Origin: Methylobacillus sp. MM3
Lineage (GTDB): Bacteria; Pseudomonadota; Gammaproteobacteria; Burkholderiales; Methylophilaceae
Direction of reading: 5' to 3'
Assembly (NCBI RefSeq): GCF_001645185.1
Contig: NZ_LXTQ01000050.1
Span: 124,001 to 188,000 of the forward strand
Length of the DNA stretch: 64,000 bases
In this document: positions 1 through 64,000 of the stretch, one piece after another
How positions within the stretch are numbered: position 1 is the first letter of the stretch
How the letters are laid out: each line of letters starts with the position of its first letter
Notes under the pieces: generated by a model
What the model saw: the letters and a program-made list of their open reading frames with translations, nothing else
What the model was told of the DNA's origin: nothing
Databases searched by the model: none
Position numbers and translations under genes: made by a program

Positions 1-1
1 G

Positions 2-1096
2 GAAAGCTGGTCCGGCTATAAATATCCGGACGAAAAACTATCCAAGGACGGCAAGCTCAACTATATCGATCTGCCAATCAACCACCCCAAATACCAGCAG
101 AAATATGCCGGCCACGCACCCATCGACCTGGCCAACTGGTACTGCACGATGTCCGAGAATGATTACCCCTATGCCCAGCAGGCGATGAATTTCGCTTTCA
201 ACCAGCCCGGGGCGAATCAGATCGGGCCGCTGGGCAAGCGCGCAGGCCTGGATGTTAAGGAAAACTACACCAAGGTACTCCGGCTGAATCCTCTGCCGGA
301 CGCTCGCTCGTGGGTCAATGTCGGCCAGAAAGGCAAAGACAACCTCCATGTCAAATGGGAAGCCGTGGATGCCAGCAAAACCAACGTCGAGTACTACCTT
401 GTCGAGCGGCCATTCTTCAATAAACCCTATCTTTTCGTCACCGCGGTTTACGACAACAAGGACAACACAGACCACCGCTACGTCCGTCCGGAAGGCGCCT
501 ATTACGATTCCATAAAGAACAAAAAGCTGAAGACCAAGGTCACCAGCCAACCGCGCTTCCATCTGGAGAATGGAAAACTGGGTAAAGCGGTCGGCTTGCC
601 TATCTATGGCGTCCATCATCCCAACCGCGCGGTATTTGGCGGCGGTGGCGCATGCCCGCTGAAGGGCGGGGACTGGGGGCGCTATCCACAGACTACCGGC
701 GGCTCCGGATGGCCCACTCAATATGAAGAAGTCACTCCCTTGTGCGATTCGGTGCTTGTGGATATCAAGTTCTTCAGCAATCTGGACGGCCGCGACTGGA
801 ATGACGCCACCAAGTATCTTGCGAACGCAGGCGTCGGCACCAAGACCGTGACTTACAAAATGCAACCCGGCAATTACGGGGTATTTACCGACCCCTACAA
901 CACCAAGCGCGGCGTCAAAAACGCCGACAGCCAGGAGGTTCCGGGCGAGCTAACGGTGACATATCCATCCGTGAACCCGCCGGCTTCCTATGTAAAACCG
1001 CCCAAGCTGGAGCTGACCGACAGGATGGTCCCTTCGGAAGCGACCACCTGCCGCCCTGTACATCAAGCCTCATTTGAGAAGGAGTTAGTAAAATGA
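2..1096 (+). CDS. Unrecognised protein, 5' end outside window
   Basis: The reading frame is open from the window edge to a stop at 1096, so the N-terminus is missing; about 364 residues are visible. I do not recognise the family. The visible part is rich in Asn, Tyr, Pro and Gly. It has a glycine run followed by a cysteine (GGGGACPLKGGDWG) and two more cysteines further on (PLCDSV and TTCRPV), which suggests an exported, disulfide-containing protein. The stop overlaps the start of the TorF-like porin gene by four bases (ATGA), so the two are probably co-translated and may work together at the cell envelope. Function is unknown. Confidence 0.75.
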   Translation, partial: ESWSGYKYPDEKLSKDGKLNYIDLPINHPKYQQKYAGHAPIDLANWYCTMSENDYPYAQQAMNFAFNQPGANQIGPLGKRAGLDVKENYTKVLRLNPLPDARSWVNVGQKGKDNLHVKWEAVDASKTNVEYYLVERPFFNKPYLFVTAVYDNKDNTDHRYVRPEGAYYDSIKNKKLKTKVTSQPRFHLENGKLGKAVGLPIYGVHHPNRAVFGGGGACPLKGGDWGRYPQTTGGSGWPTQYEEVTPLCDSVLVDIKFFSNLDGRDWNDATKYLANAGVGTKTVTYKMQPGNYGVFTDPYNTKRGVKNADSQEVPGELTVTYPSVNPPASYVKPPKLELTDRMVPSEATTCRPVHQASFEKELVK

Positions 1097-1998
1097 TCCG
1101 GCATTCGCAAATTATTAAAATGCTGCCAGCATTGTCTCTAGCCGTACTGGCAGCCCCAAACAGCTGGGCGAATGAGGCTCAACCGGACACTGCCGAATCC
1201 GGCTACGCCGAAGTTGGTCCTGCAAAAGCAGCCAAGGAATCCAATAGTTTCATCGAATATCTGGACCGGGAAACCGTACTAGGCGGCAAATTCAGCACCT
1301 GGGTCGAACTGGCTTCGGATTATGTATTCCGTGGCGAATCCGAAACCAATGACGGCAAAATCCCATCCATCAAGGTAGCCATCACCTGGACACATCCCAA
1401 TGGCGTCTATCTTGGCTATTACGGCGCCAACAACCTTTTCCCGGGGGATGATGCGGATGGAAACAACCCCCAGATCAATGCGCTGTGGGGCCCGTATGCA
1501 GGCTATTCCGTCAAGGACATCGGGGGCACCGGCATCAACTACAACGGAATGCTGTTCCAATACATTTATCCGGGGAGCCGCGATTCCAATTATTTGGAGA
1601 TGTTCAATTACATAGACAAACAGTTCGGTCCGCTCAACCTCAAGCTGGAGTACTCACCCACCATCACCGACTGGTTCGGCGTGAAAGACCTGCAATCTCA
1701 CAACATTGCCGTCCACCCCAGTTGGTCACTGCCGCATGGTTTCACTGTCTCCGGCGGCGTGGGTTATCAATTTTTTGACAACAACGGGCCGCGGCTCGAC
1801 CTGGATGGTAATGGCAAGGAAGAATTGAACTGGTGGCACTGGAACGCCGGTGTCAGTCGCAAGATATTCGGCTTCAATGTAGACCTGCGGTACCACGACA
1901 CCGACATCAAAAAGGGAGAGCATGACTTTTATGGCTTCAGCTCCAACCATCAGATCGTCGACAGCCGCGTAGTCATTGGCGTCTCCAAATCCTTTTAG
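1093..1998 (+). CDS. TorF-family putative outer-membrane porin
   Basis: 301 residues. Residues 1-26 form a Sec signal peptide ending near NSWANEA. The mature part opens into an amphipathic beta-barrel and ends with an aromatic residue (SKSF), as outer-membrane proteins do. The stretch ELASDYVFRGESETN is typical of the TorF/Gcw_chp group of short porins, whose substrates are largely unknown. It starts inside the stop codon of the upstream unknown gene and is followed by a clear terminator, so it is the last gene of its operon. The family call is firm; the transported solute is not known. Confidence 0.75.
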   Translation: MIRHSQIIKMLPALSLAVLAAPNSWANEAQPDTAESGYAEVGPAKAAKESNSFIEYLDRETVLGGKFSTWVELASDYVFRGESETNDGKIPSIKVAITWTHPNGVYLGYYGANNLFPGDDADGNNPQINALWGPYAGYSVKDIGGTGINYNGMLFQYIYPGSRDSNYLEMFNYIDKQFGPLNLKLEYSPTITDWFGVKDLQSHNIAVHPSWSLPHGFTVSGGVGYQFFDNNGPRLDLDGNGKEELNWWHWNAGVSRKIFGFNVDLRYHDTDIKKGEHDFYGFSSNHQIVDSRVVIGVSKSF

Positions 1999-2010
1999 TT
2001 TCCGGTAGCA

Positions 2011-2035
2011 GTCAGAGCTTGATCCAAGCTCTGAC
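2011..2035. repeat. 11-bp stem hairpin after the porin gene
   Basis: A perfect inverted repeat (GTCAGAGCTTG, 3-nt loop, CAAGCTCTGAC) starts 13 bp after the porin stop. No T-run follows, so it is more likely an mRNA 3'-end stabiliser than the terminator itself. Confidence 0.5.
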
Positions 2036-2086
2036 TCGCTCACTGACATCTCCATGAGAATCTCTCCATCAGGAGGTTCTTCCTTT

Positions 2087-2115
2087 AGCCCTCCAACTTG
2101 GAGGGCTTTTTTTTT
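2087..2115 (+). terminator. Rho-independent terminator after the TorF-like porin
   Basis: The stem AGCCCTCCAA pairs with TTGGAGGGCT across a one-base loop and is followed at once by a run of nine T. This is a textbook intrinsic terminator for the upstream + strand operon. Confidence 0.85.
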
Positions 2116-2281
2116 GCTTTCAGCGAACGGTGTCGCATTCTCCGAACAGTCATTCCGGAAATAGCGATGACCAGGTAGTTTTGCGCATAGCAATATGAAT
2201 AACAAAGCGGAAAATGCATTCGCTACAAACGCTTTTGAACCTTTTGAACATTAATCAGCTATCCAAGACCGGAGGGAATGA

Positions 2282-2461
2282 ATGATGGACGTAGTTTGGG
2301 ATGAGAAAGCATGCTGCCATAGTGGTAACTGCGTTAAGTCGCTACCCGATGTATTCAAAGTGCAGGATGGGAAATTTGTAATCCAACCTCAAAATGCTAG
2401 CGAGGAAAAAGTGCTTCAAGTTGTTGCCGCCTGTCCTGGCCGGGCATTGACAGTTTTATGA
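2282..2461 (+). CDS. Small divergent mono-cluster [4Fe-4S] ferredoxin-like protein (Fer4_19 type)
   Basis: 59 residues, read directly from the sequence. GGAGGG lies 6 nt before the ATG at 2282. Cysteines sit in the motif KACCHSGNCVKSLPDVF near the N-terminus and in AACPGRAL near the C-terminus. This is the CxHxGxC...P.VF...CPxxAL pattern of the Fer4_19 (DUF1271) family, small proteins that carry one iron-sulfur cluster. A strong terminator follows. The gene stands between the porin and the convergent hydrolase/AlkB block. It could be an electron carrier for that oxygenase, but only proximity suggests this. A tandem 9-bp repeat (CTTTTGAAC twice, 2232-2249) lies just upstream. Confidence 0.7.
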   Translation: MMDVVWDEKACCHSGNCVKSLPDVFKVQDGKFVIQPQNASEEKVLQVVAACPGRALTVL

Positions 2462-2501
2462 TCCAATAAAACCGAAGGCCGAATATATTTCAGCCTCATT
2501 T

Positions 2502-2537
2502 AAATAGCGGGCCTCATTTGAGGTCCGCTATTTTTCA
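2502..2537. terminator. Bidirectional terminator between ferredoxin and hydrolase genes
   Basis: AAATAGCGG pairs with CCGCTATTT (2525-2533), and an inner CCTC/GAGG stem flanks an ATTT loop. A short T-run follows on the + strand and A/T-rich sequence flanks the other side. It can end both the + strand ferredoxin gene and the leftward operon that stops at 2558. Confidence 0.8.
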
Positions 2538-2557
2538 AGACACAACCATATCTCTCA

Positions 2558-3601
2558 TTAAGCGTGCAATGCATCAAAAAGTATCTTGTCAATCTGCTCC
2601 TTTTCACTAGGAGACATACAAAACATTCCAAAATGTGCCCATAAGCTATTGACGATTCGCAACTCACTATCAGGAATCATTTTCTGTTCTGCTTCACAAT
2701 CCGCCATGGGGAAAAACATGTCGTGAGTGAATGCAACAACATATGTTTTTGCCTTGATGCCTCCCAGAGCGGCACGCAAATCACCACAGGTATGACGACT
2801 TACATCGCCGTGCTTCCATTTCCACCCCATGCAGATGAGATTGTTGGGGTCCATGGGTAGAAAGTACGCATCCCAAAAGCCATGCTGAAAATCCTCCAGG
2901 GAGGAAAAGCCCACATCACGCCAGGTTTCTTTTTTATAAAATTCCTGACATAGCCCCATTACACCCCATAGTTGCGAATGTCGGCGCAAGCCAACATGAC
3001 ATAAGCGAGCATCCTCAAAGAAACCATCATTGAAATTTGGATCAGACTTCAAGGCGTCCTCAAAAGCCGTGACCCAAAGATAGTTATGTGGCGTCGTTCT
3101 AGCCGTACCTGCAAATGGAACTGCGCATTTCACCATATCTGGAAAACGGACTGCCCATTCATATGTTTGTTGAGCCCCCATTGACCAACCCAGGATGAGT
3201 TGCAATTCCTCAATACCGAATTGCTCGGTAATCAGGCGATGTTGAGCAACAACATCATCGCCTATCGTTACCTTTGGAAAGGCTCCGCGGTCATGGGGTG
3301 TTGGAGTATTCGAAGGCGAAGAGGAGAACCCATTCCCAAATTGCCCGGGAAGAATGATGAAATACTTCTCTGGATCGAGCGGCCTACCTTTCCCAATAAA
3401 ACCTTCCATGGCCTTCGGGGTGCCTGACCACATATGAGGAAAGAGGATTGCATTGTCTTTCTTTTGATTTAGTTTTCCATGTGTTTTGTAAAGTAACTTG
3501 CAGCCGCGGATGATTTCTCCCATTTCGAGCTTGAAGTCGCCAAGCTCAAATGTCTGGTGAGGCCCGTGCAAATCTTCTGAGTAATACGGATTAACAACCA
3601 T
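2558..3601 (-). CDS. Alpha/beta hydrolase of the homoserine O-acetyltransferase-like family
   Basis: 347 residues from the ATG at 3601, chosen because AAGGAG sits 8 nt upstream; a GTG three codons earlier overlaps that ribosome site. The nucleophile elbow GWSMGAQQTYEWAVRFPD and the early HMWSGTP segment (oxyanion side) match the MetX-like alpha/beta-hydrolase fold. A late His lies in LWAHFGMFCM. Members of this family include true MetX acyltransferases and many hydrolases of unknown substrate. It is the last gene of the leftward AlkB block, so hydrolysis or acyl transfer on an oxidised product is more plausible than methionine synthesis. The substrate is not determinable from the sequence. 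Confidence 0.7.
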   Translation of the reverse strand: MVVNPYYSEDLHGPHQTFELGDFKLEMGEIIRGCKLLYKTHGKLNQKKDNAILFPHMWSGTPKAMEGFIGKGRPLDPEKYFIILPGQFGNGFSSSPSNTPTPHDRGAFPKVTIGDDVVAQHRLITEQFGIEELQLILGWSMGAQQTYEWAVRFPDMVKCAVPFAGTARTTPHNYLWVTAFEDALKSDPNFNDGFFEDARLCHVGLRRHSQLWGVMGLCQEFYKKETWRDVGFSSLEDFQHGFWDAYFLPMDPNNLICMGWKWKHGDVSRHTCGDLRAALGGIKAKTYVVAFTHDMFFPMADCEAEQKMIPDSELRIVNSLWAHFGMFCMSPSEKEQIDKILFDALHA

Positions 3602-3654
3602 AATGCACACTCCTTGGTGAGTTTGGTTCTTATAGTCAACTGATCGCAGAATTC

Positions 3655-4722
3655 CTAAGCCCGCGCCCCTTGCATATTCGAAGCGTCAAAGAATTTGTCG
3701 AAGAATATGTTTTCCTGGGACATGCCTCCACGAGCGAGTGCATCAATTGCGCTGTCGATCATGCCGGGAGGGCCACACAAGTAAGCATGGCTGTTGGGTA
3801 TATCGAAGCCATCGTAAGAAAGGATGTCAGTACAATTGCCGCGCAAACCATTCCAGTCACTGCTTTCTGGTTCACGAGACAAGACTGGTATGAAGTCGAA
3901 TTGCCCTTTTCCCCGCTCCTTGATCCGCCTCATATCATCCAGGCAATAAAGGTCATCGCGAGTACGCGCTCCAAACACAAAGACAACCCGACGTTGAAAA
4001 CCACGTTCCGATACCTGCTCAAGAAGAGCCTTGATCGGTGCGAGGCCACTACCGCCTGCAATACATAACATTGGAGCGTTGGAATCCCGCAGCCAGAAAG
4101 AGCCATACGGGCCTGTCACACTTACTCGATGCCCCGCTCTATTCTCAGCATGCAGCCATGTTGTCATCTCACCATTCGGAACATGCCGGATGTAAAAGCT
4201 GACGTGCCCAGGCAATTCTTTTTCAGGAGCACTCGCAAAGGAATAGGAACGCGGCTTATCGATAACCCCCGGGACGGACAACTCAGCATATTGACCGGCC
4301 AGATAAGGTGGGATTGATTCATCGAGCTTGATATGCACTGCAAGAATATCGTGAGTCAATTGACGGGCATTGGCGATCACGCCACCAATACTTTTGGGTG
4401 GTGATAATTTCGCTGCTGTCTGATCTAGTGCAACCTCAATTTCGACTTCGCTACGCAGCCTGGTCTGACAGGCCAAAATCATGCCGGCCTCCAGCTCTTC
4501 GCCAGACAGAACATAGCTAAAATCATTAAGCGGTTTAATCTTACCGCTGACTAGTCTGCACTTGCATTGCCCACAGCTACCCACCCGACAGTTATGCGGC
4601 CAAGCCAAACCCTTATCAAGGGCGGCTTTTAATAGATTGTCCTCAGGCCCCACTTCGATGGAAGTTCCGCTTGGAGAAATATGCGCAACCTGCGGTCCCT
4701 TGCGAGAGAAAAAACCAAACAC
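3655..4722 (-). CDS. [2Fe-2S] ferredoxin / FAD / NAD(P)H oxidoreductase (monooxygenase reductase)
   Basis: 355 residues from the GTG at 4722, which has AAGGAG 7 nt upstream. An N-terminal plant-type ferredoxin domain carries CRVGSCGQCKC and a later Cys (ILACQT). An FAD-binding barrel follows (RSYSFASAP), then an NAD(P)H-binding domain (CIAGGSGLAPIKALL) and the C-terminal CGPPGMID. This three-domain order is that of reductases feeding electrons to multicomponent oxygenases such as xylene or alkane monooxygenase. It sits in the same direction as the AlkB-like gene, separated from it by the haemoglobin gene. It is therefore the likely electron donor to that enzyme, replacing a rubredoxin/rubredoxin reductase pair, none of which is seen here. 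Confidence 0.85.
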   Translation of the reverse strand: MFGFFSRKGPQVAHISPSGTSIEVGPEDNLLKAALDKGLAWPHNCRVGSCGQCKCRLVSGKIKPLNDFSYVLSGEELEAGMILACQTRLRSEVEIEVALDQTAAKLSPPKSIGGVIANARQLTHDILAVHIKLDESIPPYLAGQYAELSVPGVIDKPRSYSFASAPEKELPGHVSFYIRHVPNGEMTTWLHAENRAGHRVSVTGPYGSFWLRDSNAPMLCIAGGSGLAPIKALLEQVSERGFQRRVVFVFGARTRDDLYCLDDMRRIKERGKGQFDFIPVLSREPESSDWNGLRGNCTDILSYDGFDIPNSHAYLCGPPGMIDSAIDALARGGMSQENIFFDKFFDASNMQGARA

Positions 4723-4777
4723 GGCAAAACTCCTTGTGTTAAGCAACGAAGGGCGCCTAATGGCGCCCTTCGTGCAT

Positions 4778-5158
4778 TTACAGGTGAACGACTTCGTTTT
4801 TCAGGGAATACAGAATGCAGAGAATCTCGTCTTTTTCACGCTTCCCTACATTGTGCATATCGAGTGCGGCCAGAACATCGTCGCAAACGGCAACAAACTC
4901 GACCGCGTTGATGTTCATTCCCTTGTGTGCCGAAATCATATCCTTGCCGGAATAGGTTTCCGGGCCACCAAAACCCGCGCAGCACATCTCAGTAACCAGG
5001 CGAATGACATTAGCGGGGTCACTATTGGCATAGCGAGTATTGATGAGCGGATTCTTCATGTGATTGTTGAAGATGTCGGTGGCAATTGCCTCGATGCCTG
5101 GCCGCTTCCCCAAGCGTTCATATAATGTGGCGTTTGGGCAGATAGCTTCTGTGTTCAT
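4778..5158 (-). CDS. Truncated haemoglobin, group 1
   Basis: 126 residues with AGGAGAG upstream of the ATG. The sequence TLYERLGKRPGIEAIATDIFNNH and the proximal-histidine segment ISAHKGMNI are those of group-1 (N-type) 2-on-2 globins, which bind O2 or NO at a haem. It lies between the AlkB-like oxygenase and its reductase in one leftward operon. Proposed roles are O2 delivery to the di-iron enzyme or NO protection; this is inference from position. Length is normal for the family. Confidence 0.85.
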   Translation of the reverse strand: MNTEAICPNATLYERLGKRPGIEAIATDIFNNHMKNPLINTRYANSDPANVIRLVTEMCCAGFGGPETYSGKDMISAHKGMNINAVEFVAVCDDVLAALDMHNVGKREKDEILCILYSLKNEVVHL

Positions 5159-5236
5159 GATGGGTCTCTCCTAAAAGTGGTAATGGATCTATGGCCTGAA
5201 GGTGCGAACCACGCCGACTGGGATCGGCGTGAGTAA

Positions 5237-6517
5237 TCACATTGCGTAACTCACCTGAAGCTTGTGCCCCTGGATTGCTTCGGGAGCAACCTCATAGCCA
5301 ACTTTGCGATTGATTTCTTTCGCAATCTTTCGCTCCTCAGGGCTCGCAAAATCTCGATCCCAGATTGCAAGCTTCTTTTTGTAGACCGCATGCCACAGCG
5401 GAGGAATCAGAGCCAATGTGAACTCCGTGTAATAACCGATCATTGCATTCGGAGCGCCTGCGGATGAAGAAGGCTGACCAACACTGGTCAACTCCCAGAA
5501 GTGAGTCTCTCCGCGATCGTGGTGATCTGCCTGGCGGCCAATTTCGATGAATGCCCAGCTCGTGAAGGCATTATCGTTGTCCCAGGAATGGCGATACTCG
5601 ATCGGCTGACCTTTTACGCGGATCAAACCGTAGTGCTCCATGTAATTCAGGGCCTCCAGCTCGAAAGACGAAATCGCCCAAATAGCTGCAATACAGCCCA
5701 AGCCAAGCAGGGCACCATTCTGACCGCCCCCCAGATAACCGACCCCGATAAAAAGAGCCAATGTGGGAATACTCATCAGATAACCGCGAATCCAACGATT
5801 GGAAAAAGAGAGGAAGGATTTCCCCATCCGCTTCAAACGACGCTGCTCAGTTCTATAGCCGAAGTAGGATTGGCCAATAGTGGAAATGACCCAGTGCTTG
5901 TAGAGGCTGCGGCCACGCGGGGCAGTAGCGGGGTCTGTGTCATCCATCATCTTGTTGTTTTCCGGGCCCAGCCATGCACGCCCCAGTTCCAGGTGATGGT
6001 TGTAGACATGGGCATAGCAAAATGCAGCGACACCGGACAGACTCATCATCATGCGAGAAATCATGAATCCGAATCCCTTGGTGTGCGAGAGCTCATGACC
6101 AAACATGATCCCCAGCCCTTGGTGCATACCTGCACCTACGACGACGGCATAAAGCTCCCATCCCGTGATACCGTTTTGGTAGGCATAACCATTCCACATC
6201 ATTGTTTCGATGGGAACGCCTGCAACATACTGATAAACCCGCCATGCCACAGCCAGTTGCAGCACGATAAAACTTACCAGCTGGAAGTACATCATTAGAT
6301 TAAGAATGGTGGCCGAACCAGCTGGCTGCCCATCCTTGTTTACAGCAGCACCCTTGGTATGCAACCCCGAGGTGAGTGTATCCATGGCAATATTGAAGCC
6401 GAAAATACCAATACCTATCCATACCCAGGGCCCACCGAACAATACCCCGGCAATAGTGGCAAGTATGCCTAGTGGCGTATACAGATATACAAGATGTCCG
6501 AAGACGAGACTGCGCAT
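5237..6517 (-). CDS. AlkB-type membrane di-iron monooxygenase
   Basis: 426 residues from the ATG at 6517, which has AAGGAGCC 5 nt upstream. Hydrophobic segments lie near residues 10-50 and 75-125. The di-iron histidine boxes of the alkane hydroxylase/xylene monooxygenase family are visible: HELSH after a Gly-rich helix, HVYNHHLELG, and the late QADHHDRGETHFWELT. The family inserts one O atom into C-H bonds of hydrophobic substrates at the inner membrane. Downstream genes supply a haemoglobin, a [2Fe-2S] reductase and a hydrolase; upstream lies a two-component system. In a sulfur/C1 island the substrate may not be an n-alkane. A methylated sulfide or another volatile compound is conceivable, but this is speculation. 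Confidence 0.85.
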   Translation of the reverse strand: MRSLVFGHLVYLYTPLGILATIAGVLFGGPWVWIGIGIFGFNIAMDTLTSGLHTKGAAVNKDGQPAGSATILNLMMYFQLVSFIVLQLAVAWRVYQYVAGVPIETMMWNGYAYQNGITGWELYAVVVGAGMHQGLGIMFGHELSHTKGFGFMISRMMMSLSGVAAFCYAHVYNHHLELGRAWLGPENNKMMDDTDPATAPRGRSLYKHWVISTIGQSYFGYRTEQRRLKRMGKSFLSFSNRWIRGYLMSIPTLALFIGVGYLGGGQNGALLGLGCIAAIWAISSFELEALNYMEHYGLIRVKGQPIEYRHSWDNDNAFTSWAFIEIGRQADHHDRGETHFWELTSVGQPSSSAGAPNAMIGYYTEFTLALIPPLWHAVYKKKLAIWDRDFASPEERKIAKEINRKVGYEVAPEAIQGHKLQVSYAM

Positions 6518-6762
6518 GATATGGCTCCTTAAATTCCTCAAATATGTTTTATCAGGGAGACGGCAAATCTTGCGAAGCGGCCCGCGAAGGAGGGAGAGGC
6601 CATTACAAAACTCACCGTCTACGACCGATACTACAAATGAGGAAGCGTAAGGAAAATCCGGAAAACTACGGGGCGGCAGGTGAAATTACGTGTCGGGAAT
6701 ACTTGTATGAAGCTTTTGGCAGTTAAATCAATATCCTGGAATGAAATCTATTTTCAAGTCAT
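6518..6762. other. Promoter-length gap upstream of alkB-like gene
   Basis: 245 bp between the response regulator gene and the AlkB-like gene, long enough to hold an independent promoter. I see no convincing -24/-12 element or strong hairpin. The small open frames here have no ribosome site or recognisable sequence. Confidence 0.4.
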
Positions 6763-7398
6763 TCAATTATCCAGGTTTTCGGGGTCTGACTTGAGCATCA
6801 TTTCGATGAGTTGCCCCAACGATTTGACACCCATCTTTTCGGTAATATTGGCACGATGACCCTCTACAGTACGAACGGACAAGCCCAACTCGGAAGCAAT
6901 GACTTTGTTGGGCTTTCCTTTGCGTAGCAAATCCAGCACCTCACGCTCGCGCGGAGTCAGCGCTGCCAAGCTCTTGCAAGCTTGATTTCTTCGCTCTTCC
7001 TGTTGCCAGAGAGCGGAATATTTATCCAGAGCCGCATGTATTGCATCAAGCAGCGTTTGATCATTGAACGGTTTTTGCAAAAACTCAAATGCGCCAGCTT
7101 TCATCGCTCGGACAGTAATTGGCACATCACCGTGTCCGGTTACGATGATGACCGGCAACTGGATGTTGCCATGGAACAGCTTCTCCTGAAGCTCAATTCC
7201 ACTCATGCCTGGCATGCGGATATCCAATACTATGCAGCCTCGCATATCAGGATGAAAAGACGAGAGAAACTCTTGTGCTGAAGCATAAGTTTTAGCTTTC
7301 AGGCCAACTTGCTCCACTAGCCAGCGGATGGCGTCTCGAACTGCAGAGTTATCGTCAATAATAAAAACCGTTGACAGGCTCTTTGGATCGCTTTTCAT
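6763..7398 (-). CDS. FixJ/NarL-type response regulator
   Basis: 211 residues. An N-terminal receiver domain carries the phospho-acceptor in CIVLDIRMPGMSG and the switch Lys in FLQKPF. A C-terminal LuxR-type helix-turn-helix includes LTPREREVLDLLRKGKPNKV. It overlaps the upstream kinase gene by four bases, so the two form a co-translated pair. The architecture matches FixJ, and also TodT/StyR-type regulators of hydrocarbon oxygenase operons. That fits its place directly before the AlkB-like gene, its probable target. Confidence 0.9.
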   Translation of the reverse strand: MKSDPKSLSTVFIIDDNSAVRDAIRWLVEQVGLKAKTYASAQEFLSSFHPDMRGCIVLDIRMPGMSGIELQEKLFHGNIQLPVIIVTGHGDVPITVRAMKAGAFEFLQKPFNDQTLLDAIHAALDKYSALWQQEERRNQACKSLAALTPREREVLDLLRKGKPNKVIASELGLSVRTVEGHRANITEKMGVKSLGQLIEMMLKSDPENLDN

Positions 7399-9860
7399 GA
7401 CGCATGCTCCCTTGTGCTAGGCAATGTGAAACAGAACATTGCACCCGAGTCGGAATTCGACTCCAACCAAAGCCTTCCTCCGTGCGCATCAATAATGCCC
7501 TGGCTGATACCTAGTCCAATGCCCAGTCCGTTTTGCTTTGTAGTGAAGAATGGCTCAAAGAGGCGATCGACTATTTCCAGGGAACAGCCTCGACCATTGT
7601 CAATGATGCACACGCGAACCCAGTTTCGCTTGTAACGGCCGGCTTTGATAGCGATCCGCCGCTGTCCGGCCTCAATATTGGACAGCGCATCCATGCTATT
7701 GCGTACAAGATTCAGCATCACCTGCTCGATCTGGATCGGATCTGCAATCACCATGGGCAATTGTCGCGCAATTTCCGTCTTCAGTTGCACCTGGCTTTGC
7801 ACTGCTTCAGCGCGTATGAACCCTGCCACCTCATGGATTACATCCTGCAAGTTCACACGTTGTTGGCGGATTTCACCCTTTCTGGCGAAATTTCGAAGAC
7901 GACGAAATATTGCACCGCCAAGCTCGGCTTGACGTACGACCTGCTCCAGGCCGTAACGGATTTCATCCGGGCTGTACTCATTGTTTTGAATGATGCGCAA
8001 ACATGTTTGAGCGTAGGTGGTAATCGCACATAGCGGCTGATTCAACTCGTGCGCCAAGCCAGAGGTCATTTCTCCCAGTACGCTCAAGCGCCCGACATGG
8101 GCCAGTTCCGCTTTATGAAGCCGATCTTGCTCTTCGGCCCTTACCAGATCAGTGATGTCATGTCCCGTGGAGATGAAATGAGTGATCGCGCCCCAATCAT
8201 CCTTGAGTGGCGCAATAGTCTTCTGCTCGTGGAAGATGCTGCCGTCTTTCTTGCGGTTTACCAGAACGCCCCGGTAAACACCGCCATTATCAATAACCTG
8301 CAACAGCGTTTGATAAAACTCTTCGTCGTGCACCCCCGATCGAAGGAAGTACGTTTTCTGCCCGATGACTTCATCGCGGTCATACCCAGTCAATTGCTCG
8401 AATGCTGGATTGACATATTCAATGCGACGCTCGCGATCGGTAATCATGACGGAGTCAGCGGCCTGCTCCAAGGCACCCGATAATTTCCGCATGTGAGCCT
8501 CGGTTCGCTCCCGTTGAAGCTCATTGCCTACCCACTGGGACATCAGCTTAAGAATTTCAAAATCGGCGGAACTGAAAGGCGACTGACGGGGCACTGGGCT
8601 GGCGAAACACAGGGTGCCGTAGAGGCCGCTTGCAACTGAGACGCGCACGCCAATATAGGCTTCCAGCTTATGCTCCCTGTAACTTGGATGCCTGCACCAA
8701 TCGCTATCCCCTGCATGCTCGAAAGCTACCGGATCATTTGAATCGACTGTAGCGCTACAGTATGTTTGATCAATATCCTTCGTGACTCCAACCATAAACG
8801 CCGGATGATCACTGATGGAATCTTGTATACAAAAAAGATGGTCATCTATACGGGAGAGTATGGCGATAGGCATCCGGAATTGTTCACAGCCCAGCTTCAA
8901 GAGGCGATGCAACTTATCCCCAAGGCTGAGCTCATGGTTTGAACTTATTTCATGGAAGGTACGCAGGACCGTTGCATAAAAGCGCAACTCATCTTCAGCC
9001 CTCTGTCGTTGCTGATCTGCTGCCACCCGATCCGTGACATCCTGCAGAATCAGCATTGCACCGCGTTGCCCGGTACGATATGCAAGTGGTGCTGGAGTAA
9101 TTTCCAAAAAACGGATGGACCCGGAAATGCTCTCGATAAGTTCAAAAATCTCCGGCCTTTGCCGATTCATTTCATCCAACGCTTGTTGGAGAAGCGATCT
9201 CATGTGCAATCGCTCGTGATCCGGGAACTGCTCCTCAAGTGGGCGCCCGAGAGCACTTCGTTCGCTGACCCTCAAAAGACTCATGGCTTGACGATTCAGG
9301 GTCAGAATAGAACCGTTCAGATCGACAGTGAGAACGCCGATCGGTGCATGGTCTAATAGCTGATCAAGATAATGCGTAGCCTCCGGCTGCAGTAAAGGCA
9401 AAGTCTCCAACCGGATCTGGGCGCTCGAGATGGTATTTAAATAACGGGTACGCTGCTGACGGCGGCTGACTGAATGTCGAATCGCACTAGAAAGCTCGTC
9501 TATTTCAGAGGTTGCCCAAGGTATTACGTCATTGCCCAGGAATGGGCTGAACATGAGGGTGCGTTTGAGTTGTGCGCAACGTGCGGGAAGACTCAATATT
9601 AGAATCGGGATATATTTATCGTAGGTATGGATGCGCTGAGCAATCCGCACCGGCTCCTCGATTTCCATACCAAGCAGTACCGTATCTGCCGGGCGTCGAC
9701 CTTCCTGAAATCGAGAATACAGCGTATCGAGACTTTCCATCGTTTCAATACGCAGCACCACATCCAACTCTTCATGCAATCTTGCTGTGACATCGGGCGC
9801 CACACCCACGAGATGCAGTATTCCGTTGTCTGGTTGAGATTCCATAGCTGAGTTGGCCAC
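7395..9860 (-). CDS. Multi-domain sensor histidine kinase (receiver-like, PAS, GAF, PAS, HisKA, HATPase)
   Basis: 821 residues without clear membrane segments, so cytoplasmic. Order: a receiver-like N-terminal part (about 15-130), a PAS domain (about 165-280, GVLTVDLNGSILTLNRQ), a GAF domain (about 305-455) with several cysteines, and a second PAS/PAC (about 465-585, SVMITDRERRIEYVNPAFEQLTG). HisKA has the phospho-His in LAHELNQPLCAI, and the C-terminal ATPase has GIGLGISQGI. The layout resembles TodS/StyS and FixL-like kinases that sense hydrophobic chemicals or redox state. It pairs with the overlapping FixJ-type regulator and probably controls the AlkB block. The ligand is unknown. Confidence 0.85.
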   Translation of the reverse strand: MANSAMESQPDNGILHLVGVAPDVTARLHEELDVVLRIETMESLDTLYSRFQEGRRPADTVLLGMEIEEPVRIAQRIHTYDKYIPILILSLPARCAQLKRTLMFSPFLGNDVIPWATSEIDELSSAIRHSVSRRQQRTRYLNTISSAQIRLETLPLLQPEATHYLDQLLDHAPIGVLTVDLNGSILTLNRQAMSLLRVSERSALGRPLEEQFPDHERLHMRSLLQQALDEMNRQRPEIFELIESISGSIRFLEITPAPLAYRTGQRGAMLILQDVTDRVAADQQRQRAEDELRFYATVLRTFHEISSNHELSLGDKLHRLLKLGCEQFRMPIAILSRIDDHLFCIQDSISDHPAFMVGVTKDIDQTYCSATVDSNDPVAFEHAGDSDWCRHPSYREHKLEAYIGVRVSVASGLYGTLCFASPVPRQSPFSSADFEILKLMSQWVGNELQRERTEAHMRKLSGALEQAADSVMITDRERRIEYVNPAFEQLTGYDRDEVIGQKTYFLRSGVHDEEFYQTLLQVIDNGGVYRGVLVNRKKDGSIFHEQKTIAPLKDDWGAITHFISTGHDITDLVRAEEQDRLHKAELAHVGRLSVLGEMTSGLAHELNQPLCAITTYAQTCLRIIQNNEYSPDEIRYGLEQVVRQAELGGAIFRRLRNFARKGEIRQQRVNLQDVIHEVAGFIRAEAVQSQVQLKTEIARQLPMVIADPIQIEQVMLNLVRNSMDALSNIEAGQRRIAIKAGRYKRNWVRVCIIDNGRGCSLEIVDRLFEPFFTTKQNGLGIGLGISQGIIDAHGGRLWLESNSDSGAMFCFTLPSTREHAS

Positions 9861-9872
9861 GTTAGATGACCA

Positions 9873-11036
9873 TTAATCCGAAAGAAGCGGCTGACCCAGC
9901 AAAGCCCGACCAATCCAGACGCGCAGAATATCAGTAGTAGGCGACATCAAGTGGGCAGCCCGTGCATCGCGCAGAAGACGATGGAGCTTTGATCCATTGC
10001 GATAACCTATGCCGCCGCATAAGGTCATGGCCTCGTTAACTATGCTGACAACGCAGTCAGCCACTTCAACTTTGGCTGCCATGACGGCAGTAAGAGCATC
10101 GGGCTCGCCGGCATCAAAACTACTGCCGGCATGATAAGTCAATCGACGCGTTCGTTCCAATACAGCCCAAAGTGAACCCAGGCGATGTTGCAACACGGAG
10201 GTTTGGGCCAGACTTGAACCAGTGTGAGTATGATAACGCCGGATCAAATGCCTCCTCGCTTCATCCAGAGCACTGGTTGCCACTCCTAAAAAGGTTCCGG
10301 CCATGGCCATCAAAAAGTACGGGGTGACAACGTTGAAGATGTACCAGATTTGATCCCCCTCCTTGCCTAGCAAGTTACTTCGCGGCACACGCACACCTCT
10401 CAACTCCATCGTACGTGAAGAGTTGCCACGCATGCCTAATCCATCCCAGTTCGCTCCCCAGTGAATACCCTCGGCTCCAGCCGGTAGCACGACGCATGAA
10501 AACTGGCCTATTGGCGCCTCAGGAGAGGCATCCACGGCAGAAATAACGTAAGAGTCGGCATGCCCTCCATTGGTAACAAAGGTTTTGCTGCCAGTAATAC
10601 TGAATTCTTCTGCAGAAATGGCTTCCAACGCGGTTTGGGGCAAATAAAAGTGCGCACCGGTACCTGCCTCGCTCAGGGAAAGAGTGGTTATATGGCGTCC
10701 TTCAGATATTGGTGTCAAAAAGCGCTCCTGCTGATCTGAAGTAGCATTTACAGCGATTACTGACGATCCAACGCAGTGCATGCCAAAGCATATTGCTGTG
10801 GAGGCGCACTCTTGCCCCAATGTTTCGCAAACCTTGGCCAGCGTCAGTAATCCATGCCCCTGACCACCATAGGCAGTTGGTATCACTAACCCACCAAAGC
10901 CCTCCTGCTGCAGTGCCCGCATTCCCGGCTCAGGCCATAAGGCACCTTTATCCGTTTGTTCTACATTCGGTGCCACAACGTCCTTCGCAATTTCTTGAGC
11001 CTTCAGTAACAACCAGGACATTTCTTGGCGGTGCAT
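9873..11036 (-). CDS. Acyl-CoA dehydrogenase-family flavoprotein
   Basis: 387 residues. GAGGTG lies before the ATG. The fold is visible from the N-terminal helical part (GFGGLVIPTAYGGQG), the flavin-contact region (TTLSLSEAGTGAHF; ITGSKTFVTNGGHAD) and the C-terminal helices (CGGIGYRNGSKLHRLLRDARAA). The family includes fatty-acyl-CoA dehydrogenases and also flavin monooxygenases of sulfur-source metabolism such as DszC and SfnB. Near the C-terminus, where many acyl-CoA dehydrogenases keep a catalytic Glu around a YEG-type segment, this protein reads GYRNGSKLHRLLRDARA, so classical dehydrogenase activity is uncertain. It lies 12 bp before the kinase gene, in the same operon direction. Confidence 0.75.
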   Translation of the reverse strand: MHRQEMSWLLLKAQEIAKDVVAPNVEQTDKGALWPEPGMRALQQEGFGGLVIPTAYGGQGHGLLTLAKVCETLGQECASTAICFGMHCVGSSVIAVNATSDQQERFLTPISEGRHITTLSLSEAGTGAHFYLPQTALEAISAEEFSITGSKTFVTNGGHADSYVISAVDASPEAPIGQFSCVVLPAGAEGIHWGANWDGLGMRGNSSRTMELRGVRVPRSNLLGKEGDQIWYIFNVVTPYFLMAMAGTFLGVATSALDEARRHLIRRYHTHTGSSLAQTSVLQHRLGSLWAVLERTRRLTYHAGSSFDAGEPDALTAVMAAKVEVADCVVSIVNEAMTLCGGIGYRNGSKLHRLLRDARAAHLMSPTTDILRVWIGRALLGQPLLSD

Positions 11037-11113
11037 AGCAATTCACCTCATCGATGACGATAAAATATTTCCGCTCTCATCTTAGCCCTCTTTGTTTTCG
11101 AAGATCAGAGAAC

Positions 11114-11158
11114 TACCGGCAACCTATCCATTTATGGAGTTGAAAAAGATTGCCGGTA
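11114..11158. repeat. 9-bp inverted repeat between unknown gene and dehydrogenase
   Basis: TACCGGCAA at 11114-11122 pairs with TTGCCGGTA at 11150-11158 across a 27-nt loop. It falls just after the stop of the small unknown gene. It may be a weak attenuator or processing hairpin separating the Nif11/unknown pair from the dehydrogenase and kinase genes. Confidence 0.4.
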
Positions 11159-11164
11159 ATTTAC

Positions 11165-11464
11165 TCAGTGGTGATCAATCAATGAGAACGCAAGAACCTT
11201 CTCCACACTTTCAATTCTATTGGCGTTGGTACCGACCAAACACTCGCCATGCCTATCGCAACCCCAAAGATGATAAGCCTTGAAATTAAGCAGATCGGCA
11301 TGCAGCTGCTCGCGATGAGGGATGGATCGGGAATCTAATGAGTCCGAAGCATTTTCTTGAGCAAGCATTTGCTTGATGCGTGCTATTTCGGCCATTAAGT
11401 CGCGAGCATGCTCACCGTTCCAACTTCCCACAACGCGACCGCTGGTTGTTTTGATTTCATCCAT
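11165..11464 (-). CDS. Small protein of unknown function
   Basis: 99 residues from the ATG at 11464, with GGAGAG 5 nt upstream; a GTG two codons earlier is possible. I do not recognise the family. It is soluble and has a charged helical middle (DLMAEIARIKQMLAQ). Two cysteines sit close together in a conserved-looking segment, WGCDRHGECLVGTNANR, that could bind a metal or form a disulfide. It follows the Nif11-like gene by 15 bp, so the two are an operon pair. The Nif11-like protein may be its partner or substrate, but no activity can be assigned. Confidence 0.6.
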   Translation of the reverse strand: MDEIKTTSGRVVGSWNGEHARDLMAEIARIKQMLAQENASDSLDSRSIPHREQLHADLLNFKAYHLWGCDRHGECLVGTNANRIESVEKVLAFSLIDHH

Positions 11465-11479
11465 TTTCACTCTCCACCG

Positions 11480-11758
11480 TCAGAAACGTTCACGAACCAT
11501 ATTGGTCACGACTTTTGGAATAATCCAATTGCTGCCATTTTTTTGCTCCTGTACAACAATCCGCAACTCGTCAGGAGTGAAATGAATACCCATTGCTGCT
11601 GCTAGGTGACAATAGGTTGAAATAAAACTTTCGGCATCACTGGTTGCCTCAAGCTTCTCTAAAAGTTTTGGGTCATGCATGACGATCTCACCAAACTGTC
11701 TCATGCTTTTCTCAAAAGGGCGGTTAAGCGCGTCCCTTTCTAATGCCGCTTTTAACAT
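11480..11758 (-). CDS. Nif11-like small protein
   Basis: 92 residues with a strong GAGGAGGAA ribosome site before the ATG. The middle (MRQFGEIVMHDPKLLEKLE, then AAAMGIHFTPDELRIVV) follows the Nif11 domain pattern: a helix with FxxxxxxDPxLxxKL, then A..xGxxFTxxEL. Nif11 domains occur as leader peptides of ribosomally made peptide products and as stand-alone proteins of unknown role beside redox or nitrogenase genes. There is no Gly-Gly cleavage site and no Cys-rich core at the C-terminus (it ends KVVTNMVRERF). A stand-alone role is more likely than a peptide precursor. Confidence 0.6.
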   Translation of the reverse strand: MLKAALERDALNRPFEKSMRQFGEIVMHDPKLLEKLEATSDAESFISTYCHLAAAMGIHFTPDELRIVVQEQKNGSNWIIPKVVTNMVRERF

Positions 11759-12135
11759 GTATTTCCTCCTCGGTTAAACGTAGTCCAGGCATGGTAGGCC
11801 CGCTTATATACCCGGACGCCGCAGCGCCCCTTCGCTAAAAGTTATCCTCCGGATATTTAATAACTATACGAAATATGGATACGATAATTAACCCGTAACC
11901 TCACTGATTAATATACGTAGAAATACCTGACAAACAGGTGCAAGACTGGATTGAGAGAGAAGTTAAAGGACTGCGGATGAATTCATGGATACGAGGGGAA
12001 AGAAATGAATTCATTAAACAATCACCCTCTCTAATTGCCTGGTTAATTCAGTGGATATTGAATATCCCTTAAACCTTGCGCATTGCGCGCATTGATTAAA
12101 AATACTGGCCAGTTTATTAATCGGATTTCGATGGA
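11759..12135. other. 377-bp intergenic region upstream of the Nif11/AlkB block
   Basis: An AT-rich gap that should hold the promoter of the leftward Nif11 gene. Two copies of the palindrome ATGAATTCAT (11977-11986 and 12005-12014) lie with centres 28 bp apart. A poor -24/-12 match is also present on the minus strand around 11839-11852 (GG-N10-GC but weak flanks). Near 12096-12124 there is an imperfect inverted repeat just after the TlpA stop that may end that operon. No gene is evident. Confidence 0.45.
11977..12014. promoter_or_regulatory. Paired ATGAATTCAT palindromes, candidate operator
   Basis: Two identical 10-bp palindromes lie 28 bp apart centre to centre (just under three helical turns), about 220-255 bp upstream of the Nif11-like gene. 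The spacing and identity suggest a dimeric regulator binding twice on one DNA face. The FixJ-type regulator encoded downstream is one candidate. This is sequence pattern only. Confidence 0.35.
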
Positions 12136-12681
12136 TTATCCAGGCTGCACTTTCAGGAGCTCAGACACATCCTTGTCTATTGCTGCCGGATTGATTCTTC
12201 CGAAATATGTTCTGACGATCCGCCCATTTCTATCAAAAATAACGGTGTAGGGAACAACACCTTTATTATTGCCCAACACCCCGGAAAGATTCATGGCCTC
12301 CATTTCCCCTGCGAGTAATGGATAACTGACTGGCTTCTTCTTGGCATACGCATCGATTTGTTCGGCGTCGTCAGTGGCGATCCCCAACACCATCACTCCC
12401 TTATTGAGATATTTGCTATGTATTTGGGACAGCTCTGGCATTTCTTCGCGGCAAGGCGCGCACCATGTTGCCCAAAAATTGGCAATAATGATTTTGCCTT
12501 GCCACTGCTCCAGTGCCTGTATTTTTCCCTGAGCATTGGGAAAGTTTGCCGCAAAGAAATATCGGGCCTCGGGCGACTCACCAGCCCCACTCTTGGCAGT
12601 GGAGAGCTTATTTTGCAATAGCGATGCGCCCACCAACAAAATAACGATAACTGGCAATATCCAATGAGATTTTTTCTTCAT
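12136..12681 (-). CDS. TlpA-like membrane-anchored thioredoxin
   Basis: 181 residues. Residues 7-23 form an uncleaved membrane anchor, and the rest is a periplasmic thioredoxin fold with the active site FWATWCAPCREEMPEL and the cis-Pro region VVPYTVIF. TlpA/ResA-type proteins reduce periplasmic disulfides, for example during cytochrome c or copper-site maturation. It is 21 bp downstream of the persulfide dioxygenase gene and in the same direction. A role in reducing periplasmic persulfides or maintaining Sox/SCO thiols is plausible but inferred. Confidence 0.85.
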   Translation of the reverse strand: MKKKSHWILPVIVILLVGASLLQNKLSTAKSGAGESPEARYFFAANFPNAQGKIQALEQWQGKIIIANFWATWCAPCREEMPELSQIHSKYLNKGVMVLGIATDDAEQIDAYAKKKPVSYPLLAGEMEAMNLSGVLGNNKGVVPYTVIFDRNGRIVRTYFGRINPAAIDKDVSELLKVQPG

Positions 12682-12702
12682 GTCACTTAGCCGCAGATGT
12701 TT

Positions 12703-13569
12703 CTAAATGCCATTCAAAGGAATTTTCAAATAGCTCAGCCCATTGGATTCTGGCGTCGGCAATTCTCCCGCCCGAATATTGATTTGTATGGACGGTAAAA
12801 TTAATGTCGGCATCGCGAGGCTGTCGTCCCGCTGTTTACGCATCACGATGAATTCTTCCTCTGTAATACCCTCGTGAATATGGATATTTTTCTCGCGCTC
12901 TTCTTTCACCGTAGTTTCCCATTTCGGCTCTCGACTCTCTGGCGGATAGTCGTGACACATATATAAGCGGGTTTCTTGCGGCAAGTTCAGTAATCTTTGC
13001 ACGGACTGATACAGCGTATGGGCATCGCCACCGGGGAAATCGCAGCGGGCCGTGCCGATATCCGGCATAAAAAGCGTGTCGCCAACAAATGCGATTTGAT
13101 CCTCTACCAGATACGCCATATCTGCAGGAGTATGACCAGGAACGTGAAGCGCTTTAACCTTAAGCTTGCCGATATTGAATTCTTCGCTGTCTGAAAACAG
13201 GTGATCGAACTGGTCGCCATTCATGCTGAAATCCGGCTCCAGGTTAAACACTTTCTTGAAGACACCCTGGACCTCTTGAATATGCTCACCGATTCCGATC
13301 AAGCCACCCAGTTTTTTCCGCAAATAGGGAGCCGCGGTTATATGATCCGCATGAGCGTGAGTCTCGAGTAGCCATTGCACTTTCAAGGCATTTTCGTTGA
13401 CAAATGCTATGACAGCGTCGGCAGAACTCGTCGAAGTCCGGCCGGAGCGCGGATCGTAGTCGAGAACCGAGTCTATGACTGCACAATGACCACCCACATC
13501 GTCGTAAGCGATATAGGTAACAGTAAAGGTAGCCTCATCGAAAAACGCTTTGACTTTGGGTATCATCAT
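12703..13569 (-). CDS. Persulfide dioxygenase-like metallo-beta-lactamase-fold protein (Blh/ETHE1-like)
   Basis: 288 residues. The metal motif HAHADH (in LLETHAHADHITAAPYLRKKL), the later HVPGHTPADM and FVGDTLFMPDIGTARCDFPGG are those of ETHE1/Blh persulfide dioxygenases, mononuclear iron enzymes that oxidise glutathione persulfide to sulfite. It is divergent from a BigR-type repressor gene across a short AT-rich gap, the usual bigR-blh arrangement. An sqr gene lies 3 kb away, so sulfide made into persulfide by SQR would be handled here. The start could be the first or second of two adjacent ATGs. Confidence 0.88.
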   Translation of the reverse strand: MMIPKVKAFFDEATFTVTYIAYDDVGGHCAVIDSVLDYDPRSGRTSTSSADAVIAFVNENALKVQWLLETHAHADHITAAPYLRKKLGGLIGIGEHIQEVQGVFKKVFNLEPDFSMNGDQFDHLFSDSEEFNIGKLKVKALHVPGHTPADMAYLVEDQIAFVGDTLFMPDIGTARCDFPGGDAHTLYQSVQRLLNLPQETRLYMCHDYPPESREPKWETTVKEEREKNIHIHEGITEEEFIVMRKQRDDSLAMPTLILPSIQINIRAGELPTPESNGLSYLKIPLNGI

Positions 13570-13579
13570 GACTTTATGG

Positions 13580-13655
13580 TATTAATGTTGTGGAAATTTC
13601 ATAATACTAATAAATATATTGTCTGTAAATATTTTATATAGAAAAATAGTGAGAG
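13580..13655. promoter_or_regulatory. AT-rich divergent promoter region with possible BigR operator
   Basis: The 91-bp gap between the dioxygenase and the first ArsR gene contains an imperfect AT-rich dyad around 13608-13640 (AATAAATATATT, spacer, AAATATTTTAT). BigR repressors bind AT-rich dyads overlapping their own divergent promoters. A similar AT-rich stretch lies upstream of the second ArsR gene (about 16170-16225). Location and composition support this, but exact boundaries are unsure. Confidence 0.4.
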
Positions 13656-13660
13656 AGTTT

Positions 13661-13996
13661 ATGAACGGACAATTGACGGATGCCGAGATCGCGATACTCC
13701 GGAATTCCGCATCTTCGGCGTGCAATCTTCTGAAGGTTCTGGCTAATGAAGATCGGTTACTGATTCTTTGCCAACTTATCCTGGGAGAGAGAAATGTAGG
13801 CGAACTGGAAGAATTACTGGGCATACATCAGCCTACACTTTCACAGCAGCTCACCGTCCTGCGCGAAGAAGGCCTGGTGGAAACCAGAAGAGAAGGTAAA
13901 TATATTTACTACAAAGCCACCAGCACCGAAGCCATTCAAGTGATGCAAACCCTGTCCAGTCTTTATTGCGGAAAGCTCTTGGCGACCATCCAATAA
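13661..13996 (+). CDS. BigR/SqrR-type ArsR-family persulfide-responsive repressor
   Basis: 111 residues from the ATG at 13661 (GAGAGAG just upstream). A winged-helix ArsR fold is seen with HQPTLSQQLTVLREEGLVETRREGKYIYY. Two cysteines, one in SSACNLLKVLANEDR and one near the end in LSSLYCGK, sit where BigR/SqrR have the pair that forms a di- or tetrasulfide with persulfide and releases DNA. The classical metal-site CxC of ArsR is absent. Being divergent from the persulfide dioxygenase strongly supports the role. Confidence 0.88.
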   Translation: MNGQLTDAEIAILRNSASSACNLLKVLANEDRLLILCQLILGERNVGELEELLGIHQPTLSQQLTVLREEGLVETRREGKYIYYKATSTEAIQVMQTLSSLYCGKLLATIQ

Positions 13997-13999
13997 GAA

Positions 14000-15736
14000 C
14001 TAGCACCCTGCTTTCATCTCACGAGCTTCAAGCGCCTGATAGGCTTCATGCGTACTCAGGAAACACTTGCCGGTTAGCTTTTTGAGAAAATCGGTATCCC
14101 TGAGCCTATCCATCACCGGCCCCTTTACTTCGGTCAGATGAAGCCTTTTCCCGGAGTTCATCAGGTTGAGATTGATATCGTTCAGGATCTTCAAGGCGGT
14201 CGCATCGATTCTGTTGACGGCAGAGAACATCAGAATAATGTCCGTAAGCTCTTCATGATTGTCGGTTCTGGCATAGATCATATCCTCGATCATCTGGACG
14301 TTACCGAAAAACAGGTTTTCGTCGATGCGGATCACCAGGATGCCTGGAGCGCCCTCCACCTTGTGCCTGTCGACATTCCGAAAATGCTCAGTACCGGGAA
14401 TTCTGCCGACAATCGCAATATGCGGATGACCCGAGCGCCAGAAATAGGCCAATAGAGAAAACAGCACTCCTATCATGACCCCCTCCTCGACACCGAGCAC
14501 CAGAACCCCCACCGCAGTGCTTAACAAGGCAATCGCATCGGACTTGTCATATTTCCACGCTTCTTTCAGCGTAGAGAAATCAACCAGCCCCAAAACAGCC
14601 ACGATAATTGTTGCTGAAAGCGTGGCCTGAGGAAGATTCGCGAAATAATCGGTGAATCCGATCAGCACGACCGTCATCATGCCCGCTGCGATAACACCAG
14701 CCAATGGTGTATGAGCGCCGGCACTGAAATTGACGACGGACCGAGAAAACCCTCCTGTGACCGCATACCCGCCAGACAAGGCACTGGCGACATTTGCAGC
14801 GCCCAAACCCAACAGCTCCTTGTCGGGATTGATTCTTTGGTTGCGTTTCATCGCCAGCGATTGGGCCATCGAAACGCTCTCGACAAAACCGATGATCGTG
14901 ATCAACAGTGCCGGCAGCCATAACTGTTTCAGCACTCCATAATCCGGCAGCGCAAAATTGAAACTCGGGATACCTTTTGGCACGCTTCCGACCACATTAA
15001 CCCCGTGATGCGTGTACAACCCCATCTTGGCGACCGCCACCGTAGACACAATCACAACAAACATGGGAGCCAACTTGCCCATCAAATCTGCAGTACGTTC
15101 CTGAAAGCCTGCACGACGCAGCAACGCCGGAATCTGTTCGCGCGACAAGAACAACACTGCCAGCCCGGATAATCCGATGATCAACGTGGTGGTGTTGGTA
15201 CTGGGCAACATCCTCCATAACTCGACGACGGTATCGAAGACATCCTGCGCCTCCACCCTCACTCCGAGCAGATGCTTTACCTGGCCAACAGCTATTAAAA
15301 TTGCCGAGCCAATGATGAATCCGTTAATAATGGGATGGCTCAGCAAATGGGAAATAAAGCCGAAGCGCATGACGCCAAACAGGATTAGAAAAATTCCGGA
15401 CAACATTGCCAACTGTGTCGCCAGGGCAACATATAAGGGAGAACCTGCCGGCGCGAGCGGCGCCAATGCGCTGGCCGTCATGAGTGAAGCAACAGCAACG
15501 GGACCAACCGCAAGTGTCATGCTGGTACCAAACAGGGCATAAGCAACCATCGGCAAAATACTTGCATACAAACCGATCTCTGGCGGAAGCCCGGCAATAA
15601 GTGCATACGCCAGACTTTGCGGGATAAGCATGATGGTAACGATCACGCCCGCGGTGAAATCCCCTTGCAACCATCCGCGCCGATATCCACGAAGCCATTC
15701 CGGTGCCAGCGTTTGCAAATAATTTTTAGTTTCCAT
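14000..15736 (-). CDS. SulP-family anion transporter with STAS domain
   Basis: About 578 residues from the ATG at 15736; a GTG two codons earlier is possible. The N-terminal half has the SulP core, with GDFTAGVIVTIMLIPQSLAYA and GLPPEIGLYASILPMVAYALFG. There are 10-14 membrane segments, and a C-terminal cytoplasmic STAS domain runs from about residue 445 on. SulP proteins move sulfate, bicarbonate or related anions. The gene lies downstream of the second BigR-type repressor and close to sqr, so export of an oxidised sulfur anion or bicarbonate uptake are both possible. Its stop is 3 bp from the convergent bigR-like gene's stop. Confidence 0.85.
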   Translation of the reverse strand: METKNYLQTLAPEWLRGYRRGWLQGDFTAGVIVTIMLIPQSLAYALIAGLPPEIGLYASILPMVAYALFGTSMTLAVGPVAVASLMTASALAPLAPAGSPLYVALATQLAMLSGIFLILFGVMRFGFISHLLSHPIINGFIIGSAILIAVGQVKHLLGVRVEAQDVFDTVVELWRMLPSTNTTTLIIGLSGLAVLFLSREQIPALLRRAGFQERTADLMGKLAPMFVVIVSTVAVAKMGLYTHHGVNVVGSVPKGIPSFNFALPDYGVLKQLWLPALLITIIGFVESVSMAQSLAMKRNQRINPDKELLGLGAANVASALSGGYAVTGGFSRSVVNFSAGAHTPLAGVIAAGMMTVVLIGFTDYFANLPQATLSATIIVAVLGLVDFSTLKEAWKYDKSDAIALLSTAVGVLVLGVEEGVMIGVLFSLLAYFWRSGHPHIAIVGRIPGTEHFRNVDRHKVEGAPGILVIRIDENLFFGNVQMIEDMIYARTDNHEELTDIILMFSAVNRIDATALKILNDINLNLMNSGKRLHLTEVKGPVMDRLRDTDFLKKLTGKCFLSTHEAYQALEAREMKAGC

Positions 15737-15800
15737 TGGCACTATTCCGTTGGTGCAGGCAATCTGACCCTATTTAAAAGAAATCGAAGCAGACGATGAC

Positions 15801-16142
15801 TTAGTGTTTATGGGTAGCTTTTCTTGCTTTTGCGCAATACAGGCTTGATAACGTTTTCATGACCTCGATTACTTCAAAACTCGCCAGACTGTAGTAGATA
15901 TACTTGCCTTCCCGTCGGGTTTTAACGAAGCCTTCGTCACGCAATACTCCAAGCTGTTGGGACAGGGTGGGCTGCAAAATTCCCAGCATCTCCTCGATCT
16001 CGCCAACGTTCAATTCGCCTTCGGTCAATTGGCATAAAATCAGAAAGCGATCCTCGTTTGCCAGCACCTTCAACAAGAGGCACGCTTTGCTTGCAGAAGC
16101 TCGCAGCAAAGAGAAGTTGCTTAACTCCAGGCCTTGCTCCAT
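15801..16142 (-). CDS. Second BigR/SqrR-type ArsR-family repressor
   Basis: 113 residues, a close paralogue of the protein at 13661. The same core (CLLLKVLANEDRFLILCQL, LQPTLSQQLGVLRDEGFVKTRREGKYIYY) and the same cysteine pair (KACLLL and SSLYCAK) are present. It is divergent from sqr and 64 bp upstream of the SulP gene. It therefore probably represses the SulP gene and itself, and perhaps sqr, in the absence of persulfide. Two such sensors within 2.5 kb is unusual. Confidence 0.85.
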   Translation of the reverse strand: MEQGLELSNFSLLRASASKACLLLKVLANEDRFLILCQLTEGELNVGEIEEMLGILQPTLSQQLGVLRDEGFVKTRREGKYIYYSLASFEVIEVMKTLSSLYCAKARKATHKH

Positions 16143-16257
16143 AAACTTGATCCCTTATCAAAACTTCCGATCATTATATTTTTTTACATCTTATATGTAA
16201 ATATTTATTACTTTTATATATTGTATGGCAATCATCTTCATTCCCGCATCAAACGAC

Positions 16258-16340
16258 TTGTGCCACCTTTGGCACAAACGCCATGGACGTTTAAAAATAA
16301 GTGCCATTCTCAACCGCCCGCAACCTTGTCATTAATGGTA
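16258..16340 (+). promoter_or_regulatory. Two FisR-type upstream activator palindromes before sqr
   Basis: At 16258-16277 the 20-mer TTGTGCCACCTTTGGCACAA contains TGCC-N6-GGCA. At 16327-16340 TGTCATTAATGGTA is a degenerate copy with the ATTAAT core seen upstream of mtoX. Their centres lie about 139 and 73 bp upstream of the -12 element at 16406, the usual range for enhancer-binding proteins of sigma-54 promoters. Confidence 0.6.
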
Positions 16341-16392
16341 AAAATATGGGCCAATACTCATTACTCCATAAATATCAATAAGATGCCCCTTG

Positions 16393-16408
16393 TGGCATCA
16401 CACTTGCT
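16393..16408 (+). promoter_or_regulatory. Sigma-54 (-24/-12) promoter of sqr
   Basis: TGGCATCACACTTGCT: GG and GC are separated by exactly 10 bp, as sigma-54 RNA polymerase requires. The predicted start is near 16420, about 140 bp before the sqr ATG. Matching elements precede mtoX, soxC and osmC. The -24 box also forms a GATGCC-N6-GGCATC palindrome with the six bases upstream. Confidence 0.8.
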
Positions 16409-16557
16409 ATCAATCTATATGTAAGTTCAGCGCTATATCCTTCGATTATTCCGATATATGTGACGCAGGATCATCAATCGGCTTGAATTAATGGAAAAGC
16501 AATGGCGTTTTGTTTCTCCGAAAAGTGGAAAAATTATGAGAGTGAGGGGAATAAATA

Positions 16558-17847
16558 ATGGGTCAAACAAAGACAAACCAGAATGCTTCATCAAATCAGA
16601 AGATCAGTGTTTATGACATCGCCATTATTGGAGGCGGCACAGCAGGGATCAGCGTAGCTGCCAGCATTTTGAAACGAAGGCCCGACCTGTCGGTGGCCAT
16701 TATCGAACCTGGCAGCAAGCACTTTTACCAGCCCGCCTGGACCTTGGTCGGCCGCGGGGTATTTGACGTTAATAAAACCTGCCGGCCTATGGAATCGGTC
16801 ATCCCTCCCGGCGCGACCTGGATACAGAGCACGGCTGATTTCCTTAATCCGGACATGAATCAGGTCATCATCAGCGGCGGCAGGGTGATTCAGTATGACC
16901 AGCTGATCGTTTGCCCCGGCCTGCGTTTAGCTTGGGAAAAAATAGAAGGATTGCCCGAGGCCCTGGGGAAAAATGGTGTCACATCCAACTATCGCTTTGA
17001 TCTTGCCCCCTATACCTGGGCTCTGGTATCTCAACTGAAGAACGGCAATGCCATCTACTCGCAACCTCCGATGCCAATCAAATGCGCGGGCGCACCTCAA
17101 AAGGCAATGTATCTGTCATGCGACCACTGGCTAAAGAAAGATGTATTGAAGAACATCAACGTGGAATTCCACAATGCAGGAGGCGTACTATTCGGAGTGG
17201 CGGCCTTCGTGCCTCCATTAATGAAGTATGTCGAAAAATATAATGCCAAGCTGGTGTTCAATTCCAACCTGGTCAAAGTCGATGGCGACAAAAAACTGGC
17301 GTGGTTCGATTACAAGGACTTTGACGGCAATATCATTCGCAAGGAAAAGTCCTTCGATCTTCTCCATGTCGTCCCTCCGCAGGTTCCACCGGATCTTGTC
17401 AAAAACAGCCCCTTGGCAGATGCCGCCGGATGGTGCGAAGTCGACCATGCCACACTGCGACACCCTCGCTATCTCAATGTCTTTTCCTTGGGAGATGTGT
17501 GCTCGGCCCCGAATGCCAAAACAGCCGCGGCCGCCAGAAAACAAGTGGTTATCGTTGCTGAAAACCTGATCGCTGCCAGACAGGGCCAACCACTCACACA
17601 TGCTTACGACGGTTACGGCTCTTGCCCATTGACGGTGGAAAAAGGAAAAATCATCCTGGCCGAATTTGGATACGGTGGAAAACTGCTGCCCACATTCCCA
17701 CTTAATCCCATCGTTCCCAGATACATGGCATGGTTTCTCAAGGCAACCCTACTGCCCTGGTTTTACTGGAACTGCATGCTCAAGGGGCATGAATGGCTGA
17801 CAAAGTGCACAGGATCTTCTCCTAGCCAGAAAAACCAAACACCGTAG
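16558..17847 (+). CDS. sqr: Sulfide:quinone oxidoreductase
   Basis: 429 residues. The N-terminal FAD motif is DIAIIGGGTAGISVAASIL. The family hallmarks FYQPAWTLVGRGV and IKCAGAPQKAMYLSCDHWLKK, and the Cys in LGDVCSAPNAKTAAAARKQ, identify an SQR of the type close to the mitochondrial enzyme. It oxidises sulfide to a persulfide or sulfane sulfur at the inner membrane and reduces quinone; two amphipathic C-terminal stretches (KATLLPWFYWNCMLKG) would anchor it. A sigma-54 promoter and FisR-type sites lie upstream, and a strong terminator lies downstream, so it is monocistronic. Its product feeds the persulfide dioxygenase at 12703. Confidence 0.92.
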   Translation: MGQTKTNQNASSNQKISVYDIAIIGGGTAGISVAASILKRRPDLSVAIIEPGSKHFYQPAWTLVGRGVFDVNKTCRPMESVIPPGATWIQSTADFLNPDMNQVIISGGRVIQYDQLIVCPGLRLAWEKIEGLPEALGKNGVTSNYRFDLAPYTWALVSQLKNGNAIYSQPPMPIKCAGAPQKAMYLSCDHWLKKDVLKNINVEFHNAGGVLFGVAAFVPPLMKYVEKYNAKLVFNSNLVKVDGDKKLAWFDYKDFDGNIIRKEKSFDLLHVVPPQVPPDLVKNSPLADAAGWCEVDHATLRHPRYLNVFSLGDVCSAPNAKTAAAARKQVVIVAENLIAARQGQPLTHAYDGYGSCPLTVEKGKIILAEFGYGGKLLPTFPLNPIVPRYMAWFLKATLLPWFYWNCMLKGHEWLTKCTGSSPSQKNQTP

Positions 17848-17863
17848 CAAAAGCATCCCCACT

Positions 17864-17891
17864 GGGTAAGGCATGATGCCTTACCCTTTTT
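17864..17891 (+). terminator. Terminator of sqr
   Basis: GGGTAAGGCA pairs with TGCCTTACCC across a TGA-side loop of two to three bases, followed by TTTTT. It begins 17 bp after the sqr stop. Confidence 0.85.
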
Positions 17892-18165
17892 CATTCTTCC
17901 GAACATTTGCTAGCCCTCAAGTCCTGACAATGGATTGCAGAGCGTTGTGTACTACTTAGCCAAAGAGCCATAATTGCGCGCGATCTGCAGAACAGTCCTG
18001 TCGCCGGATTGCCCAGGTGAGCGTGCAGTCAGCCACGCCGGTACACCATACGTCTGTTCCCGCAATAGCCACCAGCCATAGAGCGTTCTTCATGCAATGC
18101 GGTATTTCATAGTCCGGGATCAACATGATTGTAGACAGAGACCTGTCTGGGTTACTCGATGCGCA
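17892..18165. other. Intergenic region between sqr and mauG
   Basis: About 275 bp between convergent operons. I see no coding potential with a ribosome site, and no promoter or repeat other than the flanking hairpins. Confidence 0.4.
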
Positions 18166-18200
18166 AACACACAGGGCAGTTCAAAACTGCCCTGTGTGTT
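18166..18200 (-). terminator. Long hairpin after mtoX-SCO-mauG operon
   Basis: A perfect 16-bp stem (AACACACAGGGCAGTT with its complement) has a 3-nt loop and lies 64 bp beyond the mauG stop. Only a short T-run follows on the minus strand. It is either a modest terminator or a 3'-end stabilising hairpin. Confidence 0.6.
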
Positions 18201-18264
18201 CTTTCTCCGCAATGTCAGCCGAGCATGCTCGCTGGCTTGAATAGATGGGCCTAACCAAAGGCGA

Positions 18265-19467
18265 TCAGGGCACCGGAGCCTCGAAATAGGCCTCGCGCGC
18301 TTCTTTCTCAAGCCGCTTTACATTGGAACCGGTCAGCGCGTTCATGAACGCGACCAAATCGGCTTTTTCTTCTTGAGTGAGTCCAAGAGGCACCATGCGC
18401 TGATCTTTGTAGGGGTTATCCTCGCCCCCCACATTATAGAAATCCACAACGCTTTCCAATGTACGCAGAGAGCCGTCGTGCATATAGGGAGCAGTCAGCT
18501 CTATATTTCTTAAACTTGGTGTTTTGTATAACCAGCTATCGTCCGGATTACTGGTGACTTCAAAGCGCCCGACATCATTTTTTGGAGTCTCGCTTGCTTT
18601 GTCGAAGTGATCATTGGCCACTTCCACGGTAATACCCGGAGCCAGTGAAACAGGGAAGGTGTGCTTTGAGGCTTCTTTTTTAACCAGGTTGCTCAATACC
18701 TTGTTATTGCGGCTCCAGCCAGCACCGGTATTGTGGAATGACTGATCGGTAAAAAGTGCCGAATCCTTATTTATCGTATGGCAGCTTATACAGTTCGCCT
18801 TCCCGGAAAACAGCCGGAACCCATTGATTTCCCTTTCATTGAGCGCCTTCTCGTTTTTGCCGAAATACCACTGATCAAATCTGGAATTCCCGGACACCAT
18901 TGTTCGTTCATACGATGCAATAGCCAGATTCACTCGTTCCAAATTGGCCTTCTGGCCATCGAATGCTTGTTCGAACAAACCCTGATAGTCAGGAAATGAA
19001 TTAATTTTTTCAATGACAAATCCGATAGAAGGATTTCCCATTTCATTTTCTGCGAGTAATGGACCAATAATCTGGTTTTCCAGCGAGAACTCGCGGCCAT
19101 CATGAAACAGGTGCTTGTAATAGCCCACGTTAAAGATCGTGGGAGCGTTCCGCTTATGCGTCCGCCCTTCCAGGCCAACTGCAGTGGCGATTTCATTCAC
19201 GACGAACCCTTGCTCCGGTACATGACACATTGCACAGGAAATTGTGTTGTTCTGCGAAAGTCTACGATCCATGAATAACTTCCTGCCGAGGGCAACCTTC
19301 TCGGCAGTCAGAGGGTTATCCTCCGGTATCGTCATTGCGGGCAGACCAAGAGCATCTTCTTTTGAGTAAGGCTCGTAAGTATTCCCGGATTTATTGAGCA
19401 ACGCGACAGCCATATAAAGAACTGCGACGATCATGAAAAGAATGAAGAGATAAAAGATGACTCGCAT
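18265..19467 (-). CDS. mauG: MauG/cytochrome c peroxidase-family di-haem protein
   Basis: 400 residues. An N-terminal hydrophobic anchor spans residues 3-26. Two c-haem motifs, CAMCH (about residue 80) and CISCH (about residue 230), lie in the order of bacterial di-haem peroxidases, and the C-terminal half has the usual TPSLRNIELTAPYMHDG. It closes the mtoX-SCO-mauG operon. In characterised methanethiol oxidase operons a MauG-like gene is linked to mtoX. It may mature MtoX by oxidising a protein residue, or remove the H2O2 that MtoX makes. Which of the two is not shown by the sequence. Confidence 0.85.
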   Translation of the reverse strand: MRVIFYLFILFMIVAVLYMAVALLNKSGNTYEPYSKEDALGLPAMTIPEDNPLTAEKVALGRKLFMDRRLSQNNTISCAMCHVPEQGFVVNEIATAVGLEGRTHKRNAPTIFNVGYYKHLFHDGREFSLENQIIGPLLAENEMGNPSIGFVIEKINSFPDYQGLFEQAFDGQKANLERVNLAIASYERTMVSGNSRFDQWYFGKNEKALNEREINGFRLFSGKANCISCHTINKDSALFTDQSFHNTGAGWSRNNKVLSNLVKKEASKHTFPVSLAPGITVEVANDHFDKASETPKNDVGRFEVTSNPDDSWLYKTPSLRNIELTAPYMHDGSLRTLESVVDFYNVGGEDNPYKDQRMVPLGLTQEEKADLVAFMNALTGSNVKRLEKEAREAYFEAPVP

Positions 19468-19477
19468 TGCAACCCCG

Positions 19478-20230
19478 CTAATTCAATATATCTTTTTGTT
19501 CAAGAAGCAATGTCTTGATGTCGTTCAACAATATCTCGGCATCGAGATAGGATGTTGAGTAGATCTCGCGTACAGAGCCCTTTTCATCGATCAAAAAAAC
19601 CTTGAGCACATGTTGATAAGTCAATGTCTGATCGCCTGTTTTAGGGTCCAGTTCAATGTCCACATTCTGGCCAAAAGCATCAATCAAAGGCAGCAGATGG
19701 TTTACCGAAGGAGTGGTAACAAAATTCCATTCCACCCTGTTTTCCGGCTGACTTGTGCCTTTCATCTGTTTCTCGAGCCCAGCCATCATCACTGGAGTAT
19801 CCCGCTCGGGGTCGAAGCTGATATTTACCAGCCTGACGGCCTGTGACATTTTGTGTTTTTCCAATTTATCTTTCACTGAGTGAAATACGCCGATGGCATA
19901 AGGACATCCATTCACATCAGAGCATCTTTGGTAGAAAAACGTCAGCAAAGTCAATTTGCCTTGCGTGTAGTTGCTTAATGGCTGTACTTCCCCTTTGCTA
20001 TCCAGGACTTGATAAGCCGGCACCTGGAATATTCTCTCGAGCTTGTAGGTACCTGGCTTGGGCAAGCTTGATCCAGGTTTGGCATTTGTTGTTTCATGAA
20101 AGAAAGACTCTGTCTGGCCGTTAGGAGAAAAAATTTCCCCACACCCTGCTAGGAACCAGACAGAGGAGAATGTCGCTAATCCGAGCAGTGATACTGCAAG
20201 GATAAAAACAAATCGTGACGGCAACCACAT
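19478..20230 (-). CDS. SCO1/SenC-family copper chaperone with unusual CxxxxxC spacing
   Basis: 250 residues. A hydrophobic N-terminus ends in a possible lipobox (FLAGC, Cys30). The thioredoxin-like core has the copper-site segment FFYQRCSDVNGCPYAIGVF. Here the two cysteines (103 and 109) are separated by five residues instead of the usual three of CxxxCP. The copper-binding His is retained in LTYQHVLKVFLID. It lies between mtoX and mauG and would deliver copper to the copper enzyme MtoX in the periplasm. The altered cysteine spacing may reflect that specialised client. Confidence 0.85.
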   Translation of the reverse strand: MWLPSRFVFILAVSLLGLATFSSVWFLAGCGEIFSPNGQTESFFHETTNAKPGSSLPKPGTYKLERIFQVPAYQVLDSKGEVQPLSNYTQGKLTLLTFFYQRCSDVNGCPYAIGVFHSVKDKLEKHKMSQAVRLVNISFDPERDTPVMMAGLEKQMKGTSQPENRVEWNFVTTPSVNHLLPLIDAFGQNVDIELDPKTGDQTLTYQHVLKVFLIDEKGSVREIYSTSYLDAEILLNDIKTLLLEQKDILN

Positions 20231-20298
20231 ACTTCTTCTTAACCTTCTGCTGAACTCGCGACTGGAGATGATCTATAAACTATGGAGTGTCAATAACT

Positions 20299-21642
20299 CT
20301 AATTGCTTGCAAACTTGGTTTTTGACTCCACAGTCGCTTGCAGCGGTTGTAGCGTTTTCAGGTCGCGGACCTGGAATTTCATATGGTGAGCCCGACCCAG
20401 CTTTTCCTTATAGAAGTCGATCTCGAAGCCAGGCTTCAATTCCTTGCCGTCCCAGTGATACATCTTCAGGAACTGCTCGTCCGCCTTGCCTTTCATATCC
20501 CAGTTACCCAGCAGGGACGTCGTGTAATAAACACGCGTTCCGTCAAAGCTGGGGGAGACCATGTTCACCTGGGAACCGATCTTCTTGGTGTAGGTTTCTT
20601 TCGGATTCAACGGGTCGGTCATGTCCCAGAATCGGGTAGTCCCATCCATGAAAGTATTCACCCACATGCCCTTGCCGTCAGGAATCAGCGCAATATCCAC
20701 AGGCAACGGAATCTTGGCCGGATCGCCGATAGTTCCAACCTTGTGTTGCTGCCACTCGCCCTTGTCATCCTGCTTGTAAACAAAGATGTTGGAAGTGAGC
20801 GCGGTGGTCGTCACGGCCCAGTTATCGCCAGGCTTGAAGGACCAGCGGGCTTCAAGTGCCGCGCCGGGCGTGTTGAATATCTTGAGGGGCTTCATGGACT
20901 TGTAGTCCCACATCACCGTGGTGTTACCAAACTGCTTCATGGCCTCCGGATCTTTCACCAACTTGCCGAGATCGGCCATGTAGTTGTTCCACCCGGTAAA
21001 TGCTGTCGTCAGCATCGCATTCTTGTTCGGGTTGATTGCCACATCGTAGCCGAAACCATCACCACCATTGGTCGTCGGCATCGGATAGGTCGCAACATGT
21101 TCGCCAGCGTTGGTATATACCGCCAGACCCGTCTGACCACCGTGATCCTTTGCGTTGGACAGGGCTGCAACTACCATACGGCCCGGAGTCGCATAGAACG
21201 TATGCGGACCTACGAGACCGGTCTTGGGTACAAAGTTGTTAATGGTTTTGACAAGCTTGGGCTTGGCAGGATTTGTTGCCACATCAAAGATAAAAATCTT
21301 GTTGCTATCCAGCGCACCCGCCCACATGAACTTGCGGTCATCCGTGAAGCCCATATGGTGAGCTTCACCACGGCCGCCTACGGAGGTTTTGGCGATGACT
21401 TTACCGTAAGCCTTGGACTTGGGATTAACATCCACGGTTACAAGCTTGTCGGATTCGTCACCAATACCCTTGACGCCCAGCGTCCAAACATAGACAAAGT
21501 CTTCCTGCCCTTTGACCAAAGGCGTGAAGGGTGAGCAACTCGATTCGTCTGCATTGGCAAGCGGCAGCGTCATCATGCCCATCCCCAGAAGGGCGACTTG
21601 AGAGATCTTACGAATTGCCACTACGCTTTCTTTTAGTTTCAC
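20299..21642 (-). CDS. mtoX: Methanethiol oxidase (SBP56 / selenium-binding protein family)
   Basis: 447 residues with a Sec signal peptide (residues 1-31, ending LANADES), so periplasmic. The start is GTG with AAGGAG 10 nt upstream. The SBP56 seven-bladed propeller is recognised by SVGGRGEAHHMGFTDDRKF, LVGPHTFYATPGRMVVAALSN and the late LGRAHHMKFQV. These histidine pairs are candidate copper ligands. Bacterial members oxidise methanethiol with O2 to formaldehyde, H2S and H2O2. The companions SCO and mauG, and the setting beside sqr and sox, support that activity over the cytosolic vertebrate-type function. A sigma-54 promoter and FisR-type sites lie upstream. Confidence 0.9.
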   Translation of the reverse strand: MKLKESVVAIRKISQVALLGMGMMTLPLANADESSCSPFTPLVKGQEDFVYVWTLGVKGIGDESDKLVTVDVNPKSKAYGKVIAKTSVGGRGEAHHMGFTDDRKFMWAGALDSNKIFIFDVATNPAKPKLVKTINNFVPKTGLVGPHTFYATPGRMVVAALSNAKDHGGQTGLAVYTNAGEHVATYPMPTTNGGDGFGYDVAINPNKNAMLTTAFTGWNNYMADLGKLVKDPEAMKQFGNTTVMWDYKSMKPLKIFNTPGAALEARWSFKPGDNWAVTTTALTSNIFVYKQDDKGEWQQHKVGTIGDPAKIPLPVDIALIPDGKGMWVNTFMDGTTRFWDMTDPLNPKETYTKKIGSQVNMVSPSFDGTRVYYTTSLLGNWDMKGKADEQFLKMYHWDGKELKPGFEIDFYKEKLGRAHHMKFQVRDLKTLQPLQATVESKTKFASN

Positions 21643-21754
21643 TTTAATTTCTCCTTACCTTGTTTTAGTCAATCAAAATAAGCCCGAGCTTATTGGACCC
21701 GACTCCCAAAACTCTTTATTTTGTTCATTGGGACTTCCCCGGCAAACTTATATA

Positions 21755-21770
21755 AGCAACGCGCATGCCA
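21755..21770 (-). promoter_or_regulatory. Sigma-54 promoter of mtoX operon
   Basis: Reads TGGCATGCGCGTTGCT on the minus strand, with GG and GC exactly 10 bp apart. The predicted start is about 100 bp before the mtoX GTG. It is nearly identical to the elements before sqr, soxC and osmC. Confidence 0.82.
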
Positions 21771-21824
21771 ATAAATTAAGTTATTGTTTTAATTGCATTT
21801 AAACTAATATCTGTATCGGTAAAA

Positions 21825-21880
21825 TGCCATTAATGGCACAACCCACCAAGGCTGGCTGTTTTCACATGTAATTAATGGCA
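21825..21880 (-). promoter_or_regulatory. Two FisR-type activator sites upstream of mtoX
   Basis: TGCCATTAATGGCA at 21825-21838 is a perfect palindrome. TGTAATTAATGGCA at 21867-21880 is a second copy with two changes. Their centres are 42 bp apart (four helical turns) and 75 and 117 bp upstream of the -12 element. They lie in the short gap after the lpd gene, where nothing else explains them. Confidence 0.65.
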
Positions 21881-21901
21881 TTGCTTTCGAATCAAGATCG
21901 G

Positions 21902-23350
21902 CTATGGCCTTTTCCGAATATACAAATCTGTAATCGTCTCTTCCTTGATTTCGGCAGCAAAACATACCGTTTCAGACAGGGTAGGGTGTGCATGAATAGT
22001 GATACCCAGGCTTCTCGCATCTGCACCCATTTCGATGGCAAGTGCCGTCTCTGCCAGAATTTCCCCTGCGTTTGTTCCCACAATACCCGCCCCAATCAAT
22101 CGATCGGTCTCGCTATCAAAAATTAATTTTGTCAGCCCTTCAGTACGGGCAATACTGATTGCCCTGCCACTTGCCGCCCACGGAAAAGTGGCTTTTTCTA
22201 TAGCGATCCCCTTGGCTCTGGCCTCAGTTTCAGTCACGCCGACCCAAGCCACTTCGGGGTCGGTGTAGGCTACTGCAGGAATGACTGAAGCCTGAAACTC
22301 GACCTCTTTGCCGGCAATGACTTCCGCAGCCACTTTGCCTTCATGCGTCGCTTTGTGCGCCAGCATGGGCTGCCCGACAATGTCACCGATTGCAAAAATG
22401 TGGGGAACATTGGTACGTAGCTGTTTATCGACGGGAATGAATCCCCGCTCATCCACGAACACCCCCGCATTTTCCGCGCCGATGAATTTACCATTGGGCC
22501 TTCTGCCTACGGCGATCAGCACCTTGTCATATAACTGTTTATCGATCACATTGTCTTTTTCGAACGTCACATGTATCCCGTCATACCGCGGTTCGATGGT
22601 GCTGACTTTTGTATCTAGGTGGATCTTCTCAAATCTTTTTTCCATCCGCTTTTGAAGAGGGCGCACCAGATCGCGGTCACACCCCTGCATCAGGCCATCG
22701 CTCAACTCAACCACACTTACCCTGGATCCAAATGCATCGTAGACCGTCCCCAACTCCAGGCCGATAATTCCCCCACCGACGACGAGCATGCGTTTCGGTA
22801 TATCTTCCAGTAGCAATGCACCCGTGGAATCCATGATCCTCGAGTCGTCCGGCAGTCCAGGGAAACGGATAGGCTGCGATCCAGCCGCAATAATGGCGCT
22901 TTCGAAAGCAACCATGGTGACGTCGCCATTTTGCGCGCACACTTCCAGCTCATGGGGTGAAACGAACTTGCCGACGCCGGATAATGTTGTGATCTGGCGC
23001 TGCTTTGCCATATGACTCAACCCATTGGTTAACTGCCCGATAACTCCATGATCCTTCCATTCGCGAAGCTCCTGAAGATTTATTTCGGGCTTAACGTAAC
23101 GGATGCCATGGGAGAACATCTGTTCAGCTTCAGTGATCACCTTTGCCGCATGCAACAGAGCCTTCGATGGGATGCATCCCATATTCAGGCAAACGCCTCC
23201 CAAGGCCGGCCCACGTTCGACAAGAAGTACTTTCTTGCCCAAATCGGCTGCCCGGAAAGCTGCGGTATATCCCCCTGGTCCAGCGCCAAGTACCAGTACT
23301 TCAGTATCCAGATAAGTGACTGCAGGAGTACTGCTATCGTAGGAATCCAT
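21902..23350 (-). CDS. lpd: Dihydrolipoyl dehydrogenase-like flavoprotein
   Basis: 482 residues. FAD motif VLVLGAGPGGYTAAFRAADLG, redox-active disulfide GGVCLNMGCIPSKALLH, NAD motif MLVVGGGIIGLELGTVYD, and the C-terminal catalytic segment AIEMGADARSLGITIHAHPTLSET with the active-site His. It reoxidises dihydrolipoyl groups with NAD. No E1/E2 dehydrogenase genes accompany it. Instead the same leftward operon encodes a lipoyl carrier (25060) and the two lipoylation enzymes, so it probably serves that carrier. Confidence 0.9.
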   Translation of the reverse strand: MDSYDSSTPAVTYLDTEVLVLGAGPGGYTAAFRAADLGKKVLLVERGPALGGVCLNMGCIPSKALLHAAKVITEAEQMFSHGIRYVKPEINLQELREWKDHGVIGQLTNGLSHMAKQRQITTLSGVGKFVSPHELEVCAQNGDVTMVAFESAIIAAGSQPIRFPGLPDDSRIMDSTGALLLEDIPKRMLVVGGGIIGLELGTVYDAFGSRVSVVELSDGLMQGCDRDLVRPLQKRMEKRFEKIHLDTKVSTIEPRYDGIHVTFEKDNVIDKQLYDKVLIAVGRRPNGKFIGAENAGVFVDERGFIPVDKQLRTNVPHIFAIGDIVGQPMLAHKATHEGKVAAEVIAGKEVEFQASVIPAVAYTDPEVAWVGVTETEARAKGIAIEKATFPWAASGRAISIARTEGLTKLIFDSETDRLIGAGIVGTNAGEILAETALAIEMGADARSLGITIHAHPTLSETVCFAAEIKEETITDLYIRKRP

Positions 23351-23454
23351 TTGATTTATCCTTTGATTCTCAAAACTTTTATTAAAAATCTGATTCAGAA
23401 AACGATTTGCTGCTCAGTCGCAACGGTCAACCATCAAAACGGTTAAATGAAAAA

Positions 23455-24390
23455 TCACAGCACTTTCCGGGCTTGCTGATCCGCATGATAGGAAGAGCGC
23501 ACCATCGGGCCGCACGTTGCCTGACTGAAACCGAGCTCATATGCAAGCCCTTCAAATAACCTGAATTGTTCCGGCTCTACGTATCTCGCTACAGGCAGAT
23601 GATGTTCTGTAGGCTGTAAATACTGGCCTAAAGTCAGCATTTCCACTCCGGCCGTACGCATGTCACGCATGACTTGAATGATTTCCTCATTGGTCTCGCC
23701 CACCCCCAACATCAACCCCGATTTCGTAGGAATGCCGGGATTCCTCGATTTGAATTCTTTCAACAAGCTGAGCGAATGAAGGTAATCGGCCCCGGGACGT
23801 ACTTGTTTATAGAGTCGCGGCACGGTTTCCAGGTTGTGGTTGAATACATCCGGCCGTTCGCACGCCAGGGCTGCAAGCGCTTTTTCAAGGCGGCCACGAA
23901 AATCGGGAACCAGGATTTCGATCAATGTGCCGGGGGAAGTCATACGTATTGCCTGGATGCATTTTGCAAAATGCTCCGCGCCGCCATCACGCATATCGTC
24001 ACGATCAACGCTGGTAATGACGACATAGTTAAGCTGCATGAGGCCAATCGTTCGCGCGAGATTCTCGGGCTCGTCATTGTCAGGAGGCAACGGCCGGCCA
24101 TGCCCGACATCGCAGAACGGGCAACGACGCGTGCATATATCTCCCAGAATCATGAAGGTTGCCGTCCCGCTGCTGAAACACTCGCCAATATTTGGGCAGG
24201 AAGCCTCCTCGCATACGGTATGTAAATTATTTTCTCGAAGAATATTTTTTATTTCCCGAAACCTTGATCCGATCGGGGGCTTCATGCGTATCCACTCAGG
24301 CTTATTCAAGGCAATGGCAGGCACGACTTTGATGGGGATACGGGCGGTTTTTGCAGCCCCTTTTTCTTTAATTCCTATAACGGAAGTCAT
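23455..24390 (-). CDS. lipA: Lipoyl synthase
   Basis: 311 residues. The auxiliary-cluster motif is [12 protein letters not shown] and the radical-SAM motif is [13 protein letters not shown]; the C-terminal RSSYHAD that completes the auxiliary cluster is present. It inserts two sulfurs into a protein-bound octanoyl group to make lipoyl. It overlaps lipB by four bases and lies in the operon with a lipoyl carrier and lpd. The 104 bp to lpd contain no terminator. Confidence 0.95.
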
Positions 24391-25034
24391 AGAAAACCTT
24401 TCAATTGAGCGAAGCTAATCTGTCGCTCACATAAATGGGCTAACTGAGTCGTAACTTCGTCAGTGGCTGCTGATACACCCAGATTGCGAAGCTGGGTCAC
24501 CTCAAGGCCTTTAAAGCCGCAAGGATCGATGGAGGAAAACGGAGACAGATCCATGTCGACGTTCAGACTGAACCCGTGATAGCTGCATCCCCTTTTGACA
24601 CGGAGACCTAATGAAGCAATTTTTCGCTTACCGACGTACACCCCGGGGGCATCCTCGATCAACTCAGCTTCCACTTGATAGATTCTCAGGGCTTCAACCA
24701 CAATATTTTCGATGCATTGAACCAGCGGCTTCACCGCCAGATTCAGCCGGTTCAGATCAAGCAGAAGATAAACAACTACCTGACCTGGCCCGTGATAAGT
24801 GATCTTTCCGCCCCGATCCGTCTCAACCAGAGGAATATCGGAGCGTAGCGGCAAACTGACTCCCCGCCTGTTCAACCCCAGGGTATAAACAGGCGGGTGC
24901 TCAGTGAGCCATATTTCGTCAGATGTATCTGTATCGCGTGAGGAGGTAAATTCCTGCATCGCTTGCCAGGTACTGAGATAGTCAGTTACCCCAAGATTCC
25001 GCAGGACAGGGCGTGATATAGAATTTTTAAGCAT
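24387..25034 (-). CDS. lipB: Octanoyltransferase
   Basis: 215 residues. The conserved segments [21 protein letters not shown], the [19 protein letters not shown] lysine region and the catalytic Cys in [16 protein letters not shown] identify LipB. It transfers octanoate from acyl carrier protein to a lipoyl-domain lysine. The gene ends inside lipA and starts 25 bp after the carrier gene. Dedicated lipB and lipA copies beside a GcvH-like gene suggest the operon makes its own lipoylated carrier. Confidence 0.93.
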
Positions 25035-25059
25035 TTTGAAAATGCATGGCTATTGCTTG

Positions 25060-25443
25060 TCACTCGCCGATGTTCTTTCGATACTCTTCAGCGCTCATCA
25101 GCATTTCAATTTCACCCAGATTCGAAAGCTTGATACGGACAATCCATCCTTTTCCGTAAGGGTCGTCATTGAGCATAAAAGGCTCGGATCGCAAGTTTTC
25201 ATTCACTTCCAGCACGACCCCGGTAGCGGGAGAAATAAGGTCGGAAACGGTTTTTCTCGATTCCACGGTCCCGCACGAAACCCCGCAACTGACCATGCTG
25301 CCTTTGGGCGGCCCGCCAAGCTCGACGATATCTCCCAGGGTGTCTTGCGCAAAAAACGTGATTCCAATCAGGGCTTCATCATTAGGCTGCAGAATCAGCC
25401 ATGTATGCTCCTTGTGGTAGTGGCACTCATTTGGATAGCTCAT
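25060..25443 (-). CDS. GcvH-like lipoyl carrier protein (LbpA candidate)
   Basis: 127 residues from the ATG at 25443 (GAGGTAATGAT upstream); longer in-frame extensions have no ribosome site. It has the GcvH fold (HYHKEHTWLIL, ITFFAQDTLGDIVELGGPP) and the lipoyl attachment lysine, Lys64, in GTVESRKTVSDLISPATG. No gcvT or gcvP is nearby, so glycine cleavage is unlikely. In sulfur oxidisers, GcvH-like LbpA proteins carry sulfur for the sHdr pathway. Cys53 and Cys57 just before the lipoyl site (MVSCGVSCGTVES) are not usual in GcvH. No hdr genes lie in this window. Confidence 0.75.
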   Translation of the reverse strand: MSYPNECHYHKEHTWLILQPNDEALIGITFFAQDTLGDIVELGGPPKGSMVSCGVSCGTVESRKTVSDLISPATGVVLEVNENLRSEPFMLNDDPYGKGWIVRIKLSNLGEIEMLMSAEEYRKNIGE

Positions 25444-25553
25444 ATCATTACCTCGATAGTATTGGTTTGTTTTTACTGTGTTCTTCGGATTGGGTGGGTC
25501 TGCATGATTTATTTCCAGCAACATGACAGCCCACCCCAACCATGGCAGATGCC

Positions 25554-25940
25554 TCAGCCTATGACGACATCCAGGCCCGCCACTTTCCAGGCCTCAAAAC
25601 CACCTCCCATGGAGATGACGGATTGATACCCGAGCGTCCTCAGCGTCTGTGCAGCCAAAGCGCTGCGTGCACCTGATTTACAGTAAACAACCATTTGCGC
25701 CGACTTATCGAACAAGGCAGGGATGCCTGCCGGATAAGTCGGATCCACTCTGAACTCGAGCACGCCGCGCGGGACATTGATTGCACCTGCGAGATGACCT
25801 TGTGCAAATTCTTCCGGCTCGCGCACGTCAACCACGATGGGCGATTCTGCTTTGATAAGCTGAGCCACCGTGCTGACATCCTTTTCAACGATTTCAACTT
25901 TCGCGATCCCGACCAGTTGCTGTGTTGTTAGAATTTCCAT
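25554..25940 (-). CDS. Single-domain rhodanese-like sulfurtransferase
   Basis: 128 residues from the ATG at 25940. The active loop is CKSGARSALAAQTLRTLGYQSV with the catalytic Cys and the usual WKVAGL end. Single-domain rhodaneses carry sulfane sulfur as a Cys persulfide. About 30 residues precede the fold (MEILTTQQLVGIAKVEIVEK). It sits between a fadL-like and the lipoyl carrier gene in a FisR-type operon, so handing sulfur to or from the lipoyl carrier is a reasonable hypothesis. Confidence 0.85.
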   Translation of the reverse strand: MEILTTQQLVGIAKVEIVEKDVSTVAQLIKAESPIVVDVREPEEFAQGHLAGAINVPRGVLEFRVDPTYPAGIPALFDKSAQMVVYCKSGARSALAAQTLRTLGYQSVISMGGGFEAWKVAGLDVVIG

Positions 25941-25957
25941 CGTTTTGTCCTCGCCTC

Positions 25958-27178
25958 TTATTTGAAACTCCAGGTGAGTCCGGCACCGACCTGCCATGTG
26001 CTCGCCTCAACCTCGGTATTTCCAATGTCATCCTTATTCTTCAGCGCGAATGCCACGTGTGAATCCAAGGAGATTTTGTCTGTCAGCTGATAACCGAAGC
26101 CTGCGGAAATCTGATCTTCCCAGATCGCTTCGGTATTAGTTGCCTGGAAGTATTGGACCAACGATGGTGTAAGCGTCAACGTTCCACCACCTGGCAACCC
26201 CATGGAGGGAACGCCGCCGATACTGGATCCGACGCTACGCTTGATGGGGTCTCTTGCGTAGCTGTAGCCGATGCGCCATTTGGCTGCGCCGGTAGTTAGT
26301 TGCGCGCCAACGGCAAACACTGTCTGATCGCGATAAAAATCCTTGTAAAGATCTGCACTCGACCAGTCCTTATAAATAATATCCGCAGATATTAAAAGGT
26401 TGCCGCCCATTAATGAGTTGTTAGCCACCCCCACGGCAAATTCCTGAGGTTGCTCAACATCAACAGACCAGAAGTTACCTTGGCCGGGGCCGATCGGGCC
26501 GCCATTGTCCACGAAATCATCGTATTCAATTTTCAACGGACTCCGGTAATAAGCGCCCACACTGGTAGCGCCCATATCGTATTTTGCCCCGAACGTGCCT
26601 CTAATCCCGAAGCCGTGCGTAGAAGCAGTATTAGCTGATAAACCCATCTGCAGGAACCCATTCGCGATCGTTGCCATCGCACCCAAAGACAAGTTGTCAG
26701 TGACCTTGTACCCTACCCCTGCATTTGCCATAAATACAAGCAACTCTGAATCAGGATCCAGGCTTCCTGGGGTATCTCGGAAATCTGAACCAATACCCGA
26801 TTGCGCCGTTAATCCGAGGCCAACCACTAACTGGGGATTAAATGCATGAGTTATAGCTATAGTAGGCACCAGATACTCATCTGCTTTTGACTCTGCAGAC
26901 CAAGGTACACCGGTATCCCCTCCGTTATGGCTTGCCTCAACATCCACGTTGTAATAAGTTGCACCAAAAGAAAAACTGGTCCCTTGGTTGTATTCCGTTA
27001 GCGTTGCCGGATTTCCAAATACTGCGGCTGCGCCTTCTATTGTCCGTGCTACGCTCGCCCCGCCCATACCTCCCGTGGCCGGCAACATCGAATTGTTCAG
27101 GTCGGTACCATAGTTCGCCGCATGTGCGACAGGCGCTGCCAGCAACGTGGCAGCCAAGGTGTATACGATTCTTTTCAT
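25958..27178 (-). CDS. FadL/OmpP1-family outer-membrane transporter
   Basis: 406 residues with a signal peptide (MKRIVYTLAATLLAAPVAHA). The mature N-terminus NYGTDLNNSMLPATGGMGGASVAR is the plug region of FadL-type barrels, and the C-terminus ends in an aromatic (LTWSFK). The family passes hydrophobic small molecules (fatty acids, toluene, alkanes) across the outer membrane. In this operon it may import a hydrophobic organosulfur compound or sulfur species. It could also serve the AlkB-type monooxygenase encoded elsewhere in the window. Confidence 0.85.
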   Translation of the reverse strand: MKRIVYTLAATLLAAPVAHAANYGTDLNNSMLPATGGMGGASVARTIEGAAAVFGNPATLTEYNQGTSFSFGATYYNVDVEASHNGGDTGVPWSAESKADEYLVPTIAITHAFNPQLVVGLGLTAQSGIGSDFRDTPGSLDPDSELLVFMANAGVGYKVTDNLSLGAMATIANGFLQMGLSANTASTHGFGIRGTFGAKYDMGATSVGAYYRSPLKIEYDDFVDNGGPIGPGQGNFWSVDVEQPQEFAVGVANNSLMGGNLLISADIIYKDWSSADLYKDFYRDQTVFAVGAQLTTGAAKWRIGYSYARDPIKRSVGSSIGGVPSMGLPGGGTLTLTPSLVQYFQATNTEAIWEDQISAGFGYQLTDKISLDSHVAFALKNKDDIGNTEVEASTWQVGAGLTWSFK

Positions 27179-27213
27179 TTAAGTCCCCTTCTGAGTATTT
27201 TCGTTGGCAACGA

Positions 27214-27768
27214 TCAGGCTTCTGCAACTTCCATGGTCGAATATGTGTTCAGCTCTTTTCCGTTAACCAAAGCACGTCCGGAAACTTTTTGTGCACGAAC
27301 GAGAATGTCCATGACAGGACAATGGCTCTCCACCGTTTCAATCAGCTTCAGCAGTGAAGCATCGTCAGCGGAGCTGGTGATTCTTGTCTCATAGGAAATA
27401 TGCTGATAACCGGGCGGCACGGTCGGTTCAAGACCAAGCAGGCCTCGCACATCCAGATATCCTTTAACGTCAACCTTGCATTCATCCAGCTTGATACCCA
27501 TGAAAGCGGCATAAGCAGAGAACATGATTTCCTGACAGGTGCCAAGCGCCACCAGCACAAGTTCAACCGGATTCATGCCTGCATCGCCACCGCCTAGCTC
27601 CGGCGGTTCATCGATGATGACGGGTGGAAAATCGCGGACATGTGCGACACATTGCACATCGTTTTGCAAACTGGTCGAAGCTCTGAATACAACCTTTGCA
27701 GCACCCGGATTGCTACCAATTGCGCCTATCATTTCTGAGAGCGCTTTCTTTACAGACTCTTGTGACAT
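27214..27768 (-). CDS. OsmC/Ohr-family protein
   Basis: 184 residues with GAGGAGAAATC before the ATG. OsmC fold features are the conserved Glu/Asp-rich loop DEPPELGGGDAGMNPVELVLVALGTCQEI, with the first Cys in GTC, and the second Cys in VESHCPVMDIL. This peroxidatic/resolving pair reduces organic hydroperoxides using lipoyl-linked reductants. That is striking here: Ohr/OsmC proteins are known to be recycled by lipoylated proteins and lipoamide dehydrogenase, and the same operon encodes a lipoyl carrier, LipA, LipB and Lpd. It is the first gene after the sigma-54 promoter. Confidence 0.85.
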   Translation of the reverse strand: MSQESVKKALSEMIGAIGSNPGAAKVVFRASTSLQNDVQCVAHVRDFPPVIIDEPPELGGGDAGMNPVELVLVALGTCQEIMFSAYAAFMGIKLDECKVDVKGYLDVRGLLGLEPTVPPGYQHISYETRITSSADDASLLKLIETVESHCPVMDILVRAQKVSGRALVNGKELNTYSTMEVAEA

Positions 27769-27917
27769 GATTTCTCCTCATTTATGCCATTATTTATGAA
27801 TCAATAGCACGCATCGCGTATCAAATGGCTCAGCCAACTAATGCCAAAAATTGCCGGAAATATATCGACTACCCAGCGGTAAATAATGGATTGGCAATAA
27901 CTCCACAGCCTACAAAC

Positions 27918-27933
27918 AGCAAGGAGCAGGCCA
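27918..27933 (-). promoter_or_regulatory. Sigma-54 promoter of the osmC-to-lpd operon
   Basis: Reads TGGCCTGCTCCTTGCT on the minus strand with GG-N10-GC spacing. The predicted start is about 140 bp before the osmC ATG. Confidence 0.75.
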
Positions 27934-27979
27934 TGTTTATCAAGCTATTGTTTTATATAATTTATATTAAATTTTTCAG

Positions 27980-28010
27980 TGCAATTAATGCTGCCAATGC
28001 GTCATTGGCG
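27980..28010 (-). promoter_or_regulatory. Candidate activator palindromes upstream of osmC
   Basis: TGCCAATGCGTCATTGGCG (27992-28010) is a palindrome with 8-bp arms. TGCAATTAATGCTG (27980-27993) partly overlaps it and keeps the ATTAAT core of the mtoX sites. They are 67-82 bp upstream of the -12 box. Spacing is less regular than at sqr and mtoX, so this is the weakest of the four groups. Confidence 0.45.
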
Positions 28011-28293
28011 TCACTGAATGAAATGGCGATTATTTAGCTGCGACATTTTTGTCATACGCCAAATAAACAAGTCCGCTTGAATCGAAGCTAGTCGATGGCA
28101 GGAGTACTACAGATGGGTGACAGAGAAGACAGTCAAAGAAAATCAGATAAATAATTAAGTATTGACTTTTCTACATGGAGAAAGCAACGTGTGGGAAACA
28201 AGGCTAATTAATGTGATGGTTACAGTTAAAAACCCGAAATCATCACAAAATATTCAAACATTGCTCTAATGGAATATTTTCAGTACCTGCCAA
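28011..28293. other. Intergenic region between fisR-like gene end and osmC promoter
   Basis: About 280 AT-rich bases after the stop of the regulator gene. No gene, hairpin or promoter that I can support. Confidence 0.35.
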
Positions 28294-29625
28294 TTATTGC
28301 CCGCATTTTATTTCCTTGAGTTTTCGATAAAACGTTCTCGATGTAAGCCCGAGCTTGGTTGCCAGAGTCTTTTTGTTTTCACTGCTTTCGCTGATCACCC
28401 ACTGCAGGTATCGAGACTCCAGGTCATGCAATGGGATCACCTCGCCATTGAACAATGACTGCTTCGATGTCACCTGCGTTTGCGAGGCGGTTAATTGCGC
28501 ATCGTCCATCAGATGATATCGTTGAATTTTTTCGGTATCCGCTAACAGAATGGCTCGCTCCAGCATGTTGCGAAGTTCCCTGATATTGCCGGGGAAAGAG
28601 TATTCCGTGAGAAATTCCCTGGCTTCATCGGTGAGCAAAAAATTCCTGTGCGGCGAGAGCCGATGCAAAAGTGACTCGGCCAGAACGCAAATATCTTCTT
28701 TACGCTCGCGCAGCGCTGGCATGTGGATCGGGAATGCATTGATACGAAAATACAAGTCTTGCCGGAAGGTGCCCTCTTCTACCATGCGCTTCAAATCACG
28801 GTGCGTGGCGCAAATGAGCCGGAAGTTTGTCCGCAGGACATCCAGGCCACCCACTTTTCTATAGGTGCTGGTCTCGATTAAACGCAATAGTTTGACTTGC
28901 TGGCTGAGCGGAATCTCGCCGACTTCATCCAGAAAAAGCGTCCCGCCATGCGCCATTTCAACCAAACCCTTTTTCTCGCTGTAGGCCCCGGTAAAAGACC
29001 CTTTTTCATGGCCGAATAACTCGCTTTCAAAGAGAGTTTCGGTGAGGCCCGAGCAATCGACGATTACAAATCCGGAGTTGCTGCGTTTGCTTTTTTTATG
29101 CAGAACGTGCGCAATCACCTCTTTCCCTGTTCCGGATTCGCCCAGTAGCAGTGCCGGTGTATCGCTTGGGGCCACGCGCTCGATTAGCCCGAGCATATGA
29201 ACAAACGCCGGACTTTTACCAACCGCACTTTCCGGGCTGGGCAAGGCAGAAATATGGTTCTGCTTTCTCAGGGTTTCAATATAGAAAGCCGGCTCACCGA
29301 AATCATCAAGGATGGGGGTAAGCTCCACATCCACATGCTCTCGCCCCCGTGGAGTGTGGTGCAGGTGAAATACGCGGTGAGTCGATTTGGTTTCCCTGGC
29401 TTCTTTTAATGGGCAGGCCTCACCTTGCTGATCACATGGCTTCAGGTAGTGATGGGATACCTCATAGCAATGCTTTCCTTGCATCGGCTTGCCGTCACCA
29501 AAAATTTTCTGATATGCGAGGTTGGAATAAATGATTCTGTAATCCGTGCCCAACACCAAGCGCGGCTCAGGCAAGGAATCCAGAAAATCCATCAAATCTT
29601 TGCTTACCATGATCGATTCAAGCAT
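28294..29625 (-). CDS. fisR: FisR-like sigma-54-dependent activator, probable sulfane-sulfur sensor
   Basis: 443 residues from the ATG at 29625, chosen because GGAAGGA precedes it. A PAS-like N-terminal domain has three cysteines at 53, 64 and 71 (HCYEVSHHYLKPCDQQGEAC). These positions match those described for FisR of Cupriavidus, which senses sulfane sulfur and activates sqr-pdo. The AAA+ domain has Walker A GESGTGKEV, Walker B GGTLFLDEV and the sigma-54 loop as GSFTGA (a GAFTGA variant). A C-terminal Fis-type helix-turn-helix follows (KKTLATKLGLTSRTFYRKLKE). It lies between two operons with sigma-54 promoters. It likely controls sqr, mtoX, the osmC operon and sox. Confidence 0.88.
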   Translation of the reverse strand: MLESIMVSKDLMDFLDSLPEPRLVLGTDYRIIYSNLAYQKIFGDGKPMQGKHCYEVSHHYLKPCDQQGEACPLKEARETKSTHRVFHLHHTPRGREHVDVELTPILDDFGEPAFYIETLRKQNHISALPSPESAVGKSPAFVHMLGLIERVAPSDTPALLLGESGTGKEVIAHVLHKKSKRSNSGFVIVDCSGLTETLFESELFGHEKGSFTGAYSEKKGLVEMAHGGTLFLDEVGEIPLSQQVKLLRLIETSTYRKVGGLDVLRTNFRLICATHRDLKRMVEEGTFRQDLYFRINAFPIHMPALRERKEDICVLAESLLHRLSPHRNFLLTDEAREFLTEYSFPGNIRELRNMLERAILLADTEKIQRYHLMDDAQLTASQTQVTSKQSLFNGEVIPLHDLESRYLQWVISESSENKKTLATKLGLTSRTFYRKLKEIKCGQ

Positions 29626-29798
29626 GATATTTCCTTCCATAACTCAGTAGTTCATGCCTATTTAATTCCTAAGATCACACCCACCAATGCAAAAACAACT
29701 TTCATTATCTGCTTTGATATTCAATTGACTATCCGTAAAACTACTGGGAAGCACGATTTCTTCACAATTGATTTAAGGGAGTAATAAGTAAGAAGTAT

Positions 29799-30296
29799 TT
29801 ACAACTCGAGATCCTCCACGATTGCATCGATGGCGGCCTTCGAGCATTTGTCATCCGCTTCGCCACTTGGAGCTCCCGATACGCCGACAGCTCCGTACAG
29901 GCTTCCACCTGCTTCAATAATCATTCCGCCGCCGATAGCCAGTACCTTCGGTACATGTCGGATGCCGCTCGATTCCTTTCCGCTCTGGGTATTCTCGGCA
30001 AACTGGCTGGTGTTGGTTTTAAAGCTAGCCGCTGTCCATGCCTTGTTGATTGCAGAATCGATGGTATGGGCGCCCGCAAACCGATCCCGTAACATCACCT
30101 GGCTTTGCCCGGCCCGGTCAACGATGGCTACCGTTACCTGGTAACCCAGATCCCGGCATGTCTTCATCCCTGCCAAAGCGGCTTTCAACGCGGTTTCCGG
30201 GGTCATCAACTTGACGGTATAGCTCGCCTCGGCCGAATGAGCCGCAAAGGGCATGGCAAATAAAAATACTGCAAGCGTCCAGGTTGTCTTGTTCAA
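29799..30296 (-). CDS. Exported GlcG/HbpS-family protein
   Basis: 165 residues with a cleavable signal peptide (to AAHSAEA). The family core is visible as GYQVTVAIVDRAGQSQVMLRDRFAGAHTIDSAINKAWTAASF and PKVLAIGGGMIIEAGGSLYGAVGVSG. HbpS-like members bind haem or a small ligand; many are of unknown role. It lies 43 bp after soxB in the same direction, so it is probably the last gene of the sox operon. Similar genes occur next to sox genes in other sulfur oxidisers. Its role in sulfur oxidation is not established. Confidence 0.8.
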   Translation of the reverse strand: MNKTTWTLAVFLFAMPFAAHSAEASYTVKLMTPETALKAALAGMKTCRDLGYQVTVAIVDRAGQSQVMLRDRFAGAHTIDSAINKAWTAASFKTNTSQFAENTQSGKESSGIRHVPKVLAIGGGMIIEAGGSLYGAVGVSGAPSGEADDKCSKAAIDAIVEDLEL

Positions 30297-30339
30297 GTCT
30301 TCTCTCCTTTTATCCTTCTATTCAGCGCGAAATGATGGG

Positions 30340-32058
30340 CTATAGCGCCATACCCGGATTCGTGTCCATGCCGATGATGCGTGGGGTATTCAATGGCAAG
30401 GGCGGCACACTCTTCTTGCTGCGCAGCCAGGTAGCCACCACGTCCCACACCGGTTCTCCACTTGCCCCTTCGGCGACCGGCGCCCAACCAGCCACCTTGT
30501 ATTTTTTGGTGGCTTCAATGGGCACACCGTTTAAGCGCATGTCCTGAACCCTTGACCCCATGGCTGCATTCGGGTCAATCGCATACGTCATTCCGCCGAC
30601 CCTGACCATGTCGCCGCCTTGCTGATAATAGGGGTCGGGGTTGAAGAGGTTGTCAGCTACATCTTCCATCACGGTCTTGATCATGCTTCCGGTCATTTCG
30701 GTCAGCGTGCTGTGGGAATACGTTGTCGCGGTCTGGTCCATCAGGTTTTCCATCAGGATCTCGGTGTTCGGGAGCAGGGAAGTTCCCCAGCGGAACCCCG
30801 GGGAGAAGGCAATCTCCGCACCCTTTACCTCCATCAGGGCATTCACGATCAGCTGATCGAAGGTTCCGTTGAAATTGCCACGGCGATAGAGCGTGCCCTG
30901 GGTTACTGCCAGCTTTTCGTTAAGCCTGTTTTCGAAAGGTGCGCGTAACTTGCCAATCAGCTGCTCCATTTCCGGATCGGCGGGCAGATAGTTGGAGAAA
31001 ACCGGCAACAACCGGTATTTGAATCCCTGGACGGCGCCAGCGCGCACATCGAAATCGAGAACCCCAAGGAACTTGCTGTTGCTTCCTGCGTTGGTGACCA
31101 AGGTCTTGCCGCCGGCGTTATCCACGATCACCGGAACCGGCATGCCATCATGGGTATGTCCGCCCAGGATGGCATCCATGCCGCGTACGCGGGAAGCCAG
31201 TTTGATATCGACGTCCATGCCGTTGTGGGACAGTAGTACAACGACTTTTGCCCCTTTCGCTCTGGCTTCGTCCACCATGGCTTGCAGATTCTCCTCCTGG
31301 ATGCCGAACGTCCAATCGGGAACAAAATGTCGTGGGTTTGCAATGGGTGTATAGGGGAAAGCCTGTCCGATAATGGCAACCGGCACACCATTCATTTCCT
31401 TGATGACATAGGGTGCGAATACCTGGTCGCCGAAGTCGGTTGTCTTGATGTTCTGGGCGATGAAATCAACCCGGTTCTTGAAATCCTTCTCGACGATTTC
31501 CTTCACCCGCTTATCACCCAGGGTCATTTCCCAATGGGCCGTCATGACATCGACGCCGAGCTGCAGACAGGCATCGACCATATCCTGGCCATTGGTCCAC
31601 AGCGCCGTCGCGGACCCTTGCCAGGTATCTCCGCCATCCAGAAGCAAGGCATTCGGGCGACTGTCCTTCATGTGCTTTACCAGGGTGGCGAGGTGAGAAA
31701 ATCCACCGACCTTTCCAAAGGCATTCGATGCTTGTTCGAAATTCAGGTAGGAGAATGCATAAGCCTCTGAAGAGCCCGGCTTGATATCCATGTGATGAAG
31801 CAGCTTCTCACCAACCAGATGTGGTGGCCTTCCAATGGCCTGCCCCACGCCCAGATTCACATTGGGTTCCCGGAAGTAAATCGGACGCAGTTGTGCATGA
31901 CAATCGGTAAAGTGCAGCAAATGCACATTGCCAAACCGGGGTATGTCATAAAGCTTGTCCATCGATGGGGCAGCCAATACCCCCTTGGCATTAAGCAGCA
32001 TGCCGCTGGCAGCGGCGGCACCGATGAGTTGTATGAACTGGCGACGACTAATAGACAT
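30340..32058 (-). CDS. soxB: Thiosulfohydrolase SoxB
   Basis: 572 residues from the ATG at 32058. It begins with a Tat signal (SRRQFIQLIGAAAASG), so it is exported folded to the periplasm. The di-manganese metallophosphoesterase motifs are HFTDCHAQLRPIYFREP, LLDGGDTWQGSA, TAHWEMTLGDKRV, LLSHNGMDVD and GGHTHDGMP. SoxB hydrolyses the terminal sulfonate from SoxY-bound cysteine S-thiosulfonate, releasing sulfate. It is preceded by soxX and followed by the HbpS-like gene. Length is normal for the family. Confidence 0.96.
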   Translation of the reverse strand: MSISRRQFIQLIGAAAASGMLLNAKGVLAAPSMDKLYDIPRFGNVHLLHFTDCHAQLRPIYFREPNVNLGVGQAIGRPPHLVGEKLLHHMDIKPGSSEAYAFSYLNFEQASNAFGKVGGFSHLATLVKHMKDSRPNALLLDGGDTWQGSATALWTNGQDMVDACLQLGVDVMTAHWEMTLGDKRVKEIVEKDFKNRVDFIAQNIKTTDFGDQVFAPYVIKEMNGVPVAIIGQAFPYTPIANPRHFVPDWTFGIQEENLQAMVDEARAKGAKVVVLLSHNGMDVDIKLASRVRGMDAILGGHTHDGMPVPVIVDNAGGKTLVTNAGSNSKFLGVLDFDVRAGAVQGFKYRLLPVFSNYLPADPEMEQLIGKLRAPFENRLNEKLAVTQGTLYRRGNFNGTFDQLIVNALMEVKGAEIAFSPGFRWGTSLLPNTEILMENLMDQTATTYSHSTLTEMTGSMIKTVMEDVADNLFNPDPYYQQGGDMVRVGGMTYAIDPNAAMGSRVQDMRLNGVPIEATKKYKVAGWAPVAEGASGEPVWDVVATWLRSKKSVPPLPLNTPRIIGMDTNPGMAL

Positions 32059-32138
32059 TTGGTACCTTGATCGCTGTTGGCAGTATCGGAACAAATTGAA
32101 GTCGAACCATAATTCCGGTAATGCCTGAATTAATTATC

Positions 32139-32753
32139 CTATTGATTAACAGGTGAATTTTTATCAAATAGCAGGGCCATGACATCCTTGATCTGCTTCT
32201 CGGTTAATATTTCCGAATGCCCGAAGCGAGGCATGTTTGAACAGGCGGTGAAGGCCTGGGAGTTGTAAATCTTGGCCCAGGTATATTTGACGACAGCCTC
32301 ACCATCCCCTTTCAACTTGCCGTATCGGTACAGCGAGGGGCCGATATTGCCGAAGGAAATCTCCTCTTTCGCCAATTGATGGCATGCATAGCAGTTCCCC
32401 CCATTGGTGCCTTTGACTTGATCCGAGGACTGCATGCCACGACCGTTTTGAGCGATCTTCTCGCCCTCTTTCCACACGCCCAGATAATTTCCGTCCGCTG
32501 GATATTTAACTGTCTTTAGTTGACTGGCCTGCAGGGCTTCCATCTGCTCATCCGGCATGTCGAGCGGGTAAGCGCTACATGCTTTCTGCACTTCGTCCTG
32601 ATTGAGCATGCGCTCCATAGTTGCAGGCCCTTTGGAAGAAAAGTCTTCCTCCAGCCTGGCCACCAGCATCTTGCCTGTATCCGTTTGCATCGCGGCTGTC
32701 GCACAACCGGTGACAAAGAGGGAAATCGCGATTGCAGATAAAATAATTTTCAT
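32139..32753 (-). CDS. soxX: SoxX cytochrome c, apparently a lipoprotein
   Basis: 204 residues from the ATG at 32753 (GGAAGAG upstream). The signal ends in a lipobox, LFVTGC (Cys17), suggesting the mature cytochrome is lipid-anchored; textbook SoxX is soluble. One c-haem motif, CYACH, and a C-terminal Met-ligand region (TACSNMPRFGHSEILTEKQIKDVMALL) match SoxX. With SoxA it oxidatively joins thiosulfate to the SoxY cysteine. The gene starts 10 bp after the soxA stop. Confidence 0.9.
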   Translation of the reverse strand: MKIILSAIAISLFVTGCATAAMQTDTGKMLVARLEEDFSSKGPATMERMLNQDEVQKACSAYPLDMPDEQMEALQASQLKTVKYPADGNYLGVWKEGEKIAQNGRGMQSSDQVKGTNGGNCYACHQLAKEEISFGNIGPSLYRYGKLKGDGEAVVKYTWAKIYNSQAFTACSNMPRFGHSEILTEKQIKDVMALLFDKNSPVNQ

Positions 32754-32763
32754 TGCTCTTCCT

Positions 32764-33567
32764 TTACCGCTTAAGCGCCGGGGCATCATAAACACCGCCT
32801 TCGGCATTTTTTGCCATGAACATAATCAAGGCGGTGATGGTGTCAGAGGCATAGCGTGGTTCCGGAAAACGCTGCTGACGCATGCAATCGCTCAGCCGAT
32901 GCTGCATGCTTCTTACCTCACCCTGAGAAACCCTGTATGCAGGCCAGGTACTGTATGTATTCTGAGCATCCGTCCGGTTAAGCAGGTTCGGTAATTCCTG
33001 CAAACGGATACGCTGCTTATCCTTCGAGTGGCATGTCGCACAGGCAAAGTCATGCGCGCCCGCCCGGTAAAAGAAAAACCGTTTACCGAGTTCATAGGCG
33101 GCCTGCTCTTTTGGATGCGTGGTCGAAACAGCGATCTTCATTCCGCGGGAAGCTGCGGTGATATATGCGACCAGCGCTTCGATATCCGACGGATTGCCCG
33201 TCGAGCCAAACGGCACGGCGGCCGCCTGTTCTGGCGTGAGTTTCTGCAGCGTGATACGGCAATGGATCAGACGCTGTTCCAGATCCATGACCTTGTTGAC
33301 GTCCTTGAAATATCGGGGCAATTCCACGTAGGCGCCCTTGACGACCCCAGGCCCTTTACCGAGATCGCATTGCTCAAGGGAAACGCTTTGTGGTCCAATC
33401 TTCTTTTTCCACAGTTCTTCCCCGCGCATCTCCCACAGCTCAGCAGGATTGCCATCTGCCAGCAGTTGCCTGTACTTGGCTATTTCATCTGTTGACGAGT
33501 TGCCCGCGAAGCCTTGCAAAGGGATCATCGTGATCAGTGCGGCAAAAATCGAAGCGATAAGTCTCAT
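32764..33567 (-). CDS. soxA: SoxA, L-cysteine S-thiosulfotransferase subunit
   Basis: 267 residues from the ATG at 33567, which has AAGGA upstream; two earlier in-frame starts lack a ribosome site. A Sec signal peptide ends near GFAGNS. One CxxCH motif (CATCHSKD) is present, so this is the mono-haem type, while di-haem SoxA has a second. The active-site persulfide Cys lies in HRLSDCMRQQRFPEP. It forms the SoxAX complex in the periplasm. Confidence 0.94.
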   Translation of the reverse strand: MRLIASIFAALITMIPLQGFAGNSSTDEIAKYRQLLADGNPAELWEMRGEELWKKKIGPQSVSLEQCDLGKGPGVVKGAYVELPRYFKDVNKVMDLEQRLIHCRITLQKLTPEQAAAVPFGSTGNPSDIEALVAYITAASRGMKIAVSTTHPKEQAAYELGKRFFFYRAGAHDFACATCHSKDKQRIRLQELPNLLNRTDAQNTYSTWPAYRVSQGEVRSMQHRLSDCMRQQRFPEPRYASDTITALIMFMAKNAEGGVYDAPALKR

Positions 33568-33612
33568 AATCATCCTTGCGTAAACCATCCAGAAAGTTGA
33601 TGCATAAACTCT

Positions 33613-33924
33613 CTACGAAATCGTCGCTTCGTCTGTACGGGTATCGTCGGTGTTATCCACCCAGGCCACGGTCACTTTGTCCCCCAAGGCCCCTCCCTTG
33701 AATTTGAACGACAGGAACGGATCCTTGGAAACGGAAATACCCATGACCGTATCCAATACGGTTTTTTCCTTGCACTTGGCTATCAGGGTTTTGATGAAAT
33801 GCGGAGGGATAACCTTTCCTGAAGGATCCTTGCGCTTTCCTGTTTCCATGTCGTGGCGAATGAGCACCTTCACCTCTACCGTGTCACCGTTCAACTTTGC
33901 TCGAATCCGCATTGGCTCAGCCAT
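33613..33924 (-). CDS. soxZ: SoxZ, partner of the sulfur carrier SoxY
   Basis: 103 residues from the ATG at 33924 (GAGGAATT upstream). The small Ig-like fold with MRIRAKLNGDTVEVKVLIRHDMETGKRKD and PPHFIKTL is typical. It has no signal peptide, as expected, because SoxYZ is exported by the Tat signal on SoxY. Confidence 0.95.
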   Translation of the reverse strand: MAEPMRIRAKLNGDTVEVKVLIRHDMETGKRKDPSGKVIPPHFIKTLIAKCKEKTVLDTVMGISVSKDPFLSFKFKGGALGDKVTVAWVDNTDDTRTDEATIS

Positions 33925-33982
33925 AATCAATTCCTCTGTTTATTACGTGTCTGTTTTGCTTTTAATCGTTGCTTGGCGTTTA

Positions 33983-34444
33983 TCAGCCGCCGCAACCGCC
34001 CAGAGTTACCTTGACTTCCTTGCTCGCTGCAAACCATTTCCCGTTTGCTTTCACCAACGCAAGAATGTTGGAGGTTTCCCCCATCTTGACTCGCGTTGTG
34101 AACGCGGCCTCCGTGCCCTCGGGGATATTGAAGGCCACAGACAGCGGATTAGGGTTCTTTTCGATCAAGATGGCCATGTATTCCGTATTCGGAATGGCGC
34201 TATTGACCGACACCGGCACTACCGCACCATTCTCGGCAATCTCCGCGCTGATCACGGACACCTCGCCGCTCATCGTGTAGCTGTCGACGCCCAGTTCCTT
34301 CAAAGCATTCGCCAATCCCTTGGCCTCGAAACTGTTTGCTTTCCATTCCCCGGCAAATGCCCGCATGGGGCCAAGCAAACTTCCAGCGCACACCAGTCCT
34401 AGTGCAGACGCCATACGCAACGCATTTCTTCTTCCCTGATCCAT
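33983..34444 (-). CDS. soxY: SoxY sulfur carrier protein
   Basis: 153 residues from the ATG at 34444. The Tat signal contains GRRNALRMASALGL. The protein ends in the swinging-arm motif GGCGG, whose Cys carries the sulfur intermediates through all Sox reactions. Followed by soxZ. Confidence 0.96.
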   Translation of the reverse strand: MDQGRRNALRMASALGLVCAGSLLGPMRAFAGEWKANSFEAKGLANALKELGVDSYTMSGEVSVISAEIAENGAVVPVSVNSAIPNTEYMAILIEKNPNPLSVAFNIPEGTEAAFTTRVKMGETSNILALVKANGKWFAASKEVKVTLGGCGG

Positions 34445-34501
34445 CACCTGAACTCCCTTTTCATCTGAATCGAACATGGTATAAACCTGCATGGCTGAAA
34501 C

Positions 34502-35557
34502 CTATTTGGCTCCCGCCAAAATCCATTTAATCAGCGACTTGATTTCCTCTTCCCCGACATGGCGCTGTGCCGGCATTGCACTGCTTCCCCAGCTTCCGCT
34601 GCCGCCGTTTTTAACTTTCTCGACGAGCTTCGCCACAGCCGCAGGCTCAGCTTTATATCTGTTGGCAATTTCATTGAATCCCGGCCCTACAATCCGGTTT
34701 TGCAGACCATGGCAAGCGAGGCAATTGTTCTGCTTTGCCAAACCGCGCATATCCGGATCCGTCATTGCATTGCTGGGCGTCCCTTGTCCCGATTTATTGC
34801 CATGCGTTGAGTTTTCGGCTGTTGTCGAAGTGTCTACGCCACGGACGGGGCCAACCGCACGATTTTGCTGCCGGATGTTCCCGTGAGCATTTCTGGCGGC
34901 ATCCGGCAACGATGAGCGGATATGGGGCTGGACATTGCATCCCTGCATGCAGGCAACGCTCCGTACGTCGGGCTTGCCCTTCACATCCCACAACCCATGC
35001 TCCTGGGTCATGCCATTTCGGTTGGGCATACGCTTTTGTATTTCCGCGATGTTCTGATCCGTCAGCGTAAAGTTTTCGGGAACAATTTCTGCCAGACTCA
35101 GCAGGTACGCCACGACTGCAAACACATCGTCATTGGAGAGCGATTTAGGTGCCGTCCAGGGCATGGCGCGATGAATGTAGTCCCACAAGGTCGACAAGGT
35201 CGCGACCTTCATGATGGTGGTCTTCTGCGGCTGCTTGTTGCTCGCCAATGCCGCAACATGACCCGACTGTATGTCTTCGCTAGTCGTCCCGCCTATCAGC
35301 GGCGTAAAGACCTCGTTGGACTCACCAAAGGTGCCATGACAGGATGCGCACCGCCCCTCCCAGATTTCCTGCCCGCGCGCCACACTGCCGGAACCGGCAG
35401 GCAACCCTTTGAAATCAGGGCGCACATCGATATCCCAAGCGGCGATTTCCTGCGCGGTGGCAGCCCGGCCTACATTCGAATAGGCATCTGCGTGGGCCAC
35501 CGTGCCCGACATGACGATCACGAACCCGGCAAGCGCTGAATTAATACACTTGAACAT
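34502..35557 (-). CDS. soxD: SoxD, di-haem cytochrome subunit of sulfane dehydrogenase
   Basis: 351 residues, signal peptide to AHADAYS. Two c-haem motifs, CASCHGTF (about residue 70) and CLACHGLQ (about residue 280), are separated by a low-complexity linker near residues 195-265. With SoxC it oxidises the SoxY-bound sulfane sulfur and takes up six electrons. Its start overlaps the soxC stop by 17 bp. Presence of soxCD means thiosulfate can be oxidised fully to sulfate without stored sulfur globules. Confidence 0.9.
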   Translation of the reverse strand: MFKCINSALAGFVIVMSGTVAHADAYSNVGRAATAQEIAAWDIDVRPDFKGLPAGSGSVARGQEIWEGRCASCHGTFGESNEVFTPLIGGTTSEDIQSGHVAALASNKQPQKTTIMKVATLSTLWDYIHRAMPWTAPKSLSNDDVFAVVAYLLSLAEIVPENFTLTDQNIAEIQKRMPNRNGMTQEHGLWDVKGKPDVRSVACMQGCNVQPHIRSSLPDAARNAHGNIRQQNRAVGPVRGVDTSTTAENSTHGNKSGQGTPSNAMTDPDMRGLAKQNNCLACHGLQNRIVGPGFNEIANRYKAEPAAVAKLVEKVKNGGSGSWGSSAMPAQRHVGEEEIKSLIKWILAGAK

Positions 35558-36905
35558 TGGAGAGCTCTCCGGATTCGGCTACCTTCCATGACTGGATGGC
35601 GTTGTTGTGATAGATAGATCTTGTTCCACGGACCTCTCGCAGCTCATTGATTCTGGGTTGCACGTAGTCCGTTTCATCAATCGCGCGTGACTGCAATATT
35701 GCTGGCGATCCGTCCCATACCCAATCGATGTTGAACCGCGTCAGGCACTTGCTCAGCACGGGCGTTTCAAGCCGTGCTGTCCGCCAGTTTTTCCCGCCGT
35801 CCGCCGAAACATCGACGCGCTTGATTTTTCCGCGGCCCGACCAGGCCAGGCCGGTAATGTTGTAAAACCCCTTGTCCAGCAGCATTTGCCCCGCGGATGG
35901 AGAAGTGATGACCGATTTGCATTCCTGAATGGAGGTGTATTGGCGGTACTGACCGTTAGGCATCACATCGATGTAGTGAATGGCCTCGTCCTTTGTTCCA
36001 TAGGGTTTATCCCCCACCTCGATACGGCGTAGCCACTTGACCCACGACACCCCCTGGACTCCCGGCACGACCAGCCGCAGCGGGTAACCGTTTTCCGGCC
36101 TCAGCATTTCGCCATTCATTCCCCATGCAACAATCACGTCATCCAAGGCGCGATCAATGGAGATTGTTCTCGTCATGCTCGAACCATCCCCGCCTTCCGC
36201 CAGGAGATATTTCCCGTTTTTCTTGTCATAGCCGCAGTCTTCCAGCAACACGGAGAGCGGCACTCCGGTGAACTCGCTGCAACTCAACATGCCATGCGAG
36301 TACTGAACAGTTGGCACGGCGACATTTCCCCACTCCATTGCCGTATTCGCGCCGCACTCGATAAAGTGCATACGCGAGACAGAAGGCAGTCTCATCAGAT
36401 CGTCCATCGTGTAAACCTTGGGGTTCTTCACGAGACCATTGATCATGAACCGGTGTTGGGCGGGGTCGATGTCGTGCCAACCCTGATGATGTCTTTCGAA
36501 GTGCAAACCACTTGGCGTAATGATTCCGAAGAGGCCCTGCAATGGAGCAAACGAAACCGATGCCGCTGAAACCCTGGTCAGCCCCGGCGATTCCCTGCGC
36601 TGCAAGTTGGCTTCAAACCTGGATGGCATTCCATACGGATTTGTGACCACAGGTTTTCCCAGGGTGGTCGAATGCTCCGGTAGCGTCAGAATATTTGGAT
36701 CGCCTCCCAACACCTTCTTTCCGATGGTTTCAGCCGCCGCCGCACTCGATGCCAGCGCTGCACTTGCCGCGGCGAAGCTTTTCAGCAGAAACCCGCGCCG
36801 CGACTCATTGAGCCCTTGAGTTGTAATTTCATGGGCCAACTCGCTATCAACGAAATTTTCCGGGGCAGGCAGAATACGCCCCACTGTTTTCACTTCACTC
36901 GCCAT
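35541..36905 (-). CDS. soxC: SoxC, molybdopterin subunit of sulfane dehydrogenase
   Basis: 454 residues. A twin-arginine motif (ESRRGFLLKSFAAASAALAS) lies after a roughly 30-residue lead. The sulfite-oxidase fold is seen, with the molybdenum-ligand Cys in MHFIECGANTAMEWGN and the C-terminal dimer domain (RVDVSADGGKNWRTARLE). It is the first gene of soxCDYZAXB and follows a sigma-54 promoter by about 130 bp of leader. Confidence 0.93.
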   Translation of the reverse strand: MASEVKTVGRILPAPENFVDSELAHEITTQGLNESRRGFLLKSFAAASAALASSAAAAETIGKKVLGGDPNILTLPEHSTTLGKPVVTNPYGMPSRFEANLQRRESPGLTRVSAASVSFAPLQGLFGIITPSGLHFERHHQGWHDIDPAQHRFMINGLVKNPKVYTMDDLMRLPSVSRMHFIECGANTAMEWGNVAVPTVQYSHGMLSCSEFTGVPLSVLLEDCGYDKKNGKYLLAEGGDGSSMTRTISIDRALDDVIVAWGMNGEMLRPENGYPLRLVVPGVQGVSWVKWLRRIEVGDKPYGTKDEAIHYIDVMPNGQYRQYTSIQECKSVITSPSAGQMLLDKGFYNITGLAWSGRGKIKRVDVSADGGKNWRTARLETPVLSKCLTRFNIDWVWDGSPAILQSRAIDETDYVQPRINELREVRGTRSIYHNNAIQSWKVAESGELSNVQVY

Positions 36906-37046
36906 TGCCTCGTTCCCCTCATACCTTTTGGGTATAACTTTTTTCTTAGCTTTGATTTGTCATTTCTGCCCATCACCCCAGGCGTTGAATTGCTTCATCA
37001 ATGACTGGATTGAATGTCATCGATCGAAACAACCCCCACCCTCAAT

Positions 37047-37062
37047 AGCAACTCTTAGGCCA
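37047..37062 (-). promoter_or_regulatory. Sigma-54 promoter of the sox operon
   Basis: Reads TGGCCTAAGAGTTGCT on the minus strand, with GG-N10-GC spacing and the same TTGCT end as the sqr, mtoX and osmC promoters. Confidence 0.8.
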
Positions 37063-37128
37063 CACGAGCTATGCCATTGATTTAAAGTAATTTATAAAAC
37101 ATCCATCCAAATCCATGAGCTTCGAAAA

Positions 37129-37142
37129 TGCCACAAATGGCA
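37129..37142 (-). promoter_or_regulatory. FisR-type activator site upstream of soxC
   Basis: TGCCACAAATGGCA is a perfect TGCC-N6-GGCA site centred 87 bp upstream of the -12 box. A half-site, TGCCATTGAT, lies at 37072, 57 bp closer to the gene. Fifty-seven base pairs also separates the degenerate site before sqr from the palindrome overlapping its -24 box. Confidence 0.6.
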
Positions 37143-37244
37143 TGCGGCCCTATGGATTTTCCGAAGATATGCCAACTACGTCACGGCCAGAAAATCCAAA
37201 TGTGGCTGACTTCAAGTCAGGGAACCCGTACTTACCAGCCCGAA

Positions 37245-37275
37245 CATACCAATCGGTATGGATACCAATTGGTAT
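37245..37275. promoter_or_regulatory. Tandem TetR-type operator palindromes
   Basis: CATACCAATCGGTATG (37245-37260) is followed directly by ATACCAATTGGTAT (37262-37275), with centres 16 bp apart. ATACC-N4-GGTAT dyads of this kind are typical TetR/AcrR operators. A TetR-family gene lies 310 bp away (37585-38184), but the operators are at its 3' side. Confidence 0.6.
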
Positions 37276-37584
37276 GGTATGCCCTTCAGTGCATTTGTCA
37301 AGAAAATGTATGTTGTAGAATTTGGGCGCTTATTTTGCTCGTTAAGGCTTTCTGTCCCTGCGAGCTTTTGCAATTGCGCTAAGAGAAGTTTCGACTGAAG
37401 AAAACCCAGGATCATTACTGTCCAGCAGGGGAGCCGAGCCAGTGAAAAGCATGCCAGGAATTGAAGTATTAGCCGGGCTCAGACATTCATTCTAAAAGCC
37501 GGAGCTCGAACGGAAACGTACACAAATAGGGGAATGTATTAATGGGGATTGAAGGGACGCTGCTGCACGGCGCCCCTATTGAGG
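37276..37584. other. Intergenic region downstream of the tandem operators
   Basis: A possible + strand promoter (TTGTCA at about 37297, TAGAAT at about 37318, short 15-bp spacer) follows the operators directly. No long frame fits behind it; the only candidate with a GGGGAG ribosome site encodes about 17 residues (around 37441-37494). It may produce a small RNA or be the remnant of a lost gene. Confidence 0.35.
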
Positions 37585-38184
37585 TTACTGCTGATATGGG
37601 AATAAGAGCTTCAGTTGATCTCGAAAGAGGTTCAAGACGCGGGCAATCACCTGGGGATTATTTTCAGCTTTCGCAAGGATTAAAACTCCCTCAACGGCTG
37701 AAATATAGAGTTCTGCCCAAATCGTTGCATCGAATGGCCCGCGCGGCTGGCGGAACTTTGCAGCATTGCCCAGGAGATCTTCTACTTCGGCTTTCCACTC
37801 CACGAAATAGGGCACGGATTTGGCATATAACGCGGGGTGCGTTTCCTTGAGTTCGGAAGTAAAAACCGCCAGAAGGCAGCCTCTGAATTCTGGATCCTGA
37901 TAGGTTTCGATGGCATGGTCGATATAGCCATACAGCACGTTCAACGGATTGTCCGCTTGCAGGTAACCTGCTTGGGCATGCCTCTCCTGCACATCTTTCC
38001 AGAACTTCTCCAGAACTATTTCGCCGAGTTCATCCTTGCTGCTGAAGTGGTGGAAAAAGCTTCCTTTTGTGACATTTGCTGCCGCACAGACGGTAGATAC
38101 CGACATTGCCGAGAATCCTCGGTCAATAATCAAATCTCGGGCGATCGCTATAAGATTGTCACGTGAGGACAAGGCCGTATTCAT
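37585..38184 (-). CDS. TetR/AcrR-family repressor
   Basis: 199 residues. The N-terminal helix-turn-helix (SAMSVSTVCAAANVTKGSFFHHFSSKDELGE) is of the TetR type with the typical KGSFFHHF recognition region. The C-terminal domain resembles the group that controls oxidoreductase or efflux genes. A double ATACC-N4-GGTAT operator lies 310 bp beyond its stop. Its targets could include sox, itself, or a lost neighbour; ligand unknown. Confidence 0.9.
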   Translation of the reverse strand: MNTALSSRDNLIAIARDLIIDRGFSAMSVSTVCAAANVTKGSFFHHFSSKDELGEIVLEKFWKDVQERHAQAGYLQADNPLNVLYGYIDHAIETYQDPEFRGCLLAVFTSELKETHPALYAKSVPYFVEWKAEVEDLLGNAAKFRQPRGPFDATIWAELYISAVEGVLILAKAENNPQVIARVLNLFRDQLKLLFPYQQ

Positions 38185-38309
38185 GGGAAAGGGAAATTTC
38201 TACAGTATGTGGATCAATGCTAAAGACATCGAATATGCAGAGCAAGTTTATTTGATTTCTTTCTAATGAAATTTGGCCTTTAGAAGAGGCTATTCAAACA
38301 TCACCGAAT

Positions 38310-38335
38310 GCGCCCTGGCTTTAATGGCGCTTTTT
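38310..38335. terminator. Weak hairpin with T-run between tetR and PCuAC genes
   Basis: GCGCC pairs with GGCGC across an 11-nt loop and is followed by TTTTT on the + strand. Both flanking genes run on the minus strand, so its use is unclear. Confidence 0.3.
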
Positions 38336-38355
38336 CCAATTCGGAAAAGTACCAT

Positions 38356-38808
38356 TTAGTGGTGCATATGTTCGTGTTTCTCACGGGCACCTGCTTGCAC
38401 GGGAAAAGATACTTCAAACAAATGCTCCTTGTTCGAATTATCAGCAAACAATAATTTAAGAGGGATCTTGTCTCCTTCGACCAACTGCTTTTTCAGGCCG
38501 ATCAGCATGATGTGATAGCCGCCCGGCTTGAACTCGATAACTTTTCCTGCGGGGATTTCCAGCTGTTCCAGATAACGCATTTTCATCACGCCATTTTCCA
38601 TGGTCGATGCATGAAGCTCGACAGAGCTTGCCACGGGTGAAGTCAGTTTCAGAAGCGTTGCATTCGTGGTTGACGATATCTGCATATAACCTCCCGCTAC
38701 TTTCTGCGCGGGAGCCGTTGCACGAACCCAAGGAGCCTTGATGCTCACGTCGGCGTAGCCATACATCGATGCAAGCCCTAACACTACAGCAGCAAAAACT
38801 TTTTTCAT
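38356..38808 (-). CDS. PCuAC-family periplasmic copper chaperone
   Basis: 150 residues with signal peptide (to MYGYADVS). The copper-site pattern is visible: His and Met in VELHASTMENGVMKMR and the later HIM in GGYHIMLIGLKKQL, plus a His/Met-rich tail (KHEHMHH). PCuAC hands Cu(I) to cytochrome oxidase or other copper enzymes, often together with SCO. MtoX is a copper enzyme with its own SCO in this window, so it is a possible client besides the terminal oxidase. Divergent from the MFS gene. Confidence 0.9.
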   Translation of the reverse strand: MKKVFAAVVLGLASMYGYADVSIKAPWVRATAPAQKVAGGYMQISSTTNATLLKLTSPVASSVELHASTMENGVMKMRYLEQLEIPAGKVIEFKPGGYHIMLIGLKKQLVEGDKIPLKLLFADNSNKEHLFEVSFPVQAGAREKHEHMHH

Positions 38809-38923
38809 GAAGTCTCATCCCTGATTAACATCAACAATAAAATACATCTTATTAATATATTTGTTCATATATTATTTATTATCTAAACTTATGTAAACCT
38901 TTTGAACTCATCCGCTCGATATT

Positions 38924-40249
38924 TTGCTGAACATTGTGCGGCAGCCCGAAAGACCATCCATTTTGGCGACTTCTACTCATGACAACATTCCAGGCTTGCG
39001 GGAAAACTGGAGACAGTTCTCCCTCCTGGTTCTGGTAAATGCTTTCGTCGGTGCGACGGTAGGAATGGAGCGCTCCATACTGCCGGCCATGGCAGAACAC
39101 GAATTCCAATTGGCAACCCATACCGCGATTCTCAGTTTCATCGTTGTATTTGGGCTATCCAAGGCGCTCACAAATTATTATGCGGGGCGTTTTTCGGATA
39201 GTTATGGCCGCAAGCGAATACTTGTGGCCGGATGGGTGCTTGCTGCTCCCGTTCCATTCTTGCTGATGTGGGCACCATCGTGGAACTGGGTGTTGATGGC
39301 TAACCTGTTACTCGGGATCAGCCAGGGCCTTACCTGGTCCATGACTGTCATCATGAAGATCGATCTTGCCGGCCCCAGGCAACGTGGGCTCGCCATGGGG
39401 ATCAACGAATTCGCGGGTTATGTTGCGGTTGGTCTTGCCGCGCTCGCCACCGGCTGGATCGCCGGTCATTACGGGCTTTCGCCGGCGCCGTTCTATCTGG
39501 GCGTGGCGTTTGTACTCGCCGGCCTGTTTCTGTCCATCTTCAGCGTTCGTGAAACGCATCACCATGCAAAACATGAAGCATCACGACAGCATCCAGACCA
39601 GAAAAACTCTCGGGCACCCTCACCACGAACCATTTTCTGGAATACAACACTGCATGACCGCAACCTTTTTTCGGTGAGTCAGGTAGGACTCGTTAATAAT
39701 CTCAATGACGGTATGGCCTGGGGACTCTTTCCATTGGTATTCGCCACCGCCGGATTAGGGCTGGATCAAATCGGCTGGATAGCAGCCATTTACCCTGGCA
39801 CGTGGGGAATATGCCAGCTCTTTACCGGAGCGCTTTCTGATCGCATAGGCCGCAAGTGGCTAATTGTTTCAGGGATGTGGGTACAAGCGGCCGGGATTGG
39901 CCTCATTGCAACAACTTCGGCATTCGATTCATTTATTGCGGGCGCAATTTTCATGGGAATCGGCACCGCGATGGTCTATCCGACCTTGCTGGCAACCATT
40001 GGCGATGTCGTCAACCCTGCCTGGAGGGCATCGGCAGTCGGCGTTTATCGACTATGGCGGGATCTTGGTTATGCGGTTGGCGCACTGCTTTCCGGCCTGG
40101 TTGCCGACCTCTTCGGGATGGCCAGTGCGCTGTGGGTAGTTGCAGGCCTGACCATGCTGTCCGGAACCCTGGCTGCGTTCAGAATGCAGGAAACCCGGAT
40201 ATGGAAAATCGAGGACTACAATCCCCTTGGACGAAGCTCAAGCGAGTGA
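38924..40249 (+). CDS. Major facilitator superfamily transporter
   Basis: Up to 441 residues with 12 predicted membrane segments. MFS signatures are GRFSDSYGRKRILVAGW between helices 2 and 3 and TGALSDRIGRKWLIVSGM at the equivalent point of the second half. No ATG with a good ribosome site is visible: the frame opens with TTG at 38924, and a later GTG may be the true start. The second half has FRMQETRIW at the end. Substrate unknown; its place between sox and cysJI suggests export of a sulfur compound or metal, but this is weak. Confidence 0.8.
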   Translation: MLNIVRQPERPSILATSTHDNIPGLRENWRQFSLLVLVNAFVGATVGMERSILPAMAEHEFQLATHTAILSFIVVFGLSKALTNYYAGRFSDSYGRKRILVAGWVLAAPVPFLLMWAPSWNWVLMANLLLGISQGLTWSMTVIMKIDLAGPRQRGLAMGINEFAGYVAVGLAALATGWIAGHYGLSPAPFYLGVAFVLAGLFLSIFSVRETHHHAKHEASRQHPDQKNSRAPSPRTIFWNTTLHDRNLFSVSQVGLVNNLNDGMAWGLFPLVFATAGLGLDQIGWIAAIYPGTWGICQLFTGALSDRIGRKWLIVSGMWVQAAGIGLIATTSAFDSFIAGAIFMGIGTAMVYPTLLATIGDVVNPAWRASAVGVYRLWRDLGYAVGALLSGLVADLFGMASALWVVAGLTMLSGTLAAFRMQETRIWKIEDYNPLGRSSSE

Positions 40250-40327
40250 TCATGCACCAAGTGCCGCATGCGGCATGATGCCCAAGTCCGGGCAAATACA
40301 TATTGAGGCTTGTATCTAGAGAGCATT

Positions 40328-40528
40328 TCAATGCTTTTCCGGACTCTCGGACTCAGGCTGTTCTTCCTCTGTAAAAAACTCAAGCCAATCCTCTCCAAAC
40401 AATTCCATTGGATGCTGGGTACGGTCCGAACCATTCCCGCATCGGAGCGAATTGACGGAGCAATACTTATCGCACCCCCAGCAAATTCTCTCGGGGTGCT
40501 TCGGATTAACGGGAAATTTTTTCGCCAT
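40328..40528 (-). CDS. Small Cys-rich DUF3079-type protein
   Basis: 66 residues. The N-terminal half holds four cysteines (ICWGCDKYCSVNSLRCGNGSDRTQHP), which suggests a zinc or iron-sulfur knot; the C-terminus is acidic. I recognise this as the DUF3079 family, whose function is unknown. It is the last leftward gene after the marR/dsrE/cysJI series, but 122 bp separate it from marR. Confidence 0.7.
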   Translation of the reverse strand: MAKKFPVNPKHPERICWGCDKYCSVNSLRCGNGSDRTQHPMELFGEDWLEFFTEEEQPESESPEKH

Positions 40529-40650
40529 TCGGTTCGCCTGCCATCGTCAGGCATTAAAGATATATTATTCTTGCATCTTACTCCAGCACCGAAGGCTGCC
40601 TGCCATAACTCTCACTTCGGAATCCGCATGGCGGGTGTCACTCCGACAGA

Positions 40651-41103
40651 TTAATCCGTCGATTTCCAGCACACCGGAGAGGTACAGAATTTTCCATGTT
40701 GCGGGATAGGCAGGTGAACCAGAAGCTGCTTGAGTTCCTGCTGGTGAAGCACGATCAAGTGACTTATCAATTTGTAGCCTTTTGCCGAGAGACGCAGGCT
40801 CTGCTTTGCCTGGTTTTCTTTCGCAACCCGGCTTTCGATCAGGCTCAAGGATACGCAACGATTCAATACCCTGGCAGCAGTCGCGAGCCTGCATTGAAGT
40901 TTTTCGGCGATTGCCGCTAGCGAATACGCATCTTCGCTAAAAATGTGCAGCAACGCCTGGTATTGCAGCGAGGTCAGCCCATTCGCGCGGCAAATTTTCT
41001 CACTCATGCCAAGGTAATGCCGGAGCCTGTATCGGAATTCCGAAAGCGCTTGAATTTCAGCGACCGCAGGCGAGGCATCGATCGATGGGCTCATGCAACT
41101 CAT
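40651..41103 (-). CDS. MarR-family regulator (first copy)
   Basis: 150 residues from the ATG at 41103 (GGGAG upstream). Winged helix with LTSLQYQALLHIFSEDAYSLAAIAEKLQCRLATAARVLNRC. It resembles the second MarR protein at 46799 in the segment SEDICRANG / SEKICRANG. It is downstream of the three DsrE-family genes and probably in their operon. It has an unusual C-terminal CTSPVCWKS. Confidence 0.8.
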   Translation of the reverse strand: MSCMSPSIDASPAVAEIQALSEFRYRLRHYLGMSEKICRANGLTSLQYQALLHIFSEDAYSLAAIAEKLQCRLATAARVLNRCVSLSLIESRVAKENQAKQSLRLSAKGYKLISHLIVLHQQELKQLLVHLPIPQHGKFCTSPVCWKSTD

Positions 41104-41159
41104 GGCTATAACTCCCTTCAACGCATAATGGGGGATGTGCTGAATTCACTTAGGCGTAA

Positions 41160-41540
41160 TTACCATTGCCATATCTGATCGACTTGCTCATACAGGTCTA
41201 TCAGGTCGGTACGGCGAATGACGCTCACCCCCGGATGTATCGCAAGATCAGCCAGGCCACGTTCTTCCAGCTCCTCCCTGATCACATAAATCGGAATTCC
41301 CTTTTGCAGCATGCTGTCGAGATCGCGAATCAAATCTGCCGGCTCGCTTTGCTGCCAGTTGCCAAGCGCGAGCGCGGGCTGTCTTTGTTTTTGCACTGCA
41401 TAATAGGCACAATGGCCCGCGAGCAATACGCGTAATTCAGCCCCCGCGCCATGCATCGATTGAGTCAGCCAGAGTATGGTGTCGTCCTGTTCTTCCACCA
41501 GCGTTCGAAAAGCCTGTTCCACGACCTGTAGTACTTTCAT
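41160..41540 (-). CDS. DsrE-family sulfur-relay-like protein A
   Basis: 126 residues (GAGGTAAGC before the ATG). The fold pattern of DsrE/TusD proteins is visible: KVLQVVEQAFRTLVEEQDDTILWLTQSMHGAGAELRVLLAGHCAYYAV and the alternation of beta strands and helices. One cysteine (GHCAYY) is a candidate sulfur site, though not at the position of the DsrE active Cys. It follows protein B by 2 bp. Together the three may form a multimer like DsrEFH. Confidence 0.7.
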   Translation of the reverse strand: MKVLQVVEQAFRTLVEEQDDTILWLTQSMHGAGAELRVLLAGHCAYYAVQKQRQPALALGNWQQSEPADLIRDLDSMLQKGIPIYVIREELEERGLADLAIHPGVSVIRRTDLIDLYEQVDQIWQW

Positions 41541-41542
41541 GC

Positions 41543-41956
41543 TTACCTCGTGCCGATAATAAGGGTATTAAACGATTCGCTCGCATAGCGCCAAAGATCG
41601 GCGGGCGAGCCTCGCCGGCATCCTTTGATGCTGTCATTGACACCGCGCTCATCCGCACAAAGACCACAGTTCACCCAATCAAACTGCAAGCTTTTTTCAT
41701 GCGCTTTTTCCTGCAATGCGGCGATCCAATCCTTGGTGAGCGGGTGCGACTCGTGTTTTGCATCACGGCCGTGAACAGAATTCCCGTGAGCTTGCTGTTG
41801 AGCAAAGGCCAGGGCCGCAGCGCCTTCGTAAGCGAATACGCGCACATGGGCACCCCGATCCAGGGCAGCATCGAGAATCCGGAAAAAAGTCACCGTCCTT
41901 TCATTTTCGAAAGGAGGATCCATGAATGCAAAAGTAAGGGTTTTGATATCTTTCAC
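41543..41956 (-). CDS. DsrE-family sulfur-relay-like protein B
   Basis: 137 residues from a GTG with AAAGGAATATC upstream. A DsrE-like fold with the cysteine segment FDWVNCGLCADERGVNDSIKGCRRGS, which resembles the CGxC..RG active loop of DsrE proteins that carry a persulfide. It is the member of the trio with the most likely sulfur-binding site. Confidence 0.75.
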   Translation of the reverse strand: MKDIKTLTFAFMDPPFENERTVTFFRILDAALDRGAHVRVFAYEGAAALAFAQQQAHGNSVHGRDAKHESHPLTKDWIAALQEKAHEKSLQFDWVNCGLCADERGVNDSIKGCRRGSPADLWRYASESFNTLIIGTR

Positions 41957-41965
41957 GATATTCCT

Positions 41966-42292
41966 TTAATTCCAGATGACCTTGTCGCCATCGAGCAAAG
42001 CATCGACGACCATACCGACCTCTGCCGTCCTGACGGCAGGTTTGAGATGGCCGGGAGAAATTTCACGTTGCAACAATGAGAAGGAGTCGGCGCAGACATT
42101 GACGCCAGCGGCTGCCAGAGCATCGAATTGCGGGCAATGCGCCCCTTGCCTGGCCGCAGTCACGCCATTTTGTACGAGCAAGAGAGTGACGGACCGGCCC
42201 GACTCGGCCAGCCGTCTGGCCAGGTCGAATTGGGCGCCGGTACGGACCTCTGTAAATGGGTCTTGATTCTGAACGAACAAATATCGTGACAT
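41966..42292 (-). CDS. DsrE-family sulfur-relay-like protein C
   Basis: 108 residues from the ATG at 42292. DsrE fold (KYLF-like start MSRYLFVQNQDPFTEVRTG, then DLARRLAESGRSVTLLLVQNGVTAARQG), with cysteines in GAHCPQF and GVNVCADSFSLLQREI. The segment VCADSFSLLQRE is the usual location of the sulfur-binding Cys. It starts 14 bp after cysI. Confidence 0.8.
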   Translation of the reverse strand: MSRYLFVQNQDPFTEVRTGAQFDLARRLAESGRSVTLLLVQNGVTAARQGAHCPQFDALAAAGVNVCADSFSLLQREISPGHLKPAVRTAEVGMVVDALLDGDKVIWN

Positions 42293-42305
42293 GCTGCAGC
42301 CTTCA

Positions 42306-44039
42306 CTATTGAGAGAAAGAGATAATGTTTTGCTCTGCCGATGTTTTATCCAGCAAATGGGCATTTACCAGAAAATCGCCAAATTTTTCACCGGGCCTCC
42401 GCTCGTTCGCATACTGCTCGAACAACGGATCCAGCAATTCGAGGATGCGTTCTTCATTGACGTTACTGGCATAAGGTCTGTTCAAACGGTCGCCGTGGTA
42501 ACTTCCACCCAGATAAAGGTTGTATAAACCGGGCGCCCGGCCTGTCAGGGCAATTTCAGCCAGGTAAGGACGCGCGCAGCCATTCGGGCAACCCGTGATG
42601 CGCAATGTCATCGGCTGCTCTTGCAAACCATGGATCGCCTTGAGCCGATTGAAAAGGCCAAGGAATCTGGGCAGATAACGCTCCGCCTCTGCCATGGCCA
42701 GCCCGCAGGTTGGCAATGCCACGCAGCTCAGCGTGTGCGCGGCTTGACTATCCGGCAGCAGGCGGTCGCCGAGACTGAGGTCGTCCAGCCGCCATTGCAC
42801 CTGCTCAAGGTGATAGGGTTCGATGTTGGTGAGTTGAAGGTTCTGGTTGGGTGTAAGCCGGATATCTCCGGAATAATGTTGCAAGAACCCCATGAGTTGA
42901 TCCTGCAAGGCGCCCTGGATGCGTCCGCTCTCGATGTATAGCGTCCCATGCCACAGTCCGTTGTCGCCCCGCTGCCAGCCCGGCATGTCGTTGTTATGCG
43001 TGAACCTGGCTGTTGCTCGCGCCGGCTCGAGCGGCTTGCCCCAGCGTTCGGCAAGGGTCTGGAGAAACCATGCATTACCGAGGCGATCCAGTGTGTATTT
43101 GAATCGGGCGCGATGCCGGTCCTTGCGGTCACCGAAGTCGCGCTGGATACCCATGACAATTTCCGCCAACATCGGGGCCTCATCGGCCTCAACGAAGCCG
43201 ACCTCTTCCGCCAGCCTCGGATAGCTGTCCTCGCGGGTATCCAGCTGCCCCATTCCTCCGCCTACGCAGACGTTGAAGCCGACTAACTCCCGTCCTTTCA
43301 GGACAGCGATAAGCCCAAGATCCTGACCATAAACATCAATATCGTTATTCGGGGGGATGGCATAACCGACCTTGAATTTGCGCGGCAAATACAAAGGCCC
43401 GTACGCAGGATCTTCGTTTTCTCTACTATTGCCAGCATCCTCGCCATACCAGATTTCAGGATAGGCGCGGGTCTTCGGGATCAAGCGCTGACTGGTCTCC
43501 TTTGCCAAGGCAGCCACCTTACGATGCACCTCGGACAAGGCGGGATTGGCCCCGCATACCACGCCACGGCTGTCATCCCCGCACGCGGCTATCGTGTCCA
43601 GGCCTATTTCACGAATGGCCCGCATACAGCTTTGAAGCTGTCTTTTGCGTATTCCGTGAAGCTGTATGGTCTGCCGGGTGGTTATTCGCAAACCTCGTTC
43701 GGAAAATTCCGCGGCGATTTTGTCCAGCCCTTGCCATTGAGTTTTGGTAAGGATGCCCCCCGGGATTCTTAGCCGAACCATGAACTGAAAGGCAGGCTCA
43801 AGTTTGCGCTGGGCACGTTCGAAACGGGTATCCCGGTTATCCTGCTGATAGATGCCGTGAAACTTCATCAATAGCGGGTCGTCGCCTGGAACTGCACCGG
43901 TGAGCGAGTTCTTCAATCCAATGGCAATTGTGCCGCGCAGGTAATTGCTGCCGTGTTTCAGTTGCTCGTTTGAATGTAATGTCGCGACCGGTTGCGATAA
44001 GTCCGAACTGCGGTCTGTCTGGAGAGTTTTCATAGCCAT
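42306..44039 (-). CDS. cysI: NADPH sulfite reductase haemoprotein (beta subunit)
   Basis: About 577 residues. Siroheme/[4Fe-4S] ligands are seen as CVALPTCG (CxxxxxC) and CPNGC (CxxxC). Arginine-rich sulfite-binding segments are present (SERGLRITTRQTIQLHGI). The start is one of several codons directly after the cysJ stop (TTG 44045, ATG 44039, ATG 44033), so translation is coupled. Normally reduces sulfite to sulfide for cysteine. Here it is followed by three DsrE-type genes, which is not the classical assimilatory setting. Confidence 0.93.
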   Translation of the reverse strand: MAMKTLQTDRSSDLSQPVATLHSNEQLKHGSNYLRGTIAIGLKNSLTGAVPGDDPLLMKFHGIYQQDNRDTRFERAQRKLEPAFQFMVRLRIPGGILTKTQWQGLDKIAAEFSERGLRITTRQTIQLHGIRKRQLQSCMRAIREIGLDTIAACGDDSRGVVCGANPALSEVHRKVAALAKETSQRLIPKTRAYPEIWYGEDAGNSRENEDPAYGPLYLPRKFKVGYAIPPNNDIDVYGQDLGLIAVLKGRELVGFNVCVGGGMGQLDTREDSYPRLAEEVGFVEADEAPMLAEIVMGIQRDFGDRKDRHRARFKYTLDRLGNAWFLQTLAERWGKPLEPARATARFTHNNDMPGWQRGDNGLWHGTLYIESGRIQGALQDQLMGFLQHYSGDIRLTPNQNLQLTNIEPYHLEQVQWRLDDLSLGDRLLPDSQAAHTLSCVALPTCGLAMAEAERYLPRFLGLFNRLKAIHGLQEQPMTLRITGCPNGCARPYLAEIALTGRAPGLYNLYLGGSYHGDRLNRPYASNVNEERILELLDPLFEQYANERRPGEKFGDFLVNAHLLDKTSAEQNIISFSQ

Positions 44040-44045
44040 TGCCAA

Positions 44046-45812
44046 TCAATAAAGATTACGGTGTATGCGTTTGCTGTTATTGATTTGTTCCCAGAGTTCG
44101 GCCCTTCGGGTCTCTCCCAGCCAAAACTTGAGGGAATGTTCGCACTGGGTAAGCCGGGTTCTGTCTCCGCATAAATAAAGGTGCGCGCCTTTTTCCATCC
44201 ATTCCGTGAATCGTTTCGCCTGTTCCAGCAGTGGGTCCGCCAAAGACCGCCAGGGTTGATCGACATAGAAGACGGTATCCACATGGCTGAGCACGCCATC
44301 GGCATGTGCCTGTTGCCAATCCAGCTGGTAAAGGAAATCTTCCTCGAACTCCTGCTCGGCAAATACCAGCCAGCATCGGCGTGCGATTTGAGCTGCGCGC
44401 AACTCCTGAAGAAAAGACCGGTATGGGGCTATACCGGTACCATCGGCGATCAGAATGAGGGGAACATCCTGCGCCTCCGGTAAGCGAAACCGGGGATTGG
44501 CATGCGGATAAATACGCATGCTTTCTCCCGGCTGTATATTGAGCAGATAGTCGGACGCGATGCCAAGCTCTACCCTGTTATGGAAAGAGTAGCGGTATTG
44601 CTGCACCGTCAAATGCAACTCGTCGTCAATATAACGTTGGCTATTCGCCAAATCATATAGCCTGGGTTGTAGTGGACGCAGGCTATCAACAAAAACTTGC
44701 GCATCCGGGGTTGCCGGATACTTGCTGATCAAATCGATTAATTGATGTGTCCGCAAAAAATCGCGCTGGATTTTATGGTCGGCAGCCAGGACCGCTTTCA
44801 ATTGGTCATCGTTTGCCAATTGCGCCCACGATTCGAGCAAACGCTGACCCGGTACGGTCAGATCCCGCGTTTCTCTCAAGGCTTGTACCAACGGCATCGC
44901 CTGGCTATCCACCAGCACAGCTTGCTCTCCCGGCAAATTCGCCGCATCAAGAATGGCAGCAACCAAGGCGGGCGGATTTTCGACCAGAACACCCACCGCA
45001 TCTCCCGGGGTCATGCTGAAGTCGCTCGCATCGACGGCTACGGAAATATGGTGAATGGCATTGGTGCGGTGATTTGCGCTTAATCGAAGATTTTCCAGAA
45101 CTTCGACGACAAAAGGATGTTGTCTGGAATAAACCTTTCTTGCCGCTTGCTGCGATACGGAATGATGCGATAGCGGCCGATGCCCAATGGCACTCTTGTC
45201 ACGGGGCACCACTTTCAGAATCGCATCCATCCACGCCTGTGCCGCTACGGCATAATCGACATCGCAATCGACTCGCGCCAGAAGTCGCGCCGCATGCAAC
45301 GCGGAAAGCCGCTCATCCAGCTGCTTTCCCGTGGCACAAAAATGTTCGTAAGTACTGTCGCCCAAAGCCAATACAGCGTAATTCAATTGCTGCAGATCAA
45401 TGGCTTCCTCCTCCATTAAGGCGTTATAAAAAGCGGAGACAGGCTGTGGAGGGTCACCGTCTCCGTGCGTGCTGCAGATGACAAACAGATACTGATACTT
45501 GAGTAATTGGCGTACCCTTACATCCGCCAATGTTGCAACTTGCGCTTGTATTCCTTCCTTTTCGGCCTGATTCCCCAACTGCCTTGCCAGTCTTTCGGAG
45601 TTGCCCGTTTCGCTGCCATATGCAATCAGTACATTTGTTTTTTGGTCAGGCGATGGAATGACTTCCCTACCGTTGGACTTTGCCGCCAAATAATCGATTA
45701 GCCATAACGACTGGGCTTCATCCAGACGATCAAGCACATCTTGAAGGTCTTTCCAGAGACGATCAGCGAATAAATGGGTCGCTGGATTGTTCAGCATAAA
45801 ATCGTTTACCAC
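44046..45812 (-). CDS. cysJ: NADPH sulfite reductase flavoprotein (alpha subunit)
   Basis: 588 residues. Flavodoxin domain (LIAYGSETGNSERLARQLG, FVICSTHGDGDPPQPVSAFY), then a CPR-type FAD domain (RLYDLANSQRYIDDELHLTV) and an NADPH domain (LILIADGTGIAPYRSFLQEL, HLYLCGDRTRL). It passes electrons from NADPH via FAD and FMN to CysI. The start may be the GTG at 45812 or the ATG at 45797; neither has a strong ribosome site. Divergent from the LysR gene, its likely regulator. Confidence 0.93.
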   Translation of the reverse strand: MVNDFMLNNPATHLFADRLWKDLQDVLDRLDEAQSLWLIDYLAAKSNGREVIPSPDQKTNVLIAYGSETGNSERLARQLGNQAEKEGIQAQVATLADVRVRQLLKYQYLFVICSTHGDGDPPQPVSAFYNALMEEEAIDLQQLNYAVLALGDSTYEHFCATGKQLDERLSALHAARLLARVDCDVDYAVAAQAWMDAILKVVPRDKSAIGHRPLSHHSVSQQAARKVYSRQHPFVVEVLENLRLSANHRTNAIHHISVAVDASDFSMTPGDAVGVLVENPPALVAAILDAANLPGEQAVLVDSQAMPLVQALRETRDLTVPGQRLLESWAQLANDDQLKAVLAADHKIQRDFLRTHQLIDLISKYPATPDAQVFVDSLRPLQPRLYDLANSQRYIDDELHLTVQQYRYSFHNRVELGIASDYLLNIQPGESMRIYPHANPRFRLPEAQDVPLILIADGTGIAPYRSFLQELRAAQIARRCWLVFAEQEFEEDFLYQLDWQQAHADGVLSHVDTVFYVDQPWRSLADPLLEQAKRFTEWMEKGAHLYLCGDRTRLTQCEHSLKFWLGETRRAELWEQINNSKRIHRNLY

Positions 45813-45921
45813 ACATGCGTTTTAATCAGAACACAGTATGCTTCCAAATATTTTTGATGAATAATGAAATAAAATGCCATTTAATATTAATAATTTTGAT
45901 ATTAACTAAAAGCAGAATTTG
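45813..45921. promoter_or_regulatory. Divergent cysJ/lysR promoter region
   Basis: 109 AT-rich bases. It contains a half-site TGCCATTTAA (45875) like the FisR sites, and a TTAATATTAA palindrome (45882-45891) that could be a LysR box. No -24/-12 element. Confidence 0.4.
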
Positions 45922-46788
45922 ATGGATATCGATCTGGCACGTACCTTTTTGGAAATTGTTCGCTCGGGAAGCTTTATCGCCGCCGCTGAGCGGCTGCATA
46001 TCACTCAGACGGCTGTTACCGCACGGGTTCGGAATCTGGAGAGCCAGCTTGGTTGCCGTCTATTCATACGGAATCGGCAAGGCGCCCGGATGACGGAACA
46101 CGGCGAGCGGTTCGTACTCCACGCCAGCCAGCTGGTTCATACGTGGGATGCCGCTCGCCGGGAATTACCCTTGCCGGAAGGCACGGGCAATATCGTGACC
46201 ATAGGCGGCGAGTTGAGCTTGTGGAATCCATTGCTCCTGGATTGGGTTGGCCGGATTCGTGAAGAGCTTCCGACGCTTGCAATCCGAGTTGCCGTTGGGG
46301 ATATGCGCAAATTGCAACAAGAAATGGAAAATGGCGTCATGGATGCAGCCATCGTCCATCAGCCCGTTTACTGGCCGGATATACAGGTCGAACAGTTGCT
46401 TGAGGAAAAGCTGGTTCTGGTCCGCTCCACGAGCAATCCGCTTCCTTATATTTATGTTGACTGGGGTGAAGGATTTCGGCGGCAACATGATGCCGCATTG
46501 CCGCAATATGCGAGGTCGAGTCTTGTTTCCGACCTCGGCCCATTGGCACTGAATTACATCCTGACAAAAGGAGGCAGCGGGTATTTTCGTACGCGAGTGA
46601 TACAACGCTATCTGGATGAGAGAGCTCTTGAATTGGTCCCTCAATTTCCCGAATTCTCTTACCCGGTATATCTCATGTCACCGCGGAACAACGAAAACGC
46701 GCTGCTGGAAAATGTTCTGCAGATATTGAGGAACGTGTCGAAAAAAGACAGCAACTGGTCACAGACAACGCGATTGGGCTTCATTTGA
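45922..46788 (+). CDS. LysR-family transcriptional regulator
   Basis: 288 residues from the ATG at 45922. N-terminal helix-turn-helix (ARTFLEIVRSGSFIAAAERLHITQTAVTARVRNLESQLG) and a C-terminal ligand-binding domain. Divergent from cysJI-dsrE, so it likely regulates that operon. It is not a close CysB by sequence feel. Co-inducer unknown. Confidence 0.9.
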   Translation: MDIDLARTFLEIVRSGSFIAAAERLHITQTAVTARVRNLESQLGCRLFIRNRQGARMTEHGERFVLHASQLVHTWDAARRELPLPEGTGNIVTIGGELSLWNPLLLDWVGRIREELPTLAIRVAVGDMRKLQQEMENGVMDAAIVHQPVYWPDIQVEQLLEEKLVLVRSTSNPLPYIYVDWGEGFRRQHDAALPQYARSSLVSDLGPLALNYILTKGGSGYFRTRVIQRYLDERALELVPQFPEFSYPVYLMSPRNNENALLENVLQILRNVSKKDSNWSQTTRLGFI

Positions 46789-46798
46789 TATAGAAGTC

Positions 46799-47221
46799 CT
46801 ATCTCGCTGGATGCTCAAAAACCTCCTTAAGAAGTTGAAGCTCCTTCTGGTGCAACTCCGCGATACGCTCAAGCAATCGCAATCCTTCAGGCAATAAATG
46901 AATTGCGACTTTGCGGCGATCCTCCTGCATCGGCCGACGCTCGATCAATCCCAGCTTCTCGCAACGATCAACCAGCGCCACTACCCCGTGATGCTTGGCC
47001 TGCAGCCTTTCTGCCAGTTCTGCCACGCTGAGCCAATCCCGCCCGGGCGCGCCCATCAAATGTAACAACAATTGATATTGCAAAGGGGTCACTCCATTCG
47101 CCCTGCAAATATCCTCGCTGCTCCTCAGGAATTTCCTTAACTGAAAACGGAAACTGGAGAGTTGCTCATAGTCGTTTTTGTTCAAGCTTGCTCTTTCGGG
47201 CCGGGAAGATGACATCTGCAT
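46799..47221 (-). CDS. MarR-family regulator (second copy)
   Basis: 140 residues. Winged helix with VTPLQYQLLLHLMGAPGRDWLSVAELAERLQAKHHGVVALVDRCEKLGLIERRPMQEDRRK. Its N-terminal helix has SFRFQLRKFLRSSEDICRANG, close to the first MarR protein. A perfect 45-bp palindrome begins 13 bp upstream and must be its operator for autoregulation and control of the divergent YIP1-like gene. Confidence 0.88.
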   Translation of the reverse strand: MQMSSSRPERASLNKNDYEQLSSFRFQLRKFLRSSEDICRANGVTPLQYQLLLHLMGAPGRDWLSVAELAERLQAKHHGVVALVDRCEKLGLIERRPMQEDRRKVAIHLLPEGLRLLERIAELHQKELQLLKEVFEHPAR

Positions 47222-47233
47222 TATTCACTTTAG

Positions 47234-47278
47234 TGATAATATAAAATATATCACGACGTGATATATTTTATATTATCA
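47234..47278. promoter_or_regulatory. Perfect 45-bp palindrome, MarR operator
   Basis: Two 22-bp arms (left arm starts TGATAATATAAAATATATCA) flank a single central A. Each arm is itself nearly a TGATA..TATCA dyad, so the site can be read as two MarR operators placed head to head. It covers the whole gap between the divergent marR and YIP1-like genes. Confidence 0.8.
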
Positions 47279-47311
47279 TTGGTTCTCCATAGCGCCCGAG
47301 AGGAGTCTTTC

Positions 47312-47851
47312 ATGAACACGATTACCCTCCTGAAAGTGTTGCTCACCCCTGCGGCGGGCTGGCCGGATATAGTCAAAGCCAGAAGCTCGACAGTAAAAAT
47401 ACTGCTCATGCTGGTTATCCCCAGCATGTTGTTTCCTCCGGCAATGTTGCAGCATGCTGGAGAATATTATCAGTCGCTCATTTCGATCCCCGCTCCGCTT
47501 TTCTTTATTCTCGAAGCCATCACCTTTGTTGTCGTCATCTATCAAATCAAAAACATTTCGAATACATATGGCGTAAACATTGGCTATTACGAAGCCTTTC
47601 TTCTGGCATCCGTAAGCATCGTTCCTTTTTGCATGTCATTTCTGATGCTCGGTTTTCCCGGTATTGGCTTCGGCCTCATCCCGCTATTGATTGTCGGAGC
47701 GCTTTGTTATTCGGGCTTTATTTTCTACAAGGGATTCCGCACCTTCAGCGCTACTCAGGAAGCCATCTACTCCGTGCATATTGTTTATACGGTAGTCAGC
47801 GCAGCGGGAAGCTGGCTGGTACTGTTAGCGATTTTAATTGCCTTGAAATAA
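47312..47851 (+). CDS. YIP1-family membrane protein
   Basis: 179 residues from the ATG at 47312 (GAGAGGAG upstream). Five membrane segments; the N-terminal LLKVLLTPAAGWPDIVKARSSTVKILL and later YEAFLLASVSIVPF are typical of bacterial YIP1-domain proteins. Function unknown. Controlled by the 45-bp palindrome and probably co-transcribed with the Rrf2 gene 38 bp downstream. Confidence 0.8.
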   Translation: MNTITLLKVLLTPAAGWPDIVKARSSTVKILLMLVIPSMLFPPAMLQHAGEYYQSLISIPAPLFFILEAITFVVVIYQIKNISNTYGVNIGYYEAFLLASVSIVPFCMSFLMLGFPGIGFGLIPLLIVGALCYSGFIFYKGFRTFSATQEAIYSVHIVYTVVSAAGSWLVLLAILIALK

Positions 47852-47888
47852 GACTGAAATTGCAAACACTTCGCCCAGCAGGCAAGAA

Positions 47889-48350
47889 ATGCTGATTTCC
47901 AAAACCAGCCAATACGCAATCCAGGCCATGATTTATTTAGCCACGCGCGAGCCTGAGATTAAAGTCACCGCCCACGACATCGCGGAACAGCTCGACTTAC
48001 CGACAACTTATCTATCGAAAATCATGCAAACACTTTCCAGACACACGTTGGTACGGTCTACCCGTGGTCCGACGGGAGGTTTCAGTTTGGGGAGAACGGC
48101 AGCCAGCATAAACCTGATGCAAATATTGATCATTACGGAAGGCATCAATTTCACAAAAGAATGCCTGCTTGGATTGAAAGAGTGCGACGAAGCAACCAAA
48201 TGCCCCGTCCACGACCAATGGCAGCCGGTAAAACTGAAGATCACCAGGCTGCTAAAGCATCAAACCCTGCATGCCCTGAGCAATGACGTGAAGTCGGGAA
48301 AATATCGAATCAATGAGATTCCGTACCTGGCCAAAGAGATTCTGATGTGA
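47889..48350 (+). CDS. Rrf2-family iron-sulfur-type regulator
   Basis: 153 residues. N-terminal winged helix (TSQYAIQAMIYLATREP, LDLPTTYLSKIMQTLSRHTLVRSTRGPTGGFSLGR). Three cysteines follow in CLLGLKECDEATKC, close to the three-Cys arrangement with which IscR and NsrR hold an Fe-S cluster. It may sense NO, iron-sulfur status or redox. Targets are not evident here. Confidence 0.88.
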   Translation: MLISKTSQYAIQAMIYLATREPEIKVTAHDIAEQLDLPTTYLSKIMQTLSRHTLVRSTRGPTGGFSLGRTAASINLMQILIITEGINFTKECLLGLKECDEATKCPVHDQWQPVKLKITRLLKHQTLHALSNDVKSGKYRINEIPYLAKEILM

Positions 48351-48738
48351 AGTGACTTCGACGTCTCAACTCACTGAAATGCAGAAGGAACTCCATGCCT
48401 CTTCTATAAGGAATAAAGCGAGGAATGTCGCTTTCGGATGCTGCGATGCATCGCGCAATAAACAAAAAAACTCATCCGAAGGGCCTCCTTCGGATGACTC
48501 GGCATTTCTTGTTCTTGGCTGATTGATATTGTTTGTGGGCGATTCTAGGGGGCGGCTGGCGGTTTTACACCCATCAGAACTGATAGGTGCGGGAACTCGA
48601 TAAATGCATTAGTTGGACTTCTTCTTTGCGTTGCGGGGAATTTGCTTTCGTATGCGGTGGTCGAATTGGGTAGAATACCCCGAGCGCCGTTCTTGACGGC
48701 ATCGCATCATCTCACTCACTCGCTAGCGGGAGGTCATC
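48351..48738. other. 388-bp intergenic region and composition boundary
   Basis: Holds an 11-bp stem hairpin (48472-48497) and no recognisable gene. To its right the sequence is visibly richer in G and C, with codon third positions mostly G or C; to its left the sulfur genes are closer to even composition. No tRNA, integrase or direct repeat marks the change. Confidence 0.45.
48465..48497 (-). terminator. Hairpin with T-run on the minus strand
   Basis: TCATCCGAAGG and CCTTCGGATGA form a perfect 11-bp stem around GCCT. On the minus strand a run of seven T follows, as in an intrinsic terminator. No minus-strand gene lies upstream of it, so it may be a relic or may act as an RNA 3' end for the Rrf2 transcript. 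Confidence 0.55.
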
Positions 48739-48936
48739 ATGGATGTAAACACTATCGCCAGCCAAGCGATGGCCATGTCTATCCAGCAGACCAGGGACGC
48801 CATCGGCATAGCTGTGCTGAAGAAAACGCTGGAGGTGCAGGCCAACAATGCGATGGCGTTGATCGATGCGTTGCAGCAACCAGCTTCCGCCAATAATCCA
48901 CCCAATCTCGGAAACACCATCGACACCACGGCCTGA
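48739..48936 (+). CDS. YjfB-like putative motility protein
   Basis: 65 residues, with GGGAGGTC upstream. The pattern MDVNTIASQAMAMSIQQTRDAIG and the following VLKKTLEVQANNAMALIDAL match the small YjfB family found next to flagellar or chemotaxis genes. It is mostly helical and has no signal peptide. Function unknown. Confidence 0.75.
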   Translation: MDVNTIASQAMAMSIQQTRDAIGIAVLKKTLEVQANNAMALIDALQQPASANNPPNLGNTIDTTA

Positions 48937-48954
48937 GTGGCCGCAAGGAATACG

Positions 48955-50118
48955 ATGGCGGACAACACCTCCACCAGCAGGGAACTGAGCCCGACCTTCC
49001 GGGTATTCGACAGCATCGCCGAGATTGCTCCGCAGGACTGGAATTGTCTCGCCGGAACCCAGCCCTTTCTGCAACACGCCTTCCTTCGCGCGCTGGAAGA
49101 TACCGGCTGCGCCAGCCTTGAAACCGGCTGGATGCCGCAGCACATGACCTTGTGGCTGGGATCGTATCTCGTCGGCGCAATGCCGATGTATGTAAAGCAT
49201 CACTCCTATGGCGAGTATGTATTTGACTGGGCGTGGGCGGATGCGTACGAGCGCAATGGTCTCGATTATTATCCCAAGCTGCTTTCGGCGGTGCCTTTCA
49301 CACCGGTGGCAGGGCCGCGCCTGCTGGCGGAGAACGACGATTGCAGGCGGCTGCTGGTAATCGCGGCGGTAAATTTCGCCAAAAATGCCGGCCTGTCGTC
49401 GTTTCACTGCCTGTTTCCGGCCGAAGCCGAACGCAGCATTTTCGAGGATGCCGGACTGATGATCCGCGAAGGCGTGCAGTTTCACTGGACTAATCCGGGT
49501 TTCCGCACTTTCGAGGATTATCTGAACGCGATGAACCACGACAAGCGCAAGAAAATCCGGCAGGAACGCCGCAAAATGTTCGACCAGGGCGTCGACTTCC
49601 GTCATCTGAGCGGCGCGGAAATCAGCGAGAAAGACTGGGAGTTTTTTACCGACTGCTACGTCAATACCTACCGCCAGCACCGCTCCATGCCCTATTTGAC
49701 GCTGGAATTCTTCTTGCGGCTCGGGCGTGTCATGCCGGATAACATCCTGCTGATCGTGGCGCAGCAAGACGGTGAAGACATCGCCGCATCGCTTAATATC
49801 TTCGATAACGAAACGCTCTACGGCCGTTATTGGGGTACGCAGCAATATTTGCCCGGGCTGCATTTCGAGACCTGTTATTACCAGGCCATCGAATTCTGCA
49901 TCGCGCGCGGCATCGGCGTTTTCGAGGGCGGCGCCCAAGGCGAGCACAAGCTGGCGCGGGGGTTGCTGCCAACGCCTACCTGCTCCGCGCATTGGCTGGC
50001 GCATCCGGGCTTTTCAGGAGCGATCGAAGAATTCCTCGCGCGCGAATCGCTGCACATGCGCGATTACATCGATGAGCTCAACGAGCACAATCCTTTCAAA
50101 TCCACCAATACGAAATAA
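48955..50118 (+). CDS. GNAT/FemAB-like acyltransferase (COG3146 type)
   Basis: 387 residues from the ATG at 48955 (AAGGAATACG upstream). The protein reads as a double-GNAT fold seen in the DUF482/COG3146 group (FRVFDSIAEIAPQDWNCLAG at the start, YLTLEFFLRLGRVMPDNILLIV and GRYWGTQQYLPGLHFETCYYQAIEF in the second half). The substrate is unknown; related proteins are annotated as possible peptidoglycan acyltransferases. Not clearly linked to the following mxa genes. Confidence 0.8.
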   Translation: MADNTSTSRELSPTFRVFDSIAEIAPQDWNCLAGTQPFLQHAFLRALEDTGCASLETGWMPQHMTLWLGSYLVGAMPMYVKHHSYGEYVFDWAWADAYERNGLDYYPKLLSAVPFTPVAGPRLLAENDDCRRLLVIAAVNFAKNAGLSSFHCLFPAEAERSIFEDAGLMIREGVQFHWTNPGFRTFEDYLNAMNHDKRKKIRQERRKMFDQGVDFRHLSGAEISEKDWEFFTDCYVNTYRQHRSMPYLTLEFFLRLGRVMPDNILLIVAQQDGEDIAASLNIFDNETLYGRYWGTQQYLPGLHFETCYYQAIEFCIARGIGVFEGGAQGEHKLARGLLPTPTCSAHWLAHPGFSGAIEEFLARESLHMRDYIDELNEHNPFKSTNTK

Positions 50119-50276
50119 CCGGTAAACAGCGTCACCCGTCCCTTCCCCCATAATCCCCGCAGAAATTTTAACGGGGCCTTGCTAAACATATACAGATCTG
50201 TATAGTCTCAGTTGAAAATAATTCTGGGACAGCGCTTAGGCCTCGTCCTTTCGTACGCGCGAAAAGAAAAACAATC
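50119..50276. promoter_or_regulatory. Gap with a 16-bp palindrome
   Basis: The palindrome TATACAGATCTGTATA (50189-50204) stands 240 bp upstream of mxaR. It looks like a dimeric-regulator operator for the small ORF at 50277 and perhaps the mxa operon. Confidence 0.45.
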
Positions 50277-50396
50277 ATGACTACCATCGGCATCAATTAC
50301 GACGTGACTGCAGGCAAGAAACAAAACTTCGAAAGCATTGTTGAGCATGCGCCCAACACGGCAAACGGCCACAGCCCCTCGCAGTCAGGCTGCTGA
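50277..50396 (+). pseudogene. Remnant of a small antibiotic-biosynthesis-monooxygenase-like gene
   Basis: 39 residues starting MTTIGINYDVTAGKKQNFES, which matches the N-terminal strand of small ABM-domain proteins (usually about 90-100 residues). After about residue 24 the likeness is lost and a stop comes early. Probably a truncated copy, though a functional short protein cannot be excluded. Confidence 0.45.
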
Positions 50397-50444
50397 CCAC
50401 CTATACCTTTCTGTCTCCCAAGCACTAGCCAACAAGGAACCCTC

Positions 50445-51479
50445 ATGTCTCAAGTTCTGGATCATCAGCTCGCGGATTGGCGCAGCCACGCCCTGAAACT
50501 GGAAAACGAAGTCAGGAAAGTCATCGTCGGGCAGGATAAAGCCATCCACCTGATGAACATCGCCATCTTCGCCCGCGGCCACGTTTTGCTGGAAGGCGGC
50601 GTCGGCGTAGGCAAGACGACATTGCTGCAATCCATTACCCGCGGCATCGGCGGCGCTTACGAGCGGATCGAGGGCACAGTCGACCTGATGCCCAACGATC
50701 TCATCTATCACACCTTTCTCGGCGCGGATGGCCGTCCGCAGATCGACGAAGGCCCGCTGCTGCGTGCCGGCGAAAACCTGTCGGTGTTCTTCTTCAATGA
50801 AATCAATCGCGCCCGTCCACAAGTGCATGCACTCATGTTGCGCGTGATGGCCGAACGCCACCTGCATGCCTTCAAGCGCGAATACCGCTTGCCTCACATG
50901 CTGGTCTTTGCCGACCGCAACCAGGTGGAAAAAAACGAGACCTTCGAAATCCCTTCCGCCGCGCGCGACCGCTTCATGATGGAAATTCCCATCGAGATTC
51001 CGTCCGACCGCGAGCTGCGCAAATCGCTGATGTTCGATACCCGTTATCAGCATGCCGAGGATCTGACGCAGCAGGTCGAGCCGGAGATCCTGCATTTCGA
51101 CCAGCTCAACGACTTCTCGCGCACGATCCAAAGCCATGTCCGCGCCAGCGATGCGATCAAGGAATACGCGCTGGATTTATGGGAGGCCACGCAGCATCCC
51201 GAAAAGTTTGGCGTCAAGATGGACAGCGTGGACGCGCATCGCCTGATACACACCGGCGCCAGTCCGCGCGGCATGGGCATGCTGCTGAAGGCAGCGCGCG
51301 TACATGCCTGGCTGAAGGAGCGCGACAGCCTGTATCCGGAAGATCTCCATGCGGTGTTCCACGAAATCGTCGCGCACCGCCTGGTGTTTCATTCGATGTA
51401 TGAAATGCGCCGCACCGCGCTATCGCGAGAGCTGACCAGCCGCATCATCGACGCCGTTGCCGTACCGGCCAAGGCCTAG
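50445..51479 (+). CDS. mxaR: MoxR-family AAA+ ATPase (MxaR)
   Basis: 344 residues (AAGGAACCCTC before ATG). Walker A GGVGVGKTTLL, Walker B VFFFNEINRARPQVHALMLRVMAE, and a MoxR C-terminal lid. MoxR ATPases with a VWA partner act as metal-insertion chaperones. With the five following genes the order MoxR, DUF58, MxaA, VWA, MxaK, VWA equals mxaRSACKL, needed to put calcium into PQQ methanol dehydrogenase. Confidence 0.88.
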   Translation: MSQVLDHQLADWRSHALKLENEVRKVIVGQDKAIHLMNIAIFARGHVLLEGGVGVGKTTLLQSITRGIGGAYERIEGTVDLMPNDLIYHTFLGADGRPQIDEGPLLRAGENLSVFFFNEINRARPQVHALMLRVMAERHLHAFKREYRLPHMLVFADRNQVEKNETFEIPSAARDRFMMEIPIEIPSDRELRKSLMFDTRYQHAEDLTQQVEPEILHFDQLNDFSRTIQSHVRASDAIKEYALDLWEATQHPEKFGVKMDSVDAHRLIHTGASPRGMGMLLKAARVHAWLKERDSLYPEDLHAVFHEIVAHRLVFHSMYEMRRTALSRELTSRIIDAVAVPAKA

Positions 51480-51496
51480 GGCGCGTTCACACCAAC

Positions 51497-52360
51497 ATGA
51501 TTCCAGCCTACGCCAAGCCATTCACCTACACCATCCCGTGGCGCTCCAGCAGCGTCCATTTCGGCGGGCACCGCGGCACGCAGCGCGGACTGGGTTTCGA
51601 GTATCGCGGCAATGTGCCGCTAGTCGATTATCCGGACGCGCGCCGCATGGATTTGCGTCAGTCGCTGCGCGACCCTTTCGAACAGGTGCAGGTAAAGCTG
51701 TATAACCAGGACAACACGACCCCCATATTCGCGGTGTGCGACCTCTCCGGTTCGATGCAGTTTGGCGGCCCGAATCGCAAGCTGGACATCGCCAAGGCTA
51801 TCGCGGCATCGGTGGCTTACTCGGCGCACGAGGCGGGCGATCTCTTCGGCCTGATCGGCTATCACCGCCATGTGGTGGAAGAATTGACGCTGCCCTTGAG
51901 CCATCACGTTCACCAGTCTTTCGAGACCATCGAATTGCTGGGCGATTTCCGCCATCTGCGCGTCGGGCCGGAAGGCATCCTCGAAGTGCCGCAATATCTC
52001 AGCCAGCATCGCGGGTTGGTGTTCTGGATTTCCGATTTCCATATGCCGCTGGAGCTCATTGCCGAGGCGTTCAATATGATGTCGATGCATCAGGTGATCC
52101 CGGTGGTGTTGTGGGACGCACGCGAATACCGCGCGCTGCCGCGTTTCGGCTTCGGCAACCTGATCGACCCGGAAACCGGGAGGAGCCGCACCATTTTCTT
52201 CCGTGAAGCGATACGTGCGCAGTTCGAAGCCGCCTTCGCAGCACGGCGCGAAGCGCTGGAAGATGTGTTCGAACGCTACGATAGTCCGGGGCATTTCATT
52301 GAGGGTGCTTTCGATGCCGATGCCATGTCCCACTACTTTGAGCAATACATGAGCTTATGA
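51497..52360 (+). CDS. mxaS: DUF58 protein MxaS
   Basis: 287 residues. It begins with the DUF58-like SSVHFGGHRGTQRGLGFEYRGNVPLVDYPDARRMD and then has a VWA-type MIDAS segment (AVCDLSGSMQFGG, DxSxS). MxaS is a soluble partner of the MoxR ATPase. It overlaps mxaA by four bases. Confidence 0.85.
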   Translation: MIPAYAKPFTYTIPWRSSSVHFGGHRGTQRGLGFEYRGNVPLVDYPDARRMDLRQSLRDPFEQVQVKLYNQDNTTPIFAVCDLSGSMQFGGPNRKLDIAKAIAASVAYSAHEAGDLFGLIGYHRHVVEELTLPLSHHVHQSFETIELLGDFRHLRVGPEGILEVPQYLSQHRGLVFWISDFHMPLELIAEAFNMMSMHQVIPVVLWDAREYRALPRFGFGNLIDPETGRSRTIFFREAIRAQFEAAFAARREALEDVFERYDSPGHFIEGAFDADAMSHYFEQYMSL

Positions 52361-53271
52361 ACAATTTCATCCGTAAATTCATCGCCCTCGCCAGTCTGGT
52401 GCTGCTCGCCCATGCTGCCCTAGCGGAACCATCGGCAGCGCGCATCGTGAAACTGGTCAATCCGGTCCAGAGCACGGGAATCCGCATCGGCGACCTCATG
52501 GAACGCACTGTCGTGCTCGAGGCTCCCGCGCCCTATCAGCTTTCACGCAGCGCCCTGCCGATGAAAGGCTCCAACCGCGATGGGATCGAGCTGGCCGACT
52601 TGCAAATCGAGAAAAAGGACACCAGCCAGGCTACCCGCTATGTCGTCACGTTGCGCTATCAGGTCTTCGGGCATGCCAGTGCACCGGCCGTGATGACGCT
52701 GCCGGAGGAAGCCTTTGCGCTGACAGGCGGCCCGCAAGGCCTATCGCTGGAGATTCCGGCCTGGCGTTTCTGGTATTCACCGCTGGCGGTGGCGGATATC
52801 ACCACGGCCAAGGGGAATCTGCAGCCGCAACTCCGTCCGCCCGTCATCAATGCGGAAACCCACCGGACGCGGCTGTTCGGCTTTCTTGCCCTGCTGGCCG
52901 TGAGTGCGCTGGCGCTGGCCTACTATAACGCTGACAGCCGCTGGCTGCCTTTCATGAACGGCCCGTTCGCCGAGGCGCATCGCCGCATCAGGCGCTTGCC
53001 GGTCAAGGACGACTCGTCCTGGAAGATCGCGCTGACTGCGCTGCACGAAGCCTTCAACCGCGCACATGGCCGCAACCTGTTTGCAGCGGACATTGGCGCA
53101 TTCGTGGAAAAACATCCGCAGTTTGCACGCGCCCGTGCCGATATCGCGGCGTTCTTCGCGCAGTCCGGCCGCGCGCTGTTCTCCGACCCGCCGCAAGACG
53201 CGGATGTCTTCATGAAGGAGATGGCGGCATTCAGCAAGCAATTGCGCGACTGCGAGCGAGGTGCGGCATGA
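52357..53271 (+). CDS. mxaA: MxaA-like protein
   Basis: 304 residues. Signal peptide to ALAEPSA, a periplasmic domain of about 150 residues, a membrane segment near residues 165-187 (FGFLALLAVSALALAYYN), then a cytoplasmic helical part. Named from its place between mxaS and mxaC and its layout, since this family is poorly conserved. Required for calcium insertion into methanol dehydrogenase in model methylotrophs. Confidence 0.75.
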   Translation: MNNFIRKFIALASLVLLAHAALAEPSAARIVKLVNPVQSTGIRIGDLMERTVVLEAPAPYQLSRSALPMKGSNRDGIELADLQIEKKDTSQATRYVVTLRYQVFGHASAPAVMTLPEEAFALTGGPQGLSLEIPAWRFWYSPLAVADITTAKGNLQPQLRPPVINAETHRTRLFGFLALLAVSALALAYYNADSRWLPFMNGPFAEAHRRIRRLPVKDDSSWKIALTALHEAFNRAHGRNLFAADIGAFVEKHPQFARARADIAAFFAQSGRALFSDPPQDADVFMKEMAAFSKQLRDCERGAA

Positions 53272-54251
53272 CACTGCTGCATCCCTGGGCGCTGTTGCTG
53301 CTGCCTCTCGTCTTCACGCCATTCTGGCTCAAAAGTCGCCAGGGTCAGCTTTATTCCTGGCTGGAAATGGTGCCGCGCGACCGCGTTTCGGAAATCGCCG
53401 ACAAAACTGTACGCGCGCTGATTGCGCTGCTGCTGGCCTGCGTTGTGCTGGCGCTGGCCGGGCCGCAGGGGCCGGACAAGAAAGTTCCGAAAGTCGGCAA
53501 AGGGGCGCAGACCGTGGTGGTAATCGACCGCAGCGTCAGTATGGAGCATCCTTTCGCCGGAGACTCCACCAGCGGCCGCACGACGGAGGTCAAGGCGATG
53601 GCGGCGCGACGGCTGATCACGCGCTTCATCGATGCACGGCCGGACGACATGATAGGCGTGGTGGCGTTTACCAACTCAGCGCTACATGGCGTCAAGATCA
53701 CCAGCAATCGTAAGGCGGTATTCGCGGCAATTAACGCGGCGACCAGCGCGGGCATCAACCAGACCAATATCGGCGCCGGTATCACGGAAGGGGTCTCGCT
53801 GTTCGACGATATTCCCAGTTCGGGCTCGCGGGCGGTCATCCTGCTGTCGGACGGCGCGGGCAAGATCAGTCCGCGCGTGAAGCAAAAAATTCAGGAGCGC
53901 CTCACCAGCAAGAAACTGAATCTCTACTGGATTGTGCTGCGTGAGCCGGACGACATCAGCATCTTCGCCAAGGACCGCACATACAGCGCGGAGACCTTGC
54001 CGCCAGTCATCGAGCTGGATCAATACTTCAAGTCGCTCAAGATCAAGTACCGCGCCTATGAAGCGGACAACCCCACCGCGCTGCAATCGGCGCTGCAGGA
54101 TATCGACGCGCGCGAGAAAAACGTGATCCAGTACTCCATCAACATACCGGGCCACGACTATGCGCGCGACCTGATCATGCTTGCCTTGGGGTTGAGTCTG
54201 CTTTTATTCATGGTCAAGAATTTGAGGGTCCATTCATGGAAAACCGCCTGA
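53268..54251 (+). CDS. mxaC: MxaC, membrane protein with VWA domain
   Basis: 327 residues. Membrane segments lie near 8-20, 45-66 and 300-320, and a periplasmic VWA domain between has MIDAS VVVIDRSVSMEHPF (DxSxS) and the later TNIGAGI and LLSDGAGK. Similar to BatA-type proteins. It overlaps mxaA by 4 bp and mxaK by 16 bp. Confidence 0.82.
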   Translation: MTLLHPWALLLLPLVFTPFWLKSRQGQLYSWLEMVPRDRVSEIADKTVRALIALLLACVVLALAGPQGPDKKVPKVGKGAQTVVVIDRSVSMEHPFAGDSTSGRTTEVKAMAARRLITRFIDARPDDMIGVVAFTNSALHGVKITSNRKAVFAAINAATSAGINQTNIGAGITEGVSLFDDIPSSGSRAVILLSDGAGKISPRVKQKIQERLTSKKLNLYWIVLREPDDISIFAKDRTYSAETLPPVIELDQYFKSLKIKYRAYEADNPTALQSALQDIDAREKNVIQYSINIPGHDYARDLIMLALGLSLLLFMVKNLRVHSWKTA

Positions 54252-54772
54252 AAAGAAAAAATATCGTGCTGGGCCTGCTGCTGGCGGCCGGGCTGGCGGG
54301 CACAGCCACCGAGGCATACCAGACCTGGAGCATAGAGCGGGTCAACCGGGCCTTGGCGGCAGGCCAGCCGATAACGGATGACGCCTATCCCTTCCACAAG
54401 AAATTCGCCGCCGCGTATGCCCAGGGCCGTCAGCAGGATTACAAGCATGCCGTACAGACTTACGGCCAGTTGCTGGAAATGTCGCCCGAAAACGGCGATC
54501 GCGCGCGCATTCAGTTCAACATCGCCAACAATCTTTTCCTTTCGGGGCTGGAACGCCGGCTGAATGACGACGGCACGCTGAAGGATGAAGCCCGCTACGC
54601 ATTCACGCAGGCGCGCATGGCCTATGAGCAGGCGCTACGCACCGACCCCGGCCTGCGCGCGGCCAAGTTCAATCTGAGCCTGCTGCATGGCGCGATGCCG
54701 GACGGCACGAAAGGCGCGCCGAAAGAGCAATCCGGGATGGAACTGAGCAATCTGCCGATTGGATTGCCATGA
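54236..54772 (+). CDS. mxaK: MxaK-like protein
   Basis: 178 residues. An N-terminal membrane anchor (IVLGLLLAAGLAGTATEAYQT) and a TPR-like helical body (KHAVQTYGQLLEMSPENGDRARIQFNIANNLFLSG). Placed by order and layout as MxaK. It overlaps both neighbours, so the operon is tightly coupled. Confidence 0.72.
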   Translation: MENRLKRKNIVLGLLLAAGLAGTATEAYQTWSIERVNRALAAGQPITDDAYPFHKKFAAAYAQGRQQDYKHAVQTYGQLLEMSPENGDRARIQFNIANNLFLSGLERRLNDDGTLKDEARYAFTQARMAYEQALRTDPGLRAAKFNLSLLHGAMPDGTKGAPKEQSGMELSNLPIGLP

Positions 54773-55752
54773 AAAAGCTTCTGGATTTTCTACGCGCAAA
54801 CCATGAATCCGCGCTCTTTGCGGGCGCGGCGCTGCTGCTCGTGCTGGCATTGATCAAGCCGCAGATTCCGTTGAAGCAGGAAGTCCACAACTACCTGCTG
54901 GTCGCAGATGTGTCGCAGAGCATGAATGCCGAGGACGTGCAGCTTAACGGCCACAACGTCAACCGCATGGCTTATACCCGGCATCTGATGAAACGCGTGG
55001 TTGAAACCTCGCCTTGCGGAACCTACATCAGCGTGGGGGTGTTCGCCGCCGAGAATGTCGCGCTGCTGTTCATGCCGCTGGAGGTGTGCGCCAATTACGA
55101 TGAGATCACCGAAGCCATCGAGCATCTGGAATGGCGCATGGCCTGGTCCGGCAACAGCCGCCTGAGTTTCGGGGTCAAGGCAGCGGCCAGTGTGTTCGAT
55201 TCGCTGAACGCGCCGGCGAAGATGCTGTTTTTCACCGACGGCGACGAAGCGCCCAAGGTCAACGCTATCAACAAGCTCGACCTCTCCGGCGTGCAGATTG
55301 GCCAGAACGTGGTGTTCGTCGGCGTGGGCGGCCATCAGCCGGTAGCGATCCCACGCTACAACTCAGCCAACAAATGGGTGGGTTACTGGTCTTCGGATGC
55401 CAAGGAGCATGGTGCAGTCGGCGCGTCGTATTCCGACACCAGCCAGGACGAGCCCGATCCCGAGGTGGCCTATGCGGAATACGACCGCTATCTTTCGCAA
55501 CTGGACACTGAATATCTCAAGTCGCTCGCGCAGGAAATCAAGGGAAGCTACATCGAAGGCCGGGACACGGAAGAATTCTACGATTTCGTCCAGTCGCAAA
55601 AACCGGCAGCGAGTTTCGTCACGGACTATTCGCTGCGCTGGGTATATCTAAGCCTCGCCGGGCTGCTGATCCTGCTGACCTTCCTGCCTGATTTTCTGGA
55701 TTTCCGCCGCAACCGGCGGGAGCCGGAAGGGAAATCTGCAGAATCTCAATAA
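54769..55752 (+). CDS. mxaL: MxaL, second VWA protein
   Basis: 327 residues. An N-terminal membrane segment (ALFAGAALLLVLALIKPQIP), VWA MIDAS LLVADVSQSMNAED (DxSxS), and a C-terminal membrane segment (VYLSLAGLLILLTFLPDFLD). Similar in layout to MxaC. It ends the cluster; no mxaD, mxaE or mxaH follows and no mxaFJGI precedes. Confidence 0.82.
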   Translation: MKKLLDFLRANHESALFAGAALLLVLALIKPQIPLKQEVHNYLLVADVSQSMNAEDVQLNGHNVNRMAYTRHLMKRVVETSPCGTYISVGVFAAENVALLFMPLEVCANYDEITEAIEHLEWRMAWSGNSRLSFGVKAAASVFDSLNAPAKMLFFTDGDEAPKVNAINKLDLSGVQIGQNVVFVGVGGHQPVAIPRYNSANKWVGYWSSDAKEHGAVGASYSDTSQDEPDPEVAYAEYDRYLSQLDTEYLKSLAQEIKGSYIEGRDTEEFYDFVQSQKPAASFVTDYSLRWVYLSLAGLLILLTFLPDFLDFRRNRREPEGKSAESQ

Positions 55753-55787
55753 AAACGGAGTTTTCTCAACTTCCGGGGATCAGTGAT

Positions 55788-55997
55788 TTACAGATTACTG
55801 CCTTGCTGGTCGGCGAGATCCTTCAGGAGCTGTGCAATATCCCACTCGCAGCCGCCACAGCCCGAGAGAGCCCCCGTCTTTCTGGAAATGGCATCCATAT
55901 CCAGGCCTTGCTCGAACAGCCGCTGAATATTGCCCCGCGTGGTGCCGCTGCATGGGCACATGATTTCGTCCGCCGAGTCGGTTTGCTTCATGTTCAT
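55788..55997 (-). CDS. Bfd-like [2Fe-2S] ferredoxin
   Basis: 69 residues. Cysteine pattern MCPCSGTTRGNIQRLF and SGCGGCEWDIAQLL is that of the BFD-like [2Fe-2S] domain (four Cys, C-x-C and C-x2-C). Bfd releases iron from bacterioferritin; other members serve as domains in nitrite reductase and NifU. No bacterioferritin gene is beside it. Confidence 0.85.
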   Translation of the reverse strand: MNMKQTDSADEIMCPCSGTTRGNIQRLFEQGLDMDAISRKTGALSGCGGCEWDIAQLLKDLADQQGSNL

Positions 55998-55999
55998 GG

Positions 56000-56217
56000 A
56001 TGAGGTTTACTCCCGGATTGTTGGCAGCCCTTATTGTAACGTTCCCAGGCATCCGAACAGGCGTCGGTGCCCTCGTTGCCTGGGAACATGCCAATACATC
56101 AACGTGAAGAGCTATATTGATGACAAAGGCTGGAAAATTTACGAATTGAGGGAGCGAACTCCAGGTATTCAGCCCAAGCGTCTTCCCAAAGCTTAGCGAT
56201 ATTCCCTCTACCTCATG
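56000..56217. other. Gap with possible relic reading frame
   Basis: A + strand frame ending at 56196 carries a CPRCLGTC knuckle and YINVKSYIDDKGWKIYELR. It has no ribosome site and extends back over the Bfd-like gene. It may be the end of a decayed gene; I do not assign it. Confidence 0.25.
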
Positions 56218-56733
56218 TTATGACATGGCTGGTTTATGATCGCGTGTCGCCGCGTAGGCTATCCCTAGCGTCAACCCAAAGAGCAAGTGCGCAACTAAGC
56301 TAATCCAGTTCTGGGCTTCTGTGAACCAGGGAAACAGCACAGGTGAAATCAGGTAAAAGTTAATAAAGTAAATTGCCAGGCCGAATACCGACCCGCCGAG
56401 AATGGCGTTTAGACCTGAAACCTGGTGCGCTATCCAGCTAAAAATGAGTCCGTAAATTACGGCCAGCCCAAAGTGAATTAACATTGCAATCGTCACGATG
56501 CCCATGTCGAAGCTGGCGGGCGGCGGCAATACACCTTTACCCATGACCATTGCAGCGATCATGCGCGGCGGGCCCCATGGGCTTTGTCCCATGAAAGTCA
56601 TGACCATCAGCATTTCTGCCACCAAGAAAACAGCCCCGGCAATCAGGCCCGCCCATATCGCCGCTTGCCAGTCCGTTTTGTCACCAGCATATGATTCGAC
56701 ATAGTGCTGATGGGAGTGATAAATGTGTGCCAT
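56218..56733 (-). CDS. Membrane protein of unknown function
   Basis: 171 residues (GAGGAGAACATC before ATG). Four membrane segments (about 25-45, 75-100, 105-130 and 140-165) and a His-rich N-terminus (HIYHSHQHYVESY). Resembles uncharacterised small membrane proteins that are widespread in Proteobacteria; no activity can be assigned. Confidence 0.7.
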   Translation of the reverse strand: MAHIYHSHQHYVESYAGDKTDWQAAIWAGLIAGAVFLVAEMLMVMTFMGQSPWGPPRMIAAMVMGKGVLPPPASFDMGIVTIAMLIHFGLAVIYGLIFSWIAHQVSGLNAILGGSVFGLAIYFINFYLISPVLFPWFTEAQNWISLVAHLLFGLTLGIAYAATRDHKPAMS

Positions 56734-57011
56734 GATGTTCTCCTCTGTATCGATGAGTGCCGTAAATCGTGAACCGATTCATAATCGGCGAGTGCGTTCC
56801 CGATGATGCGTCATGAATGAGTCCGTCCATCTTTCTTCGTTTGGCAATGCTTTCCCAATCCCTCATGCGTAACTTTCTCTTCACCACAAGCAATTGGATA
56901 AGGGGGTGGAAGATGAAGTTCTGGCAGTATTTTTTCTAACTTGTGTAAGTTTTTGCGCCCTTGCCGCCCGTGAATAATCATATTAATCATTGGGTAGTGG
57001 CATATTGCCGC
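56734..57011. other. Intergenic region
   Basis: About 278 bp upstream of the membrane protein gene. No recognisable gene; only short frames without ribosome sites. Confidence 0.35.
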
Positions 57012-57404
57012 TCAGGGCCAGTTGAAGCTGGATTGCCTCGCCTGTGACGGCGGGCCGGATTGCGCTTGCAGCCAGCGCTCCAAAGTCGCCAGCACGTGCT
57101 TTTCCTCTTCCGGCGTCAGCGCCCTCCCTTGCGGGATGCGATGCCATTTTTCCAGGCAACCGCGACAACAGCAGGCCGTCGCATGCTGCGCCACAAAGAC
57201 GGGATGGCCGCGAAAAGGGGTTTGCTTGCCGTCATTGGGGATAACGGCCGGGGACAGGCGCTTTGCGATGAAATCTTGTGCATGCGAAAGCACGACCGGC
57301 AAACCCTTTTCGCGCAAGTAATCGCGATCTTTTCCGCGCAGTTGAAAGCCACGGCGGAAGCTGGATGTTTCCAGCGCGGCAAAAAGATCGTCCAGATCGC
57401 GCAT
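57012..57404 (-). CDS. DUF4186 family protein
   Basis: 130 residues. The conserved pattern SFRRGFQLRGKDRDYLREKG, then HAQDFIAKRLSPAVIPNDGKQTPFRGHPVFVAQHATACCCRGCLEKWHRIP is DUF4186, with a His/Cys-rich centre (HATACCCRGCLEKWH) that may bind a metal. Function unknown. It ends 3 bp after the quinone oxidoreductase gene's stop in the same direction and is probably co-transcribed. Confidence 0.88.
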   Translation of the reverse strand: MRDLDDLFAALETSSFRRGFQLRGKDRDYLREKGLPVVLSHAQDFIAKRLSPAVIPNDGKQTPFRGHPVFVAQHATACCCRGCLEKWHRIPQGRALTPEEEKHVLATLERWLQAQSGPPSQARQSSFNWP

Positions 57405-57406
57405 GT

Positions 57407-58381
57407 TCAGGGAATAAGGATGCCCGCGCCGGTGGTCTTGCGCGCTTCCATGTCGCGATGAGCGTGTGCGGCGTCGGCCAGGGCGTAGCGGTAGCCGATG
57501 TCGATGCGCACCTTGCCGCTCTGCACCATCTCGAACAATTCCTGCGACGTGGCTTCCAGGTCTTTACGGCTGGCGGTGTAGCTGAAAAGTGATGGCCGGG
57601 TGAGGAACAACGACCCTTTCTGCGTCAGCAGGCCGAGGTCGAACGGCGGCACCGGGCCGGAAGCGTTGCCGAAACTGACCATCATCCCCAGGGGTTGCAG
57701 GCAATCGAGCGACCCCAAGAACGTGTCCTTGCCCACCGAGTCGTAGACTACGCGCACGCCGATATCGTTGGTAATTTCGCGCACGCGCTGGACAAAGTTT
57801 TCGGTGCGGTAGTTGATGCAATGATCCGCACCATGCGCATGGGCAAGCGCACACTTCTCATCCGATCCGGCTGTGCCGATGACCGTCGCACCGAGCGCTT
57901 TCAGCCATTGGCAGGCAAGCAGCCCGACCCCGCCGGAAGCGGCATGGAACAACACCACCTCGCCGGGCCGGACCGCATAGGTGCGGCGAATCAGGTATTG
58001 CACCGTCATGCCCTTCAGCATCATGGCGGCGGCCTGCTCGAATGAAATGTCATCGGGCAGCACGCATAGCCGGTTGGCGGGCATGTTGCGCACTTCGCAG
58101 TAGGATCCCATCGGCCCGCCGGCATAGGCGACGCGGTCGCCCGGCTTGAGCCAGCTCACGCCTTCGCCCACGGCTTCGACCACGCCCGCGCCTTCGTTGC
58201 CCGCACATGCCGGCAACGGCACGGGGTAAAGCCCGCTTCGCTGGTAGATATCAATAAAGTTGAGCCCGATGGCGCGGTGCCTGACTTTCGCCTCGCCCGG
58301 CCCGGGCGCGTCTATCCCCATCTCTTCAAGCCGCAGCACATCGGGGCCGCCTGTTTCATGAAAACGCATCGCTACAGACAT
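57407..58381 (-). CDS. Zinc-independent quinone oxidoreductase (QOR type)
   Basis: 324 residues (AAGGATTCCCTA before ATG). MDR fold: N-terminal GLNFIDIYQRSGLYPVPLPACAGNEGAG and NADPH motif AASGGVGLLACQWLKALGATVIGTAGS. The structural-zinc cysteines of alcohol dehydrogenases are absent. Typical NADPH:quinone reductase of about 325 residues. Confidence 0.9.
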   Translation of the reverse strand: MSVAMRFHETGGPDVLRLEEMGIDAPGPGEAKVRHRAIGLNFIDIYQRSGLYPVPLPACAGNEGAGVVEAVGEGVSWLKPGDRVAYAGGPMGSYCEVRNMPANRLCVLPDDISFEQAAAMMLKGMTVQYLIRRTYAVRPGEVVLFHAASGGVGLLACQWLKALGATVIGTAGSDEKCALAHAHGADHCINYRTENFVQRVREITNDIGVRVVYDSVGKDTFLGSLDCLQPLGMMVSFGNASGPVPPFDLGLLTQKGSLFLTRPSLFSYTASRKDLEATSQELFEMVQSGKVRIDIGYRYALADAAHAHRDMEARKTTGAGILIP

Positions 58382-58843
58382 TAGGGAATCCTTTCACATG
58401 AGGTGAATGCCGTAAATTCTAGCGCTGCTTGTCAGACAGCGCCTATACGCCTTTACTCTTCCAGACGATGCCGTGATGGCCTTTCCATTTCTATTATTAA
58501 TCATGCGGATTGTCCGAACGGAGGTCGAATGAATATGAACAAATGCCGGCTGCTTGAAGCTTTGACCCTCGCCCCGGCTTTTGTTTTCATCGTCTGCAGA
58601 TCGGCATCCAGTCAGTAACCCGCACAGATCGTCGCCGATCCCCGACAAGACAGCAATCACGCAAGCAAGCCACTGTTTTCAATTAACTTTTCATGTCTCG
58701 ATAAAGAGACAATTCTTGAAAAATGACCTTTTACATGCCTTGTTCAGATCGACTGAGCGTGAAACCCCGGTTATCACATGCTGATTGAGGCATTAATAAT
58801 CAATAGCTTATAAATAATTTACTCGCATTAACGCTTTCTCAGT
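58382..58843. other. Intergenic region upstream of opgG
   Basis: A small frame at 58529-58618 (29 residues, MNMNKCRLLEALTLAPAFVF...) has a good GGAGG ribosome site and a hydrophobic centre, but nothing else supports it. The rest holds the approach to the sigma-54 promoter. No other feature. Confidence 0.35.
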
Positions 58844-58859
58844 TGGCACTCTTCTTGCC
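58844..58859 (+). promoter_or_regulatory. Consensus sigma-54 promoter of opgGH
   Basis: TGGCACTCTTCTTGCC: perfect TGGCAC-N5-TTGC. The predicted start is near 58870, just before the opgG start at 58892. It lacks a FisR-type palindrome upstream, so a different enhancer-binding protein is expected. Confidence 0.8.
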
Positions 58860-58891
58860 TATCAAGAGAAGTCATATTCGGAGACTATGTT

Positions 58892-60469
58892 GTGCAGCAC
58901 AATTACATATTAATAACTCATGAAAACAAGGCATTAGCTTCGATGCTCGTGTTTTTTTACAATCGCTGGGTGGGGTACACGGCGATGATGGGCTTTTTTC
59001 TGCTATGGAGCCAGACGGCGTTTTCCTTCGATTTCAATGATGTCGCCAAACGGGCCGAGCAATTGGCTGCATCGCCGTACAAGAAGCCGAATGCCAGCCT
59101 GCCCAAGGAACTGGAAACTCTCGATTATGACAAATTCCGGGATATCCGATTCAAGCCGGATAAGTCGCATTGGCGCAGCGCCAACCTGCCATTCGAGTTG
59201 ACATTCTTCCATCAGGGCTGGCATTACAACCTGCCGGTCAAGATCAACGAGATCAACAGCCAGGGTGTGCAGGAAATCAAGCTGGACCCGGCCGATTTCG
59301 ATTACGGCGCCAACAAGTTCAACCCCAAGGAATGGAAAGATGTGGGATTCTCGGGCTTCCGCGTGCACTTTCCGATCAACACGCCGCAATACAAGGATGA
59401 AGTCCTGGTGTTTCTCGGCGCCAGCTATTTCCGCGCACTCGGCAAAGGCCAGATCTATGGGCTATCGGCACGCGGTCTGGCCATCGACACCGCGATGAGC
59501 TCCGGCGAGGAGTTTCCGCGTTTCGTCGAATTCTGGCTGGAAAGGCCGAGCATGTTTTCCAAGCAGCTCGTGATTTACGGCCTGCTGGATTCGCCACGGG
59601 CTACAGGCGCTTACCGTTTTGTCCTCAATCCGGGGGCAAATACCACCATGGATGTGACCGCGCGCCTTGTGCTGCGCGACAGCGTCGGCAAGCTGGGTAT
59701 CGCCCCGCTTACCAGCATGTATTTCTTCGGCGAAAACCACCGGCCGCCCAATGAAGACTTCCGGCCGGAAGTGCATGATTCCGATGGTTTGCTGGTGCAT
59801 ACCGGCAGCGATGAATGGCTATGGCGGCCATTGATCAACCCCAAGCGCCTGCTCACCACTTCGTTTACGACCACCAATCCACGCGGTTTCGGGCTGATGC
59901 AGCGCGACCGTGACTTCGGCCATTACGAAGATCTGGAAACGCGCTACGACAAACGCCCCAGCACCTGGATAGAACCCAAGGGCAACTGGGGGCCGGGCCG
60001 CGTCGAACTGGTGCAGATTCCCACGCCGGACGAAACCAACGACAACATTGTCGCCTACTGGCTGCCGGATGCACTCCCCAAGCCGCGCGTGCCCTATCAG
60101 CTCGAATATCGCGTCTCATGGCAGAAAGAGGCCGAAGCGCGCCCGCCTTCCGCCTGGGTCGTGCAGACTCGACGCGGCTACAGTTATTCCAGGCATCAGG
60201 ACGGCAGCATCGGGCTGATACTGGATTTCGACGGCCCGGCACTGCGCAAGATGAGCACTGAAGCCAAGATGGAAGCGGTCGTGTCCATCGACGATAACGG
60301 GCAATTGCTGGAAAACACGCTTTATCCGAACGTTGTCACCGGCACGTGGCGGCAGTCCATCCGCGTGCGACGCATCGACAACGACAAACCCATCGAGCTG
60401 CGCAGTTATCTGCGCAGCAACAACACGGCGATCTCAGAGACATGGAGCTACATACTTCCCCCCGAATGA
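58892..60469 (+). CDS. opgG: Periplasmic glucan biosynthesis protein OpgG
   Basis: 525 residues from a GTG with GGAG 8 nt upstream; an ATG at 58943 is possible. The signal peptide ends near TAFSFD. The MdoG fold is clear from FDFNDVAKRAEQLAASPYK, LPFELTFFHQGWHYN, YFRALGKGQIYGLSARGLAI and MQRDRDFGHYEDLETRYDKRP. OpgG acts in the periplasm on branched osmoregulated glucans made by OpgH. Directly coupled to opgH. Confidence 0.93.
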   Translation: MQHNYILITHENKALASMLVFFYNRWVGYTAMMGFFLLWSQTAFSFDFNDVAKRAEQLAASPYKKPNASLPKELETLDYDKFRDIRFKPDKSHWRSANLPFELTFFHQGWHYNLPVKINEINSQGVQEIKLDPADFDYGANKFNPKEWKDVGFSGFRVHFPINTPQYKDEVLVFLGASYFRALGKGQIYGLSARGLAIDTAMSSGEEFPRFVEFWLERPSMFSKQLVIYGLLDSPRATGAYRFVLNPGANTTMDVTARLVLRDSVGKLGIAPLTSMYFFGENHRPPNEDFRPEVHDSDGLLVHTGSDEWLWRPLINPKRLLTTSFTTTNPRGFGLMQRDRDFGHYEDLETRYDKRPSTWIEPKGNWGPGRVELVQIPTPDETNDNIVAYWLPDALPKPRVPYQLEYRVSWQKEAEARPPSAWVVQTRRGYSYSRHQDGSIGLILDFDGPALRKMSTEAKMEAVVSIDDNGQLLENTLYPNVVTGTWRQSIRVRRIDNDKPIELRSYLRSNNTAISETWSYILPPE

Positions 60470-62958
60470 GCGGACCTGCGTTAGTGGTCTGCGAACGCTA
60501 TCTCGACCAGCTTTCGGTTGCGCCGGAGGTGCGCCAGTCATTGCTGCGCAAGGTTGCAGCGTCCGAAGACGCCACCGATCCGTCTGCCGCACTGCTCTGC
60601 CTGCATGAAGCGCTGGCCGGAGAGGGCTTCGATTTCGACAACCCTGCCCGGGCTTCTGCCCGGCAGCGCCTGCAACTCTCGTACGGCAAGCCGTTGGCGG
60701 ACGCCCATGCGGGTTTGACCTGCGCGCCAGGAATCAATCGCGCACCGATGGCGCCATCCTCCTGGCCGCCGAATCCGGTTCTGGCCGTGCTGGGCAAACT
60801 GGGTCGCTGGCTGCGACTCAAAGCGTGCACATCCAACCCGATACCTTCGGATTCTCCCGATCCGCGCGGACACTGGCACCGTGCTGGCAGCATCCGCCGC
60901 ACGGTTTTGCTGCTGCTGGTATTGTCACAGTCCGCGATGGCGACCTACTCAATGACGGCAGTCCTGCCCTACCACGGCGAGAAACCACTGGAAATTGCGG
61001 TTCTGTCACTCTTCGCCGTGCTGTGCGCCTGGGTTTCCGCCGGCTTCTGGACGGCCCTGATGGGCTATCTTGTGTTGCAGTTCGGCGGCGACCGGCATGC
61101 GATTTCGCGCAGCGCAGCCGACGATGCGCCCATTCCGGCCGACGCCCGCACCGCGATCATCATGCCCATCTGCAACGAGAACGTGGCGCGCGTATTCGCA
61201 GGATTGCGCGCCACATATGAATCGCTGGCGAAATCGGGCAATCTCCGGCACTTCGATTTCTTCGTGCTGAGCGACAGCAGCGACCCCGACATCCGCGTTG
61301 CGGAGTCGGAAGCCTGGATGGAGCTGTGCCGCAGCGTCCATGGCTTCGAGCGCATCTTCTACCGCTGGCGACAACATCGCATCAAGCGCAAGAGCGGCAA
61401 TGTCGCGGATTTCTGCCGCCGCTGGGGCAACAATTACCGCTATATGGTGGTGATGGACGCCGACAGCGTCATGACCGGCGATTGCCTGTCGCGGCTGGTG
61501 CAATTGATGGAAGCCAATCCCAACGCCGGCATTATCCAGACCGGACCGCATGCCGCCGGGCGCGATACCTTCTACGCGCGATTGCAGCAGTTTGCCAGCC
61601 GCGTGTATGGCCCGCTCTACCTCGCCGGCCTGCATTACTGGCAATTGGGTGAATCGCATTACTGGGGCCATAACGCGATCATCCGAGTCGCGCCGTTCAT
61701 CAAGCATTGCGCACTCGGCCGCTTGCCCGGCCGTGGCTCGCTGTCGGGCGAAATACTGTCGCACGACTTTGTCGAAGCCGCCTTGATGCGCCGCGCCGGC
61801 TGGGCGGTATGGATCGCCTATGACCTGCCCGGCAGCTATGAAGAAATGCCGCCCAACCTGCTGGATGAGCTCAACCGCGACCGTCGCTGGTGTCATGGCA
61901 ACCTGATGAACTTCCGCCTGTTCTGGGCACCGGGCTTTCATGTCGCCCACCGGGCGGTATTCATGACCGGAGTGATCGCTTACGTCTCGGCACTGCTGTG
62001 GCTGAGTTTTTTGATACTTTCCACCTGGCTGCTGGCGGAACATACGCTGATCGAGCCGGAGTACTTCGTGCAACCGAAGCAGCTTTTTCCGCTCTGGCCG
62101 GAATGGCATCCCGAGCGCGCGATGGCCTTGTTCGGCGTCACGGCAGCCTGGCTTTTTCTGCCTAAACTGCTGAGCGCGGCACTCATTATCATGCAAGACG
62201 CACGCGCCTATGGCGGCACAATACGCCTGGTAATCAGCATGCTGCTCGAATGGGTGTTCTCGATGCTGATGGCGCCGATACGCATGCTGTTCCACACCCA
62301 ATTTGTCCTCGCCGCACTGACCGGCTGGCGTATTCAATGGAAATCGCCGCCGCGCGAAGACGCCGCAACACCGTGGAGTACGGCTATCCGCCGCCATGGC
62401 TGGCATACGCTGCTGGGCGTGGCATGGGGCGCGGCAGTCTACTGGCTCAACCCGTCCTACCTGCTCTGGATGACGCCCATTCTCGGCGCCCTGGTCTTGT
62501 CGATCCCGATCTCGGTCATCACCAGCAGCCCGGAGCTGGGCCGCAAATTCCGCAAACTGGGGCTCTTCCTTATTCCCGAAGAGTCGCGCCAGCCAGAAGA
62601 ACTGCAAAGCGTACAAACGGAAATGGAGTATGTCGTCAAACAACATGACTTCGCCGAAGCCGTCACCGACCCTGGCGTAAATGCACTGGTATGCTCGCTT
62701 GGCGTCTCACGGCAACATCCGTCTGAAATGCTGACCCGCCACCGGCGCCAGCTGGTGGATATGGCCCTGAAAAACGGCCCGCATGCGCTGACCGGGCAGC
62801 ACAAGATGATCCTGCTAAACGACGCGAAAGCCATGTCGCACCTGCATTTCCAGGTCTGGGCATCACCGGCTGCCCACGCAAGCTGGTTCCGGGTTGAAGT
62901 ACAAACGCCTAAGGTGAGGACTTTCGGCATGGAGTTCGTGAAACCGGCGTATGCGTGA
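60466..62958 (+). CDS. opgH: Glucan glucosyltransferase OpgH
   Basis: 830 residues from the ATG at 60466, which overlaps the opgG stop by four bases; longer in-frame starts lie inside opgG. A GT2 catalytic domain between membrane segments carries the D motif VLSDSSDPDI, the DxD-type VVMDADSVM and the late RRW (DRRWCHGNLMNF). Eight membrane segments form the channel, and UDP-glucose is the known donor for the family. It makes the linear glucan backbone of osmoregulated periplasmic glucans. Confidence 0.94.
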   Translation: MSGPALVVCERYLDQLSVAPEVRQSLLRKVAASEDATDPSAALLCLHEALAGEGFDFDNPARASARQRLQLSYGKPLADAHAGLTCAPGINRAPMAPSSWPPNPVLAVLGKLGRWLRLKACTSNPIPSDSPDPRGHWHRAGSIRRTVLLLLVLSQSAMATYSMTAVLPYHGEKPLEIAVLSLFAVLCAWVSAGFWTALMGYLVLQFGGDRHAISRSAADDAPIPADARTAIIMPICNENVARVFAGLRATYESLAKSGNLRHFDFFVLSDSSDPDIRVAESEAWMELCRSVHGFERIFYRWRQHRIKRKSGNVADFCRRWGNNYRYMVVMDADSVMTGDCLSRLVQLMEANPNAGIIQTGPHAAGRDTFYARLQQFASRVYGPLYLAGLHYWQLGESHYWGHNAIIRVAPFIKHCALGRLPGRGSLSGEILSHDFVEAALMRRAGWAVWIAYDLPGSYEEMPPNLLDELNRDRRWCHGNLMNFRLFWAPGFHVAHRAVFMTGVIAYVSALLWLSFLILSTWLLAEHTLIEPEYFVQPKQLFPLWPEWHPERAMALFGVTAAWLFLPKLLSAALIIMQDARAYGGTIRLVISMLLEWVFSMLMAPIRMLFHTQFVLAALTGWRIQWKSPPREDAATPWSTAIRRHGWHTLLGVAWGAAVYWLNPSYLLWMTPILGALVLSIPISVITSSPELGRKFRKLGLFLIPEESRQPEELQSVQTEMEYVVKQHDFAEAVTDPGVNALVCSLGVSRQHPSEMLTRHRRQLVDMALKNGPHALTGQHKMILLNDAKAMSHLHFQVWASPAAHASWFRVEVQTPKVRTFGMEFVKPAYA

Positions 62959-62973
62959 CGGATTTCATAATTA

Positions 62974-63010
62974 AAAAGCCGTGCGCTAGTTTTGATCGCA
63001 CGGCTTTTTT
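62974..63010 (+). terminator. Terminator of opgGH
   Basis: AAAAGCCGTGCG pairs with CGCACGGCTTTT across an 11-nt loop, followed by T residues; it starts 16 bp after the opgH stop. Confidence 0.85.
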
Positions 63011-63107
63011 GAGTCTGCCACCCTCAGCCTGGCCCTTTTTCCGCAAGAGAAGGGGCTAACGGATTCCAGCCTGCGCGAATAACAAACTCGGAATGGCGAC
63101 ATACCCG

Positions 63108-63363
63108 CTTTTCATCCCCCTTCTGTCGCGCTGAGCAGCGCAGTCGAGACGGGGGATTTCGGTGGGCGTCTGTTTGAGCGCAGCGAGTTCAGCCCGCCGC
63201 CCGGCTCGACGAGCAGCGCAAGGGAGTGCGAAGCACCGCAGCGGCAGGGTGTCTTTTTCTTTGGGTTCTTTCTTTTGGACAAGAAAAAGAAAGAACCTCG
63301 CCTGTCGGGGCGAGTCCCGACCCTCCAAGCATCAACGACCACGCGGCTAGCAGGCTCCCCGCC
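63108..63363. repeat. Intergenic repeat-like element with internal hairpins
   Basis: A stretch of low coding value with a 13-bp inverted repeat (GGTTCTTTCTTTT at 63264 and its complement at 63285) and a second dyad (TCGGG/CCCGA near 63306-63321). I recognise this style of sequence from dispersed intergenic repeats of proteobacteria, where it gives rise to spurious frames. No second copy lies in the window, so the repeat status is unproven. Confidence 0.4.
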
Positions 63364-63380
63364 CTATTGAAACTCCAAAC

Positions 63381-63406
63381 GAAAAAAGCCGGCATTCGCC
63401 GGCTTT
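63381..63406 (-). terminator. Terminator for the epsL-like gene
   Basis: AAAGCCGGC and GCCGGCTTT form a 9-bp stem around ATTC. On the minus strand a run of T follows. It lies 54 bp beyond the stop of the barrel protein gene. Confidence 0.75.
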
Positions 63407-63459
63407 ATACCCCCCTCCCGCAAGGAGAGAGGGAAGAGATTTCAGAGATTCCTTGGAGC

Positions 63460-63999
63460 TTAAAAGAGAAACTGCGCGTTGATACTCGCCGAAGTCGCCT
63501 TGTAATCGAAATCCTCGAAGTTCGACGTGCGCTTGTCGTGTTGCAGCGCGCCGGTGACGATGATGTTGCGCGTGGCTTTCCAGTCGGCAGCCAGCAGAAA
63601 CATCTGCAACTGATCGTCGCGTAGTTCGGGAATCGAGACGATGGCGCCGCGATATTCCCGGTCGCTGTAGTCGTAACGCGCGCGGAATGTGGTCTTGGGG
63701 CTGTACTCCCACACCGGCGAAATCGAGAAGGTTTCCGCGATGTAATAGCTGTTCTCGTCCTCCTGATAGCTATAGAGATTACGGGATACCGACACGTTCA
63801 ACTGCGTCTTGTCCGTGATATCCCAGCGATACAGCAGGCGGCCCACCATGCCCGAATAATCGCGGTCGTCAAAATGGTCGTGCTCGCGCTTCACATAGCC
63901 CAGCTTGGCATCGAAAGACGACTTGCCGGTCAGGCGCCAGAACATGTTGGCTTCGGTCTCGCTTTGATCGAAGCCGCTGTCCAGCTGCGCCACCGGGTC
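63460..63999 (-). CDS. EpsL-like outer-membrane protein of exopolysaccharide system, 5' end outside window
   Basis: About 180 residues of the C-terminal part; the frame stays open to the window edge. Repeated amphipathic strands (GRLLYRWDITDKTQLNVSVSR, TTFRARYDYSDREYRG, NIIVTGALQHDKRTSN) end in Phe (SINAQFLF), as outer-membrane barrels do. The sequence resembles EpsL, the barrel protein linked with XrtB/PEP-CTERM exopolysaccharide clusters. Another beta-barrel family cannot be excluded on this fragment. Confidence 0.65.
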   Translation of the reverse strand, partial: DPVAQLDSGFDQSETEANMFWRLTGKSSFDAKLGYVKREHDHFDDRDYSGMVGRLLYRWDITDKTQLNVSVSRNLYSYQEDENSYYIAETFSISPVWEYSPKTTFRARYDYSDREYRGAIVSIPELRDDQLQMFLLAADWKATRNIIVTGALQHDKRTSNFEDFDYKATSASINAQFLF

Positions 64000-64000
64000 C

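Follow-up and report, generated by a model that had tools for sequence, protein, structure and literature searches.

The window (the whole stretch of 64,000 nucleotides analysed here) carries a minus-strand run of seven genes, osmC-fadL-rhodanese-carrier-lipB-lipA-lpd, extending from 27768 to 21902, with mtoX as the next gene downstream. The first-pass annotation had proposed an operon from osmC to lpd at 21902-27768, and all seven genes were found there on one strand. All seven scored above Pfam cut-offs in a Pfam model search of the window, and NCBIfam models for LipB, LipA, dihydrolipoyl dehydrogenase and GcvH were passed by operon proteins. Because its core recurs in other genomes, the operon is more than a chance arrangement.

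All features given with coordinates lie on the minus strand. The first gene, osmC (27214..27768), encodes a 184-aa OsmC-family protein (PF02566, 2.6e-18) with conserved Cys78 and Cys150. It is followed after 35 bp by fadL (25958..27178), encoding an outer-membrane FadL/TodX-type porin (PF03349, 9e-15), and after a further gap of 17 bp by the gene for a single-domain rhodanese (25554..25940, ATG at 25940; PF00581, 3.7e-21). A gap of 110 bp separates the rhodanese from the gene for a GcvH-derived lipoyl carrier of 127 aa (25060..25443; PF01597 (GCV_H), 7.3e-35), whose lipoyl lysine lies in ESRKTVSDL. A TTG start listed for the carrier at 25539 was rejected as overlong, and the ATG at 25443 was read from the sequence instead. 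Another 25 bp on, lipB (24387..25034; octanoyltransferase; PF21948 (LplA-B_cat); NF010922, 276 bits against a cut-off of 235) overlaps by 4 bp with lipA (23455..24390; lipoyl synthase; Radical_SAM and LIAS_N; TIGR00510, 435 bits against 310). After 104 bp comes lpd (21902..23350; dihydrolipoyl dehydrogenase; Pyr_redox_2 and Pyr_redox_dim; TIGR01350, 488 bits against 409), whose product has both the redox CxxxxC and the HxHPTxxE motifs. A gap of 259 bp lies between lpd and mtoX (20299..21642; methanethiol oxidase; NF052453, 717.8 bits against 650), which we treat as a functional neighbour.

The earlier description of these genes as a complete set for a lipoylated carrier holds in the window, where all parts are present, and does not carry over to the related blocks: lipB lies outside the block in genomes G086 and G092, and lipA and lipB both lie outside it in G486 and G1254. 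The proposed pairing of canonical LipB and LipA with the carrier was borne out by the equivalog models passed and by second copies in the genome. The second lipB (in L233) is 61% identical to the operon lipB, and lipA is present in two copies each in G000 (the window's genome), G086 and G092 and in one copy each in G011 and G035, which have no operon; among six genomes checked, two lipA genes were found only in the three that bear the operon.

The mtoX neighbourhood and its sulfur genes

Behind mtoX lie SCO1 and MauG genes (18265..20230; PF02630 and PF03150), of which SCO1 was present in 16/16 and MauG in 10/16 mtoX stretches (L211-L226). A tie between the operon and mtoX, suggested at first pass, is supported by the presence of carrier and mtoX in the same three of the 150 genomes of the family sample, in which the carriers matched at E 2e-86 to 2e-44 and the next best match was at 6e-31. 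In five genomes, those of the window, G086, G092, G486 and G1254, a rhodanese-bearing block and mtoX are no more than about 10 kb apart. The rhodanese is 52-54% identical in the last four, and fadL (73-74% identical) occurs near the block in G086 and G092, where its strand is opposite to that of osmC. No mtoX was present in the stretches fetched for G490, G1250 and a second block of G486. The order sample contains 18 genomes with mtoX, and in 16 of them the stretch around this gene shows neither the carrier nor lipA nor lpd, at least four of these 16 stretches ending at a contig end (L212, L213, L216 and L220); this indicates that methanethiol oxidation does not need the lipoyl module. The mto clusters of Methylophaga thiooxydans resemble the window in holding mtoX, SCO1/MauG, persulfide dioxygenase, SQR and SulP together; unlike the window, they have no lipoyl block named in the excerpted account (PMC6548844).

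A sigma-54-like site, TGGCCTGCTCCTTGCT, precedes osmC (27918..27933; 28/31) and was equalled in 14 of 400 random sequences of the same dinucleotide make-up, and another, TGGCATGCGCGTTGCT, precedes mtoX (21755..21770; 30/31) and was equalled in 0/400. As the latter falls in the lpd-mtoX gap, mtoX probably has its own start. Both genes are preceded by sites of 28-30/31 in all three family genomes; no sigma-54-like site was found upstream of the osmC genes of G486. Individual sites carry little weight, as the scan was permissive and returned 13 sites of at least 28 on both window strands; a score of at least 27 was reached by 14 of 43 upstream regions, five gene starts being approximate. The likely regulator is a sigma-54 activator with a PAS domain (28294..29640; PF00158, 1.6e-63; PF08448), whose gene is matched at 72% identity by a similarly placed one in G086 and G092.

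One explanation for this neighbourhood is that the rhodanese hands sulfane sulfur, the reported product of MTO, to the dihydrolipoyl arm, with OsmC acting on persulfides. The arm might then free sulfide and be recharged by Lpd, amounting to NADH-dependent reduction of sulfane sulfur or thiosulfate, or might pass its sulfur to a persulfide dioxygenase. Such a route would fit the rhodanese found in all five blocks near mtoX and the persulfide dioxygenase-like, SQR-like and sox genes that also lie within the window; excerpted reports further state that dihydrolipoate can serve as the sulfane acceptor of rhodanese (PMC6067878) and that MTO releases sulfane sulfur (PMC10936201). We nevertheless consider it unlikely: no rhodanese was found in the second G486 block, in G490 or in G1250 (the last at E 1e-10), each of which has an OsmC, and the window's genome shows no recognisable sHdr or other enzyme that would oxidise sulfur bound to the lipoyl arm. 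A different use of the arm, removal of H2O2 made by MtoX, had also been suggested; the case for it is weaker now that three MTOs of Rhodobacteraceae are described, in the excerpt available, as yielding sulfane sulfur and no H2O2 (PMC10936201).

The carrier branch and its OsmC neighbour

The carrier passes the GcvH equivalog model TIGR00527 (126.6 bits; cut-off 115.85), and its lipoyl lysine aligns with the lysine of ESVK in known H proteins. It is a paralogue, 34% identical, of the gcvT-linked GcvH of the same genome. A gcvT lacking a gcvH of its own was looked for; gcvT has this other gcvH beside it (G000:C30), and there is no gcvT in the operon. In a careful tree of gcvT-linked rows and 14 chosen others, seven carriers formed a group separate from the 74 other GcvH-type rows at 100/98, and the same seven clustered again in a faster tree of all 175 distinct rows. 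The carrier does not group with the gcvT-linked GcvH, and paralogy and tree position together uphold the earlier view that the two are distinct. Judged by sequence, the carrier is a member of a minor offshoot of GcvH that has good statistical support.

An association of carrier and OsmC had likewise been proposed, and an OsmC-family gene lies near all ten branch carriers inspected, at gaps of 15-2369 bp overall (that range for seven carriers and about 30 to 1490 bp for three more). Outside the branch, OsmC was found within 1.5 kb at 0 of 174 loci, some of which duplicate a single gene or are truncated at the edge of a contig, and within 3 kb at 0 of 63; only three of five branch loci fell within the 1.5 kb limit in that same count. 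This control used two profiles of our own, built from five and two sequences, and may therefore have overlooked remote OsmC genes; it omitted L004, L034, L035, L040, L099 and L100 as duplicates or long stretches. Lpd is encoded beside six of the ten carriers (in the window, G086 and G092, twice in G486 and once in G1254), the G490 block has a TrxR-like gene by reading of the sequence, and the G1250 stretch gave no Lpd or TrxR-like match. OsmC, the lipoyl H-type carrier and Lpd are encoded together in the operon.

Wider searches returned more distant relatives. A contig scan with two general patterns gave at least 80 GcvH-type loci; among the matches listed none was more than 50% identical, and at E 1e-8 none of these loci matched osmC, the rhodanese, lipA or mtoX. 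Plasmids queried with the carrier, OsmC and a desaturase yielded no match of 60% or more among those listed, and nothing that matched the carrier or lpd lay within 6 kb of the OsmC of a Rhodococcus opacus plasmid (49%). Five loci at 37-41% came from a viral scan. Searching 398 phylum genomes for OsmC at E 1e-35 turned up two distant genomes beside the window's own, their short loci containing no other operon gene.

The carrier could be a spare glycine-cleavage H protein, as its passing of the GcvH equivalog cut-off would allow, carried along in a sulfur island together with a surplus E3 and surplus lipoylation genes. We regard this as improbable, given that the genome has its own gcvT-gcvH elsewhere, that the carrier forms a separate branch and that its OsmC neighbour is kept across genomes of several families. 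That the carrier is of the LbpA type and belongs to an sHdr sulfur-oxidation pathway, a link raised in the first-pass annotation, is very unlikely despite its GcvH derivation, the rhodanese nearby and the sox genes of the genome, because no sHdrB-like protein and, at E 1e-60, no LipS2 was found in G000; OsmC is moreover the constant neighbour here, and the operon has canonical lipB/lipA, which reportedly do not serve LbpA (excerpts of PMC10332631 and PMC6067878). No sHdr genes were recognised elsewhere in the genome among its four CCG-domain proteins, two of which look like GlcF-type subunits, one like a membrane electron-transfer protein and one like an FAD-linked oxidase. G086 and G092 have one CCG frame each, of 1298 residues and assigned to the FAD-oxidase type by length, and G486 gave 11 CCG matches, one pair of them inside a 324-residue frame. 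LipS2 was not found at E 1e-60 in any of 106 class genomes.

A candidate lipoyl-linked reducing chain

Homologues of the operon OsmC share 61-69% identity with it in the blocks of G086, G092 and G486, and a fourth, in the second G486 block, shares 46%. Across five aligned rows, Cys78, Cys150, Arg29 and Glu54 are invariant, and position 69 is Glu or Asp. In Ohr, Glu51 sits ten residues before Cys61 (PMC5962072, excerpt); that spacing is occupied in the operon OsmC by Val68 (Val or Ala in the rows), which Glu69 adjoins. The nearest solved relative is without the second Cys, and the model predicted for OsmC alone (pLDDT 33.8) is too poor to place an active-site Arg/Glu. The nearest match is an OsmC-like protein of unknown function, which leaves the earlier label of peroxidase insecure; judged by its residues, this OsmC subgroup cannot be taken for an established peroxidase. 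With the lipoyl-dependent Ohr/OsmC peroxidases it shares the OsmC domain, two cysteines and a proposed lipoyl reductant, and it differs from them in the residues before the first Cys and in having a dedicated carrier.

The carrier's position near an OsmC gene in every relative inspected suggests a dedicated, NADH-driven thiol reduction chain. On gene content, motifs, conserved neighbourhood, paralogy, phylogenetic separation and promoter-like sites, we lean modestly towards reading the operon as such a chain, running from NADH through Lpd and the lipoyl carrier to OsmC and serving methanethiol/DMS breakdown. NADH would reduce Lpd, Lpd would reduce the lipoyl arm of the GcvH-derived carrier, and the dihydrolipoyl arm would reduce a disulfide or persulfide left on OsmC after removal of an oxidant, which may be a peroxide, a persulfide or a disulfide. 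The extra LipB and LipA would keep the carrier lipoylated, hydrophobic substrates may enter via FadL, and the rhodanese might feed sulfane sulfur to the same arm or move it onward. The sigma-54 activator would turn on the block jointly with methanethiol oxidase, and this joint switching would place the chain in the service of methanethiol/DMS breakdown.

A bolder version, which we offer tentatively and which may well prove wrong, is that the carrier branch, undescribed until now, has OsmC-type proteins as obligate partners and forms with Lpd an NADH-dependent sulfur-oxidant reductase of methanethiol degraders. Dimethyl disulfide and/or protein or low-molecular persulfides would thereby be returned to thiols. 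NADH-linked reduction of dimethyl disulfide has reportedly been seen in Thiobacillus, and the operon would then supply its gene basis.

By analogy, the operon is best read as a putative bacterial counterpart of the Trichomonas OsmC/H-protein/L-protein peroxide system, added to a methanethiol-degradation island. In the hydrogenosome of Trichomonas vaginalis, the excerpted source has OsmC working with the H and L proteins of glycine decarboxylase against peroxide, and calls the complex incomplete. Both systems have an OsmC-family protein, a GcvH-type lipoyl carrier and Lpd. Unlike its counterpart, the present candidate is bacterial, shares a single operon with lipoylation genes of its own, a rhodanese and a porin, has mtoX next door, and would use a carrier from a separate GcvH side branch. 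To our knowledge, lipoate has very few known roles; if the NADH-driven chain is real, the carriers would form a further GcvH-derived lineage beside GcvH and LbpA with a new role for lipoate, and the recharging of some bacterial OsmC-type proteins would be explained. The operon would also offer genes through which the handling of peroxides, disulfides or persulfides can be tested in DMS/methanethiol breakdown, which is one step in global sulfur cycling.

When Methylophaga grows on DMS, the transcripts reported to rise include those of mtoX, a FadL-like porin and a dihydrolipoamide dehydrogenase (PMC6548844, excerpt); an E2 protein rose too, so that Lpd may be an ordinary E3. DMS degraders have been published within the Methylophilaceae (PMC4611497, excerpt).

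The lipoyl operon and its distinct carrier

Seven close-set genes on the minus strand (27768-21902) run in the order osmC, fadL, rhodanese (start 25940), GcvH-like carrier (start 25443), lipB, lipA and lpd, confirming the operon claimed in the first-pass annotation. Downstream lies the methanethiol oxidase gene mtoX, which scores above the curated cut-off of its model and is accompanied by SCO1 and MauG genes. A sigma-54 activator, an HbpS-like gene and sox genes are located upstream, and the window also encodes persulfide dioxygenase-like, SulP, SQR-like and AhpC-family proteins. Except for the lipoyl block, this arrangement is like the mto clusters of Methylophaga thiooxydans, as described in excerpts of PMC6548844. 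The PAS domain of the sigma-54 activator (28294-29640) contains a cysteine pattern, CYEVSHH...PCDQQGEACPL, that is near-identical in the family genome G086 and marks it as a possible sulfur or redox sensor.

The window genome (G000; 2.96 Mb in 59 contigs, with a listed completeness of 100%) contains two full-length GcvH-type genes, the operon carrier and one directly behind gcvT, whose products share 34% identity. The remaining three GCV_H matches fall within frames of 456 to 619 residues and appear to represent the lipoyl domains of E2 or E3 proteins. In an 81-row tree, the window carrier, two family homologues, three carriers from G486 (a genome of another genus) and one from G490 clustered together with 100/98 support, separately from the gcvT-linked rows. 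A quicker tree built from 175 distinct rows again united these seven (support 0.97), with both trees resting on a short alignment that does not settle deeper placement. The carrier is a paralogue of the gcvT-linked GcvH, and its proposed distinctness from the GcvH of glycine cleavage is borne out by the second gene, the low identity and the separate group. At L111, L124, L134, L136, L161 and L164, loci from Nitrospira-type and other Nitrospirota (one labelled Nitrosospira), a GcvH-type gene placed loosely near this branch adjoins or is near lpd; neither OsmC nor gcvT was matched in those stretches.

Partners of the carrier

Ten branch carriers were inspected, from the window, G086, G092, G486 (three), G490, G1254 (two) and G1250; those of G1254 and G1250 joined the set by similarity to a G486 carrier (61, 89 and 95%) and not by the tree. 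An OsmC-family gene was found near all ten, either next to the carrier or separated from it by rhodanese, Lpd or porin genes. It is of a short form beside the carriers of G490 and G1250 and the b-type carriers of G486 and G1254; the short OsmC of G486 passes PF02566 and the others are similar to it. No OsmC gene occurred within 1.5 kb at any of 174 GcvH-type loci outside the branch, or within 3 kb at the 63 with long flanks. Three of the five branch loci in the 1.5 kb count score, and two miss this limit because genes intervene. Lpd is near six of the ten carriers, with only about 30% identity between the G486 and window proteins. A gene reading as thioredoxin reductase is beside the G490 carrier, and neither type of gene was found in the 20 kb fetched from G1250. 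All five blocks near mtoX include a rhodanese.

Two lipA copies are present in each of G000 (the second beside a second lipB), G086 and G092; G486 has one, as do G011 and G035, which belong to the same genera and have no operon. Within the blocks, lipB is missing in G086 and G092, and both lipA and lipB are missing in G486 and G1254. OsmC and the carrier, mostly with Lpd, are thus the constant pair, to which the lipoylation genes are an optional extra.

A second block type (L099 6230-8221, L103 5176-7231, L301 6808-8805) combines an ABC transporter with an NMT1-like binding protein, a short OsmC and the carrier; mtoX was not matched in the L103 and L301 stretches. A SoxY-SoxZ fusion gene is found in the surroundings of the G086 block (L034 6025-6825, 11601-13046), where lpd is followed by an unknown gene and one of the DSBA family. 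G092 has genes of comparable length after lpd.

Distribution and possible co-regulation

In 34 of 150 sampled genomes from the window's family the carrier had a match at E 1e-25; three of them stand out (2e-86, 4e-46 and 2e-44; next 6e-31), and mtoX occurs in exactly these three. In the order sample mtoX was found in 18 of 399 genomes (17 above cut-off), and the carrier, lipA and lpd were absent from the stretches around it in 16, the exceptions being the window's genome and G486. As it is usually missing around mtoX, the lipoyl block accompanies methanethiol oxidation as an accessory but is not required for it. In one of the 16, G315, a gene for an OsmC of the window's subgroup (54%) lies close to mtoX (L213 3109-3639), and the 15 kb retrieved gave no match to the carrier. 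When OsmC was searched at E 1e-35 in 398 genomes of the phylum, hits came only from the window's genome and two distant genomes, which makes the module rare among those sampled. Branch-type carrier scores (at least 170 bits) were obtained in three of 12 genomes of the G486 genus (G486, G1254 and G1250).

A scan with the sigma-54 consensus pattern showed that osmC and mtoX of each of the three family genomes are preceded by sites scoring 28 to 30 of 31. The separately placed fadL genes of G086 and G092 are preceded by sites scoring 27 and 28, and the SQR-like genes of the window (site at 16393-16408), G086 and G092 have sites scoring 29 of 31; at the internal gene starts of the window operon all scores stay below 27. 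Such sites often arise by chance (13 scoring at least 28 on both strands of the 64 kb), 14 of 400 random sequences scored as well as the window osmC site, and no site precedes the osmC genes of G486, so these putative sites support co-regulation within the family only.

Proposed electron chain and its oxidant

In excerpts of PMC7946386, OsmC of Trichomonas hydrogenosomes removes peroxides with electrons from lipoate via the H and L proteins. The gene content of the operon matches this chain. By analogy, electrons would probably pass via Lpd (the L protein) to the lipoyl carrier (H-type) and on to OsmC, which would remove an oxidant. The operon would be a bacterial version of this chain, encoded in one block and with a distinct carrier lineage; among the open-licence papers listed for OsmC with lipoate or GcvH, and for methanethiol or DMS with either OsmC or mtoX, none describes it in the title, the opening of the abstract or the portions available. 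That the oxidant may be a peroxide has the precedent of Trichomonas and of Ohr, whose reductant is given as dihydrolipoic acid or lipoylated proteins (excerpts of PMC9495516, PMC5962072). A sulfur compound would be favored by the rhodanese in the block and by the residue spacing of the window OsmC subgroup, which differs from Ohr. Partial texts add that three MTOs yield a sulfane product and no H2O2 (PMC10936201), that polysulfide induces ohr in Pseudomonas aeruginosa (PMC9495516) and that sulfur limitation raises an osmC in Pelagibacter (PMC5069961). In the Methylophaga transcriptome on DMS, mtoX, a dihydrolipoamide dehydrogenase and a FadL-like porin are raised (PMC6548844, in part), which is independent support for the setting; the Lpd there may be the common E3.

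The suggested link to LbpA, the lipoyl carrier of sHdr sulfur oxidation, found no support in the window's genome: two of the four CCG-domain proteins of G000 read as GlcF-type subunits, the third as a membrane electron-transfer protein and the fourth as a FAD-linked oxidase, a search of G000 for LipS2 gave no match, and LbpA maturation is reported as separate from the E. coli and B. subtilis systems, with sLpl and LipS1/S2 (excerpts of PMC10332631, PMC6067878), so LbpA is an unlikely reading of the window carrier, which the trees compared with GcvH-type rows. G086 and G092 each have one CCG frame, whose length of 1298 residues suggests the FAD-linked oxidase type, and G486 has 11 CCG matches, so sHdr may occur in that genome.

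At 3655-6541 the window also encodes an FA_desaturase-family protein (27% to XylM) with HELSH and NYMEHYGL motifs, presumably AlkB-type, near a ferredoxin-NAD(P)H reductase-like gene. Counterparts of both genes (89 and 76% identical) are found in G486, some 12 kb away from its carrier block. In Methylophaga, whose first DMS enzyme is not known, DMS raises a desaturase and a flavin reductase (PMC6548844, in part); the window pair is a candidate DMS monooxygenase. Between L263 8413-15785 and window 3655-11036, the desaturase (89%) and an acyl-CoA dehydrogenase-like protein (87%) are more alike across two families than mtoX (69%), which suggests a separate, recent horizontal transfer of this block.
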